Shown piece after piece: positions 1 through 64,000 of a stretch of 64,000 nt of DNA. How positions within the stretch are numbered: the first letter of the stretch is position 1; every line of letters starts with the position of its first letter. Both the position numbers and the translations under genes were made by a program. This DNA is from Onthophagus taurus (lineage: Eukaryota; Arthropoda; Insecta; Coleoptera; Scarabaeidae): contig NC_091973.1 of assembly GCF_036711975.1 (NCBI RefSeq), positions 2,108,001 through 2,172,000 of the forward strand, written 5' to 3'. The notes under the pieces were generated by a model. That model was not told the origin of the DNA, did not search any database, and was given only the letters and a program-made list of their open reading frames with translations.

Positions 1-259
1 GTAAGCCGATATAAATGTCGATTACCATGCGAAATTGCTCACTATTCACGTTTACGTTCTCAAAGTCGGGTACAGGTTATGTTCTATGACAAAACGTTTA
101 TGTTCAATTAAAACAATTTTTATTGCAAAGTGTGAATCGGCCGAGTAATTGCCACATCGATCGAAAATAGCCTAAATAAGCCTTTTTATATTTACTTTAA
201 TACTTGGTATTTCAAAACCGCAAATATTTTGGAATATTAATATATTATTATTATACAAA
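1..259 (+). promoter_or_regulatory. 5' flank of the CPT2 gene
   Basis: AT-rich stretch directly upstream of the CPT2 start codon. No ORF and no convincing TATA box with initiator was seen. The promoter and 5' UTR of CPT2 should lie here by position only. Confidence 0.4.
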
Positions 260-2262
260 ATGGTGATTTTTCAATCAACAAGTGCCTTCCCATTACTTCA
301 TCGATTAGGATTTAGAAGATGCTTCAGTGGTAAGAACATGTATATCCAACATAGTAAAATACCAACGATGCATTTTCAACCTTCTTTACCTCGATTACCA
401 ATACCAAAACTTGAATTAACTTGTGAAAGGTATTTGGCTGCGCAACGACCTTTATTAATTGATGAGTATTACCATAAGACTGAAGATACAGTATGGAAAT
501 TTCGTGACACCCACGGTAAAGAGCTACAAAAATTATTAAAAGAAAATGATAAACAAAATAAGCACACAAGTTACATTTCCGAAGCTTGGTTTGATATGTA
601 TTTGAGCTTGAGAAAACCTTTACCACTTAATTTTAACCCAATGTTGGTTTTTCAAAACGATCCAAAGAAAGAATACAATAATCAATTAATTCGTACCGCA
701 AATTTGTTATTGAGCTCATTAAAATTTTATAAATCGTTGAAAGCGGGGATTTTAGAACCGGAAGTTTTTCATTTAAACCCTAAGAAAAGTGATAACGAAA
801 CTTTTCGTAATATTTGCTCAAAAATACCATCACCGTTCTCTTGGTACGCCGCCTTCCTATTTAAAGCATACCCCCTTGATATGAGTCAATACCCCAGCTT
901 ATTTAACACAACTAGAATCCCGGAAATTGATAAAGACCGCCTTTACACAAATCATAAAGCCAAACACATCACCGTCCAAAGAAACGGTTATTTTTACGCT
1001 TTCGATGTGTTAGATGAAAACGATAACATCATATCACCAAATTCAATTTTGGCTCGCCTAAAATACATCATTGATGATAACATAAAACCAAACGAATTCC
1101 CAATTGGGGTTTTAACAACATTGGAGCGTAATAAATGGGCCACTTTACGCCACAACTTAACGGAATTGGGCAACCAAGACACGTTTAAAATCATAGATAG
1201 CTCCCTTTTTAATATTTGTTTAGACGATGAATCGATCGGCGAAGATTTAAATAAATTAATTCGAATTTTCCTTCACGGTAACGGCGATAACCGATGGTTT
1301 GATAAATCATTTTCACTCCAAGTGAGTAAAGATGGATTTGCCGGGGTTAATTTCGAACATTCCTGGGGCGACGGAGTGGCCGTTTTGCGTTATTTCCAAG
1401 ATATTTACAAAGATACCACGAAAAACCCTCTAATCCACCCGGATACAAAACCATCCGATGAAGCTAACTCCTCCGTAAAACGCTTACAAATATGTTTAGA
1501 TGAAAATACGAAAAGCGAGATTAAATCGGCACAAAATTCATATAAATCTTGGTGCGATTCCTTATCGATTAACGCGATCGAACTTGAAGGAGTCGGTCGC
1601 AAAAATTGCCGCCAATTTAATATAAGCCCCGATGCGCTGATGCAAATGAGCTTCCAAGCTGCTTATTATAAAATCCACGACTGTTTTGTCCCAAGTTACG
1701 AATCGTGTAGCACTGCAGCTTTTAAACACGGCCGAACGGAAACCGTACGTCCTTGTACCGTTGCGACAAAATCTCTCAGCGAAGCTTTAGTTAAGAAAAA
1801 CCGTCCTTCAAACATCCAGTTAAAACAACTCGTTCAAGAATGTTCAAGAGTCCATATGCAACTAACCAGAGAAGCCGCCATGGGTCAAGGATTTGATCGA
1901 CATCTTTACGCGTTAGAATTACTTGCGAAAAAATCAAATTACACCGAAAACATCTTCGATGATCCTGCGTACGAAAATTTACAAAAAAATATTATTTCTA
2001 CAAGTACTTTATCTTCCCCTGCTGTTAGAGCTGGGGGTTTCGGACCCGTCGTTGAAAATGGATTAGGTTTAGGGTAATTTAATAATTTATTAATTTTTGT
2101 TCCATTCAAAAATCTTATTAATTTATTTCTTTTAGATACGTCATTAAAGATGAGTATATTGGAACTTTGGTTACCAATTATCCAAAACAAAACGGAAAGG
2201 AGTTCATTGATTGCCTTAAAGAGACCATTGATGACATCATGAAGATTTTACATTCAAAATAA
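260..2262 (+). CDS. CPT2: Carnitine O-palmitoyltransferase 2, mitochondrial
   Basis: Two exons (260-2073, 2136-2262) join in phase into 646 residues, close to the roughly 650 of animal CPT2. The enzyme turns acylcarnitine back into acyl-CoA on the matrix side of the inner mitochondrial membrane, the last step of the carnitine shuttle before beta-oxidation. The N-terminus (LGFRRCFSG) is basic and lacks acids, as expected for a mitochondrial presequence. The choline/carnitine acyltransferase fold is shown by PIPKLELTCERYLAAQRPLL near residue 46, the catalytic histidine in FEHSWGDGVAVLRYF near residue 370, and the C-terminal STSTLSSPAVRAGGFGPVV followed by GLGLGYVIKDEYIG across the splice junction. 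The first ATG was chosen because it gives the presequence. It is convergent with the V-ATPase gene, 226 bp away. The family call is firm; the CPT2 rather than CPT1 assignment rests on the short N-terminus without membrane segments. Confidence 0.95.
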
Positions 2263-2320
2263 TTATTCATTACATTCTATTTCACATATATTTTTTGTCA
2301 GATATTTTTATATCATGTTA

Positions 2321-2326
2321 AATAAA
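2321..2326 (+). terminator. Polyadenylation signal of CPT2
   Basis: A canonical AATAAA lies 59 bp after the CPT2 stop codon, where the 3' end of a short UTR would be expected. Confidence 0.6.
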
Positions 2327-2488
2327 GTTATTATAAGGTATTTTTCGTTAAATTTTATTTTCGATTACAATATTTCCAAATTAAATACATAACATTAATC
2401 GTCATTGAAGATTCTCTTAATAATGGAACTCTAAAATCTAAGCAAGATCTTAATAACACAAATATTTACAACAACTTAATTACTACAT

Positions 2489-5400
2489 TCATTTAATATC
2501 CCCCATTTGAACTTTGGACACCATATAAATGCCCACAATCAATCCAAAAAGTCCTATAGCGCTCCCAAAAATCTCAACGATTAAAATCTTCACGAACAAA
2601 GCTGAATTCGCAGCATCAGCAAGCGCAGCGCCGGATCCAACAATCCCAACAGCCATCCCGCAGAATAAATTCACCAAACCAACCGCGATTCCAGCCCCAA
2701 ACATTAAATAACCAGACATCCAATTTTTCATACGAGATTCCGGGGTTAGATTCGTCCAACTAAAATCTTCCAAATATCCAGATAAAACGATCGCGGTGAT
2801 TAAACCGTAAATCGCAACTGCTTCGCAGAAAATGACTGAGATTAAATTTTTCGTCTTGATTCTTGGCGCTTTCACGCCACCCCCGATGATGCTTACTCCA
2901 GTCGTATGAATACCACTGAAAATTAAGTAAATATATTTAGATTAATGAAGATTTTATTTTGAGGAGTGTTTTCAAAATACAAAAAGTCTATTTTGAATTA
3001 AAAAAAAATAGTATTTAAGACAAAAATTATGTCATGAGATACTAAAACCACTCAAAATTCAATTTTATAGAGTTATCTTTGGTTTTGTTAATTAATCTTA
3101 ATCAATAAATCCTGTGTAGTATTTAACATAGTGTTGGGTATTAAATTTTAATACTATCCACCAATTTCTTCCATTTTTTTCTTATCTTTTGCTAATATTC
3201 TAGCTTCTGTCTAATTTATTCATCTTCTCTCCTGCACTCTGCCTTCCCCAACTTTTTTGACCGGTCTATTTTCTCATACCTCAAATACTACATTTCAGTC
3301 GACTGCGAGTTCTGTTAGGTTGCTGGTACACTCTCTGATCAGTGTGGAATCACACGTGTAGGCCTGAATTGCCTTTAGGGCGACCCGACTGTCTGTGAAA
3401 ATGTTTATGGATGCACCTTTCTGTCCCTTCTCTAGGTTCAAAACGGTGCAGAAGTTTATAGCAAGAACTTCTGCTTCAAAACTGGTCATGTCCGAGCTGT
3501 GGCGCAATGTAATGGCCCCTCTTCACTCATGATGGCCACCATGGATGATGAATGATGCATGTTTGCTTCCGCACAGTGGTATAGTCTAGATGGTCTACCT
3601 AATGTATACTACTCTGGATCCAACTGTCTTTAATAATAATAATAATCTCTGCATCTGAGAGTAAAAGTGAGAAACAGTAATATTGTTAAGAATACAATTT
3701 GCTACAACTTTTATACCAAAAGTTTTTTTATAATATGTTCCGAATCCCGTGCGCTACCATCAAAAGTATGAAAAACCAGGATTTCAACTAATTTTCATAT
3801 TTTTCTCGATAATTATGCGTCTGAGAGCAAAAGTGAAAGTGAAATATGGTTAAGAATCAAATTTGCCACAACTTTTATACTAAAACTTTTGCTTGTTCTA
3901 CCAACAAGCCAAGTCAGCCGATCTAGATATTGTTCGTGATATAAGAAATAATCTCGGCCGACTTCGAAGACGTCGGCCGCTCCAAATATTGTTCGTGATA
4001 TAAGAAATAATCTCGGCCGACTTCGAAGACGTCGGCCGCCCCAAGTATCATGAAGAATACTTGATACTTATTGTATTGTTCATGATACATGATACTTATT
4101 GTTCATGATTTGCTCTCAGATGCATCATGAACAATATTTAATGCAAGTAGTAGGAGGTTACTTCTACCATAAATTGCAAGTAAAAGTTGTAGCAAATCTT
4201 ATTCTTAACAATGTTGCTCTTTTCCAATTTTGCTCTCAGATGCATAAATATTGAGAAAAATATGAAAATTAAGTTAAGAATACAATTTTTATGCCAAAAG
4301 TTTCTTTATAATGTATTAGTACATTATTATATACAGGATGGTTCAGTTTTTAATCGGGAAACTTTACTAGGATGTAGTACTTGCCAAAATAACACAAATT
4401 TTTTATATAAACATAGGGTCGCAATTCTTTTGTTTTCGAGCTATGAGCGATTAAAGTTGAGAAAAAAATTTACATTTTGTTTTGTATTTCGGCTGCAAGT
4501 AAACCGTAGAATTTGAAACTTTGTACGTATGTACTACTGGTTAAGAACTTATTTTCAACCATACCTTAAACTTCCCCAGCGCCCTCTTAGGGGATGAAAT
4601 TCACTACCCCCTTGTTTTTTTTATAACAACTTTTTAACGCTATGGAATATGAACATAAAAAAATATGGGTTGCAAAGCTCACTCTTTAGTGGTACTTTTT
4701 TGTCTCTTTAGTATTTTCCTTAAAGTTAATAGTTTCCGTGTAAAAAAATAAAATATCGTGCCATGCACTGCTATGTGCCGCCATGTTTAGCCAAAATTAT
4801 TCTAAAAGTTTGCTCTGAGAACTTGTAAGTTTCATTTACAGTGAATCCTCATAATTATTGCTGGTTATTAATAATTTTTGACGGTTATTAAGCCAGAGTA
4901 TCAATTTTTTAATATTGTTTAAAACAACGTAATTTGTTCAGACAGGCATTAATCTTATTTATGGTTTTTCTTATGAAAATCACAATTAATTGGTGTTATT
5001 TAGTTAGTACTAGATCCTAGTAAGTGCACAACTTCTATAGCCACCTATAAAGAAAATTTTTTTTTAATAATAGCAGCGCTTTACAGTACAATGTAGCATA
5101 TTTTATTTTTTTACGTTAAAACTATTATTTTTAAGGAAAAATCTAAAGAGAGAAAAAAGTACTAGTAATGAATAAGCTTTACAACCCATATTTTTCTTTG
5201 TTAATATTCCATGGCGTTAAGAAGTTGTTATAAAAAAATCAAAGGGGCTGTGAATTTCATCTCCTTAGAGGGCGCTAGGGAAGTTTAAGGTATGGTTGAA
5301 AATAAGATATTAACCAGTAGTACATACATACCAAATTTCAAATTCTATGGTTTACTCATACCCGAAATAAAAGATAAAATGTAAATTTTTGGCTCAACTT

Positions 5401-6164
5401 TGACAGCTCATAGCTCGAAAACAGAAGAGTTGCGACCCTATGTTTATATAAAAAACTTGTTTATTTTGGCAAGTACTACGTCCTAGTAAAGTTTCCCGAT
5501 TAAAAACTGAACCACCCTGTATATTAATATATTATGAGTTATTTAATTTATATTATAGAAATAACTGGTCAACATGGATCAAACTCCCTCATTTAATTAT
5601 ATCTCTTCCATTGTTACTTTTCAATCATCCATTCCATCTTTTATTTCTTCTCTCTTGGAATTGCCACCTTTTCTTAAAAATACTTAAAAATATTTTTCCC
5701 CCTTTGCATTATTAATTCCATCAATGATTGATCCTTCATTGTCTATAATACTAATTATGGATTCTTAAACACAATTATTATTATCTTAAATTTAGACTTT
5801 TTGTTTCAAAAACGATCTTTAAAAATAAAATATTCTTACAGTGCAGCTCCTACGACAGATAATGCTACGGATAGACCAATTCCAATTGTAGCCCACATAT
5901 GAGGTGATGTTTCCTCAAGAAACCTAATTAATTCATTACGTGGTTACATCATAATAAAATGAGATGTATTCTTTGATAACTTACCAGCCAAAACTAATCC
6001 TCTCACCTTTCCCAGTTAAAAGATGATACAAAGCTGAAAAAATTAATTATTGATTATCCTCATATAAATAGATATTGAAGGGATAACTTACATAATATAG
6101 TGATGGAGGTAACTGTTGCAGAAAGAAACACAGTGCCGAGGATAACCCTTAAAGGACCAGCCAT
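2489..6164 (-). CDS. VhaPPA1-1: V-type proton ATPase 21 kDa proteolipid subunit c'' (copy A)
   Basis: Four exons (6092-6164, 5985-6033, 5840-5923, 2489-2915) join in phase into 210 residues, the usual size of subunit c''. It is a membrane ring subunit of the V0 sector that carries protons across endomembranes. Hydrophobic helices fill most of the chain. Diagnostic stretches are [50 protein letters not shown] with the likely proton-carrying Glu at residue 100, and a second helix with [19 protein letters not shown]. The copy lies head to tail with copy B at 6435-7582. Its last intron is about 2.9 kb and full of repeats, while copy B keeps a short intron there. The symbol follows the Drosophila tandem pair; which copy is the true counterpart of which is unproven. 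Confidence 0.93.
3295..3600 (-). mobile_element. Fragment of a non-LTR retrotransposon (RNase H region)
   Basis: On the minus strand an open stretch reads FEAEVLAI and then [17 protein letters not shown]. This matches the RNase H domain near the end of many insect LINE ORF2 proteins (Jockey/R1-like), with the catalytic E in FEAE and D in TDSR. Only about 100 codons are recognisable and no reverse transcriptase is nearby, so this is a short dead remnant inside the big intron of V-ATPase copy A. The exact clade cannot be told. Confidence 0.65.
3640..4310. repeat. Composite inverted repeat: satellite-A arms around two 311-bp-family cores
   Basis: 3640-3900 holds about 1.5 copies, in plus orientation, of the GCATCTGAGAGCAAAAGTG satellite (family A) that forms arrays at 51.9-53.9 and 55.6-56.9 kb. 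3915-4040 then holds two tandem copies of about 60 bp containing the inverted repeat GGCCGAC..GTCGGCC that also forms the array at 47.3-49.3 kb (family B). 4105-4310 carries family A again in the opposite orientation (TTGCTCTCAGATGCAT). So A(+), B, B, A(-) are arranged as one fold-back unit inside an intron. Confidence 0.7.
4330..5524. mobile_element. Fold-back/MITE-like element with terminal inverted repeats of about 440 bp
   Basis: The left end begins TATACAGGATGGTTCAG and the right end closes with its complement, CTGAACCACCCTGTATA. Similarity between the arms continues inward for about 440 bp (for example AAACTTTACTAGGATGTAGT on the left, and an inverted match around 5470-5500). About 290 bp of unique DNA lies between the arms. 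There is no coding capacity. The flanks suggest a TA target duplication, which fits a non-autonomous DNA transposon, but the superfamily is not resolved. It sits in the large intron of V-ATPase copy A. Confidence 0.8.
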
Positions 6165-6434
6165 GGTGATGTATTTTTTAAAACACCCTCTCCAACGAGT
6201 TAGCGAGCGATTTGATGTACTAATGTGTCAGTGTCAAATAAGTCGATAATACAGGAATTTCAAAAAGGAGGTAATTTTAAAACCATCTATTTAGATTAAT
6301 TTTTATTTTTTAAAACAGTTTAACTACTTTAACAAGTTTCTTTTAGATATTTACACGATAAATACACTTCATATTGAATCATTATTATTTATAATAAAAC
6401 TAAAACCTCCCACTTTCTCTTTCCAACCTTTTTT

Positions 6435-7582
6435 TTATTTGCTATCTCCCATGGTCCCTTTCGAAGTCAAATAAATCCCTACGATTAATCCAAAAAGACC
6501 GATAGCGCTTCCAAAAATTTCTATAATTAAAATTTTAACGAACAAGTTTGAATTCGCGGCGTCGGCAATAGCAGCACCAGAACCGACGATTCCAACGCAT
6601 AATCCGCAAAATAGATTTACAAAACCGACAGTTAATCCAGCTCCAAAAATGATGTAAGCCCCGGTATATTGGGTGGCCCTAAAAAGCTCATTTTCCGCAG
6701 CCACAGTCACACTGTATTCCTAAAATTTTTGCTTTTTTAATCTTGATCATCTTAAAATTGCAAACCTTACCCCTAATATACCAGAAAGTACGATTGAAGT
6801 AATCAAACCGTAAATGGCAACAGCTTCACAGAAAATAATTGAAATTAAATTCTTCGTTTTAATTCTGGGAGCTTTCACCCCAGCCCCAACTATACTTGAA
6901 CCCGTTGTGTAAATACCACTGAATAAAATTTATTTAATAAAATCAAAAATTTAAAAAAATTAAGATTCTTACACAGCTGCCCCTACAACCGATAAAGCCA
7001 CTGATAATCCTATTCCGACTAATGCCCACATGTACGGGGAAGTTTCTTGAAGGAACCTAAAGTTTATTTAATTTTAAAATAATTATTTTTAAATTTGCCG
7101 CGTAATATTGACATAACCAATAAGAAATATGTTATGTTAACAGCGCGTGATCAAATTAATCAAATCATATTCATTTCTTAACAATTTTAACATTAAGCAA
7201 TAAAAAAAAATTTGAAATAATTAAAATAATTTAATATTAAATGTAATCGCAATTTTTATTTGAAATATTAATGGGTTATTAATTAAGTTGAAATCACATG
7301 ACTCAATTCTATCAAAACTTTTCTACATATAAAAAGATTTAAAAAAATAAAGTTATTAAAACATTAAAAAAAATAACTTACCATCCAAAATTAACTTGTT
7401 CACCCTTTCCATTAAACATATAATAGATTCCTGTCGAAAATAACAAACCACAATTTAAGTCACATGCCGAGAACGCCCATTTCACTTAGTTTTATAATAA
7501 AAAGGTTGCCCAAAAACTCACCTAAGACAACGGAAGCGCCTATTGCGCTCCCTACAAATGTATTCGCCAACGCATAACGCAT
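6435..7582 (-). CDS. VhaPPA1-2: V-type proton ATPase 21 kDa proteolipid subunit c'' (copy B)
   Basis: Five exons (7522-7582, 7382-7430, 6973-7056, 6771-6918, 6435-6719) join in phase into 208 residues. It has the same V0 ring role as copy [40 protein letters not shown], the proton-binding Glu in [11 protein letters not shown], and [16 protein letters not shown] near the end. The second and third exons have exactly the same lengths as in copy A (49 and 84 nt), showing tandem duplication. The copies differ most at the N-terminus ([20 protein letters not shown] here) and in the loop after TM3, where copy B has an extra intron. It may be the tissue-restricted partner, as in flies, but this sequence carries no expression evidence. 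Confidence 0.93.
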
Positions 7583-8194
7583 TTTTCAAAAAATTTTCTT
7601 CCACAAATTGTTTAAAAAAAAAATGGAGTATCTACTTCGCACTTCGGAGTCTACTAACAAGACTAAACTAAAACGATCGAGTGAACGTCCATAATGTCAA
7701 CTTAGTACAGGTGGTTTTAAGTGGTGGGAGATAACATGACAATTTCAGGTAGATAACAAGTTAATCAAATGTCTAAAAAATTTCTTAAAAATTTTACTAA
7801 TTTTGTCCAAATTTCCACAGTCAGTTTTTTTTACTTCCCTTATTTTTTAATAATTTTTCCTGTAAGTGTCTTTCTTCTAATAAAACTTTTCTTTCGCCAA
7901 GTGTCAAATTGGATTTTGGTGATTTCACAGTTTTTAACTCTTGCGACGTGTTGATGGATGGCTTCAGTTTTTTGCGCTGCCATCTCTACTTAATTTCTTC
8001 TTGTGGTACTCGTTTTAAGATCGACGAAATTTAATCCTTTGGCTTGTACCGTCTTTTCTCATTTCGTCACCTGGTAATAACCAGTGATTCTATTGATCCT
8101 ATCCAATTTATCCCAGTCTTGCTGCGTATGGAACTCGAGATTTTGAAGTGTCGGAACAGTTTTTCAAGTTGTAGTGCTTAAATACAACTCGTAA
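7583..8194. other. 5' flank of V-ATPase copy B, no gene seen
   Basis: AT-rich DNA with no supported gene. The first 150 bp must carry the promoter of copy B. A 61-codon open frame at 7769-7954 is low-complexity hydrophobic and has no support. Confidence 0.4.
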
Positions 8195-8445
8195 ATTAAC
8201 GGATTAAGATAGCAATATTGTGTAGAATCAAATTTATTTCTATAAATTCCACCATTAACAACTAATAAATTTATCTAATTTCATATTTTTCGACATCTAT
8301 GCGTCTGAGAGGAAAAGTGAAAGAGAACAATATTGTTTAGAATAAAATTTCCTACATCTTTTGTTCTAAAAGTTATTCTGTAATATCTCCATTTCCCGAG
8401 TTCTACCATTAAGAATTCATCTAATTTTTATTGGCTTGAATCGCA
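8195..8445 (+). repeat. Dispersed, diverged copies of satellite family A
   Basis: About 1.5 degenerate monomers: GCGTCTGAGAGGAAAAGTG, then AGAATAAAATTTCCTACA, then TTCTAAAAGTTATTCTGTAA, in the same order as the arrays near 52-57 kb. They are more diverged than array members, so this is an older or unhomogenised insertion. Confidence 0.65.
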
Positions 8446-9201
8446 CTGATAATAATAATAATAATAAATTAAAGAATAAAAGGAATATTATAATTAGGTG
8501 AATATAAAGATAACTCAGGTACTTTTTTTCTTTATTTTCGAAAATATTACATTTTGTAGGAAATATTTATATAAATAAATGAAACTCTTATTTAAGTGTG
8601 TATTTAGTATTGTCTAAGAAATTCGTTATTGTATTTTCTTAAACGAAATCTTTTTGTTTGAAAATTTGTTTCTTAATTAATAAATTTTTTTTTCAGCAAG
8701 GCACAAAAACCTGTACATAGTATCACATAGATAAGTGTGCATTGCACTAGAGAAAATAAATACTTAAAAAATACTAAGAACGTAGAGAGGATAGATTTTT
8801 TCTCTTTTTTTATAAAAAAAGTGATGATCAAGATGGTAAAGAAATCGTGAAGATGATGAAGACGAGAAAATTCCGTTGTAATACTTTTAAAAAATGAAAC
8901 ATAGAAACTATATTATGACTTATTACTAAAGATAAGTACTTAAAACCCTGAAATACAGTACAAATAAAATTATTTACACAAGATTTACCTAAATTTGGTA
9001 TTTTAAAAATTAATTATAAATTATAATCGCGTTTTACATTCAATTCTTTTAGTTATTGTCATATTACGACTAAAAACATAACGATTTTATTCATTTAAGT
9101 ACATCTTAAATCGTTTCTTTAAATGCTGAAATAATGAAATTGCACTGGTATTTTTTTTGTTTTAATGATTACGATTGCCAGTCTCATAAATTATTACTTT
9201 T
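8446..9201. other. 3' flank of the HR78-like gene, no gene seen
   Basis: AT-rich DNA with several AATAAA-type hexamers on both strands. The 3' UTR of the receptor gene (transcribed leftward) should end here. Nothing else was recognised. Confidence 0.4.
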
Positions 9202-12200
9202 TTATTTGCAAAGAAATTCTTGTTCAATTTGTTCAGACTTTACCTGCCGATTAAAACTGTTAGCAGCTGATGTTCCCATACGTAAAATATAAGGAATCAC
9301 ACTATCAATTTGTACTTGACCTAAAAGACCAGCAAAAAATAATTCTTCTAAAATTTGTGGTTCCAAGGCACGAAGTGGTGGAAGACGTAACAATAATCTA
9401 AAAAAAAATAAATTAATAAAACCAATAATCTCTCAATAATTCACTTTACCTTGGAAATCGATCTGAATCACCGGGAAAACTTTGATTAACGTGATTTCGT
9501 AAAGCCTGAAACGATTTTTCTTGCATCTTCTCAATCGGTTTTCGAATATGCAATCCTGGTTGATCACTAGAAAACAGCGCTATCAATTTTAAATACGCGT
9601 ATTCATGAACGTCCACATGAAGCCTATTCATCGTATTCACATAATCTTGTAATCGAACGATATGATCCGTTACTTGTTTCACTTTTAACGCCGTCATCTT
9701 CTCTTGAGCGATCGATGAATGTATATGACTTATCAACGCAGCTAATATCGTCGTTAATGATAATGATTGCGAACACTGCGCCAAACCCAAGGCAAATAAT
9801 TCAGCCCAACAATTTTTTAATAATGATACTTGTATATCCATACTGTAAAAAAAATTAATAATAATTTCAGGTTAGCTAATTAATAAAAAATAAGATATTC
9901 TTGGATAAAAAAAAAAAATACCGAGTGATGTAAAATCATAAAAAAAAGTTTCTAATAAAACTTTTTTATATGATGGGGGAAACAACTCAACTTAGAAGGA
10001 CCATCAAGAATATTTTTTTTTGAGAAGTATGTTATTCCCCATGTAAAAATAAATAATTTTTATCAGAAACATTTTTTTTTAACGAAGTCTCAACTTAAAT
10101 GCCTCACTTAGTATAAGTACCACTTCCGGGTAACCAATTCGATTGTAATTTTATAAACTGAAATTTTTAAAATCTTTATAAATTTGTATCAGAATGTTTT
10201 TCATGATAATAAAGACTTGTGCGAAGTAGTGATGGAACGGATAGTGATTTTGCAAAAATCCCCAGCATCCCCGTTGGCCATTATGGTTATAATTTCTGAA
10301 TTTTCTAAAAAATTGTCGATCATTTCAAAAATTTATTTCTCAATAACTAAAAGCGATTTTTCAAAACGGCTTGTTGTATTGAAAAGAGGATACTTTAATT
10401 AATAATTGGTGATATTTCCACAAGGATCCTTCAAGAAATTAATTTTATAGCGAATTTTGAAAATATCGATGAATATTGCAACATTGAAAATTTTATCAAA
10501 ACTTCAAATATTGTTTTCTCAAAAACTAAAAGTTATTTTTCAAAACGTGTTGGTTCATTGGAAAGAGGACACTTTCATTAACACTTTGGGAAATTTTCAT
10601 ACTTATATTCCAAATAATGGATTTTATACGAATTTTTAAAACTTAATCGGCGAAAATTGCAAAATTCGATCATTTCAAAAATTTATTTCTCAATAACTAA
10701 AAGCGATTTTTCAAAACGGCTTTTTGCATTAAAAAGAGGATACTTTAATTAATAATTGGTGATATTTCCACAAGGATCCTTCAAGAAATTAATTTTATAG
10801 CGAATTTTGAATATATCGATGAATATTGCAACATCGAAAATTTTATCAAAACTTCAAATATTGTTTTCTCAAAAACTAAAAGTTATTTTTCAAAACGTGT
10901 TGGTTCATTGGAAAGAGGACACTTTCATTAATACTTTGGAAAATTTTCATACTTATATTCCAAATAATGGATTTTATACGAATTTTTAAAACTTAATCGG
11001 CGAAAATTGCAAAATTCGATCATTTCAAAAATTTATTTCTCAATAACTAAAAGCGATTTTTCAAAACGGCTTATTGTATTGAAAAGAGGATACTTTAATT
11101 AATAATTGGTGATATTTCCACAAGGATCCTTCAAGAAATTAATTTTATAACGAATTTTGAAAATTATTGAAAATTTTATCAAAACTTCAAATATTGTTTT
11201 CTCAAAAACTAAAAGTTATTTTTCCAAACGGGTTGGTTCATTGGAAAGAGGACACTTTCATTAATACTTTGGGAAATTTTCATACTTATATTCCAAATAA
11301 TGGATTTTATACGAATTTTTAAAACTTAATCGGCGAAAATTGCAAAATTCGATCATTTCAAAAATTTATTTCTCAATAACTAAAAGCGATTTTTCAAAAC
11401 GGCTTTTTGCATTAAAAAGAGGATACTTTAATTAATAATTGGTGATATTTCCACAAGGATCCTTCAAGAAATTAATTTTATAGCGAATTTTGAAAATTAT
11501 ATCAAAACTTCAAAGTATTGTTTTCTCAAAAACTAAAAGTTATTTTTCAAAACGGGTTGGTGCATTGGAAAGAGGACACTCTTATTAACACTTTGGGAAA
11601 TTTTCATACTCATATTCCAAGAAATGGATTTTATACGAATTTTTAAAACTTAATCGGCGAAAATTGCAAAATTCGAAAAAACTCGATTATTTGAAAAATT
11701 TATTTATCCAGAACTAAAAGCGATTTTTCAAAACCGCTTGTTGCATTAAAAAGAGGATACTTTAATTAATAATTGGTGATATTTCCACAAGGATCCTTCA
11801 AGAAATAAATTTTATAGCAAATTTTGAAAATTTATTCAAATATTGTTTACTCAAAAACTAAAAGTTATTTTTCAAAACGGGTTGGTTCATTGGAAAGAGG
11901 ACACTCTTATTAACACTTTGGGAAATTTTCATGCTCATATTCCAAGAAATGGATTTTATACGAATACTTTAATTAATAATCGAAAGTGATAACAGCGACA
12001 GTTTTGTTAATAATGAATGTGATGATGAATTACAAGTGAAGAGAAGGAAACTAGACGAAACTGCAACAAGAGATATTATATATATCGTATTGGGATTGTT
12101 ACAATGAGGTTGCTAAAGATAAACCTGATATAAATAAAGTTGTATTCAATGAAAAAAGTCCTATTGGGGGCTAAAAGAGATACTAATTCCTGTGAATGGT

Positions 12201-13200
12201 GGAGTAATCCCTATTTAAAATCCAATTTTATATGAAAAGGGTTCAAAATTTTTTGAGGTAAAGGTGTAACTCTTAAAAAAGAAAATTAATTACCTTAAAT
12301 ATTTAAATGCAGGTACATTTCGAGCCCAATGTATTGATAAAAATAATAACCTTGAGCCACTTTCACAAATATAATGTGTATTAAGATAAGGCGGAACTGG
12401 GCCTGGCGTTTCTAAGTTAAAGGCAACATGTTGGTCTTGAAGAAGGGGTCCTTCGAATTCAAAATAATTATCTTCTGCAGTTAATGTGAGATCACTTCCG
12501 TTCATACACTGGATCCGTGCGATAGAATCGAGAGCTTTTGAAATTAATTGTTTCTCTCTGGCGTTGTTTAAAGCGTCTGTTAGTTCGCCGGTGCCGGTGT
12601 TGGTGCTATCCATGGATGCGTCGTCTTCATAGCTGAGATGAGATGGTGAGGTGTGATACGGAAATTCGGGTAATGGTCCGATGCGTTTGGTGAAAATGTT
12701 GCTTAAGGCTGGGTTAAATGATTGTTGTAATAAAGATGGGGCTTCTGAGGAGAGATCTTTTCTGATGAAAATTTTGTTGACTTCGTTTGTGTTGTAGGTG
12801 GATGTTGTGTTATTTGGATATTCTTTTTTGACGATCATTGGTTTACGTTCGTGTTGAACAGCTAAAACTACTCAATTAGTACGCTTAAAATAATTAATGA
12901 AATAAGTAAAAGTTAAACTTACAATCGCTTCTCATTCCGCAGGCGAGACATTTTTGTAGTCGACAATATTGGCACCTATTTCGATGGTGTTTGGTGACCT
13001 CGCAGTTCTTATTACCCCGACACTGATAACCCAATTGTTTACGAATCGACCTCTTAAAAAAACCTTTACAACCCTCACAGCTGATCGCCCCATAATGACG
13101 CCCTGATGCCCTATCACCGCAAACGACACACAACTCTACAAACCAATAGAAGGAAAAAATCGTACCATAAACTTTCAAGCTTACACAAACCTTGTTCCAT
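9202..13200 (-). CDS. Hr78: Nuclear hormone receptor HR78-like (NR2D, TR2/TR4 group)
   Basis: Five exons (13191-13200, 12923-13135, 12294-12861, 9450-9842, 9202-9397) join in phase into 459 residues. The second exon is the DNA-binding domain: [20 protein letters not shown] with P-box [11 protein letters not shown], two C4 zinc fingers, and the HR78/TR2-TR4 signature [20 protein letters not shown] across the splice. A variable hinge (about residues 85-200) leads to the ligand-binding domain from about residue 230, with [27 protein letters not shown] and a C-terminal [20 protein letters not shown]. Family members bind direct repeats of AGGTCA and repress or modulate other receptors; fly Hr78 acts in molting and metabolism. 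The A/B region is only about four residues, so alternative 5' exons are possible. The first donor is the weak GTTTGT. The 2.45-kb intron holds a satellite array. Confidence 0.92.
10180..11965 (+). repeat. Satellite array with a dimeric unit of about 350 bp
   Basis: About five copies spaced 335-350 bp. Each is a dimer of two related halves of about 175 bp, one with AACTAAAAGCGATTTTTCAA and the other with AACTAAAAGTTATTTTTCAA. The landmark CCACAAGGATCCTTCAAG recurs near 10418, 10768, 11118, 11452 and 11785. Short open frames of 60-72 codons are by-products of the repeat. The array lies in an intron of the HR78-like gene. Confidence 0.9.
11975..12250 (+). mobile_element. Degraded DNA-transposon transposase fragment (hAT-like, tentative)
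   Basis: Coding-like stretches appear in different frames: [13 protein letters not shown], then [20 protein letters not shown], then [11 protein letters not shown]. The tryptophan pair preceded by C-E resembles the EWW/DWW stretch ahead of the C-terminal dimerisation region of hAT transposases. Frame changes and stops separate the pieces, so it is dead. Family assignment is weak because the fragment is short. Confidence 0.4.
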
Positions 13201-13920
13201 AGCAAAGGAGTTGATACCGTTTTCGGTGAAATTGTGTTGATGATTTTTTGGAGAGTGATTGCGTGGCAGAATCAGTCCATTCTTTTGGGCGTTAAACTAG
13301 TTTTCGTGAAATATTTGCCCTGACCTTTCATTGGTGCTAAAATATGATCGCATTGAGCAAGGTTCACGACCTTACACCTGCCACAAATACTCAATATCTA
13401 ACGACATCTAGTGAATTACTTTTTAAACACTACTTTATAGACAGTTATTTTTTCCCAAACAGGATTCTTTATATACTGCTGCTATCTATTCGTCACTAAT
13501 CCGAACTACTCAATTTAAATAATAATTATTATTCCTCATACTCTTGATTTACAAACATTTTTAAATATAATTAGGCCTTGTATTATACCTTAGGATCTAA
13601 TTAATAGGATTAATACCTAACTACATTAATTGTAACTCTATAACGAGCATGTCTTCAGATCCCGCCAAAAATCTCGGTTATAACGAGGAAAAAAATAGTT
13701 TGGAAATCCATGGGGTCGATTTAAATTTATCCCTTGGATGCTCCTTCTTCACTGTATTGTAATCTATAAAATAATAAATTAAATTGTAATTAATCATTTT
13801 ATTTCCTTAAGAAGCAATTCAAAACGACGCAAAATATTAAATAAAACAATTCTATTTCATAGAAAACGATTTCAAATAAACGATTTTTGAACCAATTGTA
13901 CTGATTTCTAGGAAATGAAC
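13201..13920. other. 5' flank of the HR78-like gene
   Basis: No gene seen. The region must hold the receptor promoter and any further 5' non-coding exon. AGGTTCACGACCTTACACCTG near 13360-13380 contains receptor half-site-like AGGTTCA and TGACCT-related strings; this is inference only. Confidence 0.3.
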
Positions 13921-13924
13921 AGAT

Positions 13925-14035
13925 GATCCGCCTTATTGGCGCCTACCCGAATAACTGTCTCTGCAACCTGCGTTATAGGCGCCCAAACAATGAGAAATCG
14001 ACCATACGGCCCGTCTTATAGGCGCCTAACGTGAG
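13925..14035. promoter_or_regulatory. Three copies of a TTATAGGCGCC motif
   Basis: CTTATTGGCGCCTACC, GTTATAGGCGCCCAAA and CTTATAGGCGCCTAAC lie within about 110 bp, roughly 45-55 bp apart, in the same orientation. The text between them is not repeated. The core TA(T/A)GGCGCC contains the palindrome GGCGCC. This looks like a spaced cluster of binding sites about 0.75 kb upstream of the receptor start; no known factor is assigned. Confidence 0.45.
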
Positions 14036-15260
14036 TAAACTTGTTGCAAATTCTGCGAATTCACCGCTCGATAATAACACCTGCATCTCGTAAATTTTTT
14101 TTAAATTCGTCCTTGCAGCCAAAATTTAACGTATTATTTAATGCGGAAATCTCATCCAGATGTATAAAAATATGTATTAGTAATTTATAAAGATAATTTA
14201 GGAGTCATACCCAGAATGCTAATTAATGTTTGAACACTTTTAACCCTAAACTACCTAAATTATATAATTTGTTTATTAACACTTTGCCGTCCGCACGTTT
14301 CGCAAAAATTTATTCGCTTGGCGCCGGCAGAAAATTCAGATTACTTATTACAGATTATCCGTGCAAAAAGTCAAGGCCCCTCACTTTAGAGATCGATATC
14401 TTCGCAACTGATCGATGAAAAAAATTGCGACAGTTTGTTGTAATCACGTAACATATGATAATTTGAAAATTTTCGGATCCGCGGTTTTCTTTTTATCGCG
14501 AGTTAAATGAAAAAAGTACCCGATTTTTGAGTGTGCCGGCAATTTTGTCAACTTTGCGATTTTTTTTCTCGAAAACTATGGTACGCGAAAATTTGAATTT
14601 TGAACAAGTGGTAGCCTGATGTGTTCTTAATGAGTGACATATTATATTTTTTCGATATTCCATACACTTTCACGGAAAATCGAGGTTTAGTAAGACGCCG
14701 TTATGTCGAAAACGGCTGGGTGTATTTCTTCGCGGATTTGACCAAAATATGTCAAATAATGTCGGATTCCGTTATTAGTTTTTCAAAATTAAAGCTCCCT
14801 AATTTTTTTAAGAGCGATTTATAGCTTATTTCATGCATAGTGTTAACCAAAAAATTTTATTATTAAATTTAATTTAGTTATTTGACAGCATCTGAAGAGT
14901 AATCGTACCAATTTAGAACTTTTTTGAATCAACGTTGGCTGAGATATGAGATTTTAAAGAGCGTGGTGAAATTTGCCAAAAAAAAACTTAAAATGAAAAT
15001 AACTCGAAAACGAAAAACGCTACGTACCAATAACTTTTATGAAAGTCAACATATTTTTTTATGTAATTAAAAGGTGTAATAAAAACTATAGCAATCCGTT
15101 TAAAATAACGAAGGTATGGTCTACTTCCGGTAGACCGGAAGTTTTTAGATCGAAAGTTCCGAATGAACAACCTACGCTACCAAAATTTCATAACTGTACG
15201 AATAGTGGAACCTAAAAAAGTTTGAATGAACCAATTACGTGAAACATCCTGTATAATTAT
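14036..15260. other. Probable dispersed repeat, right end TACAGGATG-type
   Basis: AT-rich DNA without a gene. It contains phrases found in other repeats of this window (CTCGAAAAC near 15002 and TTCTCGAAAACTATG near 14570) and closes at about 15253 with ACATCCTGTATAATTAT, the complement of the TATACAGGATGT terminus seen at 17595. No matching left end was found, so extent and class are uncertain. Confidence 0.4.
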
Positions 15261-16458
15261 AATAAGAGTTTTTAATATATTCCATTAAATAATTCATTTT
15301 GGTTACAAAAACGGTTTTTATAAAACTATCAAGAATTTGAAGGAGCGATTTTTATATCTGCGCAGAATAACAACGTCCTAAATATACAAAAAGGCAATAA
15401 AACAACTGTAGAATTTAAATACATTTCTAAGTAATTCTAACCACTGCAACTAATGCTAAAATGTCCAAAGCATTTATACTTACTTTTTCCAAAATAAAAC
15501 GTATAGGAAAGAATGGAATTTGCTGGAAAGATTATTTTAGACGAGGTGAATAAATAAATAAAAAGAAGTACTGAAGCTAAACGATTTTTAAATGAAAATA
15601 GCAAAAAAAATAAACATATATTCTGAACAAGTACAACTATGACTAAAGTATTAAGATCACTGTGTATAAATACTTATAAAAATACTTAAATCGAATAATT
15701 AATATTGCAAAGTGTTCAAATCCAACAATTGAGTTAGGTTATTTTTTTTTCTTTTAGTGTGTAACGAAATTAATAACGAAAATTAATCCGAAATTAATAA
15801 CGACAATAAGTAGCACCGTCTCTGGTAATATTGCAAAAAGTTACTTTAATCGTTTTTCTTTATATCACAAAAACTACAAACAGAAAACTAAACTCATAAA
15901 GAACTTAAAAATAAATAAATAAATCTTCTTTGCTAAAACTAAACGACAACTTGGAATTGATTGAAAGATTGGAATTAAAATAATCCAAAGATAAAAGGAA
16001 AAAGTCTCTCTTAAGTGTAACTCCTACTTTTAATAGCAACCCACGCTATTAAAAAAAAATAAATGAAAACGTTTATAGTATTACAAAAAATACTGCTGGA
16101 ACAACCTAGAGTGAAAAAAAAAACTTTCTTATTGTGTAAAAACCCTGTACTTAGTGTACCTTAATAATTTCTTTTTATCTAAAGGTATAAACCGTACGTT
16201 TACGTTAACATTAAATACACAATAACATTTCTAAATAACATTATTATTAATAAACGTTTCAAAATATATAAATATTAAATATGCTCCTTATTTTTTTTTC
16301 TTTTCTTAACATATTATAGAGCAACAACAGTAAACATGAACAAACGTATATAAATGTATTAAGACTACTAAATACCGGCGTTTTCGTCGTTTTATTAAAC
16401 TAGCTAGGTGAACAGCCATCGGAGATCATATTGAAACGAGCATATTTTTTACCTATCT
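15261..16458. other. 3' flank of the Myt1-like gene
   Basis: AT-rich, with no coding signal. Several TTTATT strings (AATAAA on the minus strand) fit a long 3' UTR of the leftward-transcribed kinase gene. Confidence 0.4.
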
Positions 16459-19155
16459 TTACATGTTGTAAATAACCACTCGGGATACTTTCCTCGGTGG
16501 AGTCACGCACGGTGTTGTTTCAATATCCATATTAGCATCCATATTCCTAAATTTTCAAAATCAATATTAATATAGAATTTATAATTTATATAAAAATTAT
16601 TTATTAAATTACTTACATTTCGTTTTGAGCATTGATGCAAACAGGGACTGGATCTCGATCCATTGTTTCAGCAACACTTGCCCTCCAAACTTCCTATAAA
16701 ACAAAAATTTATTTATTATTAGATTTATATTATTTTAAGTTTTAATTAAAAGCTTACGTAATAATTAACGCGTGGGACAAGGAGTTGTGCCGACAAATTT
16801 TCTTTAACAACCGCCGTGTTTAAAATCTGCTTCGCTTTTGGACGGGCGTGTGGCTTAGGAGCCATCATCTTACACATCAAAGTCTTCAATTTTTTCGGAA
16901 CAACTAAAAACGATTTAAAACATTATTTTTAACCCAAAAAAATCAAATAATACATTTTAGAACCGCCACTCACTTCATCATTCCTTAATTGTTAGCTTTC
17001 ACAAAAATTAAAATACATTTTAAGATAAAAATTTTTAATTAACTTACTGGTAAAGCATGGATCATCGTATGATCCATTACGGAGTCGTCGCCATAATGGT
17101 CCATTAACCGGCAAGATCAAATCAGTTGCTAATTCAAGCATCGTTATTCCCAAACTAAAAATATCAGCTGCGGCTGTTACTTTTCCCTCCAACACTTCTT
17201 TCGCTAAGTATTTTGCGTCACCTTCAGTTATATCAAAGGTTTTTACTTGATTTTCTTCGGTTTTCTAACAAAATTAATAATATTGATTAATTAAAAGTCT
17301 TAAAAATTTTATTTTGATTTATATAATATCGCTAATTAGAGTTCAAACCCAAGAAAAATTATGGCAAAAAGTATCACAGCAAACTCCTCATTAAATTTTT
17401 AAACCAAAAATTTTTCAAATCTAGCAGAGATGTAAATTAACTTTATCCATCAAAAACTAAATTATTGATATAATGTTAAAGGTTGGGGAAGCAATGAAAT
17501 GTTTGTGTAGAAAGAATATCATAGAAAAAAGTGCCCACATAGCTACTAAGAACACTACAGATTCCCATTTTGGAAAGATCGACTGTTGGGCATTTATACA
17601 GGATGTCCCCTATCTTCTGTATTATGTGGTTGAAGGGAGCTGTTTAAAGTCGTCCAATAGGAGATCGCAAATCAGACACGGGTTTTTGGCCCGCCGCGCC
17701 CTTCATAATACGTTTCTCACGAGTGCTCACCAATAGATTCGACACGGAAAGAGTTAAATTCCGCTATTAGACGACTTTAAACATTTTGAAAAATTTTTAT
17801 TAGAAAAATCGCTTCAGAATAATGTATAATTCAACCCTGTATAGTGCATTGAAAGATATTTGGATCTACACTCTGAGCTTTCCATTGGAAGAATCGTTCT
17901 TTCATCCTTGTTGTCTTCATTATTAAGTACAAGGATGAATTCCTGGAGGAAAGAGGAAGAAAACGCCACTAGAATATAAGATGGATGTAATTTGGGAAAC
18001 CATGGGAAAATATCAATATGACAATTTTGCATCCTTAACCAAGGTGGGTCGATCTTCCAACGTTTTTCTTTCTCAGAGGCTTACTGGATGGCATTTTTGC
18101 AATGTGTAACTTCATGTTTTCAAGTGTAACCACGATTTAGACCTTTTGAGGAGATGGCGCCCAGCAAAATGTAGGTTTTTGTTATACTTATTTATTCTTT
18201 GTATTCATTATATGTTATAAAAGCATAAATAAATGTTTATAATGCAATAAATCAAGAAATAATAAAGATATGGTCCTTAAGAAGCATTTTTGAGGATGGA
18301 TAAAAGACAAAATTAATACCACCTCTAATTAGAAGTGAGCAAGACCGAAATGTTAAAACCAAATTGTACAAAAAACTTTTTAATTTACTTGATACAAGTA
18401 TTTTTTTCTTGTAACTTACCGTGATGTCAAAAAGTAAATCAAAATCGCCCAATTTATAAATCCCATCAGTTGAAATCATAATATTTTCAGGTTTGATATC
18501 GAGATGGATTAATTTGCGATCGTGCAAATGATTCAAAGCATGAGCCATATCGGTGAGAATATCCAAAAGTTGTATTTCGGTGATGGAGTGGTTAGTTTTA
18601 GAGTAAGTTCCCAAACTTAATGCGCAAAGTTCTAATTGGGTAAAAACTCTAGACATTTCTTCCCAGGCGAAATAAAATTTAACGATGTTCTGATGGTTGC
18701 CAATTCTTTCGAGAAGCTTGATCTCTTCGTAATTATTTTTGGTTAAGTACGCTTTCTTGGTAATTTTGACTGCATAGCCTTCTTCGTTTTCTCGAGAAAT
18801 GACCTTGTAGACAACGCCAAAGGAACCTTCGCCGAGGGTGTCTTGAATCTTGTACATCTGAGCGAAATAAGTCTTCTTGATCGATGGGTTGTAATTCGGG
18901 CTCAATTGTGCTGGTTTATCAAACGCTAAAATGCGAGCCTCTTGGGTACTAAAAAGCAATTTATGCGTTCCAATCGGTGAAAAGTGTTTCTTTTGTAACA
19001 CCGGACATGTCATATGTAACCGAGCATTCGCCTCCACCTCCTGCGACAACATAAATACAAAGTGAGGTTATGTTTCTAACGGAACGGAATATAAAAGAGA
19101 TTTTTATGTAATTTTATCGTACCTTCTTTGTCAGCAATTTATCGGTGAATTCCAT
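16459..19155 (-). CDS. Myt1: Myt1-like CDK1-inhibitory kinase with variant DFD and AKE motifs
   Basis: Six exons (19123-19155, 18420-19040, 17048-17264, 16758-16903, 16617-16693, 16459-16546) join in phase into 393 residues. Myt1 phosphorylates Thr14/Tyr15 of CDK1 to hold cells out of mitosis. The kinase domain starts near residue 79 with the glycine loop GEGSFGVVYKV, the ATP lysine in GYAVK, the Wee1/Myt1-type catalytic loop HLDIKPENIM, and helix-F motif AADIFSLGITMLELA followed by LPVNGPLWRRLRNG, which resembles fly Myt1. Two oddities: the magnesium loop reads KLGDFDLL instead of DFG, and the APE motif reads AKE. The tail has a TPPRK CDK-type site. No membrane segment was seen after the kinase domain, unlike vertebrate Myt1. 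It could be an active divergent kinase or a weakened paralogue. Wee1 is less likely (it has a DLG loop). Confidence 0.85.
17595..17843. mobile_element. Short MITE-like element in a Myt1 intron
   Basis: The left end is TATACAGGATGTCC; the right end is TTCAACCCTGTATA, its rough complement. Inside, TTTAAAGTCGTCCAATAG near 17645 is answered by CTATTAGACGACTTTAAA near 17765, giving a partial stem. It is about 250 bp without coding capacity. The ends resemble those of the fold-back element at 4330-5524. Confidence 0.6.
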
Positions 19156-19838
19156 CAATGGTAAGCTTCGATTTACTCGTTTTCGGTTCGACATCTTCGA
19201 GGTTAGAAGTTGATAATGTTAACCGGTTGTTGCGGACAACTCGCGAACGTTCTGCACAGGTTCAACACGTCTGGAAGAATGACGCCATGTTGTGGTGCAC
19301 TCCGCTTATATACAAAGCACGCATGCGCGCCATTTCGAAATAATCGACTCTGATTGGTTAAGACCAGTTTTGGTTAACGGATATCTTATTATTTATTGCC
19401 TTTCCAAGAAATATCTTTCTTTCTTTTTCTAACATCACAGTACAGATTATCCAAAAGATCGTTTTCTTCCCATTTTTTCTTGGATTAATTTCTTTTTTGG
19501 ATCAAACTTTAAATATGTGTTTATGATAATTACGATAATTTAATTAATAAATAATTTTAGATTTAGAAAAGATTTTTTTGGACTTGCGCTGTACATTTTG
19601 CTGCGACGAACAATGTAAGGCGCATGTGTGGAATTATTTCCAACGGTTTTGTTGTTCTTGGAACAGATTGATTTCCGAGAAATGTTTATCCATAGAATTC
19701 AATAACATGATTTATTTTTTGGTTAGATTTGATATTAATTATCTTTTAAATAAGATGTTTTAAGGGCTTTTAAGAAGTAATTATGTGACTTTTTTTTCAG
19801 AAATACTTTTATTTACCTTAAATTACTTAAAAATAATT
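19156..19838. other. Region between the Myt1-like start and the next gene's end
   Basis: Promoter side of the kinase gene (transcribed leftward) and 3' flank of the large secreted-protein gene (also leftward). The first 200 bp are CG-richer (TCGCGAACGTTCTGC near 19242), as expected of a housekeeping promoter. No ORF is supported. Confidence 0.4.
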
Positions 19839-22800
19839 TCAACCGTACTTTTTAACAGTTAATAATGAGCTTAATTTAGTTGAAGGTGCCAATAAATAAA
19901 TGTTTCCGTTTAAATTGAATGGAACCAAAGACCTCAAGCCATCAATTTCACCTTGTGATTCGATTATCCAACCTTCAACATGTTTGTACACGTATACAAA
20001 GAATTGGTTCGTTTCTGTAACGACGTTTAAGTAAGCGTCTTTAGTTCTTTCTCCGCCCAAATAAAATCTTGACACGGAAATGATCTCCGATTCTTGATGG
20101 ATGTTTTGGTAGATGTAAAAATTGTTGTAATCCACATTGTATTTTAAAATAACTAAGGGCGAATCTCTTTGCGCTAAAATTATTTGAGTTTCTCCGTTTA
20201 GTACTATGTCAGTAACTGATATTGCTCCAGATCCAACAAAATTTCTTAATAATTCAAACTAAAATAAAAATAATTAATGTTAGATAAAAGTCTTAATATG
20301 AATAAATGCAATTATACAGGAATACAGAGTTATTCCAAAAATTTAAATGAGTTATTAAGACAAATGTGAAATTAGTTGCATACATTTAGGTATTTTTCAT
20401 AGCTAATGTGGGATTTTTAAACCAGTTTTTGTAAAATACAGTAAAATTTTTTAATATTATAACCCATATATACATTTAAAAATGGCACCCTTCATAAAAT
20501 TTGTATTTATAGTCCAATTTTGGATTGATATTTAATTAAAAGTTCTTAGAGAACAACTTCTCAACATTTAACTCTACTTCTTAATCTTATTAATAATTAA
20601 GCCTCGGTCGCAAGCGACCTCATCTTAGTGATTAAGATTGTATCAATCTAAAATTGGTCATCATATAGTGGCGCAACCTGCCTCGGCTTTGTGATGTTGA
20701 ATCGTTGATTTTTTTAGTAATTAAGCCGAGGTTGCTTCAATTTTTAACATATCAATCAGAAACTAATAGTCATATTGTAGCGCCTCGGCGTTATCAAATA
20801 TACTTCTTAATCTTATTAGTAATTAATAAGTGATTAAGATTGTATCAACCTAAAACTGGTAATCATATAGTGGCTTTATCAAGTTGAGTAGTTGATCTTT
20901 TTAGTAATTAAGATTATATTAATCTGAAACTGGCAAATTTTACTATTTTTATTAATTAAAATTACCTGCTTAACATGTTCATTAAAAATGAAAATATCTG
21001 TGCTTGTTCCACTAAAAATACTTGTAGAATCAAAAATATTTCCTATAATTAAAATTAATCCTTGAGGCGAATTAAATAGATACAACGTCCAAGCACCCTT
21101 CGTTGGTATTTTTTGAACTAATTCAACCAAACCCTAAAACAAAGCACTTAATAATAAAACCATTAAAAATATTTAAAATAAACATTACATTTGAATGCCC
21201 AAATTTGTAAATAACACAATCTAAATTATGAGTTGTCGCTGATTGTTCATAAAATCTTGTTAGAACAACATAAACTTCGCCCATATATTCGAAATATTTG
21301 GCTCCTGTTATAAAACCTTCTGTTAAATTGAATTTAGTGTAAGTTTTTAACCCTTTCAAATCTGTCCAAGTTAAAATTGTTGATTCGGAATTGTTTCGGT
21401 TTAAATTTTTGGTGCAAAGTCGACTGTAACTGATGGTGTTGGTAATTAAATGGGCCGAAATTGAATCTGTTTGATAACTGAAAATTCTATCTGAAGATTC
21501 ATGACTGATAGTTTGAAGGGAATAATTATTAGTAATTTTTAGTACATGTTGGCTTTGACAATTGCAACCTTCTTTTGGAAGGCCACAATTATTTCCTGGT
21601 GAATCATCAATCATATTAATTAAAACCCCATCGGGTTTATCAATAATTTCTGCTGATATTGTGTTAGGAATATTAATTTGGAGTTCATCAACTTTTTCTA
21701 AGTACATGTAATCTTGAGGCATATTTTTGATGTTAATTTTGTGATTTTGAACGACGTTTTGAATTTCTTTAACAATTTCTTCGTTTTGCTTCGTTTTGAA
21801 ATAAATTTCATTCGAGTTTAAGAATTGGTTAACATTTTTGATGTCAACTCCATTGATTTTATTCGTTTTTACATTTCCATTTAATTCAGTTACATTACCA
21901 AGGACTAAATCGTTTAAGAACTTTGCAGGTTTCCCATAAAATACGCTTAAATTATATTTTTTTAAAACATCCGCATCGTTTATAAAGTTTAACGTAACGT
22001 TTCCTTGAATTGTAAGGTTTCCTTCGAAATTCTTCGACGTTAAATTGATGTCTTTATCAATTTCAACAATATCGTTTACTATAACGTTGTTTAATTTTAC
22101 CAAATTAATCGATTTTTTTGTTTCGATAGCATCGAAATAATAAACTCCAGATAATTCTTGGTTGACACCGTCTTTTTTAAATCTGTTTAATAAAAATTTG
22201 TTGAAATCCACGGTGTTATTCACGTGGAATAAGCTTAAATTTCCTACGATGTCGGATGTGGCGAATTTAGCTTTTGGGATGGATTTCAAATCGTCCAAGT
22301 TAACTAGATGGGATGTATTTAAGCCCGAAATGTTTGTAGTGTTTAATTTTTTAACGTTCAATCCCGAGTTGAACACTTTGTGGCCTTTGATTTTTATTTT
22401 ATTAACTATATCTTTTGTTATTAAACTGTCGTTTATGTTTTTGATTATTATAGCATTTACTATTGGGATATCGGCGTTTCCATCAATTTCTGCGCTTGAA
22501 CATGTTAAGATTTTGAATGTTTTGAAACCATTTATTAACTAAAAAAAAAATATTTTATTATAAAAAATAATTCATTTAAATATAGTCATCATTGCAAGTA
22601 TGCAACCAATATCACAGTACCCGTATTGCAATACGCATACTGTGATATTGGTTGCATACTTGCAATGATGACGTCGGGTATGATAATTATGTTAATTTAA
22701 TGCAAGGTTTTAAATATATTTAGAGATAGATTTTTTGTGGTTTGTATTGAAACCAATTACTTGAAATAACCACGCTCTGCTACCACTGTTAATGGAACGA

Positions 22801-25800
22801 CGCTTTCATATGAGAAAATGGTTTAACGGTTTAAATGATGGTTAAAAATCATTTCTGGTTTATTTATGAGCACTAAAGAACGATTTATAGCTTAAAATTG
22901 CTTCTTTGAGTTGATGTATAATAATATATTAATTAATTAATACTTACTTGATCATCCCCTTTTTTGAGTAAAGCGTCTTTATGAATTTCATCCAAATAAA
23001 TTCCATTTAAGCCACGTTTTGATTTGATATTGTTAGTGTGGACGTTTGAGACAAATTTAACGGGTTTTGTGATGATGTTGTTTTGATCTAATCGCACAAC
23101 GTTGTCGATGATGTGTTGGAAAACGTTGTTAATTCCGGTTATGTTTCCTTTAATCGTTACGGAATTCCAAATTTTCATTGGGGGCGTTTTAAAGAAATTT
23201 ATAACGTCTTTTAAGTTACAAATTAATTCCCCTTTGAGCGATTTCACATTAATCGATTTGAATTTGAAATTTCCTTTCAAAACTTGTTGAGTTTTTTTAT
23301 TGGTATCAATTAAATTTTCTAAGTTGTAATTATTTATTAAGTTTGATGTTAAGTCGTTTGCCCGGATGATGTTGAATGAGTATTTTCCCGAAATTATTTG
23401 ATTTTGATTTTTTTTTAATAGTTTGTTTAATGTTTCGGGTAAATTTATTTCGTTTAGGTTTTCGATGAAGAGGTTTTTTATAAAAACTTGATTTTTAAAT
23501 GTGATATTTCCGCTCATTATCGCTCCTTTTCGTACCTAAAACAATCATTAAATAGTTATTTACGTAACTAGTTATGAAAAGACTAATTTTTTTTAATGTG
23601 TTGAGTACAAAATTTTATCTAATTCCATTGAAAAAGCAATTTTTGTTCAAAACTTGACTAATTCTATTAGTGATAGATGTCAATTTGTAATAGATAATGG
23701 AATTCATTACATCACTAGTGATGTAATGAAATCATTACATCACTAGTTATAAAAAAAGTTACTTTACATAATTTTTTTAATGGAATTAGATAAAAATTAT
23801 TATTAATTATCTTACAGCTTCCTCGATTAACTCCACATTAACCCCATTAATTGATTTTGTGATTTTCGCGAATTTAGCATTAATATTTTTTGTAGCTTCA
23901 ACATTATTAATTTCCTTTATGTTGTAAACGCCGTTTATATCATCTAAATATTTCGAGAAATTGTGATCGTTGAGATTTTCATCGATTTTTAAATCATGAA
24001 TTAATACATTTCCCAAAGAAAGTTTTTTGAAGTTTAATTTTTGATCGTTGAATTGGATATTATTTGTGATCTCGTTAATGCTTTTATTGTTTAATTTTTC
24101 GACTGTGGTTTTCTTAAAAAATAATTGATTTGCAATGATGGTATCGAAGGTGTAATCTAAAAATTTTAAATATATATATAATTATAATTAATTACACTAA
24201 TTATAATTACCATCAAAATCGTTATTGTGAATAGTAGGAACATCATCGACTTTAACGTTGTTTAAATAATCAATATTGGCGTTCATAACAGTTATTGTGC
24301 CATTAAAATTTTTTTGGCCTCGCAATTTGTATCCTCCGCCGTTCCTAACAATATTCTCACTTAAATCGACCCAATTTGGCGAATGTTCCTTCTCAAAATT
24401 TAATTTTAGATTTCCTTTTACGTGCAAATTTTTGAAGTTGCACTCTTTATCGATTGAGATGTATTCGTTAAAAGGTGTGTTATTAATCGTTTTAGTTCTG
24501 AGATTATTAACGAATGTATTTTTGATTATTAAGTTTCCTGGGATGGTTTGATTCGTGTTCACCATCCAATAATCGTTGGAAACGTTGAAATCGAAACGTT
24601 TCCCTTGGATGAATATATCCGATAAATTGATACTTTTTAATCGCAAATTTCCCAAAATTTTTATTCGGTTAAATTTTTTTGTTCTATTTGAATTAATTAC
24701 TATATCTTTATTAAAATCAAGTCCATTCACTTTTTGTACTTTTAAATTGTTTATTTGAGATTTATTTAAAACAAATTTCGACTTAATTATTTGATCGGTT
24801 CCTTTCGTTAATAAATCGTCAATTTTTAAGCCGTTGATCGATTCAGTTCGGAGTTTATTTATTATTATGCTTGGGACCGAAAGAGATTTCTTATTTAATT
24901 CTTGATTTTTGGATTTATTTTTAAATTCATCCCAATTAATACCATTAATCGTTTTAATATTGAGGTTATTAACTGTTGAGTTGGGCTCAAACTCAATTTG
25001 GTTTATATTTATATTTTTAAAGCAATCAGGGTAATTCTAAAAATTATTTATTAAATATTTTTTTAATATTAGCTAAGAAAATAATCTTACGATGTTTGGG
25101 GATTCTAAATTATTAATTTCAACCTCATTAAAGCTTTTTGATCCGTTAATAACAACGTTGCTATTTTTTAAATAAATATTTTTTAACGGATTTCCATTTA
25201 AAGTTTTTGCAAGCACTCGCTCACATTTTAAGTTGTTAATTTTAAAAGGTTTATTAATACTTATACTTTCATTTTTAAGAATTAAGTTTTTAACAGATTT
25301 CACTTCAACATGTTTCGCTTTTAAATTATTTGTTTCAATTGGAGCTGTTATGATTTGTTGTTTTGAATAAGATAACCAATTATCAGGCGTCCATTTAATG
25401 TTATTAATTATTTTCAGATTAATATCTTTAGTTTTTAACGAGCTTGACTCCAAATCGTTATCAATCACTAAAGTTTTATTGATCTACAAGTTACATCTAT
25501 TAATAAAAAATTATTTATATATTAATAAATTCTTACCATTTCATTTTTAAATCCAATTATTTTCAAAGTCACTTCATTAATTAAGTCTTGAACCTCATTC
25601 GCTGTTTTGTTTAATTTTGTTGACTAAAAATGTTAAAATTAATTTTTTTATAAAAATTGTTCATAATGCACCAAGAAGACGTAATTTATAACCAGACAAC
25701 AATTTATTAGTTGGAGAGTCAAAATGCCAAAAATGATGATTTTTGTTATTAAATTCGAGCATAACTCAATAATTAAAAGTGATGGAGAAAAATGTTTTGT

Positions 25801-27431
25801 ACATAAATTGTTTATTATGGACCAAAACATCCTAATTCATAACCAGATCTAACTCAACTCTTACCTTTAAATCAAAAAAATCATACCCAGGTTCGATTTC
25901 AACATCAGTTGGAGCATGAAATCGTTTTTTGCGATTTGAAAATTGATTTAATTCCTCTTCCAGTTTATTTTCAAGTTTCGATAAACAATCTTCTACGGGA
26001 TCTTCATTGTATGTGCTGCTCACTAATTTTTGAAAATTAATTAATTAATCTCAAAAATAGGATAATAATAATAATTAAAAAAATTACCCATTTGATTAAT
26101 ATAAACGAAATAGTTTACATTTATAATTTTTAACTCGTTCATTTTATTGTTTAATAATATTTCTATTCCATTATTTTCGACGACCACTTTTAAAATTTCC
26201 TCAGCATCTTCTTCGAATTTGAACGACTCTAAACGTTGGATGTTGTTTGAGGAAAATTGAAAACTTTCAATTCCTAGATTTGTTATTAAAAATATTAGAG
26301 GGACTTCTTCTTCAACAATAACTGCTTTTTTCGCATTGTTTATAGATCCAAATTCGAAAAGATTAATAAACTCAAAGTTTAAATAATCCCAGATGTATAT
26401 ATAATTTTCTTTGCCAGCAAAAACAATCATATATGTGTTAAACATAGGTTGATTTTGATAAATTTCGAAATCAAATAAATTTGGTGTTGATATAAATTGA
26501 AGTTTTTTTAAATTTCCGTTAAATTTATACAACGTTATTGAAGTCTAAAATAAAGTATAATGAGAATGTATTATAAAATTAAATTAATTAATACTTCTTT
26601 GTTTGAGACATCTAGAAATACAAGAATTTCAAAATCTTGATGTGTAAATGTTGATATTTTAGATGATTTTGTTGCAATTGTTTCAATCTCATCAAAATAT
26701 TTTCCTAGATATTTATAAATTTTAATTCCTGTGTTAACAGTAACCAAAAATAATGAGTTTTTGTTTGTAAAGAACTTAACATCATTTAATTTTTCTTCGT
26801 TTTTTAAACTTTGGATGTGAATTGGATTTTGGTTGTTTCTTAATAAGTAAATGTGAGAAACACCATTTTTAAATGATGTTAAAATGAAATGGTTTTCTTC
26901 AAATTCTTCACTCTAAAACTTAATTATTAATATTTTTTTTTAATTATTTTTTTAATCTTACGGCTTTTATGAGTATTATTTCGTCTTCTACATATGGTAA
27001 TGAATAAGTTTTATTCATTTCTGACCCATTGAAACTAGTCCATGTGTAAACGTGAGAATCCAAAAGAAAATGTGTTTTATTTGATAATTGAAAAATGTGG
27101 GAATTTTCAAAATTAATCAAATTGGTTGTTGTTTTGTTATAAAAATCTAATTTTATTTCAACATCTAAAAAAAATGTTTTTGGCAAAAAAGTATTTTAAT
27201 AAATAATTAATTAATTTATTAATTCCGAACCTTTTTGTGGTATTGAGGGTTTTAAAATGTTCGTGGTGTCTTTAATTTTTGTTTGCAAGTAATTAAATCT
27301 GTCATTTTCGAAGAAATGGCCATGTCGACAAATTGATAGAATGTACTATAATTTTAATTAATTTGTTATTAATAAATAAATAAAATAAATAAAGAAGTAC
27401 TTACTAAAATAATATAAAAGATATTTTCCAT
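19839..27431 (-). CDS. Large secreted repeat protein with propeller-like ends (Nasrat/Polehole/Closca-like plan, tentative)
   Basis: Fourteen exons (27405-27431, 27231-27345, 26962-27164, 26595-26912, 26088-26544, 25865-26022, 25537-25623, 25091-25483, 24211-25036, 23816-24156, 22948-23535, 21189-22538, 20966-21133, 19839-20258) join in phase into about 1816 residues. Residues 1-16 (MENIFYIILYILSI) form a signal peptide. Residues 40-373 and about 1510-1816 have short beta-strand repeats such as FLITNLGIESFQFSS and DIVLNGETQIILAQRDSP, like EAR or beta-propeller blades. RKKR at 404-407 is a furin-type site. The middle repeats a motif of the type L-(K/R)-T-K-x-I-N-G, for example IKTINGINWDEF, LRTESINGLKIDDL, VKTNKINGVDIKNV, often beside G-N-L/I-T blocks with N-glycosylation sequons. 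Size and architecture recall insect eggshell proteins of the Nasrat/Polehole/Closca group, but I could not check this. Intron 2 uses the unusual donor GTTCGG. Confidence 0.85.
22585..22672. repeat. 88-bp near-perfect palindrome in an intron
   Basis: Two 35-nt arms (22585-22619 and 22638-22672) are exact reverse complements, starting GTCATCATTGCAAGTATGCA on the left. The centre holds a second perfect palindrome, CGTATTGCAATACG, set off by two mismatched positions on each side. The whole folds into one hairpin of about 44 bp with a single 2x2 bulge. It lies in the 409-bp intron between exons 11 and 12 of the large secreted-protein gene. Confidence 0.95.
23705..23728. repeat. 24-bp perfect palindrome
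   Basis: CATTACATCACT followed by its exact complement AGTGATGTAATG; a further ATCATTACATCACTAG follows a few bases later. It lies in an intron of the large secreted-protein gene, where ATCTAATTCCATTG and TGGAATTAGAT at 23617 and 23780 are also inverted. It may be the remnant of a small MITE. Confidence 0.6.
25650..25862 (+). repeat. Solitary monomer of the 173-bp satellite in an intron
   Basis: Matches the array at 27.9-30.4 kb: CAAAAATGATGATTTTTGTT, AACTCAATAATTAAAAGTG, ATGTTTTGTACATAAATTG and TTCATAACCAGATCT occur in the array order. It sits between exons 6 and 7 of the secreted-protein gene, about 2.1 kb from the array, and is more diverged than array members. Confidence 0.85.
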
Positions 27432-27940
27432 TTCACAGATAACTTGTGAGAGAAGAGATTGCCCGCACGTTTAGAAGTGATGTTCGTGGCGTTGAATAAA
27501 ATTGAACAGGTTTTAGTTAAAAAAAATATTTTCCGGAACTTGAATTTTTGCGCGGTAAAATTAAAACATAACATAAAAATTTTGGTTCCTCTTAAATAAT
27601 CTTAATGGATTTCGTTTCTCGTAATCTCGACTTGTTTCTGGCGCCAATGTATTAATAAATTTTACGTTGTTTTTGAAATGTTACACCTCGGTTTTATTAC
27701 TCTCGCCCGTCTCCATTGAGCCGTTTAAATGCACCTGCAAAAGGGTTCACTTTCGTGAAATATTTACGAGACCAACCATTTCAAATCAATCTCTAATTTT
27801 AAAGTCGATTTATTTTGATTGATTTTGCATAAAAATGTAGATACTTTATTTGTTAATAAAACGTTAGTGTATTGATCAGCTTGGTTCCTTGAATAATTCT
27901 TCAATAGACTTGAATATGTTTATATATTCTGGGTTGTCAT
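27432..27940. other. 5' flank of the large secreted-protein gene
   Basis: No ORF. The promoter should lie here. No TATA motif stands out; TGAACAGGTTTTAG and CCGTTTAAATGCACC are unique sequence. Confidence 0.35.
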
Positions 27941-27944
27941 TGGC

Positions 27945-30425
27945 AAAAAAACAAAATGTATCAACAGATTCAGCTTACTCATAACCATTAATTAGTTATC
28001 GAGTCGAAACTCTCAAAATGACAAAAATGATGATTTTTATTATTAAAGTACATAACTCAAAAACTAAAGATGATGGAGAGAAATGTTTTGTAACAAACAT
28101 AATCCATAACCAGATCTCACTCAATTGTCTCTATTTTTGACTTAGATACTGGAAATGTGCAAAATATCAAAATTGACGATTTTCATTACTAAAGCCCATC
28201 GTAATTCAAAAACTAAAGATGATGGAGAGAAATGTTTTGTACATAAATTGTTTATTATGACCTAAAACAACATAATCCATAACCAGATCTCACTCAATTA
28301 TCTCTATTTTTGACTTAGATACTGGAAATGTGCAAAATATCAAAATTGACGATTTTAATTACTAAAGCCCATCATAACTCAAAAGCTAATGATGATGGAG
28401 AGAAATATTTTGTACATAAATTGTTTATTATGGACTAAAACAACATAATCCATAACCAGATTTCACTTAATTATCTCTATTTTATTGTTAGATAGTGGAA
28501 ATGCGCAAAATATTAAAATTGATGATTTTCATTACTAAAGCCCATCATAACTCAAAAACTAAAGATGATGGAGAGAAATGTTTTGTACATAAATTGTTTA
28601 TTATGACCCAAAACAACATAATCCATAACCAGATTTCACTCAATTATCTCCATTTTCTAGTTAGAAACTGGAAATGCGCAAAATATCAAAATTGACGATT
28701 TTAATTACTAATGCCCATCATAATTCAAAAACTAAAGATGATGGAGAGAAATGTTTTGTACATAAATTGTTTATTATGACCTAAAACAACATAATCCATA
28801 ACCAGATCTCACTCAAATATCTCCATTTTCTAGTTAGAAACTGGAAATGTGCAAAATATCAAAATTGACGATTTTAATTACTAAAGCCCATCATAACTCA
28901 AAAGCTAATGATGATGGAGAGAAATATTTTGTACATAAATTGTTTATTATGGACTAAAACAACATAATCCATAACCAGATTTCACTTAATTATCTCTATT
29001 TTATTGTTAGATAGTGGAAATGCGCAAAATATTAAAATTGATGATTTTCATTACTAAAGCCCATCATAACTCAAAAACTAAAGATGATGGAGAGAAATGT
29101 TTTGTACATAAATTGTTTATTATGACACAAACCAACATAATCCATAACCAGATCTCACTCAATTATCTCCATTTTCTAGTTAGAAACTGGAAATGCGCAA
29201 AATATCAAAATTGACGATTTTCATTACTAAAGCCCATCATAACTCAAAAACTAAAGCTGATGGAGAGAAATGTTTTGTATATAAATTGTTTATTATGACC
29301 TAAAACAACATAATCCATAACCAGATCTCACTCAATTATCTCCATTTTCTAGTTAGAAACTGGAAATGCGCAAAATATCAAAATTGACGATTTTCATTAC
29401 TAAAGCAAATCATAACTCAAAAACTAATGATGATGGAGAGAAATATTTTGTACATAAATTGTTTATTATGGACTAAAACAACATAATCCATAACCAGATC
29501 TCACTCAATTATCTCTATTTTTGACTTAGATACTGGAAATGCCCAAAATATCAAAATTGACGATTTTTGTTACTAATGCCCATCATAACTCAAAAACTAA
29601 AGATGATGGAGAGAAGTGTTTTGTACATAAATTGTTTATTATGGACTAAAACAACATAATCCATAACCAGATCCCACTCAATTATCTCCATTTTCTAGTT
29701 AGATACTGGAAATGCACAAAATATCAAAATTGATGATTTTTATTACTAAAGCCTATCATAATTCAAAAACTAATTATGATGGAGAGAAATATTTTATACA
29801 TAAATTGTTTATTATGACCTAAAACAACATAATCCATAACCAGATCTCACTCAATTATCTCTATTTTGGACTTTAGTTACTGGAAATGTGCAAAATATCA
29901 AAATTGACGATTTTAGTTACTAATGCCCATCATAACTCAAAAACTAAAGATGATGGAGAGAAATGTTTTGTACATAAATTGTTTATTATGACCTAAAACA
30001 ACATAATCCATAACCAGATCTCACTCAATTATCTCTATTTTTGACTTAGATACTGGAAATGTCCAAAATATCAAAATTGACGATTTTAGTTAATAATGCC
30101 CATCATAACTCAAAAACTAAAGATGATGGAGAGAAATGTTTTGTACATAAATTGTTTATTATGACCCAAAACAACATAATCCATAACCAGATCTCATTCA
30201 AATATCTCCATTTTCTAGTTAGAAACTGGAAATTAGCAAAATATCAAAATTGACGATTTTCATTACTAAAGCCCATCATAACTCAGAAACTAAAGATGAT
30301 GGAGAGAAATATTTTGTACATAAATTGCTTGTTATGGATCAAAACAACATAATCGACAACCAGATCTCACCCAATTATCTCAATTTTTTAGTTACAAACT
30401 GGAAATGCGCAAAATATTAAAGCTT
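27945..30425 (+). repeat. 173-bp satellite array, about 14 copies
   Basis: The landmark GATGGAGAGAAATGTTTTG recurs every 173 bp (for example 28567 and 28740). The first spacing is shorter (about 148 bp), from an internal deletion. Monomers read AACTCAAAAACTAAAGATG, then TACATAAATTGTTTATTATG, then CATAATCCATAACCAGATC. Some pairs of adjacent monomers recur as a block of about 519 bp (28495 and 29014), pointing to higher-order duplication. ORFs of 64-66 codons in it are repeat by-products. The right edge abuts a stub of the GACGTCGGCC family at 30428. Confidence 0.95.
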
Positions 30426-30439
30426 TTCGACGTCGGCCG

Positions 30440-30821
30440 AATTCAAAATTTAGAGGGGACACAAATATTCTTGTGGGTGTATTGAATACTTTAGGGTAAT
30501 TGGCGACTGAGATTGTTTTGGAACTCATAAAATCTTGAAATAGACTTTTACATGGCAAAAAAAAATTATTTTGGGGTTCGGTTCGATATATTCAATTCAT
30601 TTCCATTCTTTCAACAACTATTTGTAATATTAAATATTATATGTATCAATTGCATTTAAAATAAATTTTATTTAACATTCTTAAAGTTTTTCTAAAGTTC
30701 TTTCTTATAACGAAATGTTAAATATTTTATCGCAAGTTTTTTTGTGGGTGTAGGAATCAAATTCTGGTATCAAATTCTGTTAATAACCCGATAAAAGAAG
30801 CAATTGTTTTGTTCTAATCAT
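30440..30821. other. Promoter side of the 127-residue gene
   Basis: AT-rich unique DNA between the satellite edge and the start codon. No other feature was seen. Confidence 0.3.
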
Positions 30822-31308
30822 ATGTTCAAGGAAAACGGCGAATATATACGGAATGGCGATATGGAAGGGGCCGCATCATCAAGTTGTGGTAATGTTCAAA
30901 TAAAAGGAAGCAGCAAAGAGGTTAAGATGGAAAACGAACAATCGAAATTTACTGAAAAATGTGAGAAGGACGACGAAAAGCGTTCTGGCCGAGTTAGGAA
31001 AAGGAGCGAAGAAGATTCTTCGCACGTCTCAAAAAAAGTTAAAAGAGACGAGATTATACACACAACATTAAATGAGAGTGAGTATTTTATTTGTTATTAT
31101 AATTGTTGATAAATATGTTATGTTTTTAGTTGATACAACATACTCGTATTTCACGAGCATAATCCACGACTTTGAAAATAAAAGAGAGGAATTTAAAAGG
31201 GAATTTTTAAAACTTAAAGAAAAACTTGAGAATGTAAGTATTTTCGTGTTCGAAAAAAATTGTTATTTGAATTTTTTGTTACAGGCGGGTGTATTAAAAG
31301 AATATTAA
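30822..31308 (+). CDS. Small unrecognised nuclear-type protein with coiled coil
   Basis: Three exons (30822-31077, 31130-31233, 31285-31308) join in phase into 127 residues. The start is the ATG of MFKENGEYIRNGDMEG; the open frame upstream has no ATG. The first part is polar and charged, with GRVRKRSEED and SKKVKRDE (residues about 53-78) giving two basic clusters like a bipartite nuclear signal. The second part, YFTSIIHDFENKREEFKREF and LKLKEKLENAGVLKEY, is predicted helix with a heptad-like pattern. I do not recognise the family. Small size, basic signal and a C-terminal helix fit a subunit of a nuclear complex, which is inference. It is convergent with the gene at 31462-33354. Confidence 0.7.
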
Positions 31309-31461
31309 ATAAAAGTAATTAATAAATTTAATAATAATAAAATATAATTATTTAATAATAAAGATATTTTTAGTTCATCTTCTCGGATTATTAGATTTTT
31401 CAATTTCATCTTTAGAAACTGTAATAAAAAATATTTATCTAAAAAAAATTTTTTTTTTGAT

Positions 31462-33354
31462 TTAAACCTCACCATCAATCTCTTTTGGTAATATTCTGTT
31501 TAAATACTGTTTGTAGTATTGTTTGATTTTACCAAGTTCCTCATCATAATAAATATTAATCATAACATGTCCAAAAGTGACCTGATAAAGCGGTTCTTTG
31601 TCCAATCTTTTTCTTAATTGGATGTAAGTGGTTTTTGGTACTGTTACACGTAGAGGACCCAAACATCCAGATTGCTTCACTTCGCTCGATTTCCCATCTG
31701 CATCTTTATTTGAGTCTTCATTTGATTTATTGCTTGATTTATTTTTTTTTAAATCTTTAGGTCTCTTTGGTTTCTTCTGAACCACCACTGCTTGCTGATT
31801 TGGAGATGCTTCAAGCATCATAAGCGTTTCAAAGGCTTTATTAATCGTATCAATCAATGGAGTGCAATAACCTAAATTTGTTTCTGAAGCATCGTGCGAT
31901 GTTTGTTCGTTTTTGGATTTTTTATGACAACGTTTTTCCACAGATTTCGTTTGTTTTGGGATTGCACCTGTAGTTGAAGTGCACATTGATATATTATTTG
32001 CATTAATTGAAGTGTCCACAACTTCGGTTGATGATGAAGATGATTGCGGAATTAAATTGTTTTCTTTTGAAATTGTTTTATTAGATTTAATATCCATTTC
32101 CTTGAGAGTTTGTAACATTTTAAGAATCAACTTTCTCCGAAAACGTTTTTCACTCGATGTGATATTTTCTTCTTCAAAAATTTTATCGATATCTATTTCG
32201 GGGTCATCTACATCTTTCTGGGACATTACTTCCAAGAGTTCTCCATTTATTTCTATGTAAAGATAATCTTAGTTATTGCAAAATAAATAACATTTTCTTA
32301 CCCCCTATATTAAAGTGAACGGAATTTAAATTCTGTTGCATCACATTGGGATTTTCATAAAAATTGTTTTTTATTACAAGTTTGTGTTCATCTGTTTCTA
32401 TTTCTATCCCATCTTCTAGTTTTTGCTGGTACAAAATGGATCCTTGCTGATTCGAGGTAGATATTTCTTGAGTCAAGCTGAATTTTTGCTGGTTGAAGTC
32501 AAATTTTTGATTGGAGTTAGATTCTTGCTGATTCGACAAGAAATTTTGCAGACTTGAGTTAAAACCTTGGTTTATTAATGTATGTGTAGAGATCGCTTGA
32601 CTGCTTGGTGTTGCATAGTTGAAGCCACCAAATCTTTCTTGAAAATTTTCTAAAATTTATAACGTTACCTTTCGATAAATAACTAGCAATTTTCTTACCA
32701 TGTGAATTTAAGTTTTGTTTGGTAGAATACAAACTGTTATTTGTTTCAAGTTTGTCTTCGTCTGTTTCTAATTCCAATGCCATTTGATCCACTTGATGAG
32801 TCTGATTTGAATAAAATTCTGTTCCTGTAGAGATTATTGCTTTAATTGATCTATATTTTGTAGATTTGTATCAAGTGTGTTTGATTTTAGTTGTCAAAAA
32901 AAATGTTATAGAAGGAAAGTTGCTTCACATTCAATATTCCATTTTCTGCCATATTCAAAAAAAAACTTGATATATGTGCATCTGAGAGCAAAAGAGTGCT
33001 GCAAAAGGCACTTGCTTTTATATGGTACCTAATACAATATTAAGTGTGGAACAATTTTCCTTCTAGAACATTTTGTCATACCTCCAACATTAATCAAGAT
33101 ATCTGTTGTAACAACTAAAATCAAACACACTGTATATATATAAACTAAATAATATTCTTACCATCTGAATCAAAGTGAGGTGAATTTAAAGTATGTTGCA
33201 TACCGAAGGGGTGTGCATAAAACGCTCCAAGCTGTGGTGGATAAAAATTATCTGTGCTATCTTCCAACGTTGAATCGCTACTGGAAGAATTTTCACTATC
33301 AACGTGATTGGTGGTTGAATAATTGCTATTTCGTAATCTCAATTTTCTTGCCAT
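31462..33354 (-). CDS. Unrecognised 485-residue protein with duplicated exons
   Basis: Four exons (33162-33354, 32699-32824, 32302-32649, 31462-32252) join in phase into 485 residues; all three introns are phase 1. The start MARKLRLRNSNYSTTN is basic. Exons 1, 2 and 3 end in related text: MQHTLNSPHFDSDG, STKQNLNSHG and MQQNLNSVHFNIGG; exons 2 and 3 also share IEIETDEHKL/LELETDEDKL. Exon 3 is Q/N/S-rich (low complexity). The last exon has a basic-acidic middle with KKPKRPKDLKKNKSSNKS (likely nuclear signal) and a compact C-terminus, LGPLRVTVPKTTYIQLRKRL to YYKQYLNRILPKE, that may be the folded domain. No known family was recognised. A nuclear DNA- or RNA-associated role is possible but is inference. 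Confidence 0.7.
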
Positions 33355-35010
33355 TATGATTAACACTTTAGTATTTAAGAAAAACAAAAATAAGGAAATT
33401 ATTAGCATAATTAGAGCAAACAATTTCGATTTATTCAATGGTAGTGAATTCTTTCATTGTTTTCGATTAAGAAAGGAAACAGTTTTTTTTATTGCTCAAT
33501 GAAATAATGAAACGAACGAAGTTAAAAATAATCTAACAACTCAATATTTCGAATATTTTAACTAAGTTGAATTAATAATTCGAATCATTTCATTTTCGCG
33601 TCCCAGGTGTCCCAAATTTGCGACAACGTTAATTGCGCTGTTAATGACTAAACCTGGTTTGGGGTGGAATCAATTTTGTGCACGGTGTGGAGGGTTAGAG
33701 TCTTAAGGGCAGGTGTCTTCTTTTATCTCGTTTGTGAGCAAATTGAGTTTGCCATAATAAAATTGCGTTCAAATCTGAAAATCCGGGTTCAATTTTTCAA
33801 TCTTCAAAATTTCAATCTCAAAAGGGATCGTAATTAAACGTTTCTCTCTCAAGGGGGGGGCTTTTTTATTTTTGTTTTATTACTTGAAATTTTCTGGGAT
33901 GAACGTATGAGATTAAAAACATTAAGTGACGCCGTGGGGTGGCAATTAGAAATATTCGGTAAACTGTCTCTGTAATGATGATTGTGTCCGGCCTCGGGGG
34001 TTCCTTTTTTTAAATTTCGCCCTAATTGTCGTGCCCTCGAATTTCTGACCGGTGTCGTATCAATTACCGTTAAATTCCCCGTAAAACTTTACCCCTTTTC
34101 CCGTGTAATCACCCCCTTCCATAAAAAAAAACACCATTCTATCTCTCAGATAAGGGAATCCTGACGATTACACATTTGCATTCAAATGTTGAATCAAAAT
34201 TATTTTATACGGATATTAAAACGATTACAGATACCGAAACTCCACATTCGAAAATTACGATTATTATTGATTCGGGGCGCAGCCCGGAATGGATAAATTT
34301 TATTTCGAGATAAATGTTTTCACGGCACGCACCTATTACTGGTCATTAATTTCATTTTACACATGTCAAAAATTTTTTAATAAAAATTATTCACAATTGT
34401 TTAACCGATTTGAAACGTTGGAATGATAAATTATACAAAAGTTTTAGATTGAAACACGTAATTAGCTCTTATCTACTTACTATGTTCAAATTTTGCTTTC
34501 TTAATCCATTTGGAATGCTAGTACTTGGAAATGATTACATTGTCGATAAAAATTATTCGTCACATTTAATTAAATAATATACAATATAAATTTATTCATC
34601 AATTAGACCGATTTCGAGTATTAATCCATCTTCAGGAATCTCGTAATTAATTTATCAAAATAAAATAACTTAATAAGTAATATAGGAAATAAAATATAGT
34701 CTTACATTTAATGCTTTCTTAAGCCCCGATATCGTATCACTGTTACACGCACATTATTCATAATAAAATTAAAACCATTTTAAATCGATACGGATCGATA
34801 CGTCAATCACACTACAATCAATCAATTCGAATAGAGTGTAGGCAGAGTGCGGGCGCATGCTCGCATATGCATTTATGTACTTAACAGGGTCGCGATGCAC
34901 AGGCGCATAAATTGGGGGTAAATTCTTTGCAAGACGAACTATATATCTAATACAAAAAACGATATTAACTTTATTTATTACTTAAATTTTATTGATAACT
35001 AACTAATTTT
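33355..35010. other. Non-coding, start of the gene desert
   Basis: No supported gene. CG-richer patches (near 34000-34090 and 34840-34920, with GGGCGCATGCTCGC) alternate with AT-rich DNA. The first 300 bp upstream of 33354 should contain the promoter of the 485-residue gene. Confidence 0.35.
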
Positions 35011-35014
35011 ACTG

Positions 35015-36680
35015 AAGAACTTTAAAAATTTCCCAATAATTCGATTTTTAGGAAATTTTTAAAGTTATCGAAAAAGTTATATAAAAATTGTGTTTTTATT
35101 GAAAAGTATGTAACTCAGAAACTAAAAGCGATTTTTCAAAACGGTAAATTGAGTTGAAAAGAACATAATTTTGTTGATAACTGGTCATAATTTCAGGTCA
35201 TTTTATCAGAGATTCGATTTTTAGAAATTTTTTAAGTTGTGGGAAAAAATATATATTTATGCTCATCTATAAAAATTTTTGTCTTAAGTACTAAAAATGA
35301 TTTTTTAAAACGGTAACTTGTCGTGAAAAGAACATATCTTGATTTATGATTGATGCACATTTCGTAAAAATTTTTCATGGATTCGATTTATAGGAAATTT
35401 CGAAAAAATTATATAAAAATTGTGTTTTTATTGAAAAGTATGTAACTCAGAAACTAAAAGCAATTTTTCAAAACGGTAAATTACGTTGAAAAGAACATTA
35501 TTTTATTGATAACTGGTGATACTTTCAAATAATTGTATCAAAGATACGATTTTCCAGAAATTTTTTAAGTTATGGGAAAAAATATATATTTATGCTCATC
35601 TATAAAAATTTTTGTCTTAAGTACTAAAAATGATTTTTTAAAACGGTAACTCGTCGTGAAAAGAACATATCTTGATTTATGATTGATGCACATTTCGTAA
35701 AAATTTTTCAAGGATTCGATTTTTAGGAAATTTCGAAAAAATTTTATAAAAATTGATTTTATTGAAAAGTATGTAATTCAGAAACTAAAAGCAATTTTTC
35801 AAAACGGTAAATTGCGTTGAAAAGAACATTATTTTATTGATAACTAGTGATAATTTCAGGTCATTTTATCAAAGATACGATTTTGCAGAAATGTTTGAAG
35901 TTGTGGGAAAAAATATATATTTATGCTCATCTATAAAAATTTTTATCTTAAGAACTAAAAATGATTTTTTAAAACGGTAACTCGTCGTGAAAAGAACATA
36001 TCTTCATTTATGATTGATGCACACTTCGTAAAAATTTTTCAAGGATTCGATTTTTAGGAAATTTCGAAAAAATTATATAAAAATTGTGTTTTTATTGAAA
36101 AGTATGTGACTCAGAAACTAAAAGCAATTTTTCAAAACGGTAAATTGCGTTGAAAAGAACATAATTTTATTGATAACGTGATAATTTCAAATCATTTTAT
36201 CAAAGATACGATTTTCCAGAAATTTTTTAAGTTATGGGAAAAAATATATAATTTATTCTCATCTATAAAAATTTTTGTCTTAAGTACTAAAAATGATTTT
36301 TTAAAACGGTAACTTGTCGTGAAAAGAACATATCTTGATTTATAATTGGTGCACATTTCGTAAAAATTTTTCAAGGATTCGATTTTTAGGAAATTTCGAA
36401 AAAATTATATTATTATATGTTTTTATTGAAAAGTATGTAACTCAGAAACTAAAAGCGATTTTTCAAAACGGTAAATTGGAACATTATTTTATTGATAACT
36501 GGTGATAATTTCAAATCATTTTATCAAAGATACGATTTTCCAGAAATTTTTTAAATTGTGGGAAAAAATATATATTTATGCCAATAATTCGATTTTTAGG
36601 AAATTTTTAAAGTTATCGAAAAAATTATATGAAAATTGTCTTCATATAGAAAGTATTATTTTATTGAGTAACATTTCAGA
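35015..36680 (+). repeat. Satellite array with a dimeric unit of about 330 bp
   Basis: About five copies. One half has CTCAGAAACTAAAAGCAATT and AACGGTAAATTGCGTTGAAA; the other has AAGTACTAAAAATGATTTTT and AACGGTAACTTGTCGTG. Landmarks recur near 35139, 35470, 35797 and 36137. The halves are about 165 bp and clearly related to each other. No coding capacity. Confidence 0.9.
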
Positions 36681-39430
36681 AAAAAATTTAAAAATTTCGA
36701 TTTTTCAGATATGTCAAAAAAATTTTTCATGCAGTAATTTACCTCCTCATCTGCTCCATGCAATTCTATGGTATACATGATGGTGAAATAAATGATAGAG
36801 ATTTAGAGATGATTTCAAATTTTTTTGCTTGAATATGAAAAGATAGAGGTATTTAGGTTTAGTTTACTGCGATGGCCGCTAATTGGGATCGTTTGACTTT
36901 TTGAGTGGGTACTTTGAAACCTGAAAGCGTCGACATATGGTCAGAGAAGTACGCGTACCGACGCGTGCAGACTTCAGAGGGATAGGCAAAGTACAAAACC
37001 GGATAATTAAAGCCATTATTCCGTCCAAAGCTCGGACCATGAAATGTCGGACGATGTCCACGATTGTTGAAGCGTCATTTACTCTTTTGACATTCATAGC
37101 CGGTGATTTATGCTCGCCGGCCGCGTTTTTCGCGGAACCCTCCGCCGGGAGACAGAGAGAGGGGGCACCTTTAATTCCGTTATAAATCAAATTCGCGCAT
37201 CATTTATAATCGCCTCCACTCCAATTTTCACGCAGACGACCTCGGACGTAACTCGATAAAATTATTTTTGCGATGTCCCCCTTCGCAGTTTCTGTCCATC
37301 GTCCCTTTTCGCTTTGGGGATGCAATCCCTAAAGTGAAAATATACATTCAAAAATTATTATTAGTCCACTGGACATTGTCGTCCCGCTTCGTTTCACATT
37401 TTCATATCCAAATAGGGTGGTTTGTATAAAATAATTCGATTTTATTTTATTTTTTATAATTCCATTTTTTAATAATTCATGGATATAACATTCCACTTAA
37501 CGTTTCAAGTTAACGGTTGCTTTATGGTTGTGTAAATATTAACTAACCCCTAAAGCGTTAACAATTAGATTTCGGCTTCAGTCAGGATTTAAAGGTCTTT
37601 GTCATCAAGGTAATGGAAGGGACTGACGATTGTCTTATTAATGTATTCGCGAATCAAACGCGCAACGGTTTTGCAGACCCCTCTTATCCTGGGGGCGTTC
37701 AATTCCTCCATCCCTGTTAATGTCTCAAAGCAACCGGCGGTGTGTCTTTAAGACAACCCCGAAGCGTAATCTACGATATGGATCCGTTTTTCCGTACTAA
37801 TTGTCTCAATTTTCGCCGAGGGGGATTTTCTTCAAGGAGCAGTTCTTTGCGTTGAGAAACGGCGAAAGGCAAAAGGACGACATCGATCTCCCGTTGTGAA
37901 TAGCGGGCGGAAGCAAGTGGTTATTTGTTTCACGTATGCACTCGATGCCTGAGGGGCGGTTTAAAATTATGGATACCATAACTCAAGACTCGGAGACGAC
38001 TTCTCGGTCCATTTCACCTTCTTACAGAGGTCTTTGTTATTTTAATTCAAATTTCTTGACATATTAAAAAAATTTTGGAATTAACCACAACAAGTTGTAA
38101 TAAATCTAAACCAGCTTGTCAAAACGTATGGAACACAACTTAATACATCTCCTCATAGTTTCTGAACTTAGGTTGAGTTTGAATTGTACGAAATCGTTGG
38201 AGTAGAATCCAGGGGTGAGACCTAAGGGGAAGAGATGTTTTGATTTAGGGACAGGAAACGTAAGATGCTCGTGGAGATTTATGCGACCCCGATTCGAATA
38301 CAACCCAAACGCTTAGTTTGGTTCGTTCCCGGCGGCGTCGCGACGTCAGCTAACGTCACTGACATACACTAGCGTAGTCGCCGCGACGCCCGCCGGCCGT
38401 ATCGACGACTGTCTAATTAATTGCTTTAATGAACCCGAAACTAACAGGTCCGTAACCCGACGAAAGATAACATCTGCGGAACGACGGCTTTGTTTATTTG
38501 TAGACTACGTGTCAACAGTCGCACGTGTATGGTACGAGAGAGCCCTCAAACCAGAGCACGTTCTACTCCAAACCCTGATGTCGTCGAAACCCAATATCAA
38601 TATGTCAAACGTCAATTACTGAAACTGTCAGTGATGGCTATTTTTTTTTCTGACACAAGAAAGTTAAATATATGTAATCGCCCTCTTTTTTTTGAAAATA
38701 CCTTACATAATCTGTATAGAAAGGTGTACTTTTGAACTTTTGACTTGGAGTGTATGCCACATAAGGACGGGGATTGTGGCAAAGCCCCATTTATGCGTAG
38801 TCACTTGTTTGCACAGTGGATTGAGAGGTCCTGGATAATAAGTCGGGTCGGGGGACACGAAAAACTTCACCCAGGTGTTTGACGAGCAGGTTTTTTTTTT
38901 CACCACGATTTTAGGCAACGATACGCAGACTATTCACTTCCTACGATGGTGACAGGTAAACTCTGGGCACTTGACGCCCCGTAATTCATAGGTTCGGCCC
39001 CGCGCGATATCATATATTAATGCGTCCGGCCGTATATAATGCCCCAAAGCGAAACTGCCGTATAATGCGGTTATAAATAAGTGATCGTGTTAATGTATAA
39101 ATCTTCTCTCGTACAAAGGCGTATAAATAATAGAAAAATACTGACCGCTCTGCGTCTTTCCCCTACATATCTACTCTCCTGTCCCAGTTACGCTATCCTT
39201 AGAGAGAGATCCAACGAGATTGGAAACACGTTAAACTTGATTTATCACGCAAATATACAGAAAACGCCATTTATCTCATAGATATTGCCGATAGGATCAC
39301 TAAATATATTTCTATTTCTCTTTAAATTATTACCGTGTTAATATTCTAACTTTTAATCACATACACTCAAAGTTCAAAAACATTAATAATTTATGTTATA
39401 TAACATTTTCAAAGTATCGGGTTTAGCCAC
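36681..39430. other. CG-richer unique non-coding DNA
   Basis: No gene is supported. Overlapping open frames on both strands at 36879-37190 look like chance. 38325-38400 is strongly CG-rich with an imperfect inverted repeat (CCCGGCGGCGTCGCGACG against GTCGCCGCGACGCCCGCCGG), separated by a CRE-like GACGTCAGCTAACGTCAC. The low-repeat, CG-rich texture fits regulatory DNA of a distant gene, but this is inference. Confidence 0.35.
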
Positions 39431-39434
39431 ATTC

Positions 39435-40445
39435 TTTAGAATGTTTCTAATTCTCGGTCTAGGGTTAGTTCTAGTTTTACACTAATACTAGCGTTAGAAC
39501 TAACACAAGACCTAGAACTAGAATCATTCGGGTTTAGCCGTCTTGAGAGACGTGAGGCTAAACCCGAATGATTCTAGTTCTACGTCTTGTGTTAGCTCTA
39601 GTAGCAGTGATAGGTAGCACTAGTTAGCATATGATATTACTATGTTGTATATTTTTATTGAACTAAAACTAGAACTAACACAAGGCCTAGCACTAGAATC
39701 ATTCGGGTTTAGCCGTCTTGAGAGACGTGAGGCTAAACCCAAATGATTCTAGTTCTAGGTCTTGTGTTAGTTTTAGTTTTACACTAGCACTATCACTAGA
39801 ACTAACACAAGACCTAGAACTAGAATCAATCGGGTTTAGCCGTCTTGAGAGACGTGCGGCTAAACCCGAATGATTTTAGTCCTAGGTCTTGTGCTAGTTC
39901 TAGTGGCAGTGGTAGGTAGCACTAGTTAGCATATGATATTACTAAGTTGTATATTTTTATTGAACTAAAACTAGAACTAACACAAGACCTAGCACTAGAA
40001 TCATTCGGGTTTAGCCGTCTTGAGAGACGTGAGGCTAAACCCGAATGATTCTAGTTCTAGATCTAGTGTTAGTTCTAGTTTTACACTAACACTATCACTA
40101 GAACTAACAAAAGACCTAGAACTAGAATCATTCGAGTTTAGCCGTCTTGAGAGACGTGCGGCTAAACCCGAATGATTCTAGTTCTAGGTCTAGTGTTAGT
40201 TCTAGTTTTACACTACCACTATCACTAGAACTAACACAAGACCTAGAACTAGAATCATTCGGGTTTAGCAGTCTTGAGAGACGTGCGGCTAAACCCGAAT
40301 GATTCTAGTTCTAGGTCTAGTGTTAGTTCTAGTTTTATACTAGCACTATCACTACAATTAACACAAAACCTAAAATTAGAATCATTCGGATTTAGCCGTC
40401 TTAAGAGATGTATGGCTAAACCAGAATGTTTCTAGTTCTAATTTC
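39435..40445. repeat. Palindromic satellite, block 1 (about 7 hairpin units)
   Basis: Each unit is an almost perfect palindrome of about 100 bp: ACCTAGAACTAGAATCATTC, GGGTTTAGCC, a central loop segment GTCTTGAGAGACGTGC, then the arms in reverse complement. Units are joined by TTTTACACTAGCACTATCAC or by a spacer of about 65 bp with GCATATGATATTACTA. All seven units here have the loop segment in one orientation. The last is the most decayed. Confidence 0.95.
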
Positions 40446-43400
40446 TAGTTTTTTCGTTTTATAAATTCCGTAACCATTCAATCTATTGATGTACTGCGGA
40501 TGATTATTACTAACGGTTCCGTTTGATGTGTTAATTACAGGTGGTGTGCAATTTCCTTGAAGCAATCCCGTTCTGACCCCTTCGGCCTTATTAACAAGCC
40601 AAGGGCTTTACAATACAGCACCCCACGTACTATATAACCCATATACCCACTGACATACATGCAATAGAAGTGCATTCATGAAGGAGTTGCCATAGCTACG
40701 CATAAAAAACGGCATGTACTCAACGTACCCTACGCGTTTGGTACATTCCTGCACAAGACTATATTCGAATCGATAAAAAAGACCCTCATTAAGAGGAGGA
40801 AGTAATGAGAATGATGGGAGTCGTTTTATTATATTGTATACACCTGCGAGGAGGAAATGACGAAAAGTCTTATTGTTCTTGTGTTTTTAAATAAATAAAA
40901 AAAAAATAATGGCGGATATAAACTCGCAACCCCTGGAGAATCAACAATGGTTAAAGCGTTTTTCTAGGACCTTATTAAAAAGCAATCGAAAAGATATTAT
41001 CGCTTCCTAAATAATAGATTAGCAATTTAATACCATCGCTATCTTCCGGAGGAGGAAAAAAGAGTACTAGAAAACGATGTGCAGCAGGAAATGTGTGACA
41101 GAACCGATTTAATGACCAGGCTGTAATAAAATTCCACTTATCTCTAGGCGACCCCTTATTTACTGTAATTTTTCGTGCGCCGGTTGAAATTGGATTCCGA
41201 CGCCGCGACGTCGTCGTCGATTTTCCTGCAGATTTATTTTTCCTTTATCCGTATATTCCAGGATACGTAAACCTGGTGTGGTGCTCTCGAATCTACCAAT
41301 TAGTACTAATAGCGCGGGGAACGCCTGTTTATATAATGAATATATAAACATCAATTAACATCATCCCCCATCAATAGGCACGACGATAGAGTGCGCTCCA
41401 ATGTTTGTTCTGGATGTGGCTGGAGGCCGTCCCGACGCCGACGTCATTTCCGGTTCCCCGATAAGGTCTAATAGTTATTGGGCCATCTCTACGTTCAATT
41501 TAAACCGAATGCGACTATAGGACAAGATTTAGTGAAAAATTGATCCAGTTGTTAATACAATAATGTCAAAATAATAATAAAACTTGAAAGGGACCAGCTT
41601 TCAAGTTTACAAAAGATGAAAAATCGTCGCCGAGTTAATCTCGCACGGTCACAATATTGAAATAAAGTAATAAATGAATCAAGACCGGATCGTTGTGTAT
41701 TCATACCCTGAGTTTATGAAGACGTTCGATGACAGGGTAACCCGTCATTTATCAAGGATCTAGGTGAGAACAGTACTGAACGGGGTTATTGCCCTCATGT
41801 TCCCCTTCACATTATATACTACACATATCCTGTTATATCCCTATGTGCCCTAATAGAGTTAAGTCAATAATTGTCCGACGTCCATTGTCTTTTCTCATTT
41901 CTTTTTTTGCCCTTGTACAATCCGATAGAAAAAGAAAAATTCCCTACGCCCTGGAGACGTCCCTCTGATCCTAAACTAGGTCAGTCCTTATACAAAAGAC
42001 AAGAGCCCGCACGAGAGATGCCGTATCGTTCCCTTTAATTACATATTTCACCCGTCGACATTCATACGATATTCCCCCTTTTAAGTTGGGGTCCCCTTTT
42101 ATTCTTCATCTTCATCCCCTTCACCTTCATCCAACAACATGTACTAACTTTAAAATGCATCTAAAATATTCCTTATCTTTGTCAATTCCTTAGCCTCCCC
42201 TTGTCATTCTTGAAAATGAATCAGTTCTTTTAATTGGTTTAGATTTAGCTGTGACAGAATTGGACACGGATCTGTGTTTGCGAGAGCAGGGCGATTAGCA
42301 CGCATTATGCTAAACAGCGTCCTCTAATCAATGGCGTCGCACTAAATCACATTCTCGGTAGCTCGGACGCGTCTAATGGCCCGCTGATCCATGCATCAAT
42401 TTCTCCCTAATTGCCGGTTACCTTTGATGACAAATAACGCGCTCGACGCCCGCAAAAGAGACTCGTAACTATTCCCTATCCAAGACACAAAGAGAATCAT
42501 ATAGTACTTAGATAATTTCTAGATTAAAATTTTTTTTTGAGTATGATATATTGGGGGTGTTGGAAAGTTGGATTCAGGGAATCCGTGGAAAGGCAAAAAA
42601 AAGGCAGGTTTTCATTTCAATTACGGGCGTAAAGAGCGGGTGCTTGGGCTATTGTTAAAAATACAATTAAACGCTGGACCGAAGCCCCCCGGATGCACGT
42701 CCAATTAAACGGGAGGCGATAGCGCCGGTCCCGGTATTAAATTCCACCTGACAAATGCAATTTCGCCGAAATACCTAATGGTACAAACAGATTTGTCCGT
42801 GTGACAGTTGGGCGCTAATGCGGACGGACTTAACGACAAGTAAAGCTTGATGTATTGTAGCACATTTAGAAACAAATTGACCGGCCGTCGGCATCGCCCG
42901 CGTTGCATTAGGTGTACCTCGGTTATTATGCCCGGTTATAATAATTTACTGCCCCAGGATAGCCGCGTATCTATATCGTCGGCCAAACTTAATTATTCCA
43001 TTCCATGTTGTCCGTTTTCATCGATCTATTAGTTATCAAAACCCAACACACATGCCAACAAACCAACCCATCCCATCCCCAAACACATTATTTACTTTAT
43101 ATTACACCAATTTACTTAATTCGATTACATATAAAGATACAAACTAAATTCTTAGTTCTACTTGACATGTGCATAAGACTCATCTTCCTCAAAAATCGTT
43201 CCTGTGGTAGTTCAAGAATGTCTGGGATGACATTAAGGGATGCCAGATACTTTATAGGGTGCTGCCCTCAACAATGTGGACAGTTTCAGACTCAACGTTA
43301 GGAGATATTTAGAATATGGTGTTAGGGACGATCTTGTGGTGTGCTCAGAATGAGGTTGAGAGTTGTTGGATGACGTTGAAGGGTGCCAAGGACAAAATAT

Positions 43401-43640
43401 TGAGGTATGTTTGAATCGATGTAGCTGAAAAACATGAATGACATGGGAAGATGATGTTAATAGATATGCTGGAAAGAGGAGACGTGGATGATATTAAGAG
43501 ATCACTTTGATGTTGTTGAATCAGGCCTAGAAAGACGCTGAGGAATGTCAGAAAGGACTAGAGGAAGACATAGAAAAGACAAAATTTAATGATTTTTAGG
43601 ACCAAGTTGCAAGTTCACTATTATGACATTGAGGGAACAT
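40446..43640. other. Unique non-coding DNA between the two palindrome blocks
   Basis: No supported gene in 3.2 kb. CG-rich patches near 41190-41240 (CGCCGCGACGTCGTCGTCG) and 42660-42990. It is flanked on both sides by the same palindromic satellite. Open frames of 61-98 codons lack splice logic or similarity. Confidence 0.4.
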
Positions 43641-45365
43641 TGAGTTCTAGTTTTACACTATCACTAGAACTAACACAAGACCTAGAACTAGAATCATTCG
43701 GGTTTAGCCGCACGTCTCTCAAGACGGCTAAACCCGAATGATTCTAGTTCTAGGTCTTGTATTAGTTCTAGTGGCAGTAGTAGGTAGCGCTAGTTAGTAT
43801 AAGATATTACTATGTTGTATATTTTTATTGAAATAAAACTAGAACTAACACAAGACCTAGAACTAGAATCATTCGGGTTTAGCCGCACGTCTCTCAAGAC
43901 GGCTAAACCCGAATGATTCTAGTTTTAGTTCTTGTGTTAGTTCTAGTGGCAGTGGTAGGTAGCGCTAGTTAGCATAAGATATTATTATGTTGTATATTTT
44001 TATTGAAATAAAAATGTAAATAAAAAATGCGTCTGAAGACGCACGGCTAAACCCGATAGTTTCTAATTCTAGGTCTAGTGTTAGTTCTAGTTTTACACTT
44101 GCATCATCACTAGAACTAACACAAGACCTAGAACTAGAATCATTCGGGTTTAGCCGTCTTGAAAGACGTGCGGCTAAATCCGAATGTTTCTTGTTCTTGG
44201 TCTAGTGTTAGTTCTAGTTTTACACTATCACTAGAACTAACACAAAACCTAGAACTAGAATCATTCGGGTTTAGCATTCTAGTTCTAGGTCTTGTATTAG
44301 TTCTAATTTTACACTAGCACTATCACTAGAACTAACACAAGACCTTGAACTAGAATCATTCGGGTTTAGCCGTCTTAAAAGACGTGCGGCTAAATCCGAA
44401 TGATTCTAGTTCTAGGTCTTGTGTTAGTTCTAGTTTTACACTAGCACGATCACTAGAACTAACACAAGACCTTGAACTAGAATCATTCGGGTTTAGCCGT
44501 CTTAAAAGACGTGCGGCTAAATCTGAATGATTCTTGTTCTAGGTCTTGTGTTAGTTCTAGTTTTACACTAGCACGATCACTAGAACTAACACAAGACCTA
44601 GAACTAGAATCATTCGGATTTAGCCGCACGTCTCTCAAGACGGCTAAATCCGAATGATTCTAGTTCTAGGTCTTGTGTTAGTTCTAGTTTTGCACTATCA
44701 CTAGAACTAACACAAGACCTAGAACTAAAATCATCCGGGTTTAGCCGTCTTATGAGACGTACGGCTAAACCCGAATGATTCTAGTTCTAGGTTTTGTGTT
44801 AGTTCTAGTGATAGTGTAAAACTAGAACTAACACTAGACCTAAAACTAGAATCATTCGGGTTTAGCCGCACGTCTCTCAAGACGGCTAAACCCGAATGAT
44901 TCTAGTTCTAGGTCTTGTATTAGTTCTAGTGGCAGTGGTAGGTAGCGCTAGTTAGCATAAGATATTACTATGTTGTATATTTTTATTGAAATAAAACTAG
45001 AACTAACACTAGACCTAGAACTAGAAAGTATCGGGTTTAGCCGTGCGTCTTCAGACGCACGGCTAAACTCGATAGTTTCTAATTCTAGGTCTAGTGTTAG
45101 TTCTAGTTTTACACTTGCATCATCACTAGAACTAACACAAGACCTAGAACTAGAATCATTCTGGTTTAGCCGTCTTGAGAGACGTGCGGCTAAACCCGAA
45201 TGATTCTAGTTTTAGGTCTTGTGTTAGTTCTAGTGATAGTGTAAAACTAGAACTAACACTAGACCAAGAACTAGAAACATTCGGATTTAGCCGCACGTCT
45301 CTCAAGACGGCTAAACCCGAATGATTCTAGTTCTAGGTTTTGTTCTTAGTTGTAGTGATAGTAAT
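43641..45365. repeat. Palindromic satellite, block 2 (about 12 units, mixed loop orientation)
   Basis: Same arms as block 1, but the central segment occurs both as GTCTTGAGAGACGTGC (44155, 44370, 44495, 45165) and flipped as GCACGTCTCTCAAGAC (43690, 43881, 44625, 44864, 45291). One unit near 45038 has a fully symmetric centre, GCCGTGCGTCTTCAGACGCA. One unit near 44275 has lost half of its hairpin. A 77-codon ORF here is a by-product. Confidence 0.95.
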
Positions 45366-47200
45366 AGTGCAATACTTTCATATATTCCGATTTATATGAA
45401 ATTTCCGATATATATTCCTAAATTTCTATCGATAAAATCGTTGGTACGTATTACGCATGCTCAAATAAATAATAAATATAAATAAAAATGGCGGGATATT
45501 TAAATAATTTTTTTTTATTACAAATTGATATGTAATAATTTTTAAATATTACATGTACTGCGCATGTTTGTTGTGTATATACATAGTATTATTGATTTTT
45601 TGTTAAAAGGGGGAGCGGGAAATGTTTGAATTGTTTAGAGTGGAACGACGAGAGAGAAGTGTGGGATATTTGAATGACAGTGTAATCCTTTAGTGACGCG
45701 GGCGATCTTTGTTAATAAATGACCGTCCGGTCGTCGAATGCAAATAGATGTAAATGCGTATATAGGAAATAAAGAAACGCGCCCCCCTCGGCCCGTGTCA
45801 GTACAACCCTTCGGCCCCTATTTGAAAAGATCGGAGATTTCGTCGACACATTGTTAAAGCTCGACTTTACGGTTGATTGTCAATTTGCGTATCACCGTAA
45901 AGTCGGGTAACGGCATTTTTACTGGCCGCATAAATATATAATTCGTCGATCCAAGGGCACATTGGTATTTCGTAATTTAACGTTAGCTACTTAAATTTAG
46001 TTCTTTCGTGGATCAGAGGGTTGCTACAATGTTGCTCGATGCTCGAAGAGAGCAGCTGTAGTTTACGACAATCGTTTCCTCGATAGAGCTTATGGGAGTT
46101 AATAACGTTTTAGAACGTTGTTGTCCCGTTTATTTCGCTTCCTGTAATTAGCCTTTCGGCTTTTTCGCTTTTTCCTCGTTCGAGCCAAAGTTATAATTTT
46201 CAACAATAACCCTACTTTTCCTCACTAAAAAGGAATAATAAAAAAACTAATAATAAACCACACACGATTGACCATTTCTATACATTGTTGATTGTAATAT
46301 TATTCGAAACAACATTGTTCGAGGTTGTAAATCACCAGTTTTTTAAGCATTTCGAAGGGTGACGTTCGTTTGTTTTATTGCCTTTTCGCTTGTCGTTCGC
46401 ATATCATTACACGGTAATACCAGTCGTTTCCCAGAAAAAAAAACTGTGGTTACTACCCAAGTACTAAATCTTTGATTTACATCCGCACTTAAATTGTAAC
46501 ATTGTTCGCCTGATTGACGTTATACGGCGACGGCAGCGTTAAAATTTCAAAAATTCCCAATAATTACTTAAATTGTATCGCCTCGTCTCGCCAACAAAGG
46601 AATCCCATTACACCAGTTACGACGTTTATGGCAAATTAAACCGTTCCAATTTTGACCCTCTGATAAGAATATTCAAGCGGACACTGCTCTTTTTACCATT
46701 AGACACGGTTTTGGGACTCGTAAACTTACTTTACGATCCCCAACAGCGATTGCAAAATTAACTACTCTGCTTCAATTATCTTTACTTGTTCTAACAATGT
46801 TTTAAATCTGAGATTTTTTTTCAATAAATTTCCTAAAGAAGAAAACAAAGTACTTGGGAAAAGGAGTACGAACACGTACCGGATATAAAAAATTTTGTTT
46901 ATTTCAACTTGAGCAACCTATACCTTTTACTATAGCATATTGTGTTACTGTTACGCCTTTTATAGCTTTGACTTTATGAACGCGACCGGTCTTTTGCGAG
47001 TGTTGCCATAACCTTTTTTTTAATAACAAACGAATGGAATTTTGTATTATGAAACCGACTTTCCGAAAAATTAAGAAAATTATTAATAAAACAATTAAAT
47101 AAACTTATTTTAAGAGATCATAAATTAGAATAATAAAAATAAAGAGTTAAAAAAGTTGTTCCATACTTAATATTATATTATCTACCATATAAAAGCTAGT
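45366..47200. other. Unique non-coding DNA
   Basis: No gene supported. CG-rich near 45690-45910, AT-rich afterwards. 45850-45910 has TAAAGCTCGACTTTACGG and CACCGTAAAGTCGGG, an inverted pair around CCGTAAAGTCG. Confidence 0.35.
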
Positions 47201-47214
47201 GAGCATCTAATAAG

Positions 47215-47290
47215 AAAAACAGAAGAGGTTACAACTTTTATTCTGCTCTGTTTTAGTTTTGCTCTTAGATGCATTAGATGCTCTGAGATA
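47215..47290 (-). repeat. End piece of satellite family A next to the 311-bp array
   Basis: ACAACTTTTATTCTGCTCTG followed by TTTTGCTCTTAGATGCAT is the inverted end of the family A monomer, lying directly left of the family B array. The same neighbourhood of A and B is seen at 3640-4310. Confidence 0.65.
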
Positions 47291-47299
47291 AATTTCAAA

Positions 47300-49320
47300 C
47301 AGGATAGGCTTGGTTTTACGCTCCATTGACTTCGAAGACGTCGGCCGCCCCAAGTATCATGAAAAATACTTAGGTTGGTCGACGTCTTCGAAGTCAGCTG
47401 AGATTATTTCTGCCACAAACTTCAAGCAGGGTAGACTTGGTTTCGTGCTCCAAATCCTGAGTGATGCCATTAACAACTTTATGGCAGAAATAATCTCGAC
47501 CCAACCTAAGTATTGTTCCAAATACTTGAGGCGGCCGACGTCTTCGAAGTCGGCCGAGATCATTTCTACCATTAACTCCAAGCAGGGTACACTTGGTTTC
47601 ACGTTTTGACTCTTGAGTAATACCATTAACAACTTTATGGCAGAAATAATCTCGGCCGACTTCGAAGATGTCGGCCGCCCCAAGTATTATGAAAAATACT
47701 TAGGTTGGGTCGTGATAATTTCTGCCATAAACTTCAGGCAGGGTAGATTTGGGTTCGCGCTCCAAATCCCGAATGATACCATTAACAACTTTATGGCAGA
47801 AATAATCTCGACCCAACCTAAGTATTGTTCCAAATACTTGGGGCGGCCGACGTCTTCGAAGTCGGCCGAGATTATTTCTACCATTAACTCCAAGCAGGTT
47901 ACACTTGGTTTCACGTTTTGACTCTCGAGTAATACCATTAACAACTTTATGGCGGAAATAATCTCGGCCGACTTCGAAGACGTCGGCCGCACCAAGTATC
48001 ATGAAAAATACTTAGGTTGGGTCGAGATTATTTCTCTCATAAACTTCAAGCAGGGTAGATTTGGGTTGACGCTCCAAATCCGGAGTGATGCCATTAAAAC
48101 TTTATGGCAGAAATAATCTCGACCCAACCTAAGTACTGTTCCAAATACTTGGGGCGGCCGACGTCTTCGAAGTCGGCCGAGATTATTTCTACCATTAACT
48201 CCAAGCAGGGTACAGTTGGTTTCACGTTTTGACTCTCGAGTAATACCATTAACAACTTTATGGCGGAAATAATCTCGGCCGACTTCGAAGACGTCGGCCG
48301 CACCAAGTATCATGAAAAATACTTAGGTTGGGTCGAGATTATTTCTGTCATAAACTTCAAGCAGGGTAGATTTGGGTTCGCGCTCCAAATCCCGAGTGAT
48401 GCCATTAACAACTTTATGGCAGAAATAATCTCGACCCAACCTAAGTACTGTTCCAAATACTTGGGGCGGCCGACGTCTTCGAAGTCGGCCGAGATTATTT
48501 CTACCATTAACTCCAAGCAGGGTACACTTGGTTTCACGTTTTGACTCTCGAGTAATACCATTAAAAACTTTATGGCGGAAATAATCTCGGCCGACTTCGA
48601 AGACGTCGGCCGCCCCAAGTATCATGAAAAATACTTAGGTTGGGTCGAGATTATTTCTGTCATAAACTTCAAGCAAGGTAGATTTGGGTTCACACTCCAA
48701 ATCCCGAGTGATGCCATTAACAACTTTATGGCAGAAATAATCTCGACCTAAGTAACCTAAGTATTGTTCCAAATACTTGAGGCGGCCGACGTCTTCGAAG
48801 TCGGCCGAGATTATTTCTACCATTAACTCCAAGCAGGGTACACTTGGTTTCACGTTTTGACTCTCGAGTAATACCATTAACAACTTTATGGCGGAAATAA
48901 TCTCGGCCGACTTCGAAGACGTCGGCCGCCCCAAGTATCATGAAAAATACTTAGGTTGGGTCGTGATTATTTCTGCCATAAACTTCAGGCAGGGATACTA
49001 TTAACAACTTTATGGCAGAAATAATCTCGACCCAACCTAAGTACTGTTCCAAATACTTGAGGCGGCCGACGTCTTCGAAGTCGGCCGAGATTATTTCTAC
49101 CATTAACTCCAAGCAGGGTACATTTGGTTTCACGTTTTGATTCTCGAGTAATACCATTAACAACTTTATGGTAGAAATAATCTCGGCCGACTTCGAAGAC
49201 GTCGGCCGCCCCAAGTATTATGAAAAATACTTAGGTTGGGTCGTGATTATTTCTGCCATAAACTTCAGGCAGGGATACTATTAATAAATGGCAGAAATAA
49301 TCTCGGCTGTATAAAAATTT
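47300..49320. repeat. Satellite family B, unit about 311 bp with internal inverted repeats
   Basis: About six to seven units. Each contains GGCCGAC-TTCGAAGA-CGTCGGCC-type inverted text in both orientations, ATACTTAGGTTGGGTCGAG and its complement, AACTTTATGGCAGAAATAAT, and AACTCCAAGCAGGGTACAC. The landmark CTCGGCCGACTTCGAAG recurs near 47650, 47965, 48276, 48588, 48900 and 49185. ORFs of about 100 codons occur on both strands because few stops fall in the unit; the period is not a multiple of three and they do not form a longer protein. Confidence 0.93.
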
Positions 49321-51078
49321 TGAATTCAAATTTCCCACAATTTTCTGCTACAAGTTAAAGCATGCGTATAATATGCGTCGATGGTATTTTGACCCTTATG
49401 GTAAATATATGGAATGTATTATTGCATGGATTTACGATTCATTAAACGAGACGGCGTTTTCAATTAGATAGTAACGCACGAATTCGGCCGTAATAAGTAT
49501 AAATTGACGCCGATCATAAAGTGAAACATTCAAATTGGATTGCGGTGCGTTATCTTCGCGCGCGAGAGGCGCAGTTTCGAAAGTTTAATCGTCGAGTTAA
49601 CTGCCCGCGTGTCCATTACTATCGTTTTAACGGCGAAGCACGCCGCGGATTACCGTAGGCCGCGTATTTATAGGTACTCGTTATTGCCTATATTCATTTT
49701 TATCTTGCCGGACAATTCGAAAACAGACACAACCCCCCTCATAGTATTATTGCCTTCCTCTAATTCCTACCTTACGTGCGTTGATTGAACGTTGTCTTTC
49801 ATGATATAAATCAAAGGTAATGACGATCCCGTCATTAAAGGCAATCCATATCAGTAGCCCGACGACGTGTATCCAAAAAAATTTCGTTCCTATATCGAAG
49901 CCTACAATCTACCGGGACGATTTTTACCCTTTTTCGTTATTCTTTTTTTTGTGATTAATCGCCGATTATAAATGTGTCGTATAATTAAATAAATTGCCCT
50001 AATGCACTAATATTTCATTTCCGGGTAAATGATAGTATCTGAGAACCGAATGTATGTTTTTGACGGGCCGGATTATTTTTGATAAAAATTTTACATCCCA
50101 CTATTAGCTTGATTGCGTTGTAATCGAAAAGAAATCAAAAAAGGTGATTTTCAAGTCGCATTATTGGAAAAGCCCCCGTTATCTTTTTTTTTATGAATTT
50201 TTCGGAAAAGCACTCAATCAAAAAAGTGTAGAGCTAGTATTGCTCCGTTCGGACACCGGTTGCAATTTAACTTTACTACTCTAACTGTTATTGCGCCATC
50301 CACGTTTGATTTAGAGGAGCCGCAATTACGGGTTCGTAATGCGGAGGCTCAATCAGTGGCATGGGCCCCGCAGGCCCCCTATAACAATGAACGTTTTTCA
50401 ATGTGTACGTCGTCGCCGGTCCCGATAATAATGATTACTCAATCAAGATCTGGCCATTGTTCGCCCGACGCGTTATGCATAAATTACAGGTTACCCCTTT
50501 TGCACTAAATGGATGCTAATGTACTCGCCCGCTTTTTCGCTTTACGCGATCTCAACGATAAAAACCGAAAAACGGAAGAATTTATTGTCTACTAGTTTAA
50601 TTAAGGGGGTGAATCTATTGTTTTAGACGAGTAAATCACGCGAATCGCCCGTTTTCTTTGTATTTTTTGATACCATCGCTTCCGGTCGGTCGTAACTCTC
50701 TTTTTCAACTCTTTTTTTCACCATTATATTAATTGAATAGCCACTACGGACGTTCGACGTTCCCATTTTACTTACTCGCCCATAAAAATGTTAATACGAT
50801 AATTTTTCGTTACTAATGTGGCAGACTCGATAGAAGTCAACCATCGAATGGGCAATAATGTAACAATTTGATTTACTCACGACAACCAAATAGTCTATAA
50901 ATTCGCTATAAATTTCGTGAACTTCCTGTTACAATATTCGAAAAGATTTTAAGGTTATCTTTTGACGTAATAAACCCCACCCAGTTCACGCAATTCACGC
51001 AATTCACTCACAGTTGCTTCTTCAGTTGCAACGGAAGCACGTGTTTTTATCGTTGTGGTCGAAAAAGAATCTTAAAAC
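49321..51078. other. CG-richer unique non-coding DNA and promoter side of the first cluster gene
   Basis: No gene is supported in 1.7 kb. CG-rich around 49530-49680 and 50240-50420. 50990-51078 should contain the 5' UTR of the gene starting at 51079, with the repeated phrase CACGCAATTCACGCAATTCA at about 50996. Confidence 0.35.
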
Positions 51079-51666
51079 ATGGTAAATTTCTTAATAACAT
51101 TTCATAAAATGCAAATTCTATTAATCTTTTTTATTTTTATTAATAGACGCTTCATTTATCCCACGAAATCAGCGTTAACTCACATTGTTCTTACTACCAA
51201 ATGTCGTTAAAAACAATCATTCAAGAGCAAGTTTTAGAACACCCTTGCGCCCCCATTTTAATCAACATCTTCGAGCATCAATATAAAATCGGCGATACAT
51301 GTAAATTAATTTTAATTACTTTAATCCACTTAATTGTTATAATTTTTGAATCTAGATCACGCGGATTATTTGATCTCGACTTACGGAATGACGAAATCGA
51401 AGTACTACAGCACCTTCGGTGGTTCCAGGAAATGCGAAGCTAAAAGATGCCAAAATGTAATTAGGATCATTATAGAGCTTGAAGGGGAAACTTTGGATCA
51501 CCCAGTTTTCAAAACATACCGCCTACAACTCGAGGTAAAAATCAACCAAATTGGGTATCCGAATAACCACATGGTTAATGTTTTGTTTGACCCGTTATTA
51601 TCGAATGAATTTGAGCCACCTACCCATACTCCAATGCACAACAATTGTGGAGAGGCAAATGAATAA
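51079..51666 (+). CDS. Unrecognised three-exon family, member 1
   Basis: Exons 51079-51081 (only the ATG), 51147-51300 and 51356-51666 join in phase into 155 residues. The intron after ATG is phase 0; the next is phase 1 and falls just before HADYLISTYGMTKSK. That motif closely matches TDYMVSTYGKTKSG of member 6 (59156-59947), so the two are paralogues although they lie about 8 kb apart on opposite strands. The last exon has alternating hydrophobic stretches (VIRIIIELEGE, YRLQLEVKINQIG) typical of a small beta-sandwich. There is no signal peptide and no membrane segment. Function unknown. Confidence 0.78.
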
Positions 51667-51859
51667 CAAAAAACAATTTCTTAATAAAGTTGTACTTATT
51701 TTTATATTTTATTTTAATATCAGTTTTTAAGTGTTTAATAAACACAAATTTAAACTAATCTTACTTCTTTTTATTTAAACAACATTAACATAATAAATCC
51801 CAAATAAATTGAAGAATATTTTTAAACCTTGAAATGACCTTGATATTTAAAAATTACTT

Positions 51860-53885
51860 TGTAAATGATAAATTTTCATATTTTTCTCGATATCTATGAA
51901 TTTGAAAGAAAAAGTGGAAGAGAGCAAATTTGCTACAACTTTTATTCTAAAAGTTTTTTTCTAATATGCTCTGATTGCCAAGCGTTACCATTAACAGCAA
52001 AAAATAACGAATTTTCACATTTTCGTATTTTTCTCGATATCTATGAATCTGAGAGCAAAAGTGCAAGAGAGCAATTTTGTTAAGAATAAAATTTGCTACA
52101 ACTTTTGTCGTAAAAGTTTTTTTGTAATATGCTCCGATTCCCAAATGTTACCATTAACAGCAAAAAACAACGAATTCATCAAATTATCATATTTGTATAT
52201 TTTCCTCGATATTTAAGCATCTAAGAGCAAAAGTAAAAGAGACCAATTATGTTAAGAATAAAATTTGCTACATTTTTTGTTCTAAAAGTTTTTTTGTAAC
52301 ATGCTCCGATTCCCAAATATTACCATTAACAGCAAAAAGCAACGAATTCATGAAATTATCATATTTTTATATTTTTCTCGATATTTAAGCATCTGAGAGC
52401 AAAAGTGCAAGAGACCAATTATGTAGAGAATAAAATTAGCTACAACTTTTGTTCTAAAAGTTTTTTTGTAATATGTTCCGATTCCCAAATGTTACCATTA
52501 ACAGCAAAAAACAACGAATTCATCAAATTTTTATATTTTTCTCGTTATTTAAGCATCTGAGAGCAAAAGTGCAAGAGACCAATTTTGTTAGGAATAAAAT
52601 TTGCTACAACTTTTGTGCTAAAAGTTTTTTTGTAATGTGCTCCGATTCCCAAATGTTACCATTAACAGCTAAAAACAAGGAATTCATCAAATTATCATAT
52701 TTTTATATTTGTCTCGATATTTAAGCATCTGAGAGCAAAAGTGCAAGAGACCAATTTTGTTAAGAATAAAATTTGCTACAACTTTTGTTCTAAAAGTTTT
52801 TTTGTAATATGCTCCGATTCCCAAATGTTACCATTAACAGCAAAAAACAACGAATTCTTCAAATTATCATATTTTTGCATTTTTCTCGATATTTAAGCAT
52901 CTGAGAGCAAAAGTGCAAGAAACCAATTATGTAGAGAATAAAATTTGCTACAATTTTTGTTCTAAAAGTTTTTTTGTAATATGCTCCGATTCCCAAATGT
53001 TACCATTAACAGCAAAAAACAACGAATTCATAAAATTTTTATATTTTTCTCGTTATTTAAGCATCTGAGAGCAAAAGTGAAAGAGAGCAATTTTGTTAAG
53101 AATAAAATTTGCTACAACTTTTGTTCGAAAAGTTTTTTTGTAATATGCTCCGATTCCCAAATGTTACCATTAACAGCAAAAAACAACGAATTCATCAAAT
53201 TATCATATTTTTATATTTTTCTCGATATTTAAGCATCTGAGAGCAAAAGTGCAAGAGACCAATTTTGTTAGGAATAAAATTTGCTACAACTTTTGTGCTA
53301 AAAGTTTTTTTGTAATGTGCTCCGATTCCCAAATGTTACCATTAACAGCAAAAAACAAGGAATTCATCAAATTATCATATTTTTATATTTTTCTCGATAT
53401 TTAAGCATCTGAGAGCAAAAGTGCAAGAGACCAATTATGTAGAGAATAAAATTTGCTACAACTTTTGTTCTAAAAGTTTTTTTGTAATATGCTCTGATTC
53501 CCAAATGTTACCATTAACAGCAAAAAACAACGAATTCATCAAATTTTTATATTTTTCTCGTTATTTAAGCATCTGAGAGCAAAAGTAAAAGAGAGCAATT
53601 TTGTTAAGAATAAAATTTGCTACAACTTTTATTCGGAAAGTTTTTTTGTAATATGCTCCGATTCCCAAATGTTACCATTAACAGCAAAAAACAACGAATT
53701 CATCAAATTATCATATTTTTATATTTTTCTCGATATTTAAGCATCTGAGAGCAAAAGTACAAGAGACCAATTTTGTTAAGAATAAAATTTGCTACAACTT
53801 TTGTTCTAAAAGTTTTTTTGTAATATGCTCCGATTGCGGAGTGGTACCATTAACAGCTTGCAAAAAACAACGAGTTCATCTAATT
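51860..53885 (+). repeat. Satellite family A array, about 12 copies
   Basis: Unit of about 163-172 bp: GCATCTGAGAGCAAAAGTGC, AATAAAATTTGCTACAACTT, AAAAGTTTTTTTGTAATATG, CTCCGATTCCCAAATGTTAC, AACAACGAATTCATCAAATT. Short and long unit forms alternate, from a deletion around ATTATCATATTT. The right edge changes to GATTGCGGAGTGGTACCATT, which is also the right edge of the second array. Confidence 0.95.
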
Positions 53886-54174
53886 TTTTATCTTAACTAC
53901 ATCTTGAGGAAAAAAATTTTAATTCAACATATTTTATATAAAATTTATTAATCTATATCGCGATAACAATAACATGATACGTGAATGAATAAGAAGAATC
54001 AAATTTCATTTTACTCCGAATTCAGTTTAGAATTCTTGAGATTGCGATTAGTGCTAAATGTATGTTATCAAATTTTTCCATAAGTAAGATCAAGTTTTTA
54101 TTGATAAGTATATTATAACATGGGTATGTTGGTTTATATATATAAAAGTATTAAAAATAAAATTAATAAAATTG

Positions 54175-54693
54175 TTAACATAATAAATATTTAGAAGTCC
54201 AAATACTATTAAAAGGTTCGTTAATAACAATACGAACGTCTACTTTATATTTTTCGTAGTAATACTCATCGATAGTATTTTCCAAGATGATGTTAGCATA
54301 AATCTTTTTCTTATGGCAGACGCTAAATGATCGTTGTGATAGTTCCGTTACGCCTTGGAACGATTTAAGTGTATTTCCATCATTTTCCCATATATAAATT
54401 TGATAATCCACGAACCCTAATTGTTTAATTTTAATTTAAAAAAATTTATTACTTAAAAAAAACTTACAATTATACGTATTTGTATCTCGATATTCCATAT
54501 CATAATAATGTTGATAAATAGAAATAATAATCGAAGTTTTATTTAAAACTTTAAACGTCTCTTCCAATAAAAAACCATCATAATTGCGGTGATTTGCTTG
54601 CAACCAAATTGTTTCTTTGTACAGTTTTCCCGCCTTAAACTTTTTAATAAATTATTTAATTAATAAATTTTTTTAAAATACCTGATAAGCCAT
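54175..54693 (-). CDS. Unrecognised three-exon family, member 2
   Basis: Exons 54682-54693 (MAYQ), 54468-54639 and 54175-54416 join in phase into 141 residues. The phase-1 intron comes just before FVDYQIYIWENDGN, the family position. The ending (VRIVINEPFNSIWTSKYLLC) parallels member 7 (LSIMVKEPIAHGWTSEFKFY), and the middle block KIYANIILENTID parallels RRVSANILLTDRIED there. It is therefore closest to member 7. No signal peptide, no membrane segment, function unknown. Confidence 0.78.
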
Positions 54694-55315
54694 TTTATTT
54701 GTTAATTAACGCTTTCGTAGGACCGTCTTAACCGAACTATTAACACAGACTGACTCAAAGACTTGTTGATATTACATTGTAGCGACAAATAAGGATTAAG
54801 GTTCGAAACGTAACATTTTCGCTGACCAAAGAATTTTTTTATTAATTAAAATAAACTCGTGCTTTATAAACTTTAATCATCACCCCTTAAGAAAAAAATA
54901 AATAAATAAATAAAGGAATAATTTTTTATGAATATAATAATTAATGCATATTTGTAACGCTTACTTTAGCTCTTTTTTAATAGATGGAAACATGCACTAA
55001 AATAATAAAATTTAAGTAATTAAATTTATATAATATATAAAATAAATTAATATATTAATTTATATATATATTAATATAATTATTTAATATTTTTATTTAT
55101 TTTTAAATAAAACATTTTTTTATTATTTTAATAAATCTTTATTAAGCATCATTTCTTGCTTTAAATTTATATAATATATAAAATAAATTAATATATTAAT
55201 TTATATATATATTAATATAATTATTTAATATTTTTATTTATTTTTAAATAAAACATTTTTTTATTATTTTAATAAATCTTTATTAAGCATCATTTCTTGC
55301 TTATAAAAGTTGCAA
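54694..55315. other. AT-rich spacer with a 141-bp tandem duplication
   Basis: The segment 55021-55161 is repeated almost exactly at 55162-55302 (starting TAAATTTATATAATATATAA and ending in ATCATTTCTTGCTT). The first part is the promoter side of member 2. Confidence 0.8.
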
Positions 55316-55356
55316 AAGTAAAAAAATAAAAATTATTCTTATAAAAATAATCGTTT

Positions 55357-55579
55357 TTAATATTCCTCCGGTGGACTCGGAAGATCCTGCGTGAACTGCG
55401 CAGCGAGGAGAGTATTTTCCGGCATATTCTCCACGTTTATCTCGAACATAAACATGAAGCAAAAGAAGCATTGAGGATTTTCATTAAACCTCCCGGTAAG
55501 CTGGACGTTAATCTTCACCTCACCTCTCCCCGGAATCACGTTGATTAATTTATTGTCGATGAAATTGTGATAGTGGCCG
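55357..55579 (-). pseudogene. Truncated copy of the last exon of member 3
   Basis: Nearly identical to 57075-57300 at the DNA level. The translation from NGHYHNFIDNKLINVIPGRG to TQDLPSPPEEY differs by S for N near the end. It is cut where satellite A begins (GGCCGTCTTCAAAGTGCAAG), losing the splice acceptor and exon 1. It has no start of its own, so it is a gene fragment, probably dead. High identity points to a recent duplication. Confidence 0.85.
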
Positions 55580-56905
55580 TCTTCAAAGTGCAAGGGAGCA
55601 ATTTTGTTAAGAATAAAATTTGCTACAACTTTTGTTCTAAAAGTTTTTTTGTAATATGCTCCGATTCCCAAATGTTACCATTAACAGCAAAAAACAACGA
55701 ATTCATCAAATTATCATATTTTTATATTTTTCTCGATATTTAAGCATCTGAGAGCAAAAGTGCAAGAGACCAATTTTGTTAAGAATAAAATTTGCTACAA
55801 CTTTTGTTCTAAAAGTTTTTTTGTAATATGCTCCGATTCCCAAATGTTACCATTAACAGCAAAAAACAACGAATTTATCAAATTATCATATTTTTATATT
55901 TTTCTCGATATTTAAGCATCTCAGAGCAAAAGTGCAAGAGACCAATTTTGTTAGGAATAAAATTTGCTACAACTTTTGTTCTAAAAGTTTTTTTGTAATA
56001 TGCTTCGATTCCCAAATGTTACTATTAACAGCAAAAAACAACGAATTCATCAAATTATCATATTTTTATATTTTTCTCGATATTTAAGCATCTGAGAGCA
56101 AAAGTGCAAGAGACCAATTTTGTTAAGAATAAAATTTGCTACAACTTTTGTTCTAAAAGTTTTTTTGTAATATGCTCCGATTCCCAAATGTTACCATTAA
56201 CAGCAAAAAACAACGAATTCATCAAATTTTTATATTTTTCTCGATATTTAAGCATCTGAGAGCAAAAGTGCAAGAGACCAATTTTGTTAAGAATAAAATT
56301 TGCTACAACTTTTGTTCTAAAAGTTTTTTTGTAATATGCTCCGATTCCCAAATGTTACCATTAACAGCAAAAAACAACGAATTCATCAAATTATCATATT
56401 TTTATATTTTTCTCGATACTGAAGCATCTGAGAGCAAAAGTGCAAGAGACCAATTATGTAGAGAATAAAATTTGCTACAACTTTTGTTCTAAAACTTTTT
56501 TTGTAATATGCTCCGATTCCCAAATGTTACCATTAACAGCAAAAAAACAACGAATTCATCAAATTTTTATATTTTTCTCGTTATTTAAGTATCTGAGAGC
56601 AAAAGTGCAAGACACCAATTTTGTTAAGAATAAAATTTGCTACAACTTTTGTTCTAAAAGTTTTTTTGTAATATGCTCCGATTCCCAAATGTTACCATTA
56701 ACAGCAAAAAACAACGAATTCATCAAATTATCATATTTTTCTCGATATTTAAGCATCTGAGAGCAAAAGTGAAAGAGACCAATTATGTTAAGAATAAAAT
56801 TTGCTACAACTTTTGTTCTAAAAGTTTTTGTGTAATATGCTCCGATTGCGGAGTGGTACCATTAACAGCTTGCAAAAAACAACGAGTTCATCTAATTTTT
56901 TATCT
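55580..56905 (+). repeat. Satellite family A array, second block, about 8 copies
   Basis: Same units as 51860-53885. The left edge breaks into the truncated exon copy. The right edge (GATTGCGGAGTGGTACCATT, then AACAACGAGTTCATCTAATT) and the following 150 bp match 53830-54000, so the block and its right flank are a segmental copy of the first array. Confidence 0.95.
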
Positions 56906-57074
56906 TAACTACATCTTGAGGAAAAAAATCGTAACTCAACATATTTTATAAAATTTATTAATCTATATCGTGATAACAATAACATGATACGTGAATAAAT
57001 AAGAAGAATCATTTCTTGCTTATAAAAATTGCAAAAGTAAAAAAATAAAAATTATTCTTATAAAAATAATCATT

Positions 57075-57583
57075 TTAATATTCCTCCGGTGGATTCGGAA
57101 GATCCTGCGTGAACTGCGCAGCGAGGAGAGTATTTTCCGGCATATTCTCCACGTTTATCTCGAACATAAACATGAAGCAAAAGAAGCATTGAGGATTTTC
57201 ATTAAACCTCCCGGTAAGCTGGACGTTAATCTTCACCTCACCTCTCCCCGGAATCACGTTGATTAATTTATTGTCGATGAAATTGTGATAGTGGCCGTTT
57301 TCGGTCAATCCGTATATCGTAACGAGATATTGGATAGAAGCTGAATGTTAAAAAAAAAAAATTTTAATAATTTTAAAGTTGTTAGAAAAAAATGCTTACG
57401 AAGCGTGCCATCAAGAAATTGAATTTCTGATATTTTTATGATTATGGGTGTTCCCTGGGATGGAGATAATTGTCGGTGCAACAAACAATTTTCGGAAAAA
57501 CCGGTATAAAGTGAGGAAAGTTCCACTGAGCTCGCAAAACACATTGTTGGTGTTGGCGGCATCGGCAACGAACGATTAAGCAT
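57075..57583 (-). CDS. Unrecognised family, member 3 (two exons)
   Basis: Exons 57400-57583 (184 nt) and 57075-57340 join in phase into 149 residues. The phase-1 intron precedes SIQYLVTIYGLTENG. It is the close paralogue of member 4: both have a 184-nt first exon with CLLHRQLSP / YLLHRQLAP and P-I-I-(I/V)-K, and both last exons share YHNFIDNKLIN/YHTFIDNKIIN and TAQFTQDLPN-type ends. The last exon alternates strands (VKINVQLTGRF, FMFMFEINVENMP). It lacks the short first exon of members 1, 2, 6 and 8. Its last exon is duplicated at 55357-55579. Function unknown. Confidence 0.8.
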
Positions 57584-57834
57584 TTTTAAGAATGTATTAA
57601 GAATTAGAGCGACTTCTCTTCGAAGAGAACAATCATGTAACTGAACAGCTTCTTACTCTTTGTTTACTACTGATATAAAATGGAGTAGGGATATCGTTTT
57701 TCGGTTGGCAAGATTGTCAACTGCCTTCTAGCGTTCAATAGAAGTAACATATCTTAAGGGTAGGAATTAAATTAAATAAAAATTTTTTTCTTCTTAATAC
57801 GTTTATTTGTTATAAACAAAGAGTATTAATTAAA

Positions 57835-58335
57835 TCATAAAAGAGGCAAGTTCGGAAGATCTTGAGTAAACTGTGCCGTAACGCGAACATTTCCTGGCAT
57901 ATTTGCTATTTTCACTTCAAGTATCATCATAAAACTGAAATAACATTCAGGAACATCACTCAATTTTCCGGAAAGGTGGATGTGAATCTTCACGAATTCG
58001 CTTCCGTTGATTGTATTTATTATTTTATTGTCGATAAAGGTGTGGTATAAACCATCCTTGAATCCATAAATTGTAACGAGATATTCAATTCGTGCTAAAT
58101 ATCACAAAAAAATTAAAATTTAATTAATTAAACCTTAATCAAAAAACTTACGAGGGGAAGCATCAAGCACTTGAACTTCCATTAATTTGACAATTATAGG
58201 AACACCTTCACGTGGCGCCAATTGACGATGGAGCAAATATCTAATCGACGAACCAACATAATAGGAATTAAGCTCCAACGTGGTTGTAAAGCATATTATT
58301 GGTTTTGGTGGTGGAAGATAGCTACGACGATACAT
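57835..58335 (-). CDS. Unrecognised family, member 4 (two exons)
   Basis: Exons 58152-58335 (184 nt) and 57835-58094 join in phase into 147 residues. An ATG 54 nt upstream is in frame, but the DNA there matches the 5' non-coding DNA of member 3 (GAGAACAATCGTGTAACTGA), so the inner ATG, MYRRSYLPPPKPI, was chosen; it lines up with MLNRSLPMPPTPT of member 3. After the phase-1 intron come RIEYLVTIYGFKDG and FVKIHIHLSGKLSD, FMMILEVKIANMPG. The divergence from member 3 is substantial despite identical exon lengths. Function unknown. Confidence 0.8.
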
Positions 58336-59155
58336 TTTTAAATCGCAACGTCTTCGATGAGAACAATCGTGTAACTGATTTTGGAACATGTGTAGGTTCT
58401 TTCCATTCTTAGTTACTACTAAAAGGGAATAAGTCCCGCCATCTAACGTTCATCAGATATACTATATCGTTACAGTAGGAATTTACTTTATTCGGATTAA
58501 TGCGTAAATTAATTTATTTATATAATTGTGTAATAATAATATGTATAATAGTAATAATATGAATCTATTTTACTATCAAAAACATTATTTTTAAAGAGTT
58601 ATTTAAAAATGTTGTGACCTTCATATGACCGCGAATCTTCTTATAAGTATGAAAATAAAAAATACTCATAAAGTATTAATTTATTTTATAGAGAGACAAA
58701 ATCAGGGAGGTTTTTAGTTGATTCAATACAAATTCATATTGACACACACCAATAAGCTATTTCTGCAATTAACTGGTGATGTGGCACGAATGATTACCAA
58801 AAAGGATCTTTATCAACAAAATGCGTAGTGATGGGCTAAGAAGGAGGAAATAAAAACGATGTGGGGAGGTTTTGATTTGATCCAATACATTTATTTCATA
58901 TTCTAAAATGTTTGAGTTTTCTGGAAAACATCTCAATTAATATTTTTCACTTCTTTCGTAGTTATCAAGTAATCTAAGAACGTTTTTAATCATTTAGTGT
59001 CATTTTGACACACACCAATAACCTTTTTCTGTTTTGTTAGAATTGGCTGATTATTAGGAATTTGAGGTTATTTCAAATAATGCGATGATTAATATTTTAA
59101 TGAGATTTTTATTAATTGCAAATACACAAATATTATTTATTTATTAAATGTTTTG
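58336..59155. other. Spacer with a diverged direct duplication
   Basis: 58336-58480 is the promoter side of member 4. Further right, TTGACACACACCAATAA recurs near 58739 and 59009, and the phrase GGAGGTTTTTAGTTGATTCA near 58708 has a relative GGAGGTTTTGATTTGATCCA near 58865, so about 160 bp was duplicated and has diverged. No gene. Confidence 0.5.
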
Positions 59156-59947
59156 CTATTCAGCTGAAAAATTCTCATCTTCAGATTCGTTCTCCAACGT
59201 TTGGAATCTATTCTGTATAAATAGAGGTTGATGGGCAACATTTAGTATTGGTCGTCCGTCAGATATTTCGTCTTCCGAATCTTCTTCTACGTCCTCTTCT
59301 CCTTCCGGGTTTTCCTCGCTTTTCTCCGCCTCTTCGCTTCCAGGCTCTTCTATTTCGCTATTTGGGTGTTCGATTGTTTGTACATGGACGTAATTGAGCT
59401 CATCAAGTTCTAATCCGGGTTCAAAGAAATAACGAACAGTGTTAGTGTCATCAAACCCATGGAAAGTAATTTTTACGTAAACGGTGATGTGATAATCCCC
59501 GTATAGGTAGTGGTTGACGTTGCCCTTGAGTCTAATGGTCAAGAATTGCTCATTTTTCGTGTTGAATCCGGCCATTTGCCTCGTTCCATGTTCATCCTCG
59601 GTGAACGCATGCATTTTACCGGATTTCGTTTTTCCATAAGTCGATACCATGTAATCGGTGTAATCTAAATAAAATTTTTTATGAAATTAAACGTCATTTC
59701 CGACGTAAAAATAACTTACGTTTCTTCCCGCGATTGTATTGCCTCTCTTGTATGGCGATAATAACCGGGCTAAAAGGGAACGTGATTTCCTTCCGGAAAA
59801 GCGTGCATACCGATTGGAAGTTGTAATGAGTAATTAAATTCTTGTGGTAATTTATCAGATAAGAAGGCTACAAATTGAAATTAAATAAATCGAATCGAAT
59901 TATATTTTTATTACCTTGAAAGGCGACGAGGCAAGTGCAGAAGCCAT
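59156..59947 (-). CDS. Unrecognised family, member 6, with acidic tail
   Basis: Exons 59915-59947 (MASALASSPFK), 59720-59867 and 59156-59664 join in phase into 229 residues. Phase 0 then phase 1 introns, as in member 1. The family motif is TDYMVSTYGKTKSG, followed by FLTIRLKGNVNHYLYGDYHI and VYVKITFHGFDD. Unlike the others it has a C-terminal extension of about 70 residues that is strongly acidic (EEAEKSEENPEGEEDVEEDS), like tails that bind histones or basic proteins; that role is inference. Function unknown. Confidence 0.78.
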
Positions 59948-60181
59948 GTTGAAGGTTCGGATGTGATTCTTCAACTGGCACCTAATGCATTCCGTCTCAT
60001 TTTATAACAACATTTTAGGAACTCGTACAATCGCATAAGAAGATTCCTACTTTTTTATTAAATATAGTAATTGAAAGCGCCGCTAGATGACCAAGCGTTT
60101 AAACGGGCCAATCAGAATTGGGATTGATTTAAATACGAAATTATTATTTAAACGTTTATTTTAAGGTTATACATTTTTTAT

Positions 60182-60776
60182 TTAATAAAATTTAAATTCA
60201 GAAGTCCACCCATGCGCAATGGGCTCTTTCACCATTATTGAAAGGCGGAGTTCGTAATCGCTGAAATCGACCACATCTTCAATACGATCAGTTAGCAAGA
60301 TGTTGGCTGAAACCCTGCGATGATTTGGACCGGTGAAAGTGTGATAATTCATGTTCTTTTTTCCAGTGAATCGTTTGAGGATTCCATTAACTTCTTCGAA
60401 AATTGCAATTTTGTATTCAACGTATTCTAAGTAATGATTTGAATTAATTTAATTAATTTTATTTATGAATTAACTTACTGAATGGTGCAAGGATCGTTTT
60501 TGATGTAGAGGCCAACTCAGTTTTCTTGCAAATTTTTTGGCTCAACGTAAAAATGATTTTTGTGTACGTGGTGAGTGAGATGCATTCTTCGAGTAAAAGT
60601 CCTTCGTCCGAAGATCCAAACTTGACGTAATAAGACTGGTCGCGACGAAGAATCTTTTTCTGTTCCATTTCCGGTTCACACTCACATTTTAGTTTTATAC
60701 TACCCAATGATAAGCCAACTCGAATCATGTGGGATTGAGAACTACAACTTGCCAATGTTAACGATTGTTCTGCCAT
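60182..60776 (-). CDS. Unrecognised family, member 7
   Basis: Exons 60479-60776 and 60182-60426 join in phase into 180 residues. The phase-1 intron precedes YVEYKIAIFEEVNG. The first exon is longer than in other members and merges the usual short first exon with the second; it has a CECEP segment and LLLEECISLTTYTKIIFTLS, which parallels FLLEETFKVLNKTSIIISIY of member 2. The end, VKEPIAHGWTSEFKFY, also matches member 2. Function unknown. Confidence 0.76.
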
Positions 60777-60979
60777 ATTAAAAATGTAACAATAAAATGT
60801 TCGCAGGTCATATATTTATGCTACTTATCTTTAAGACATGCGCATTGCTTTGTTTAGACTTCATGATAATCTTTGAAAAAAATAAAATATTAAACAGGAT
60901 GTTTTTTTGCTATGAGCTTTTATTAAGAGTTAAAACACTTGATTAATAAAGTTTAACAATGATGTAATAAATCATTTTT

Positions 60980-61536
60980 TTATGGAACCACAACAAGTAA
61001 TGAACGGTAAATATGAGGAGAACGTTCCGTAATGATCAACTCAATGTCAACCTCGAAATTGGTATATTGAACATTTTCTTCTTTTAAGACATCCTTCAAC
61101 TTAATCTTCCCGATTAAAAAGCGATTGTAGTTGGTGATGATAGTTTCGAAGTTAAAAAGTTTTGTTCCGTTGTAATTGGTTTCAATATCGTTTACCACTT
61201 CTTTTAACACCATGGTGTAAGTTACAACACCTAAAAAAATCAAAATTAAAAAATTTAAAAAAAAATTAATTATTTTAACTTACTCATTGGAATATTACAC
61301 CAAGGATCAACTTCTTCATCCGGTGGGTAAAAATCGACTTCTTCTTGATAAACCGATACATTCAAAGCGGAATGTTCGGTTAATTTAATTAATTTGTTGG
61401 CGAGAAATTGAGGGCCAGATAGGCGATATTTAGTTTCCAAATAAACATGTTTACGAAGAATTCCATCCTATACATGATGAATTAATTATAAATAATAACA
61501 TAAAAAAATACATACCGGTTGGTAAGCGTTACTCAT
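60980..61536 (-). CDS. Unrecognised family, member 8 (most diverged)
   Basis: Exons 61516-61536 (MSNAYQP), 61284-61467 and 60980-61230 join in phase into 151 residues. Phase 0 then phase 1 introns, with the family position reading VVTYTMVLKEVVND. The second exon (RKHVYLETKYRLSGPQF, ALNVSVYQEEVDFYP) aligns in plan with member 2 (YKETIWLQANHRNYDGFLLE, TSIIISIYQHYYD). The last exon ends FEVDIELIITERSPHIYRSL, the family strand pattern. Membership rests on intron positions and strand layout more than identity. Function unknown. Confidence 0.72.
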
Positions 61537-62040
61537 CTTAAACACAAACTACAAGAGCTGTATTTCTTATAGAAGACTTCTTGTTGAATGATTTGGTTCA
61601 TATAACAACACCGTTTAAATGCCCTCCACTTGTAAGGTGATACCTAAAATTAACGATAAATATTGCTTTGACTTCGAATTAATACATAACTAAGATTAGG
61701 TAAAGTTACGTTTATGATAACATTCAACAAGTTTTATCAGCTTCTATTTAACAAAATATTTGTATACGAATTGATTAACAAACAATTAATATTAAATCTT
61801 GAAATGATACCTTTCTTACGAAATTATTTCCAGAAATATTTTCCTTTCTCTATTTTTTGGGATTATTTCCTTTTTCCAAACCTGTAAAAAAAAAAGAAAT
61901 TTATATAATTTTTTTATTAATTAAAAATTCACGATTTTTTAAAAAATTATTTTATCGAGAAAAATAAATTATTTTATTCCCAAGTGAGGTTTTGTTCTAG
62001 TAAAAGTATACATATGATAAAGAATTAAATAATGAAAATA
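61537..62040. other. Promoter side of member 8, no gene seen
   Basis: AT-rich unique DNA before the satellite at 62.0 kb. No ORF or repeat was recognised. Confidence 0.35.
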
Positions 62041-63405
62041 TAAATATCATAATAAATATTTTTTTTTAAATAGAGTAAAATTATTAACGTTATGAATTTT
62101 GAATTGAATTTATCTCAAAAACGAATAATGATTTAGAAGTGCGGTTTTATTAATCTTAAAGCACATATCTTCTTTTATAAACCCCGAATATTTCATCAAG
62201 ATATCTTAAGAATTCGATTTTTAACATTTTTTTTTAAAATAGAGAAAAATTATTAACGTTATGAATTTTTTGAATTAAATTTATCTCAAAAACGAATAAT
62301 GATTTAGAAGTGCGGTTTTGTTCATTTAATAGCACATATATTCTTTTATAAATCCCGAATATTTCATCAAGATATCTTAAGAGTTCGATTTTTAACGTTT
62401 TTTTTTTAAATAGAGAAAAATTATTAACGTTATGAATTTTGAATTAAATTTATCTCAAAAACGAATAATGATTTAGAAGTGCGGTTTTGTTTGTTTAAAA
62501 GCACATATCTTCTTTTATAAATCCCGAATGTTTCAGCAAGATATCTTAAGAATTCGACTTTTAACATTTTTTTTTAAATAGAGAAAAATTATTAACGTTA
62601 TGAATTTTGAATTGAATTTATCTCAAAAACGAATAATGATTTAGAAGTGCGGTTTTATTAATCTTAAAGCACATATCTTCTTTTATAAACCCCGAACATT
62701 TCATCAAGATATCTTAAGAATTCGATTTTTAACGTTTTTTTTTAAATAGAGAAAAATTATTAACGTTATGAATTTTGAATTAAATTTATCTCAAAAACGA
62801 ATAATGATTTAGAAGTGCGGTTTTGTTTGTTTAAAAGCACATATCTTCTTTTATAAATCCCGAATGTTTCAGCAAGATATCTTAAGAATTCGACTTTTAA
62901 CATTTTTTTTTAAAATAGAGAAAAATTATTAACGTTATGAATTTTGAATTGAATTTATCTCAAAAACGAATAATGATTTAGAAGTCATTTTTTGTTCATA
63001 TAAAAGCACATATTTTCTTTTATAAACCTCGAACATTTCATCAAGATATCTTAAGAATTCGATTTTTAACATTTTTTTTTAAATAGAGAAAAATTATTAA
63101 CGTAATGAATTTTGAATTAAATTTATCTCAAAAACGAATAATGATTTAGATGTGCGATTTTGTTTATTTAAAAGCACAAATCTTCTTTTATAAACCCCGA
63201 ATGTTTCATCAAGATATCTTAAAAACTCGATTTTTAAAATTTTTTTTTAAATAGAGAAAAATTATTAACGTTTTGAATTGAATTTATCTCAAAAACGAAT
63301 AAAGATTTAGACGTGAGGTTTTATTCATCTAAAAGTACATATCTTCCTCTATAAATCGCAAATATTTTATTCACATATCTCAAGAATTCAATTTTTTACG
63401 ATTTA
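62041..63405 (+). repeat. Satellite family D array, unit about 168 bp, 8 copies
   Basis: Landmarks AATTATTAACGTTATGAATT, ATCTCAAAAACGAATAATG, AGAAGTGCGGTTTTGTT and CATCAAGATATCTTAAGAAT recur about every 168-170 bp. The third and fifth units are nearly identical, as are the first and fourth, suggesting a higher-order duplication. The last unit is the most decayed. Confidence 0.93.
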
Positions 63406-64000
63406 TTAAAAACAACCAATTTTTTAGTGGCACATCAAATTGAGATATTTAATCAAATCTATATATATATATGTATATTTTAGATGTTAGGGTTGGTAAC
63501 AGGAAACTGTCCAGTGGATTTAACAAACATTACATCATTGTAGTAAAGCTGAAGGACGGTGTAAAGTGATGGGTAACCGGGAAACGTGGAACAATGTAAG
63601 GGCTAAAATGGTTTGGGGGAGAGACAGAGACTGGGTCGCATTCAAATTTGATGAAAGCCGCTGCTGTGCATTTGACGCGAAGCGAAGCGACGCCAATTCA
63701 TCAGGTGTTAAGTTCAAACATAGATATTTAATTGCGGCCATTTCCGGTCCCGCTGCGTGATGAGCGGGCATTATCCGAACACAATGGCACTTGTCGAACG
63801 TGCGAAAGAACGGGCCACATGGCGTATTAATCTAATGGTGGGGGTGCAATCCCCTTCGCCCGCCGCCCCGTATAGAAATTAATTAAAAGATCTAATTGTT
63901 GTTCTACATGCTCTTCCGATCAATCATGTCGTTACGATTTGTTTCAATTAGTAACCAAATAAAATGGAAACTGGGAAAATTGAAATTGGAAAATAATAAA
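63406..64000. other. CG-richer unique DNA at the window end
   Basis: No gene supported. Two overlapping opposite-strand open frames at 63535-63771 look like chance in stop-poor DNA. The texture is like the unique parts of the 36-51 kb desert. Confidence 0.35.

Follow-up and report, generated by a model that had tools for sequence, protein, structure and literature searches.

Between positions 51079 and 61536 of the window (the whole 64-kb stretch of DNA analyzed here, C8:2108001-2172000, taken from a genome of 290.8 Mb in 33 contigs), we predict seven intact genes, G1 to G7, and one 3' fragment, G3' (Table 1). G1 is the only one encoded on the forward strand; all other members are on the reverse strand. 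Gene models were built by enumerating GT..AG introns and choosing among them according to how good the splice sites were and how well the members agreed, and the frames, splice sites and phases were verified on the joined coding sequence of each predicted gene. This reproduced the gene count, introns and phases given in an earlier note on this DNA, as well as its range of protein lengths (141-229 residues). Four of eight neighboring frames tested have Pfam matches (Carn_acyltransf, ATP-synt_C, Hormone_recep, and protein kinase); the neighbors thus include a carnitine acyltransferase, a V-type ATPase proteolipid-like gene, and a nuclear receptor.

The genes have a common exon structure. A phase-1 intron of 51-59 nt lies directly 5' of the exon with the Y-x-x-Y motif in seven of seven genes, and four of them (G1, G2, G5, and G7) also have a phase-0 intron of 42-65 nt after 1, 4, 11, and 7 codons, respectively, both as previously described. 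The first coding exon of G1 is ATG alone, a model we accepted on the strength of an alignment between the sequence ahead of the next ATG and the first strand of G3 and G4. Two models have an alternative form: G2 has two possible acceptors 6 nt apart, and G4 has two possible starts.

Table 1. Predicted genes and the gene fragment in the cluster, in window coordinates. Leave-one-out E is that of the last exon.
Feature	Position	Strand	Product	Coding exons	Leave-one-out E	AlphaFold2 pLDDT
G1	51079..51666	+	155 aa	51079-51081, 51147-51300, 51356-51666	2e-7	
G2	54175..54693	-	141 (or 139) aa	54693-54682, 54639-54468 (or from 54633), 54416-54175	6e-4	86.5
G3' fragment	55357..55584	-	duplicated 3' part of G3 last exon, fused to 172-bp satellite			
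G3	57075..57583	-	149 aa	57583-57400, 57340-57075	2e-16	
G4	57835..58335	-	147 aa (165 aa from upstream ATG at 58389)	58335-58152, 58094-57835	3e-15	78.5
G5	59156..59947	-	229 aa, acidic C-terminal tail	59947-59915, 59867-59720, 59664-59156	4e-4	
G6	60182..60776	-	180 aa	60776-60479, 60426-60182	5e-13	
G7	60980..61536	-	151 aa, most diverged member	61536-61516, 61467-61284, 61230-60980	0.042	

The fragment G3' is a recent change, in which the 3' end of G3 was copied and is now joined to satellite DNA. Window positions 55300-55584 and 57019-57302 align over 285 columns with 4 mismatches and one 1-base gap. Satellite arrays are present inside the gene cluster.

By sequence comparison, the seven genes are one homologous family, G7 marginally so. 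We built a profile from six members at a time and searched it against 2117 frames (at least 25 codons) from the window and 30-kb flanks. The last exon of the left-out gene outranked every non-family frame in all seven tests, in line with the earlier proposal of a single clustered family; the best background frame per test had an E value between 0.018 and 0.89. On these values, recovery of the last exon is significant for six members and marginal for G7. One background frame (in L013; best E 0.018) recurred in the tests and was rejected, no family exon being seen around it. The penultimate exon was recovered well for G3 (E 1.6e-7) and G4 (8e-5) only, weakly for G1 (0.03) and G2 (0.01), and at background level for G5 (0.57); those of G6 and G7 were not among the matches listed (to about E 3). 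G7 can be placed marginally, as a weak member, by its last-exon E value of 0.042, the common intron phases, and an AYQ start that also occurs in G2. The tree has one deep split, separating G2, G6, and G7 from G1, G3, G4, and G5 (support 100/99), with G6 and G7 on long branches and in unsure order. A group-against-group hhalign comparison is in register over 84 columns (E 0.004), with a probability of only 8.4%. Invariant across all seven proteins are M1, Y57, and L94 only.

Most pairs are indeed of low identity, as noted before: 18-29% in 16 of the 18 pairs with at least 43 aligned codons, the extremes being G4-G6 (12% over 43 codons) and G3-G4 (52%). Synonymous sites are saturated (pS at least 0.75) in 13 of all 21 pairs, and pS exceeds pN in 18 of the 18 longer pairs, with pN somewhat lowered by the pairing of codons through protein alignment. 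Three pairs with at most 27 aligned codons (G1-G7, G2-G4, and G4-G7) were set aside as unreliable; pS is above pN in one and below it in two. For the closest pair, G3-G4, pN is 0.30 and pS 0.71 (dN 0.38, dS 2.27), and the differences number 47, 39, and 85, most at third positions. Given the saturation, the excess of pS over pN, and these dN and dS values, the low identities can reflect plain age, and rapid evolution is not needed to account for them. The description of the cluster as fast-diverging is therefore not supported as worded, and G3 and G4, at least, appear from their codon differences to be kept by purifying selection.

Within the reach of our search of the genome, the paralogs are clustered at one locus and matches are confined there. 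The queries were six single members (all but G3), the profile consensus, and a composite; diverged members could be missed, so the counts are lower bounds. Seven off-cluster matches were weak (best E 0.0026). Six of them, on C15, C7, C10, C3, and C6 (two), score at most 8 bits with the family profile and were taken as chance; the one on C3 sits in a 378-aa frame that we take to be receptor-like. The seventh, on C2, has an E value of 1.5 and is without a profile score.

No relative was recognized in Pfam, NCBIfam, PHROGs, the PDB, IMG/VR, or bacterial genomes. Pfam (E up to 10) gave nothing for six members and one match for G3 (Bac_A_amyl_C, E 0.42), which we took as chance, and NCBIfam (E up to 1) gave nothing for any member. 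Three matches in PHROGs, one member each (E 0.057-0.16), were also taken as chance; this collection has no cut-off, and 0.057 is the best E value there. MuF_C, matched by the family consensus at E 0.006, was likewise taken as chance, as it scored 17.1 bits where the cut-off is 27.6. Scans of IMG/VR (two members) and GTDB genomes (one member), made with a method whose reach is limited to close relatives, returned 11, 5, and 146 pattern matches, none of which was confirmed. Within the collections searched, then, the family has no recognized function, as was first thought, and since no member lies above a family cut-off, the cluster does not break up into one or two members of a known family and others of unrelated ones. 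The eukaryotic side of the comparison consists of the family's own genome and the PDB, so the term "orphan" is provisional. No description of this family was found in the titles and opening parts of abstracts in the literature, and the motifs YLVTIYG and DYLISTYG, as well as two satellite stretches, are absent from the literature library text searched.

By Kyte-Doolittle hydropathy, a heuristic, there is no membrane helix (highest 19-residue mean 0.90-1.16 across members) and no long hydrophobic leader, which agrees with the original reading of the sequences; short 8-residue means reach 2.0 (G4 residue 13) and 1.7 (G6 residue 20). Structure prediction supports the all-beta character that had been suggested. 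AlphaFold2 returned all-strand models, nominally of fair to good confidence, for one member of each tree group, G4 (pTM 0.71, 9 strands) and G2 (pTM 0.76, 11 strands). The same 12 rows served as input for both models, and each construct includes intron-derived residues, located between the third strand and the Y-x-x-Y strand. Confidence in these residues is low in the G4 model (block means 49 and 50), and in the G2 model strands 57-64 and 67-74 (block pLDDT about 80) lie mostly on intron-derived residues 60-76. Because strands were also built from intron-derived residues of G2, AlphaFold2 confidence is no safe guide here. Strands F and G have hydrophobicity alternation of 3.38 and 2.82, above the 95% null for 12-mers (2.54), the 7-residue strand H is nearly at the null limit (2.53), and strands A-E are within the null. 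Such alternation is compatible with one face of the domain being buried; it does not prove a sandwich.

Fold comparison, the other half of the check initially proposed, yielded no counterpart: Foldseek found no match at E 0.001 among 350,542 PDB chains for either model. At E up to 10 there were 545 matches for G4 and 392 for G2, with TM-scores of at most 0.31 among those listed (50 of 545 and 50 of 392). The fold is either new or wrongly modeled from too few sequences, and we think wrong modeling the more likely. The possibility that this family is the first example of an all-beta fold not yet described is weakened by the strands built from intron-derived residues and by the 12 rows common to both models, and we consider it unlikely. 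If the fold were new, the structure would be worth solving.

We favor, at about an even chance, an old, locally duplicated gene family, perhaps restricted to its lineage, whose small all-beta proteins would be intracellular and act by binding or assembly. Each protein would fold as a compact beta domain and would bind partners, or assemble with itself or its paralogs, inside the cell; catalysis need not be invoked. Binding is preferred to catalysis because the initiator Met, a single Tyr, and a single Leu are the only residues invariant among all seven, though a misalignment could conceal a catalytic residue that is in fact conserved. An intracellular role in binding or assembly appears likeliest given the hydropathy profiles, the predicted all-beta structure, and the small number of invariant residues. 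Different paralogs might conceivably serve different tissues or partners; families of this sort are usually found in reproductive or immune tissue. This may be no more than a lineage-specific family. The cluster is a well-defined family whose function cannot be read from its sequence, and, if it is lineage-restricted, it would be a compact case of a small protein domain arising and being copied.

There is a lesser but appreciable chance that these genes instead belong to an already known all-beta family (FN3/Ig-like, nucleoplasmin-like, or other), as a branch too diverged for sequence profiles to detect. For FN3, Tencon, a consensus FN3 protein, was matched in a PDB profile search (E 0.034); the match covers profile positions 30-78, the YxVSIYG stretch included, and each of the 6 chains listed at E up to 10 is either Tencon or centyrin. 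However, searching with group A6 weakened the match to E 0.28, neither group A5 nor the family consensus produced it, and it spans about 50 of 145 positions and not the whole domain. Pfam has no FN3 match at E up to 10; near and above that level, HMMER filters drop most weak matches. Membership in FN3 was rejected, the match being weakened or lost by group and unseen with the consensus. Nucleoplasmin was prompted by the acidic tail of G5, as in nucleoplasmins, and was rejected in turn for want of profile support: it has no Pfam match, and hhalign gave a probability of 0.2% against the nucleoplasmin of the same genome, a single sequence and hence a weak test. The closest PDB entry to that nucleoplasmin is 1nlq (E 5e-21), presumably the fly nucleoplasmin, which makes an insect the probable host. 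Neither FN3 nor nucleoplasmin is named in any of the 50 Foldseek matches listed per model.

The one clear fragment, G3', and the satellite arrays inside the cluster could raise the suspicion of decay, with several members being pseudogenes, but all seven frames remain open and have canonical splice sites despite saturated synonymous sites in 13 of 21 pairs, which makes decay improbable. The capture of viral or otherwise horizontally acquired genes, amplified after entry, would fit a single isolated locus with no relatives elsewhere in the genome, but we give it very little credence, as the members share spliceosomal introns, the IMG/VR (two members) and bacterial (one member) scans, able to detect close relatives only, gave no relative, and a BFVD search with the G4 model gave nothing at E 0.001.

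The favored family of small binding or assembly proteins can be set beside three known systems. With FN3 domains of the Tencon/centyrin kind it would have in common an all-beta structure and a Y-x-V-x-I-Y-G stretch. It differs in the approximately 65 further residues that follow the matched part and in that neither group alone keeps the match at E 0.2 or better. For comparison with the seven-strand sandwich of FN3, nine strands were modeled in G4 and 11 in G2, two of the latter mostly intron-derived. Nucleoplasmin and NPL domains (PF03066, PF17800) resemble it in being small and all-beta, as predicted here, and in the acidic tail of G5, whereas six of the seven members are without such a tail. 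Taxonomically restricted insect tandem families are the third system; although fast evolution is not supported for this cluster, it resembles them in having no family match and in its local clustering, small proteins, low identity, and kept exon structure.

Two arrays of a 172-bp satellite lie within the gene cluster encoding small predicted all-beta proteins (table). Matches to the monomer of this satellite number at least 197 across the genome, some of them on other contigs; the count is a lower bound, with 40 of 1902 candidates scored. Beside the G3' fragment, a duplicated 3' part of the last exon of gene G3 that is fused to the satellite, the two copies of an A+T-rich unit share 99% identity.

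Repeats and open frames in the window and on contig C2 of the same genome
Feature	Location	Strand	Context
Several long open frames rich in Asn/Lys/Ile	window 19839-26544	minus	
Satellite-like array, period 173 bp	window 28096-30421		
Several tandem arrays, units with ctagaactagaatcattcgggtttagccg	window 39440-45366		
Tandem array, 156/312-bp units	window 47364-49305		
172-bp satellite array	window 51926-53885		within gene cluster
141-bp A+T-rich unit, tandem duplicate	window 55020-55307		adjoins G3' fragment
172-bp satellite array	window 55585-56897		within gene cluster
Satellite-like array, period 168 bp	window 62058-63404		
Nucleoplasmin gene frame	L051 (stretch on G000:C2) 1393-1815	minus	

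The frame on C2, which carries an acidic tail, came to light while nucleoplasmin was tested as a rival family for the cluster proteins; as far as tested, it has no relation to the cluster. The Asn/Lys/Ile-rich frames may be exons of one gene, and neither of the two tested against Pfam (19839-20258 and 21123-22538) was matched.

Both strands of the 156/312-bp array contain open frames of about 100 codons. By eye, the reverse complement of ctagaactagaatcattcgggtttagccg is also present in the units that carry it, an arrangement like that of long palindromes. The 173-bp and 168-bp arrays differ from the 172-bp satellite, again in a comparison by eye. Satellite DNA in beetle euchromatin is the subject of published papers.
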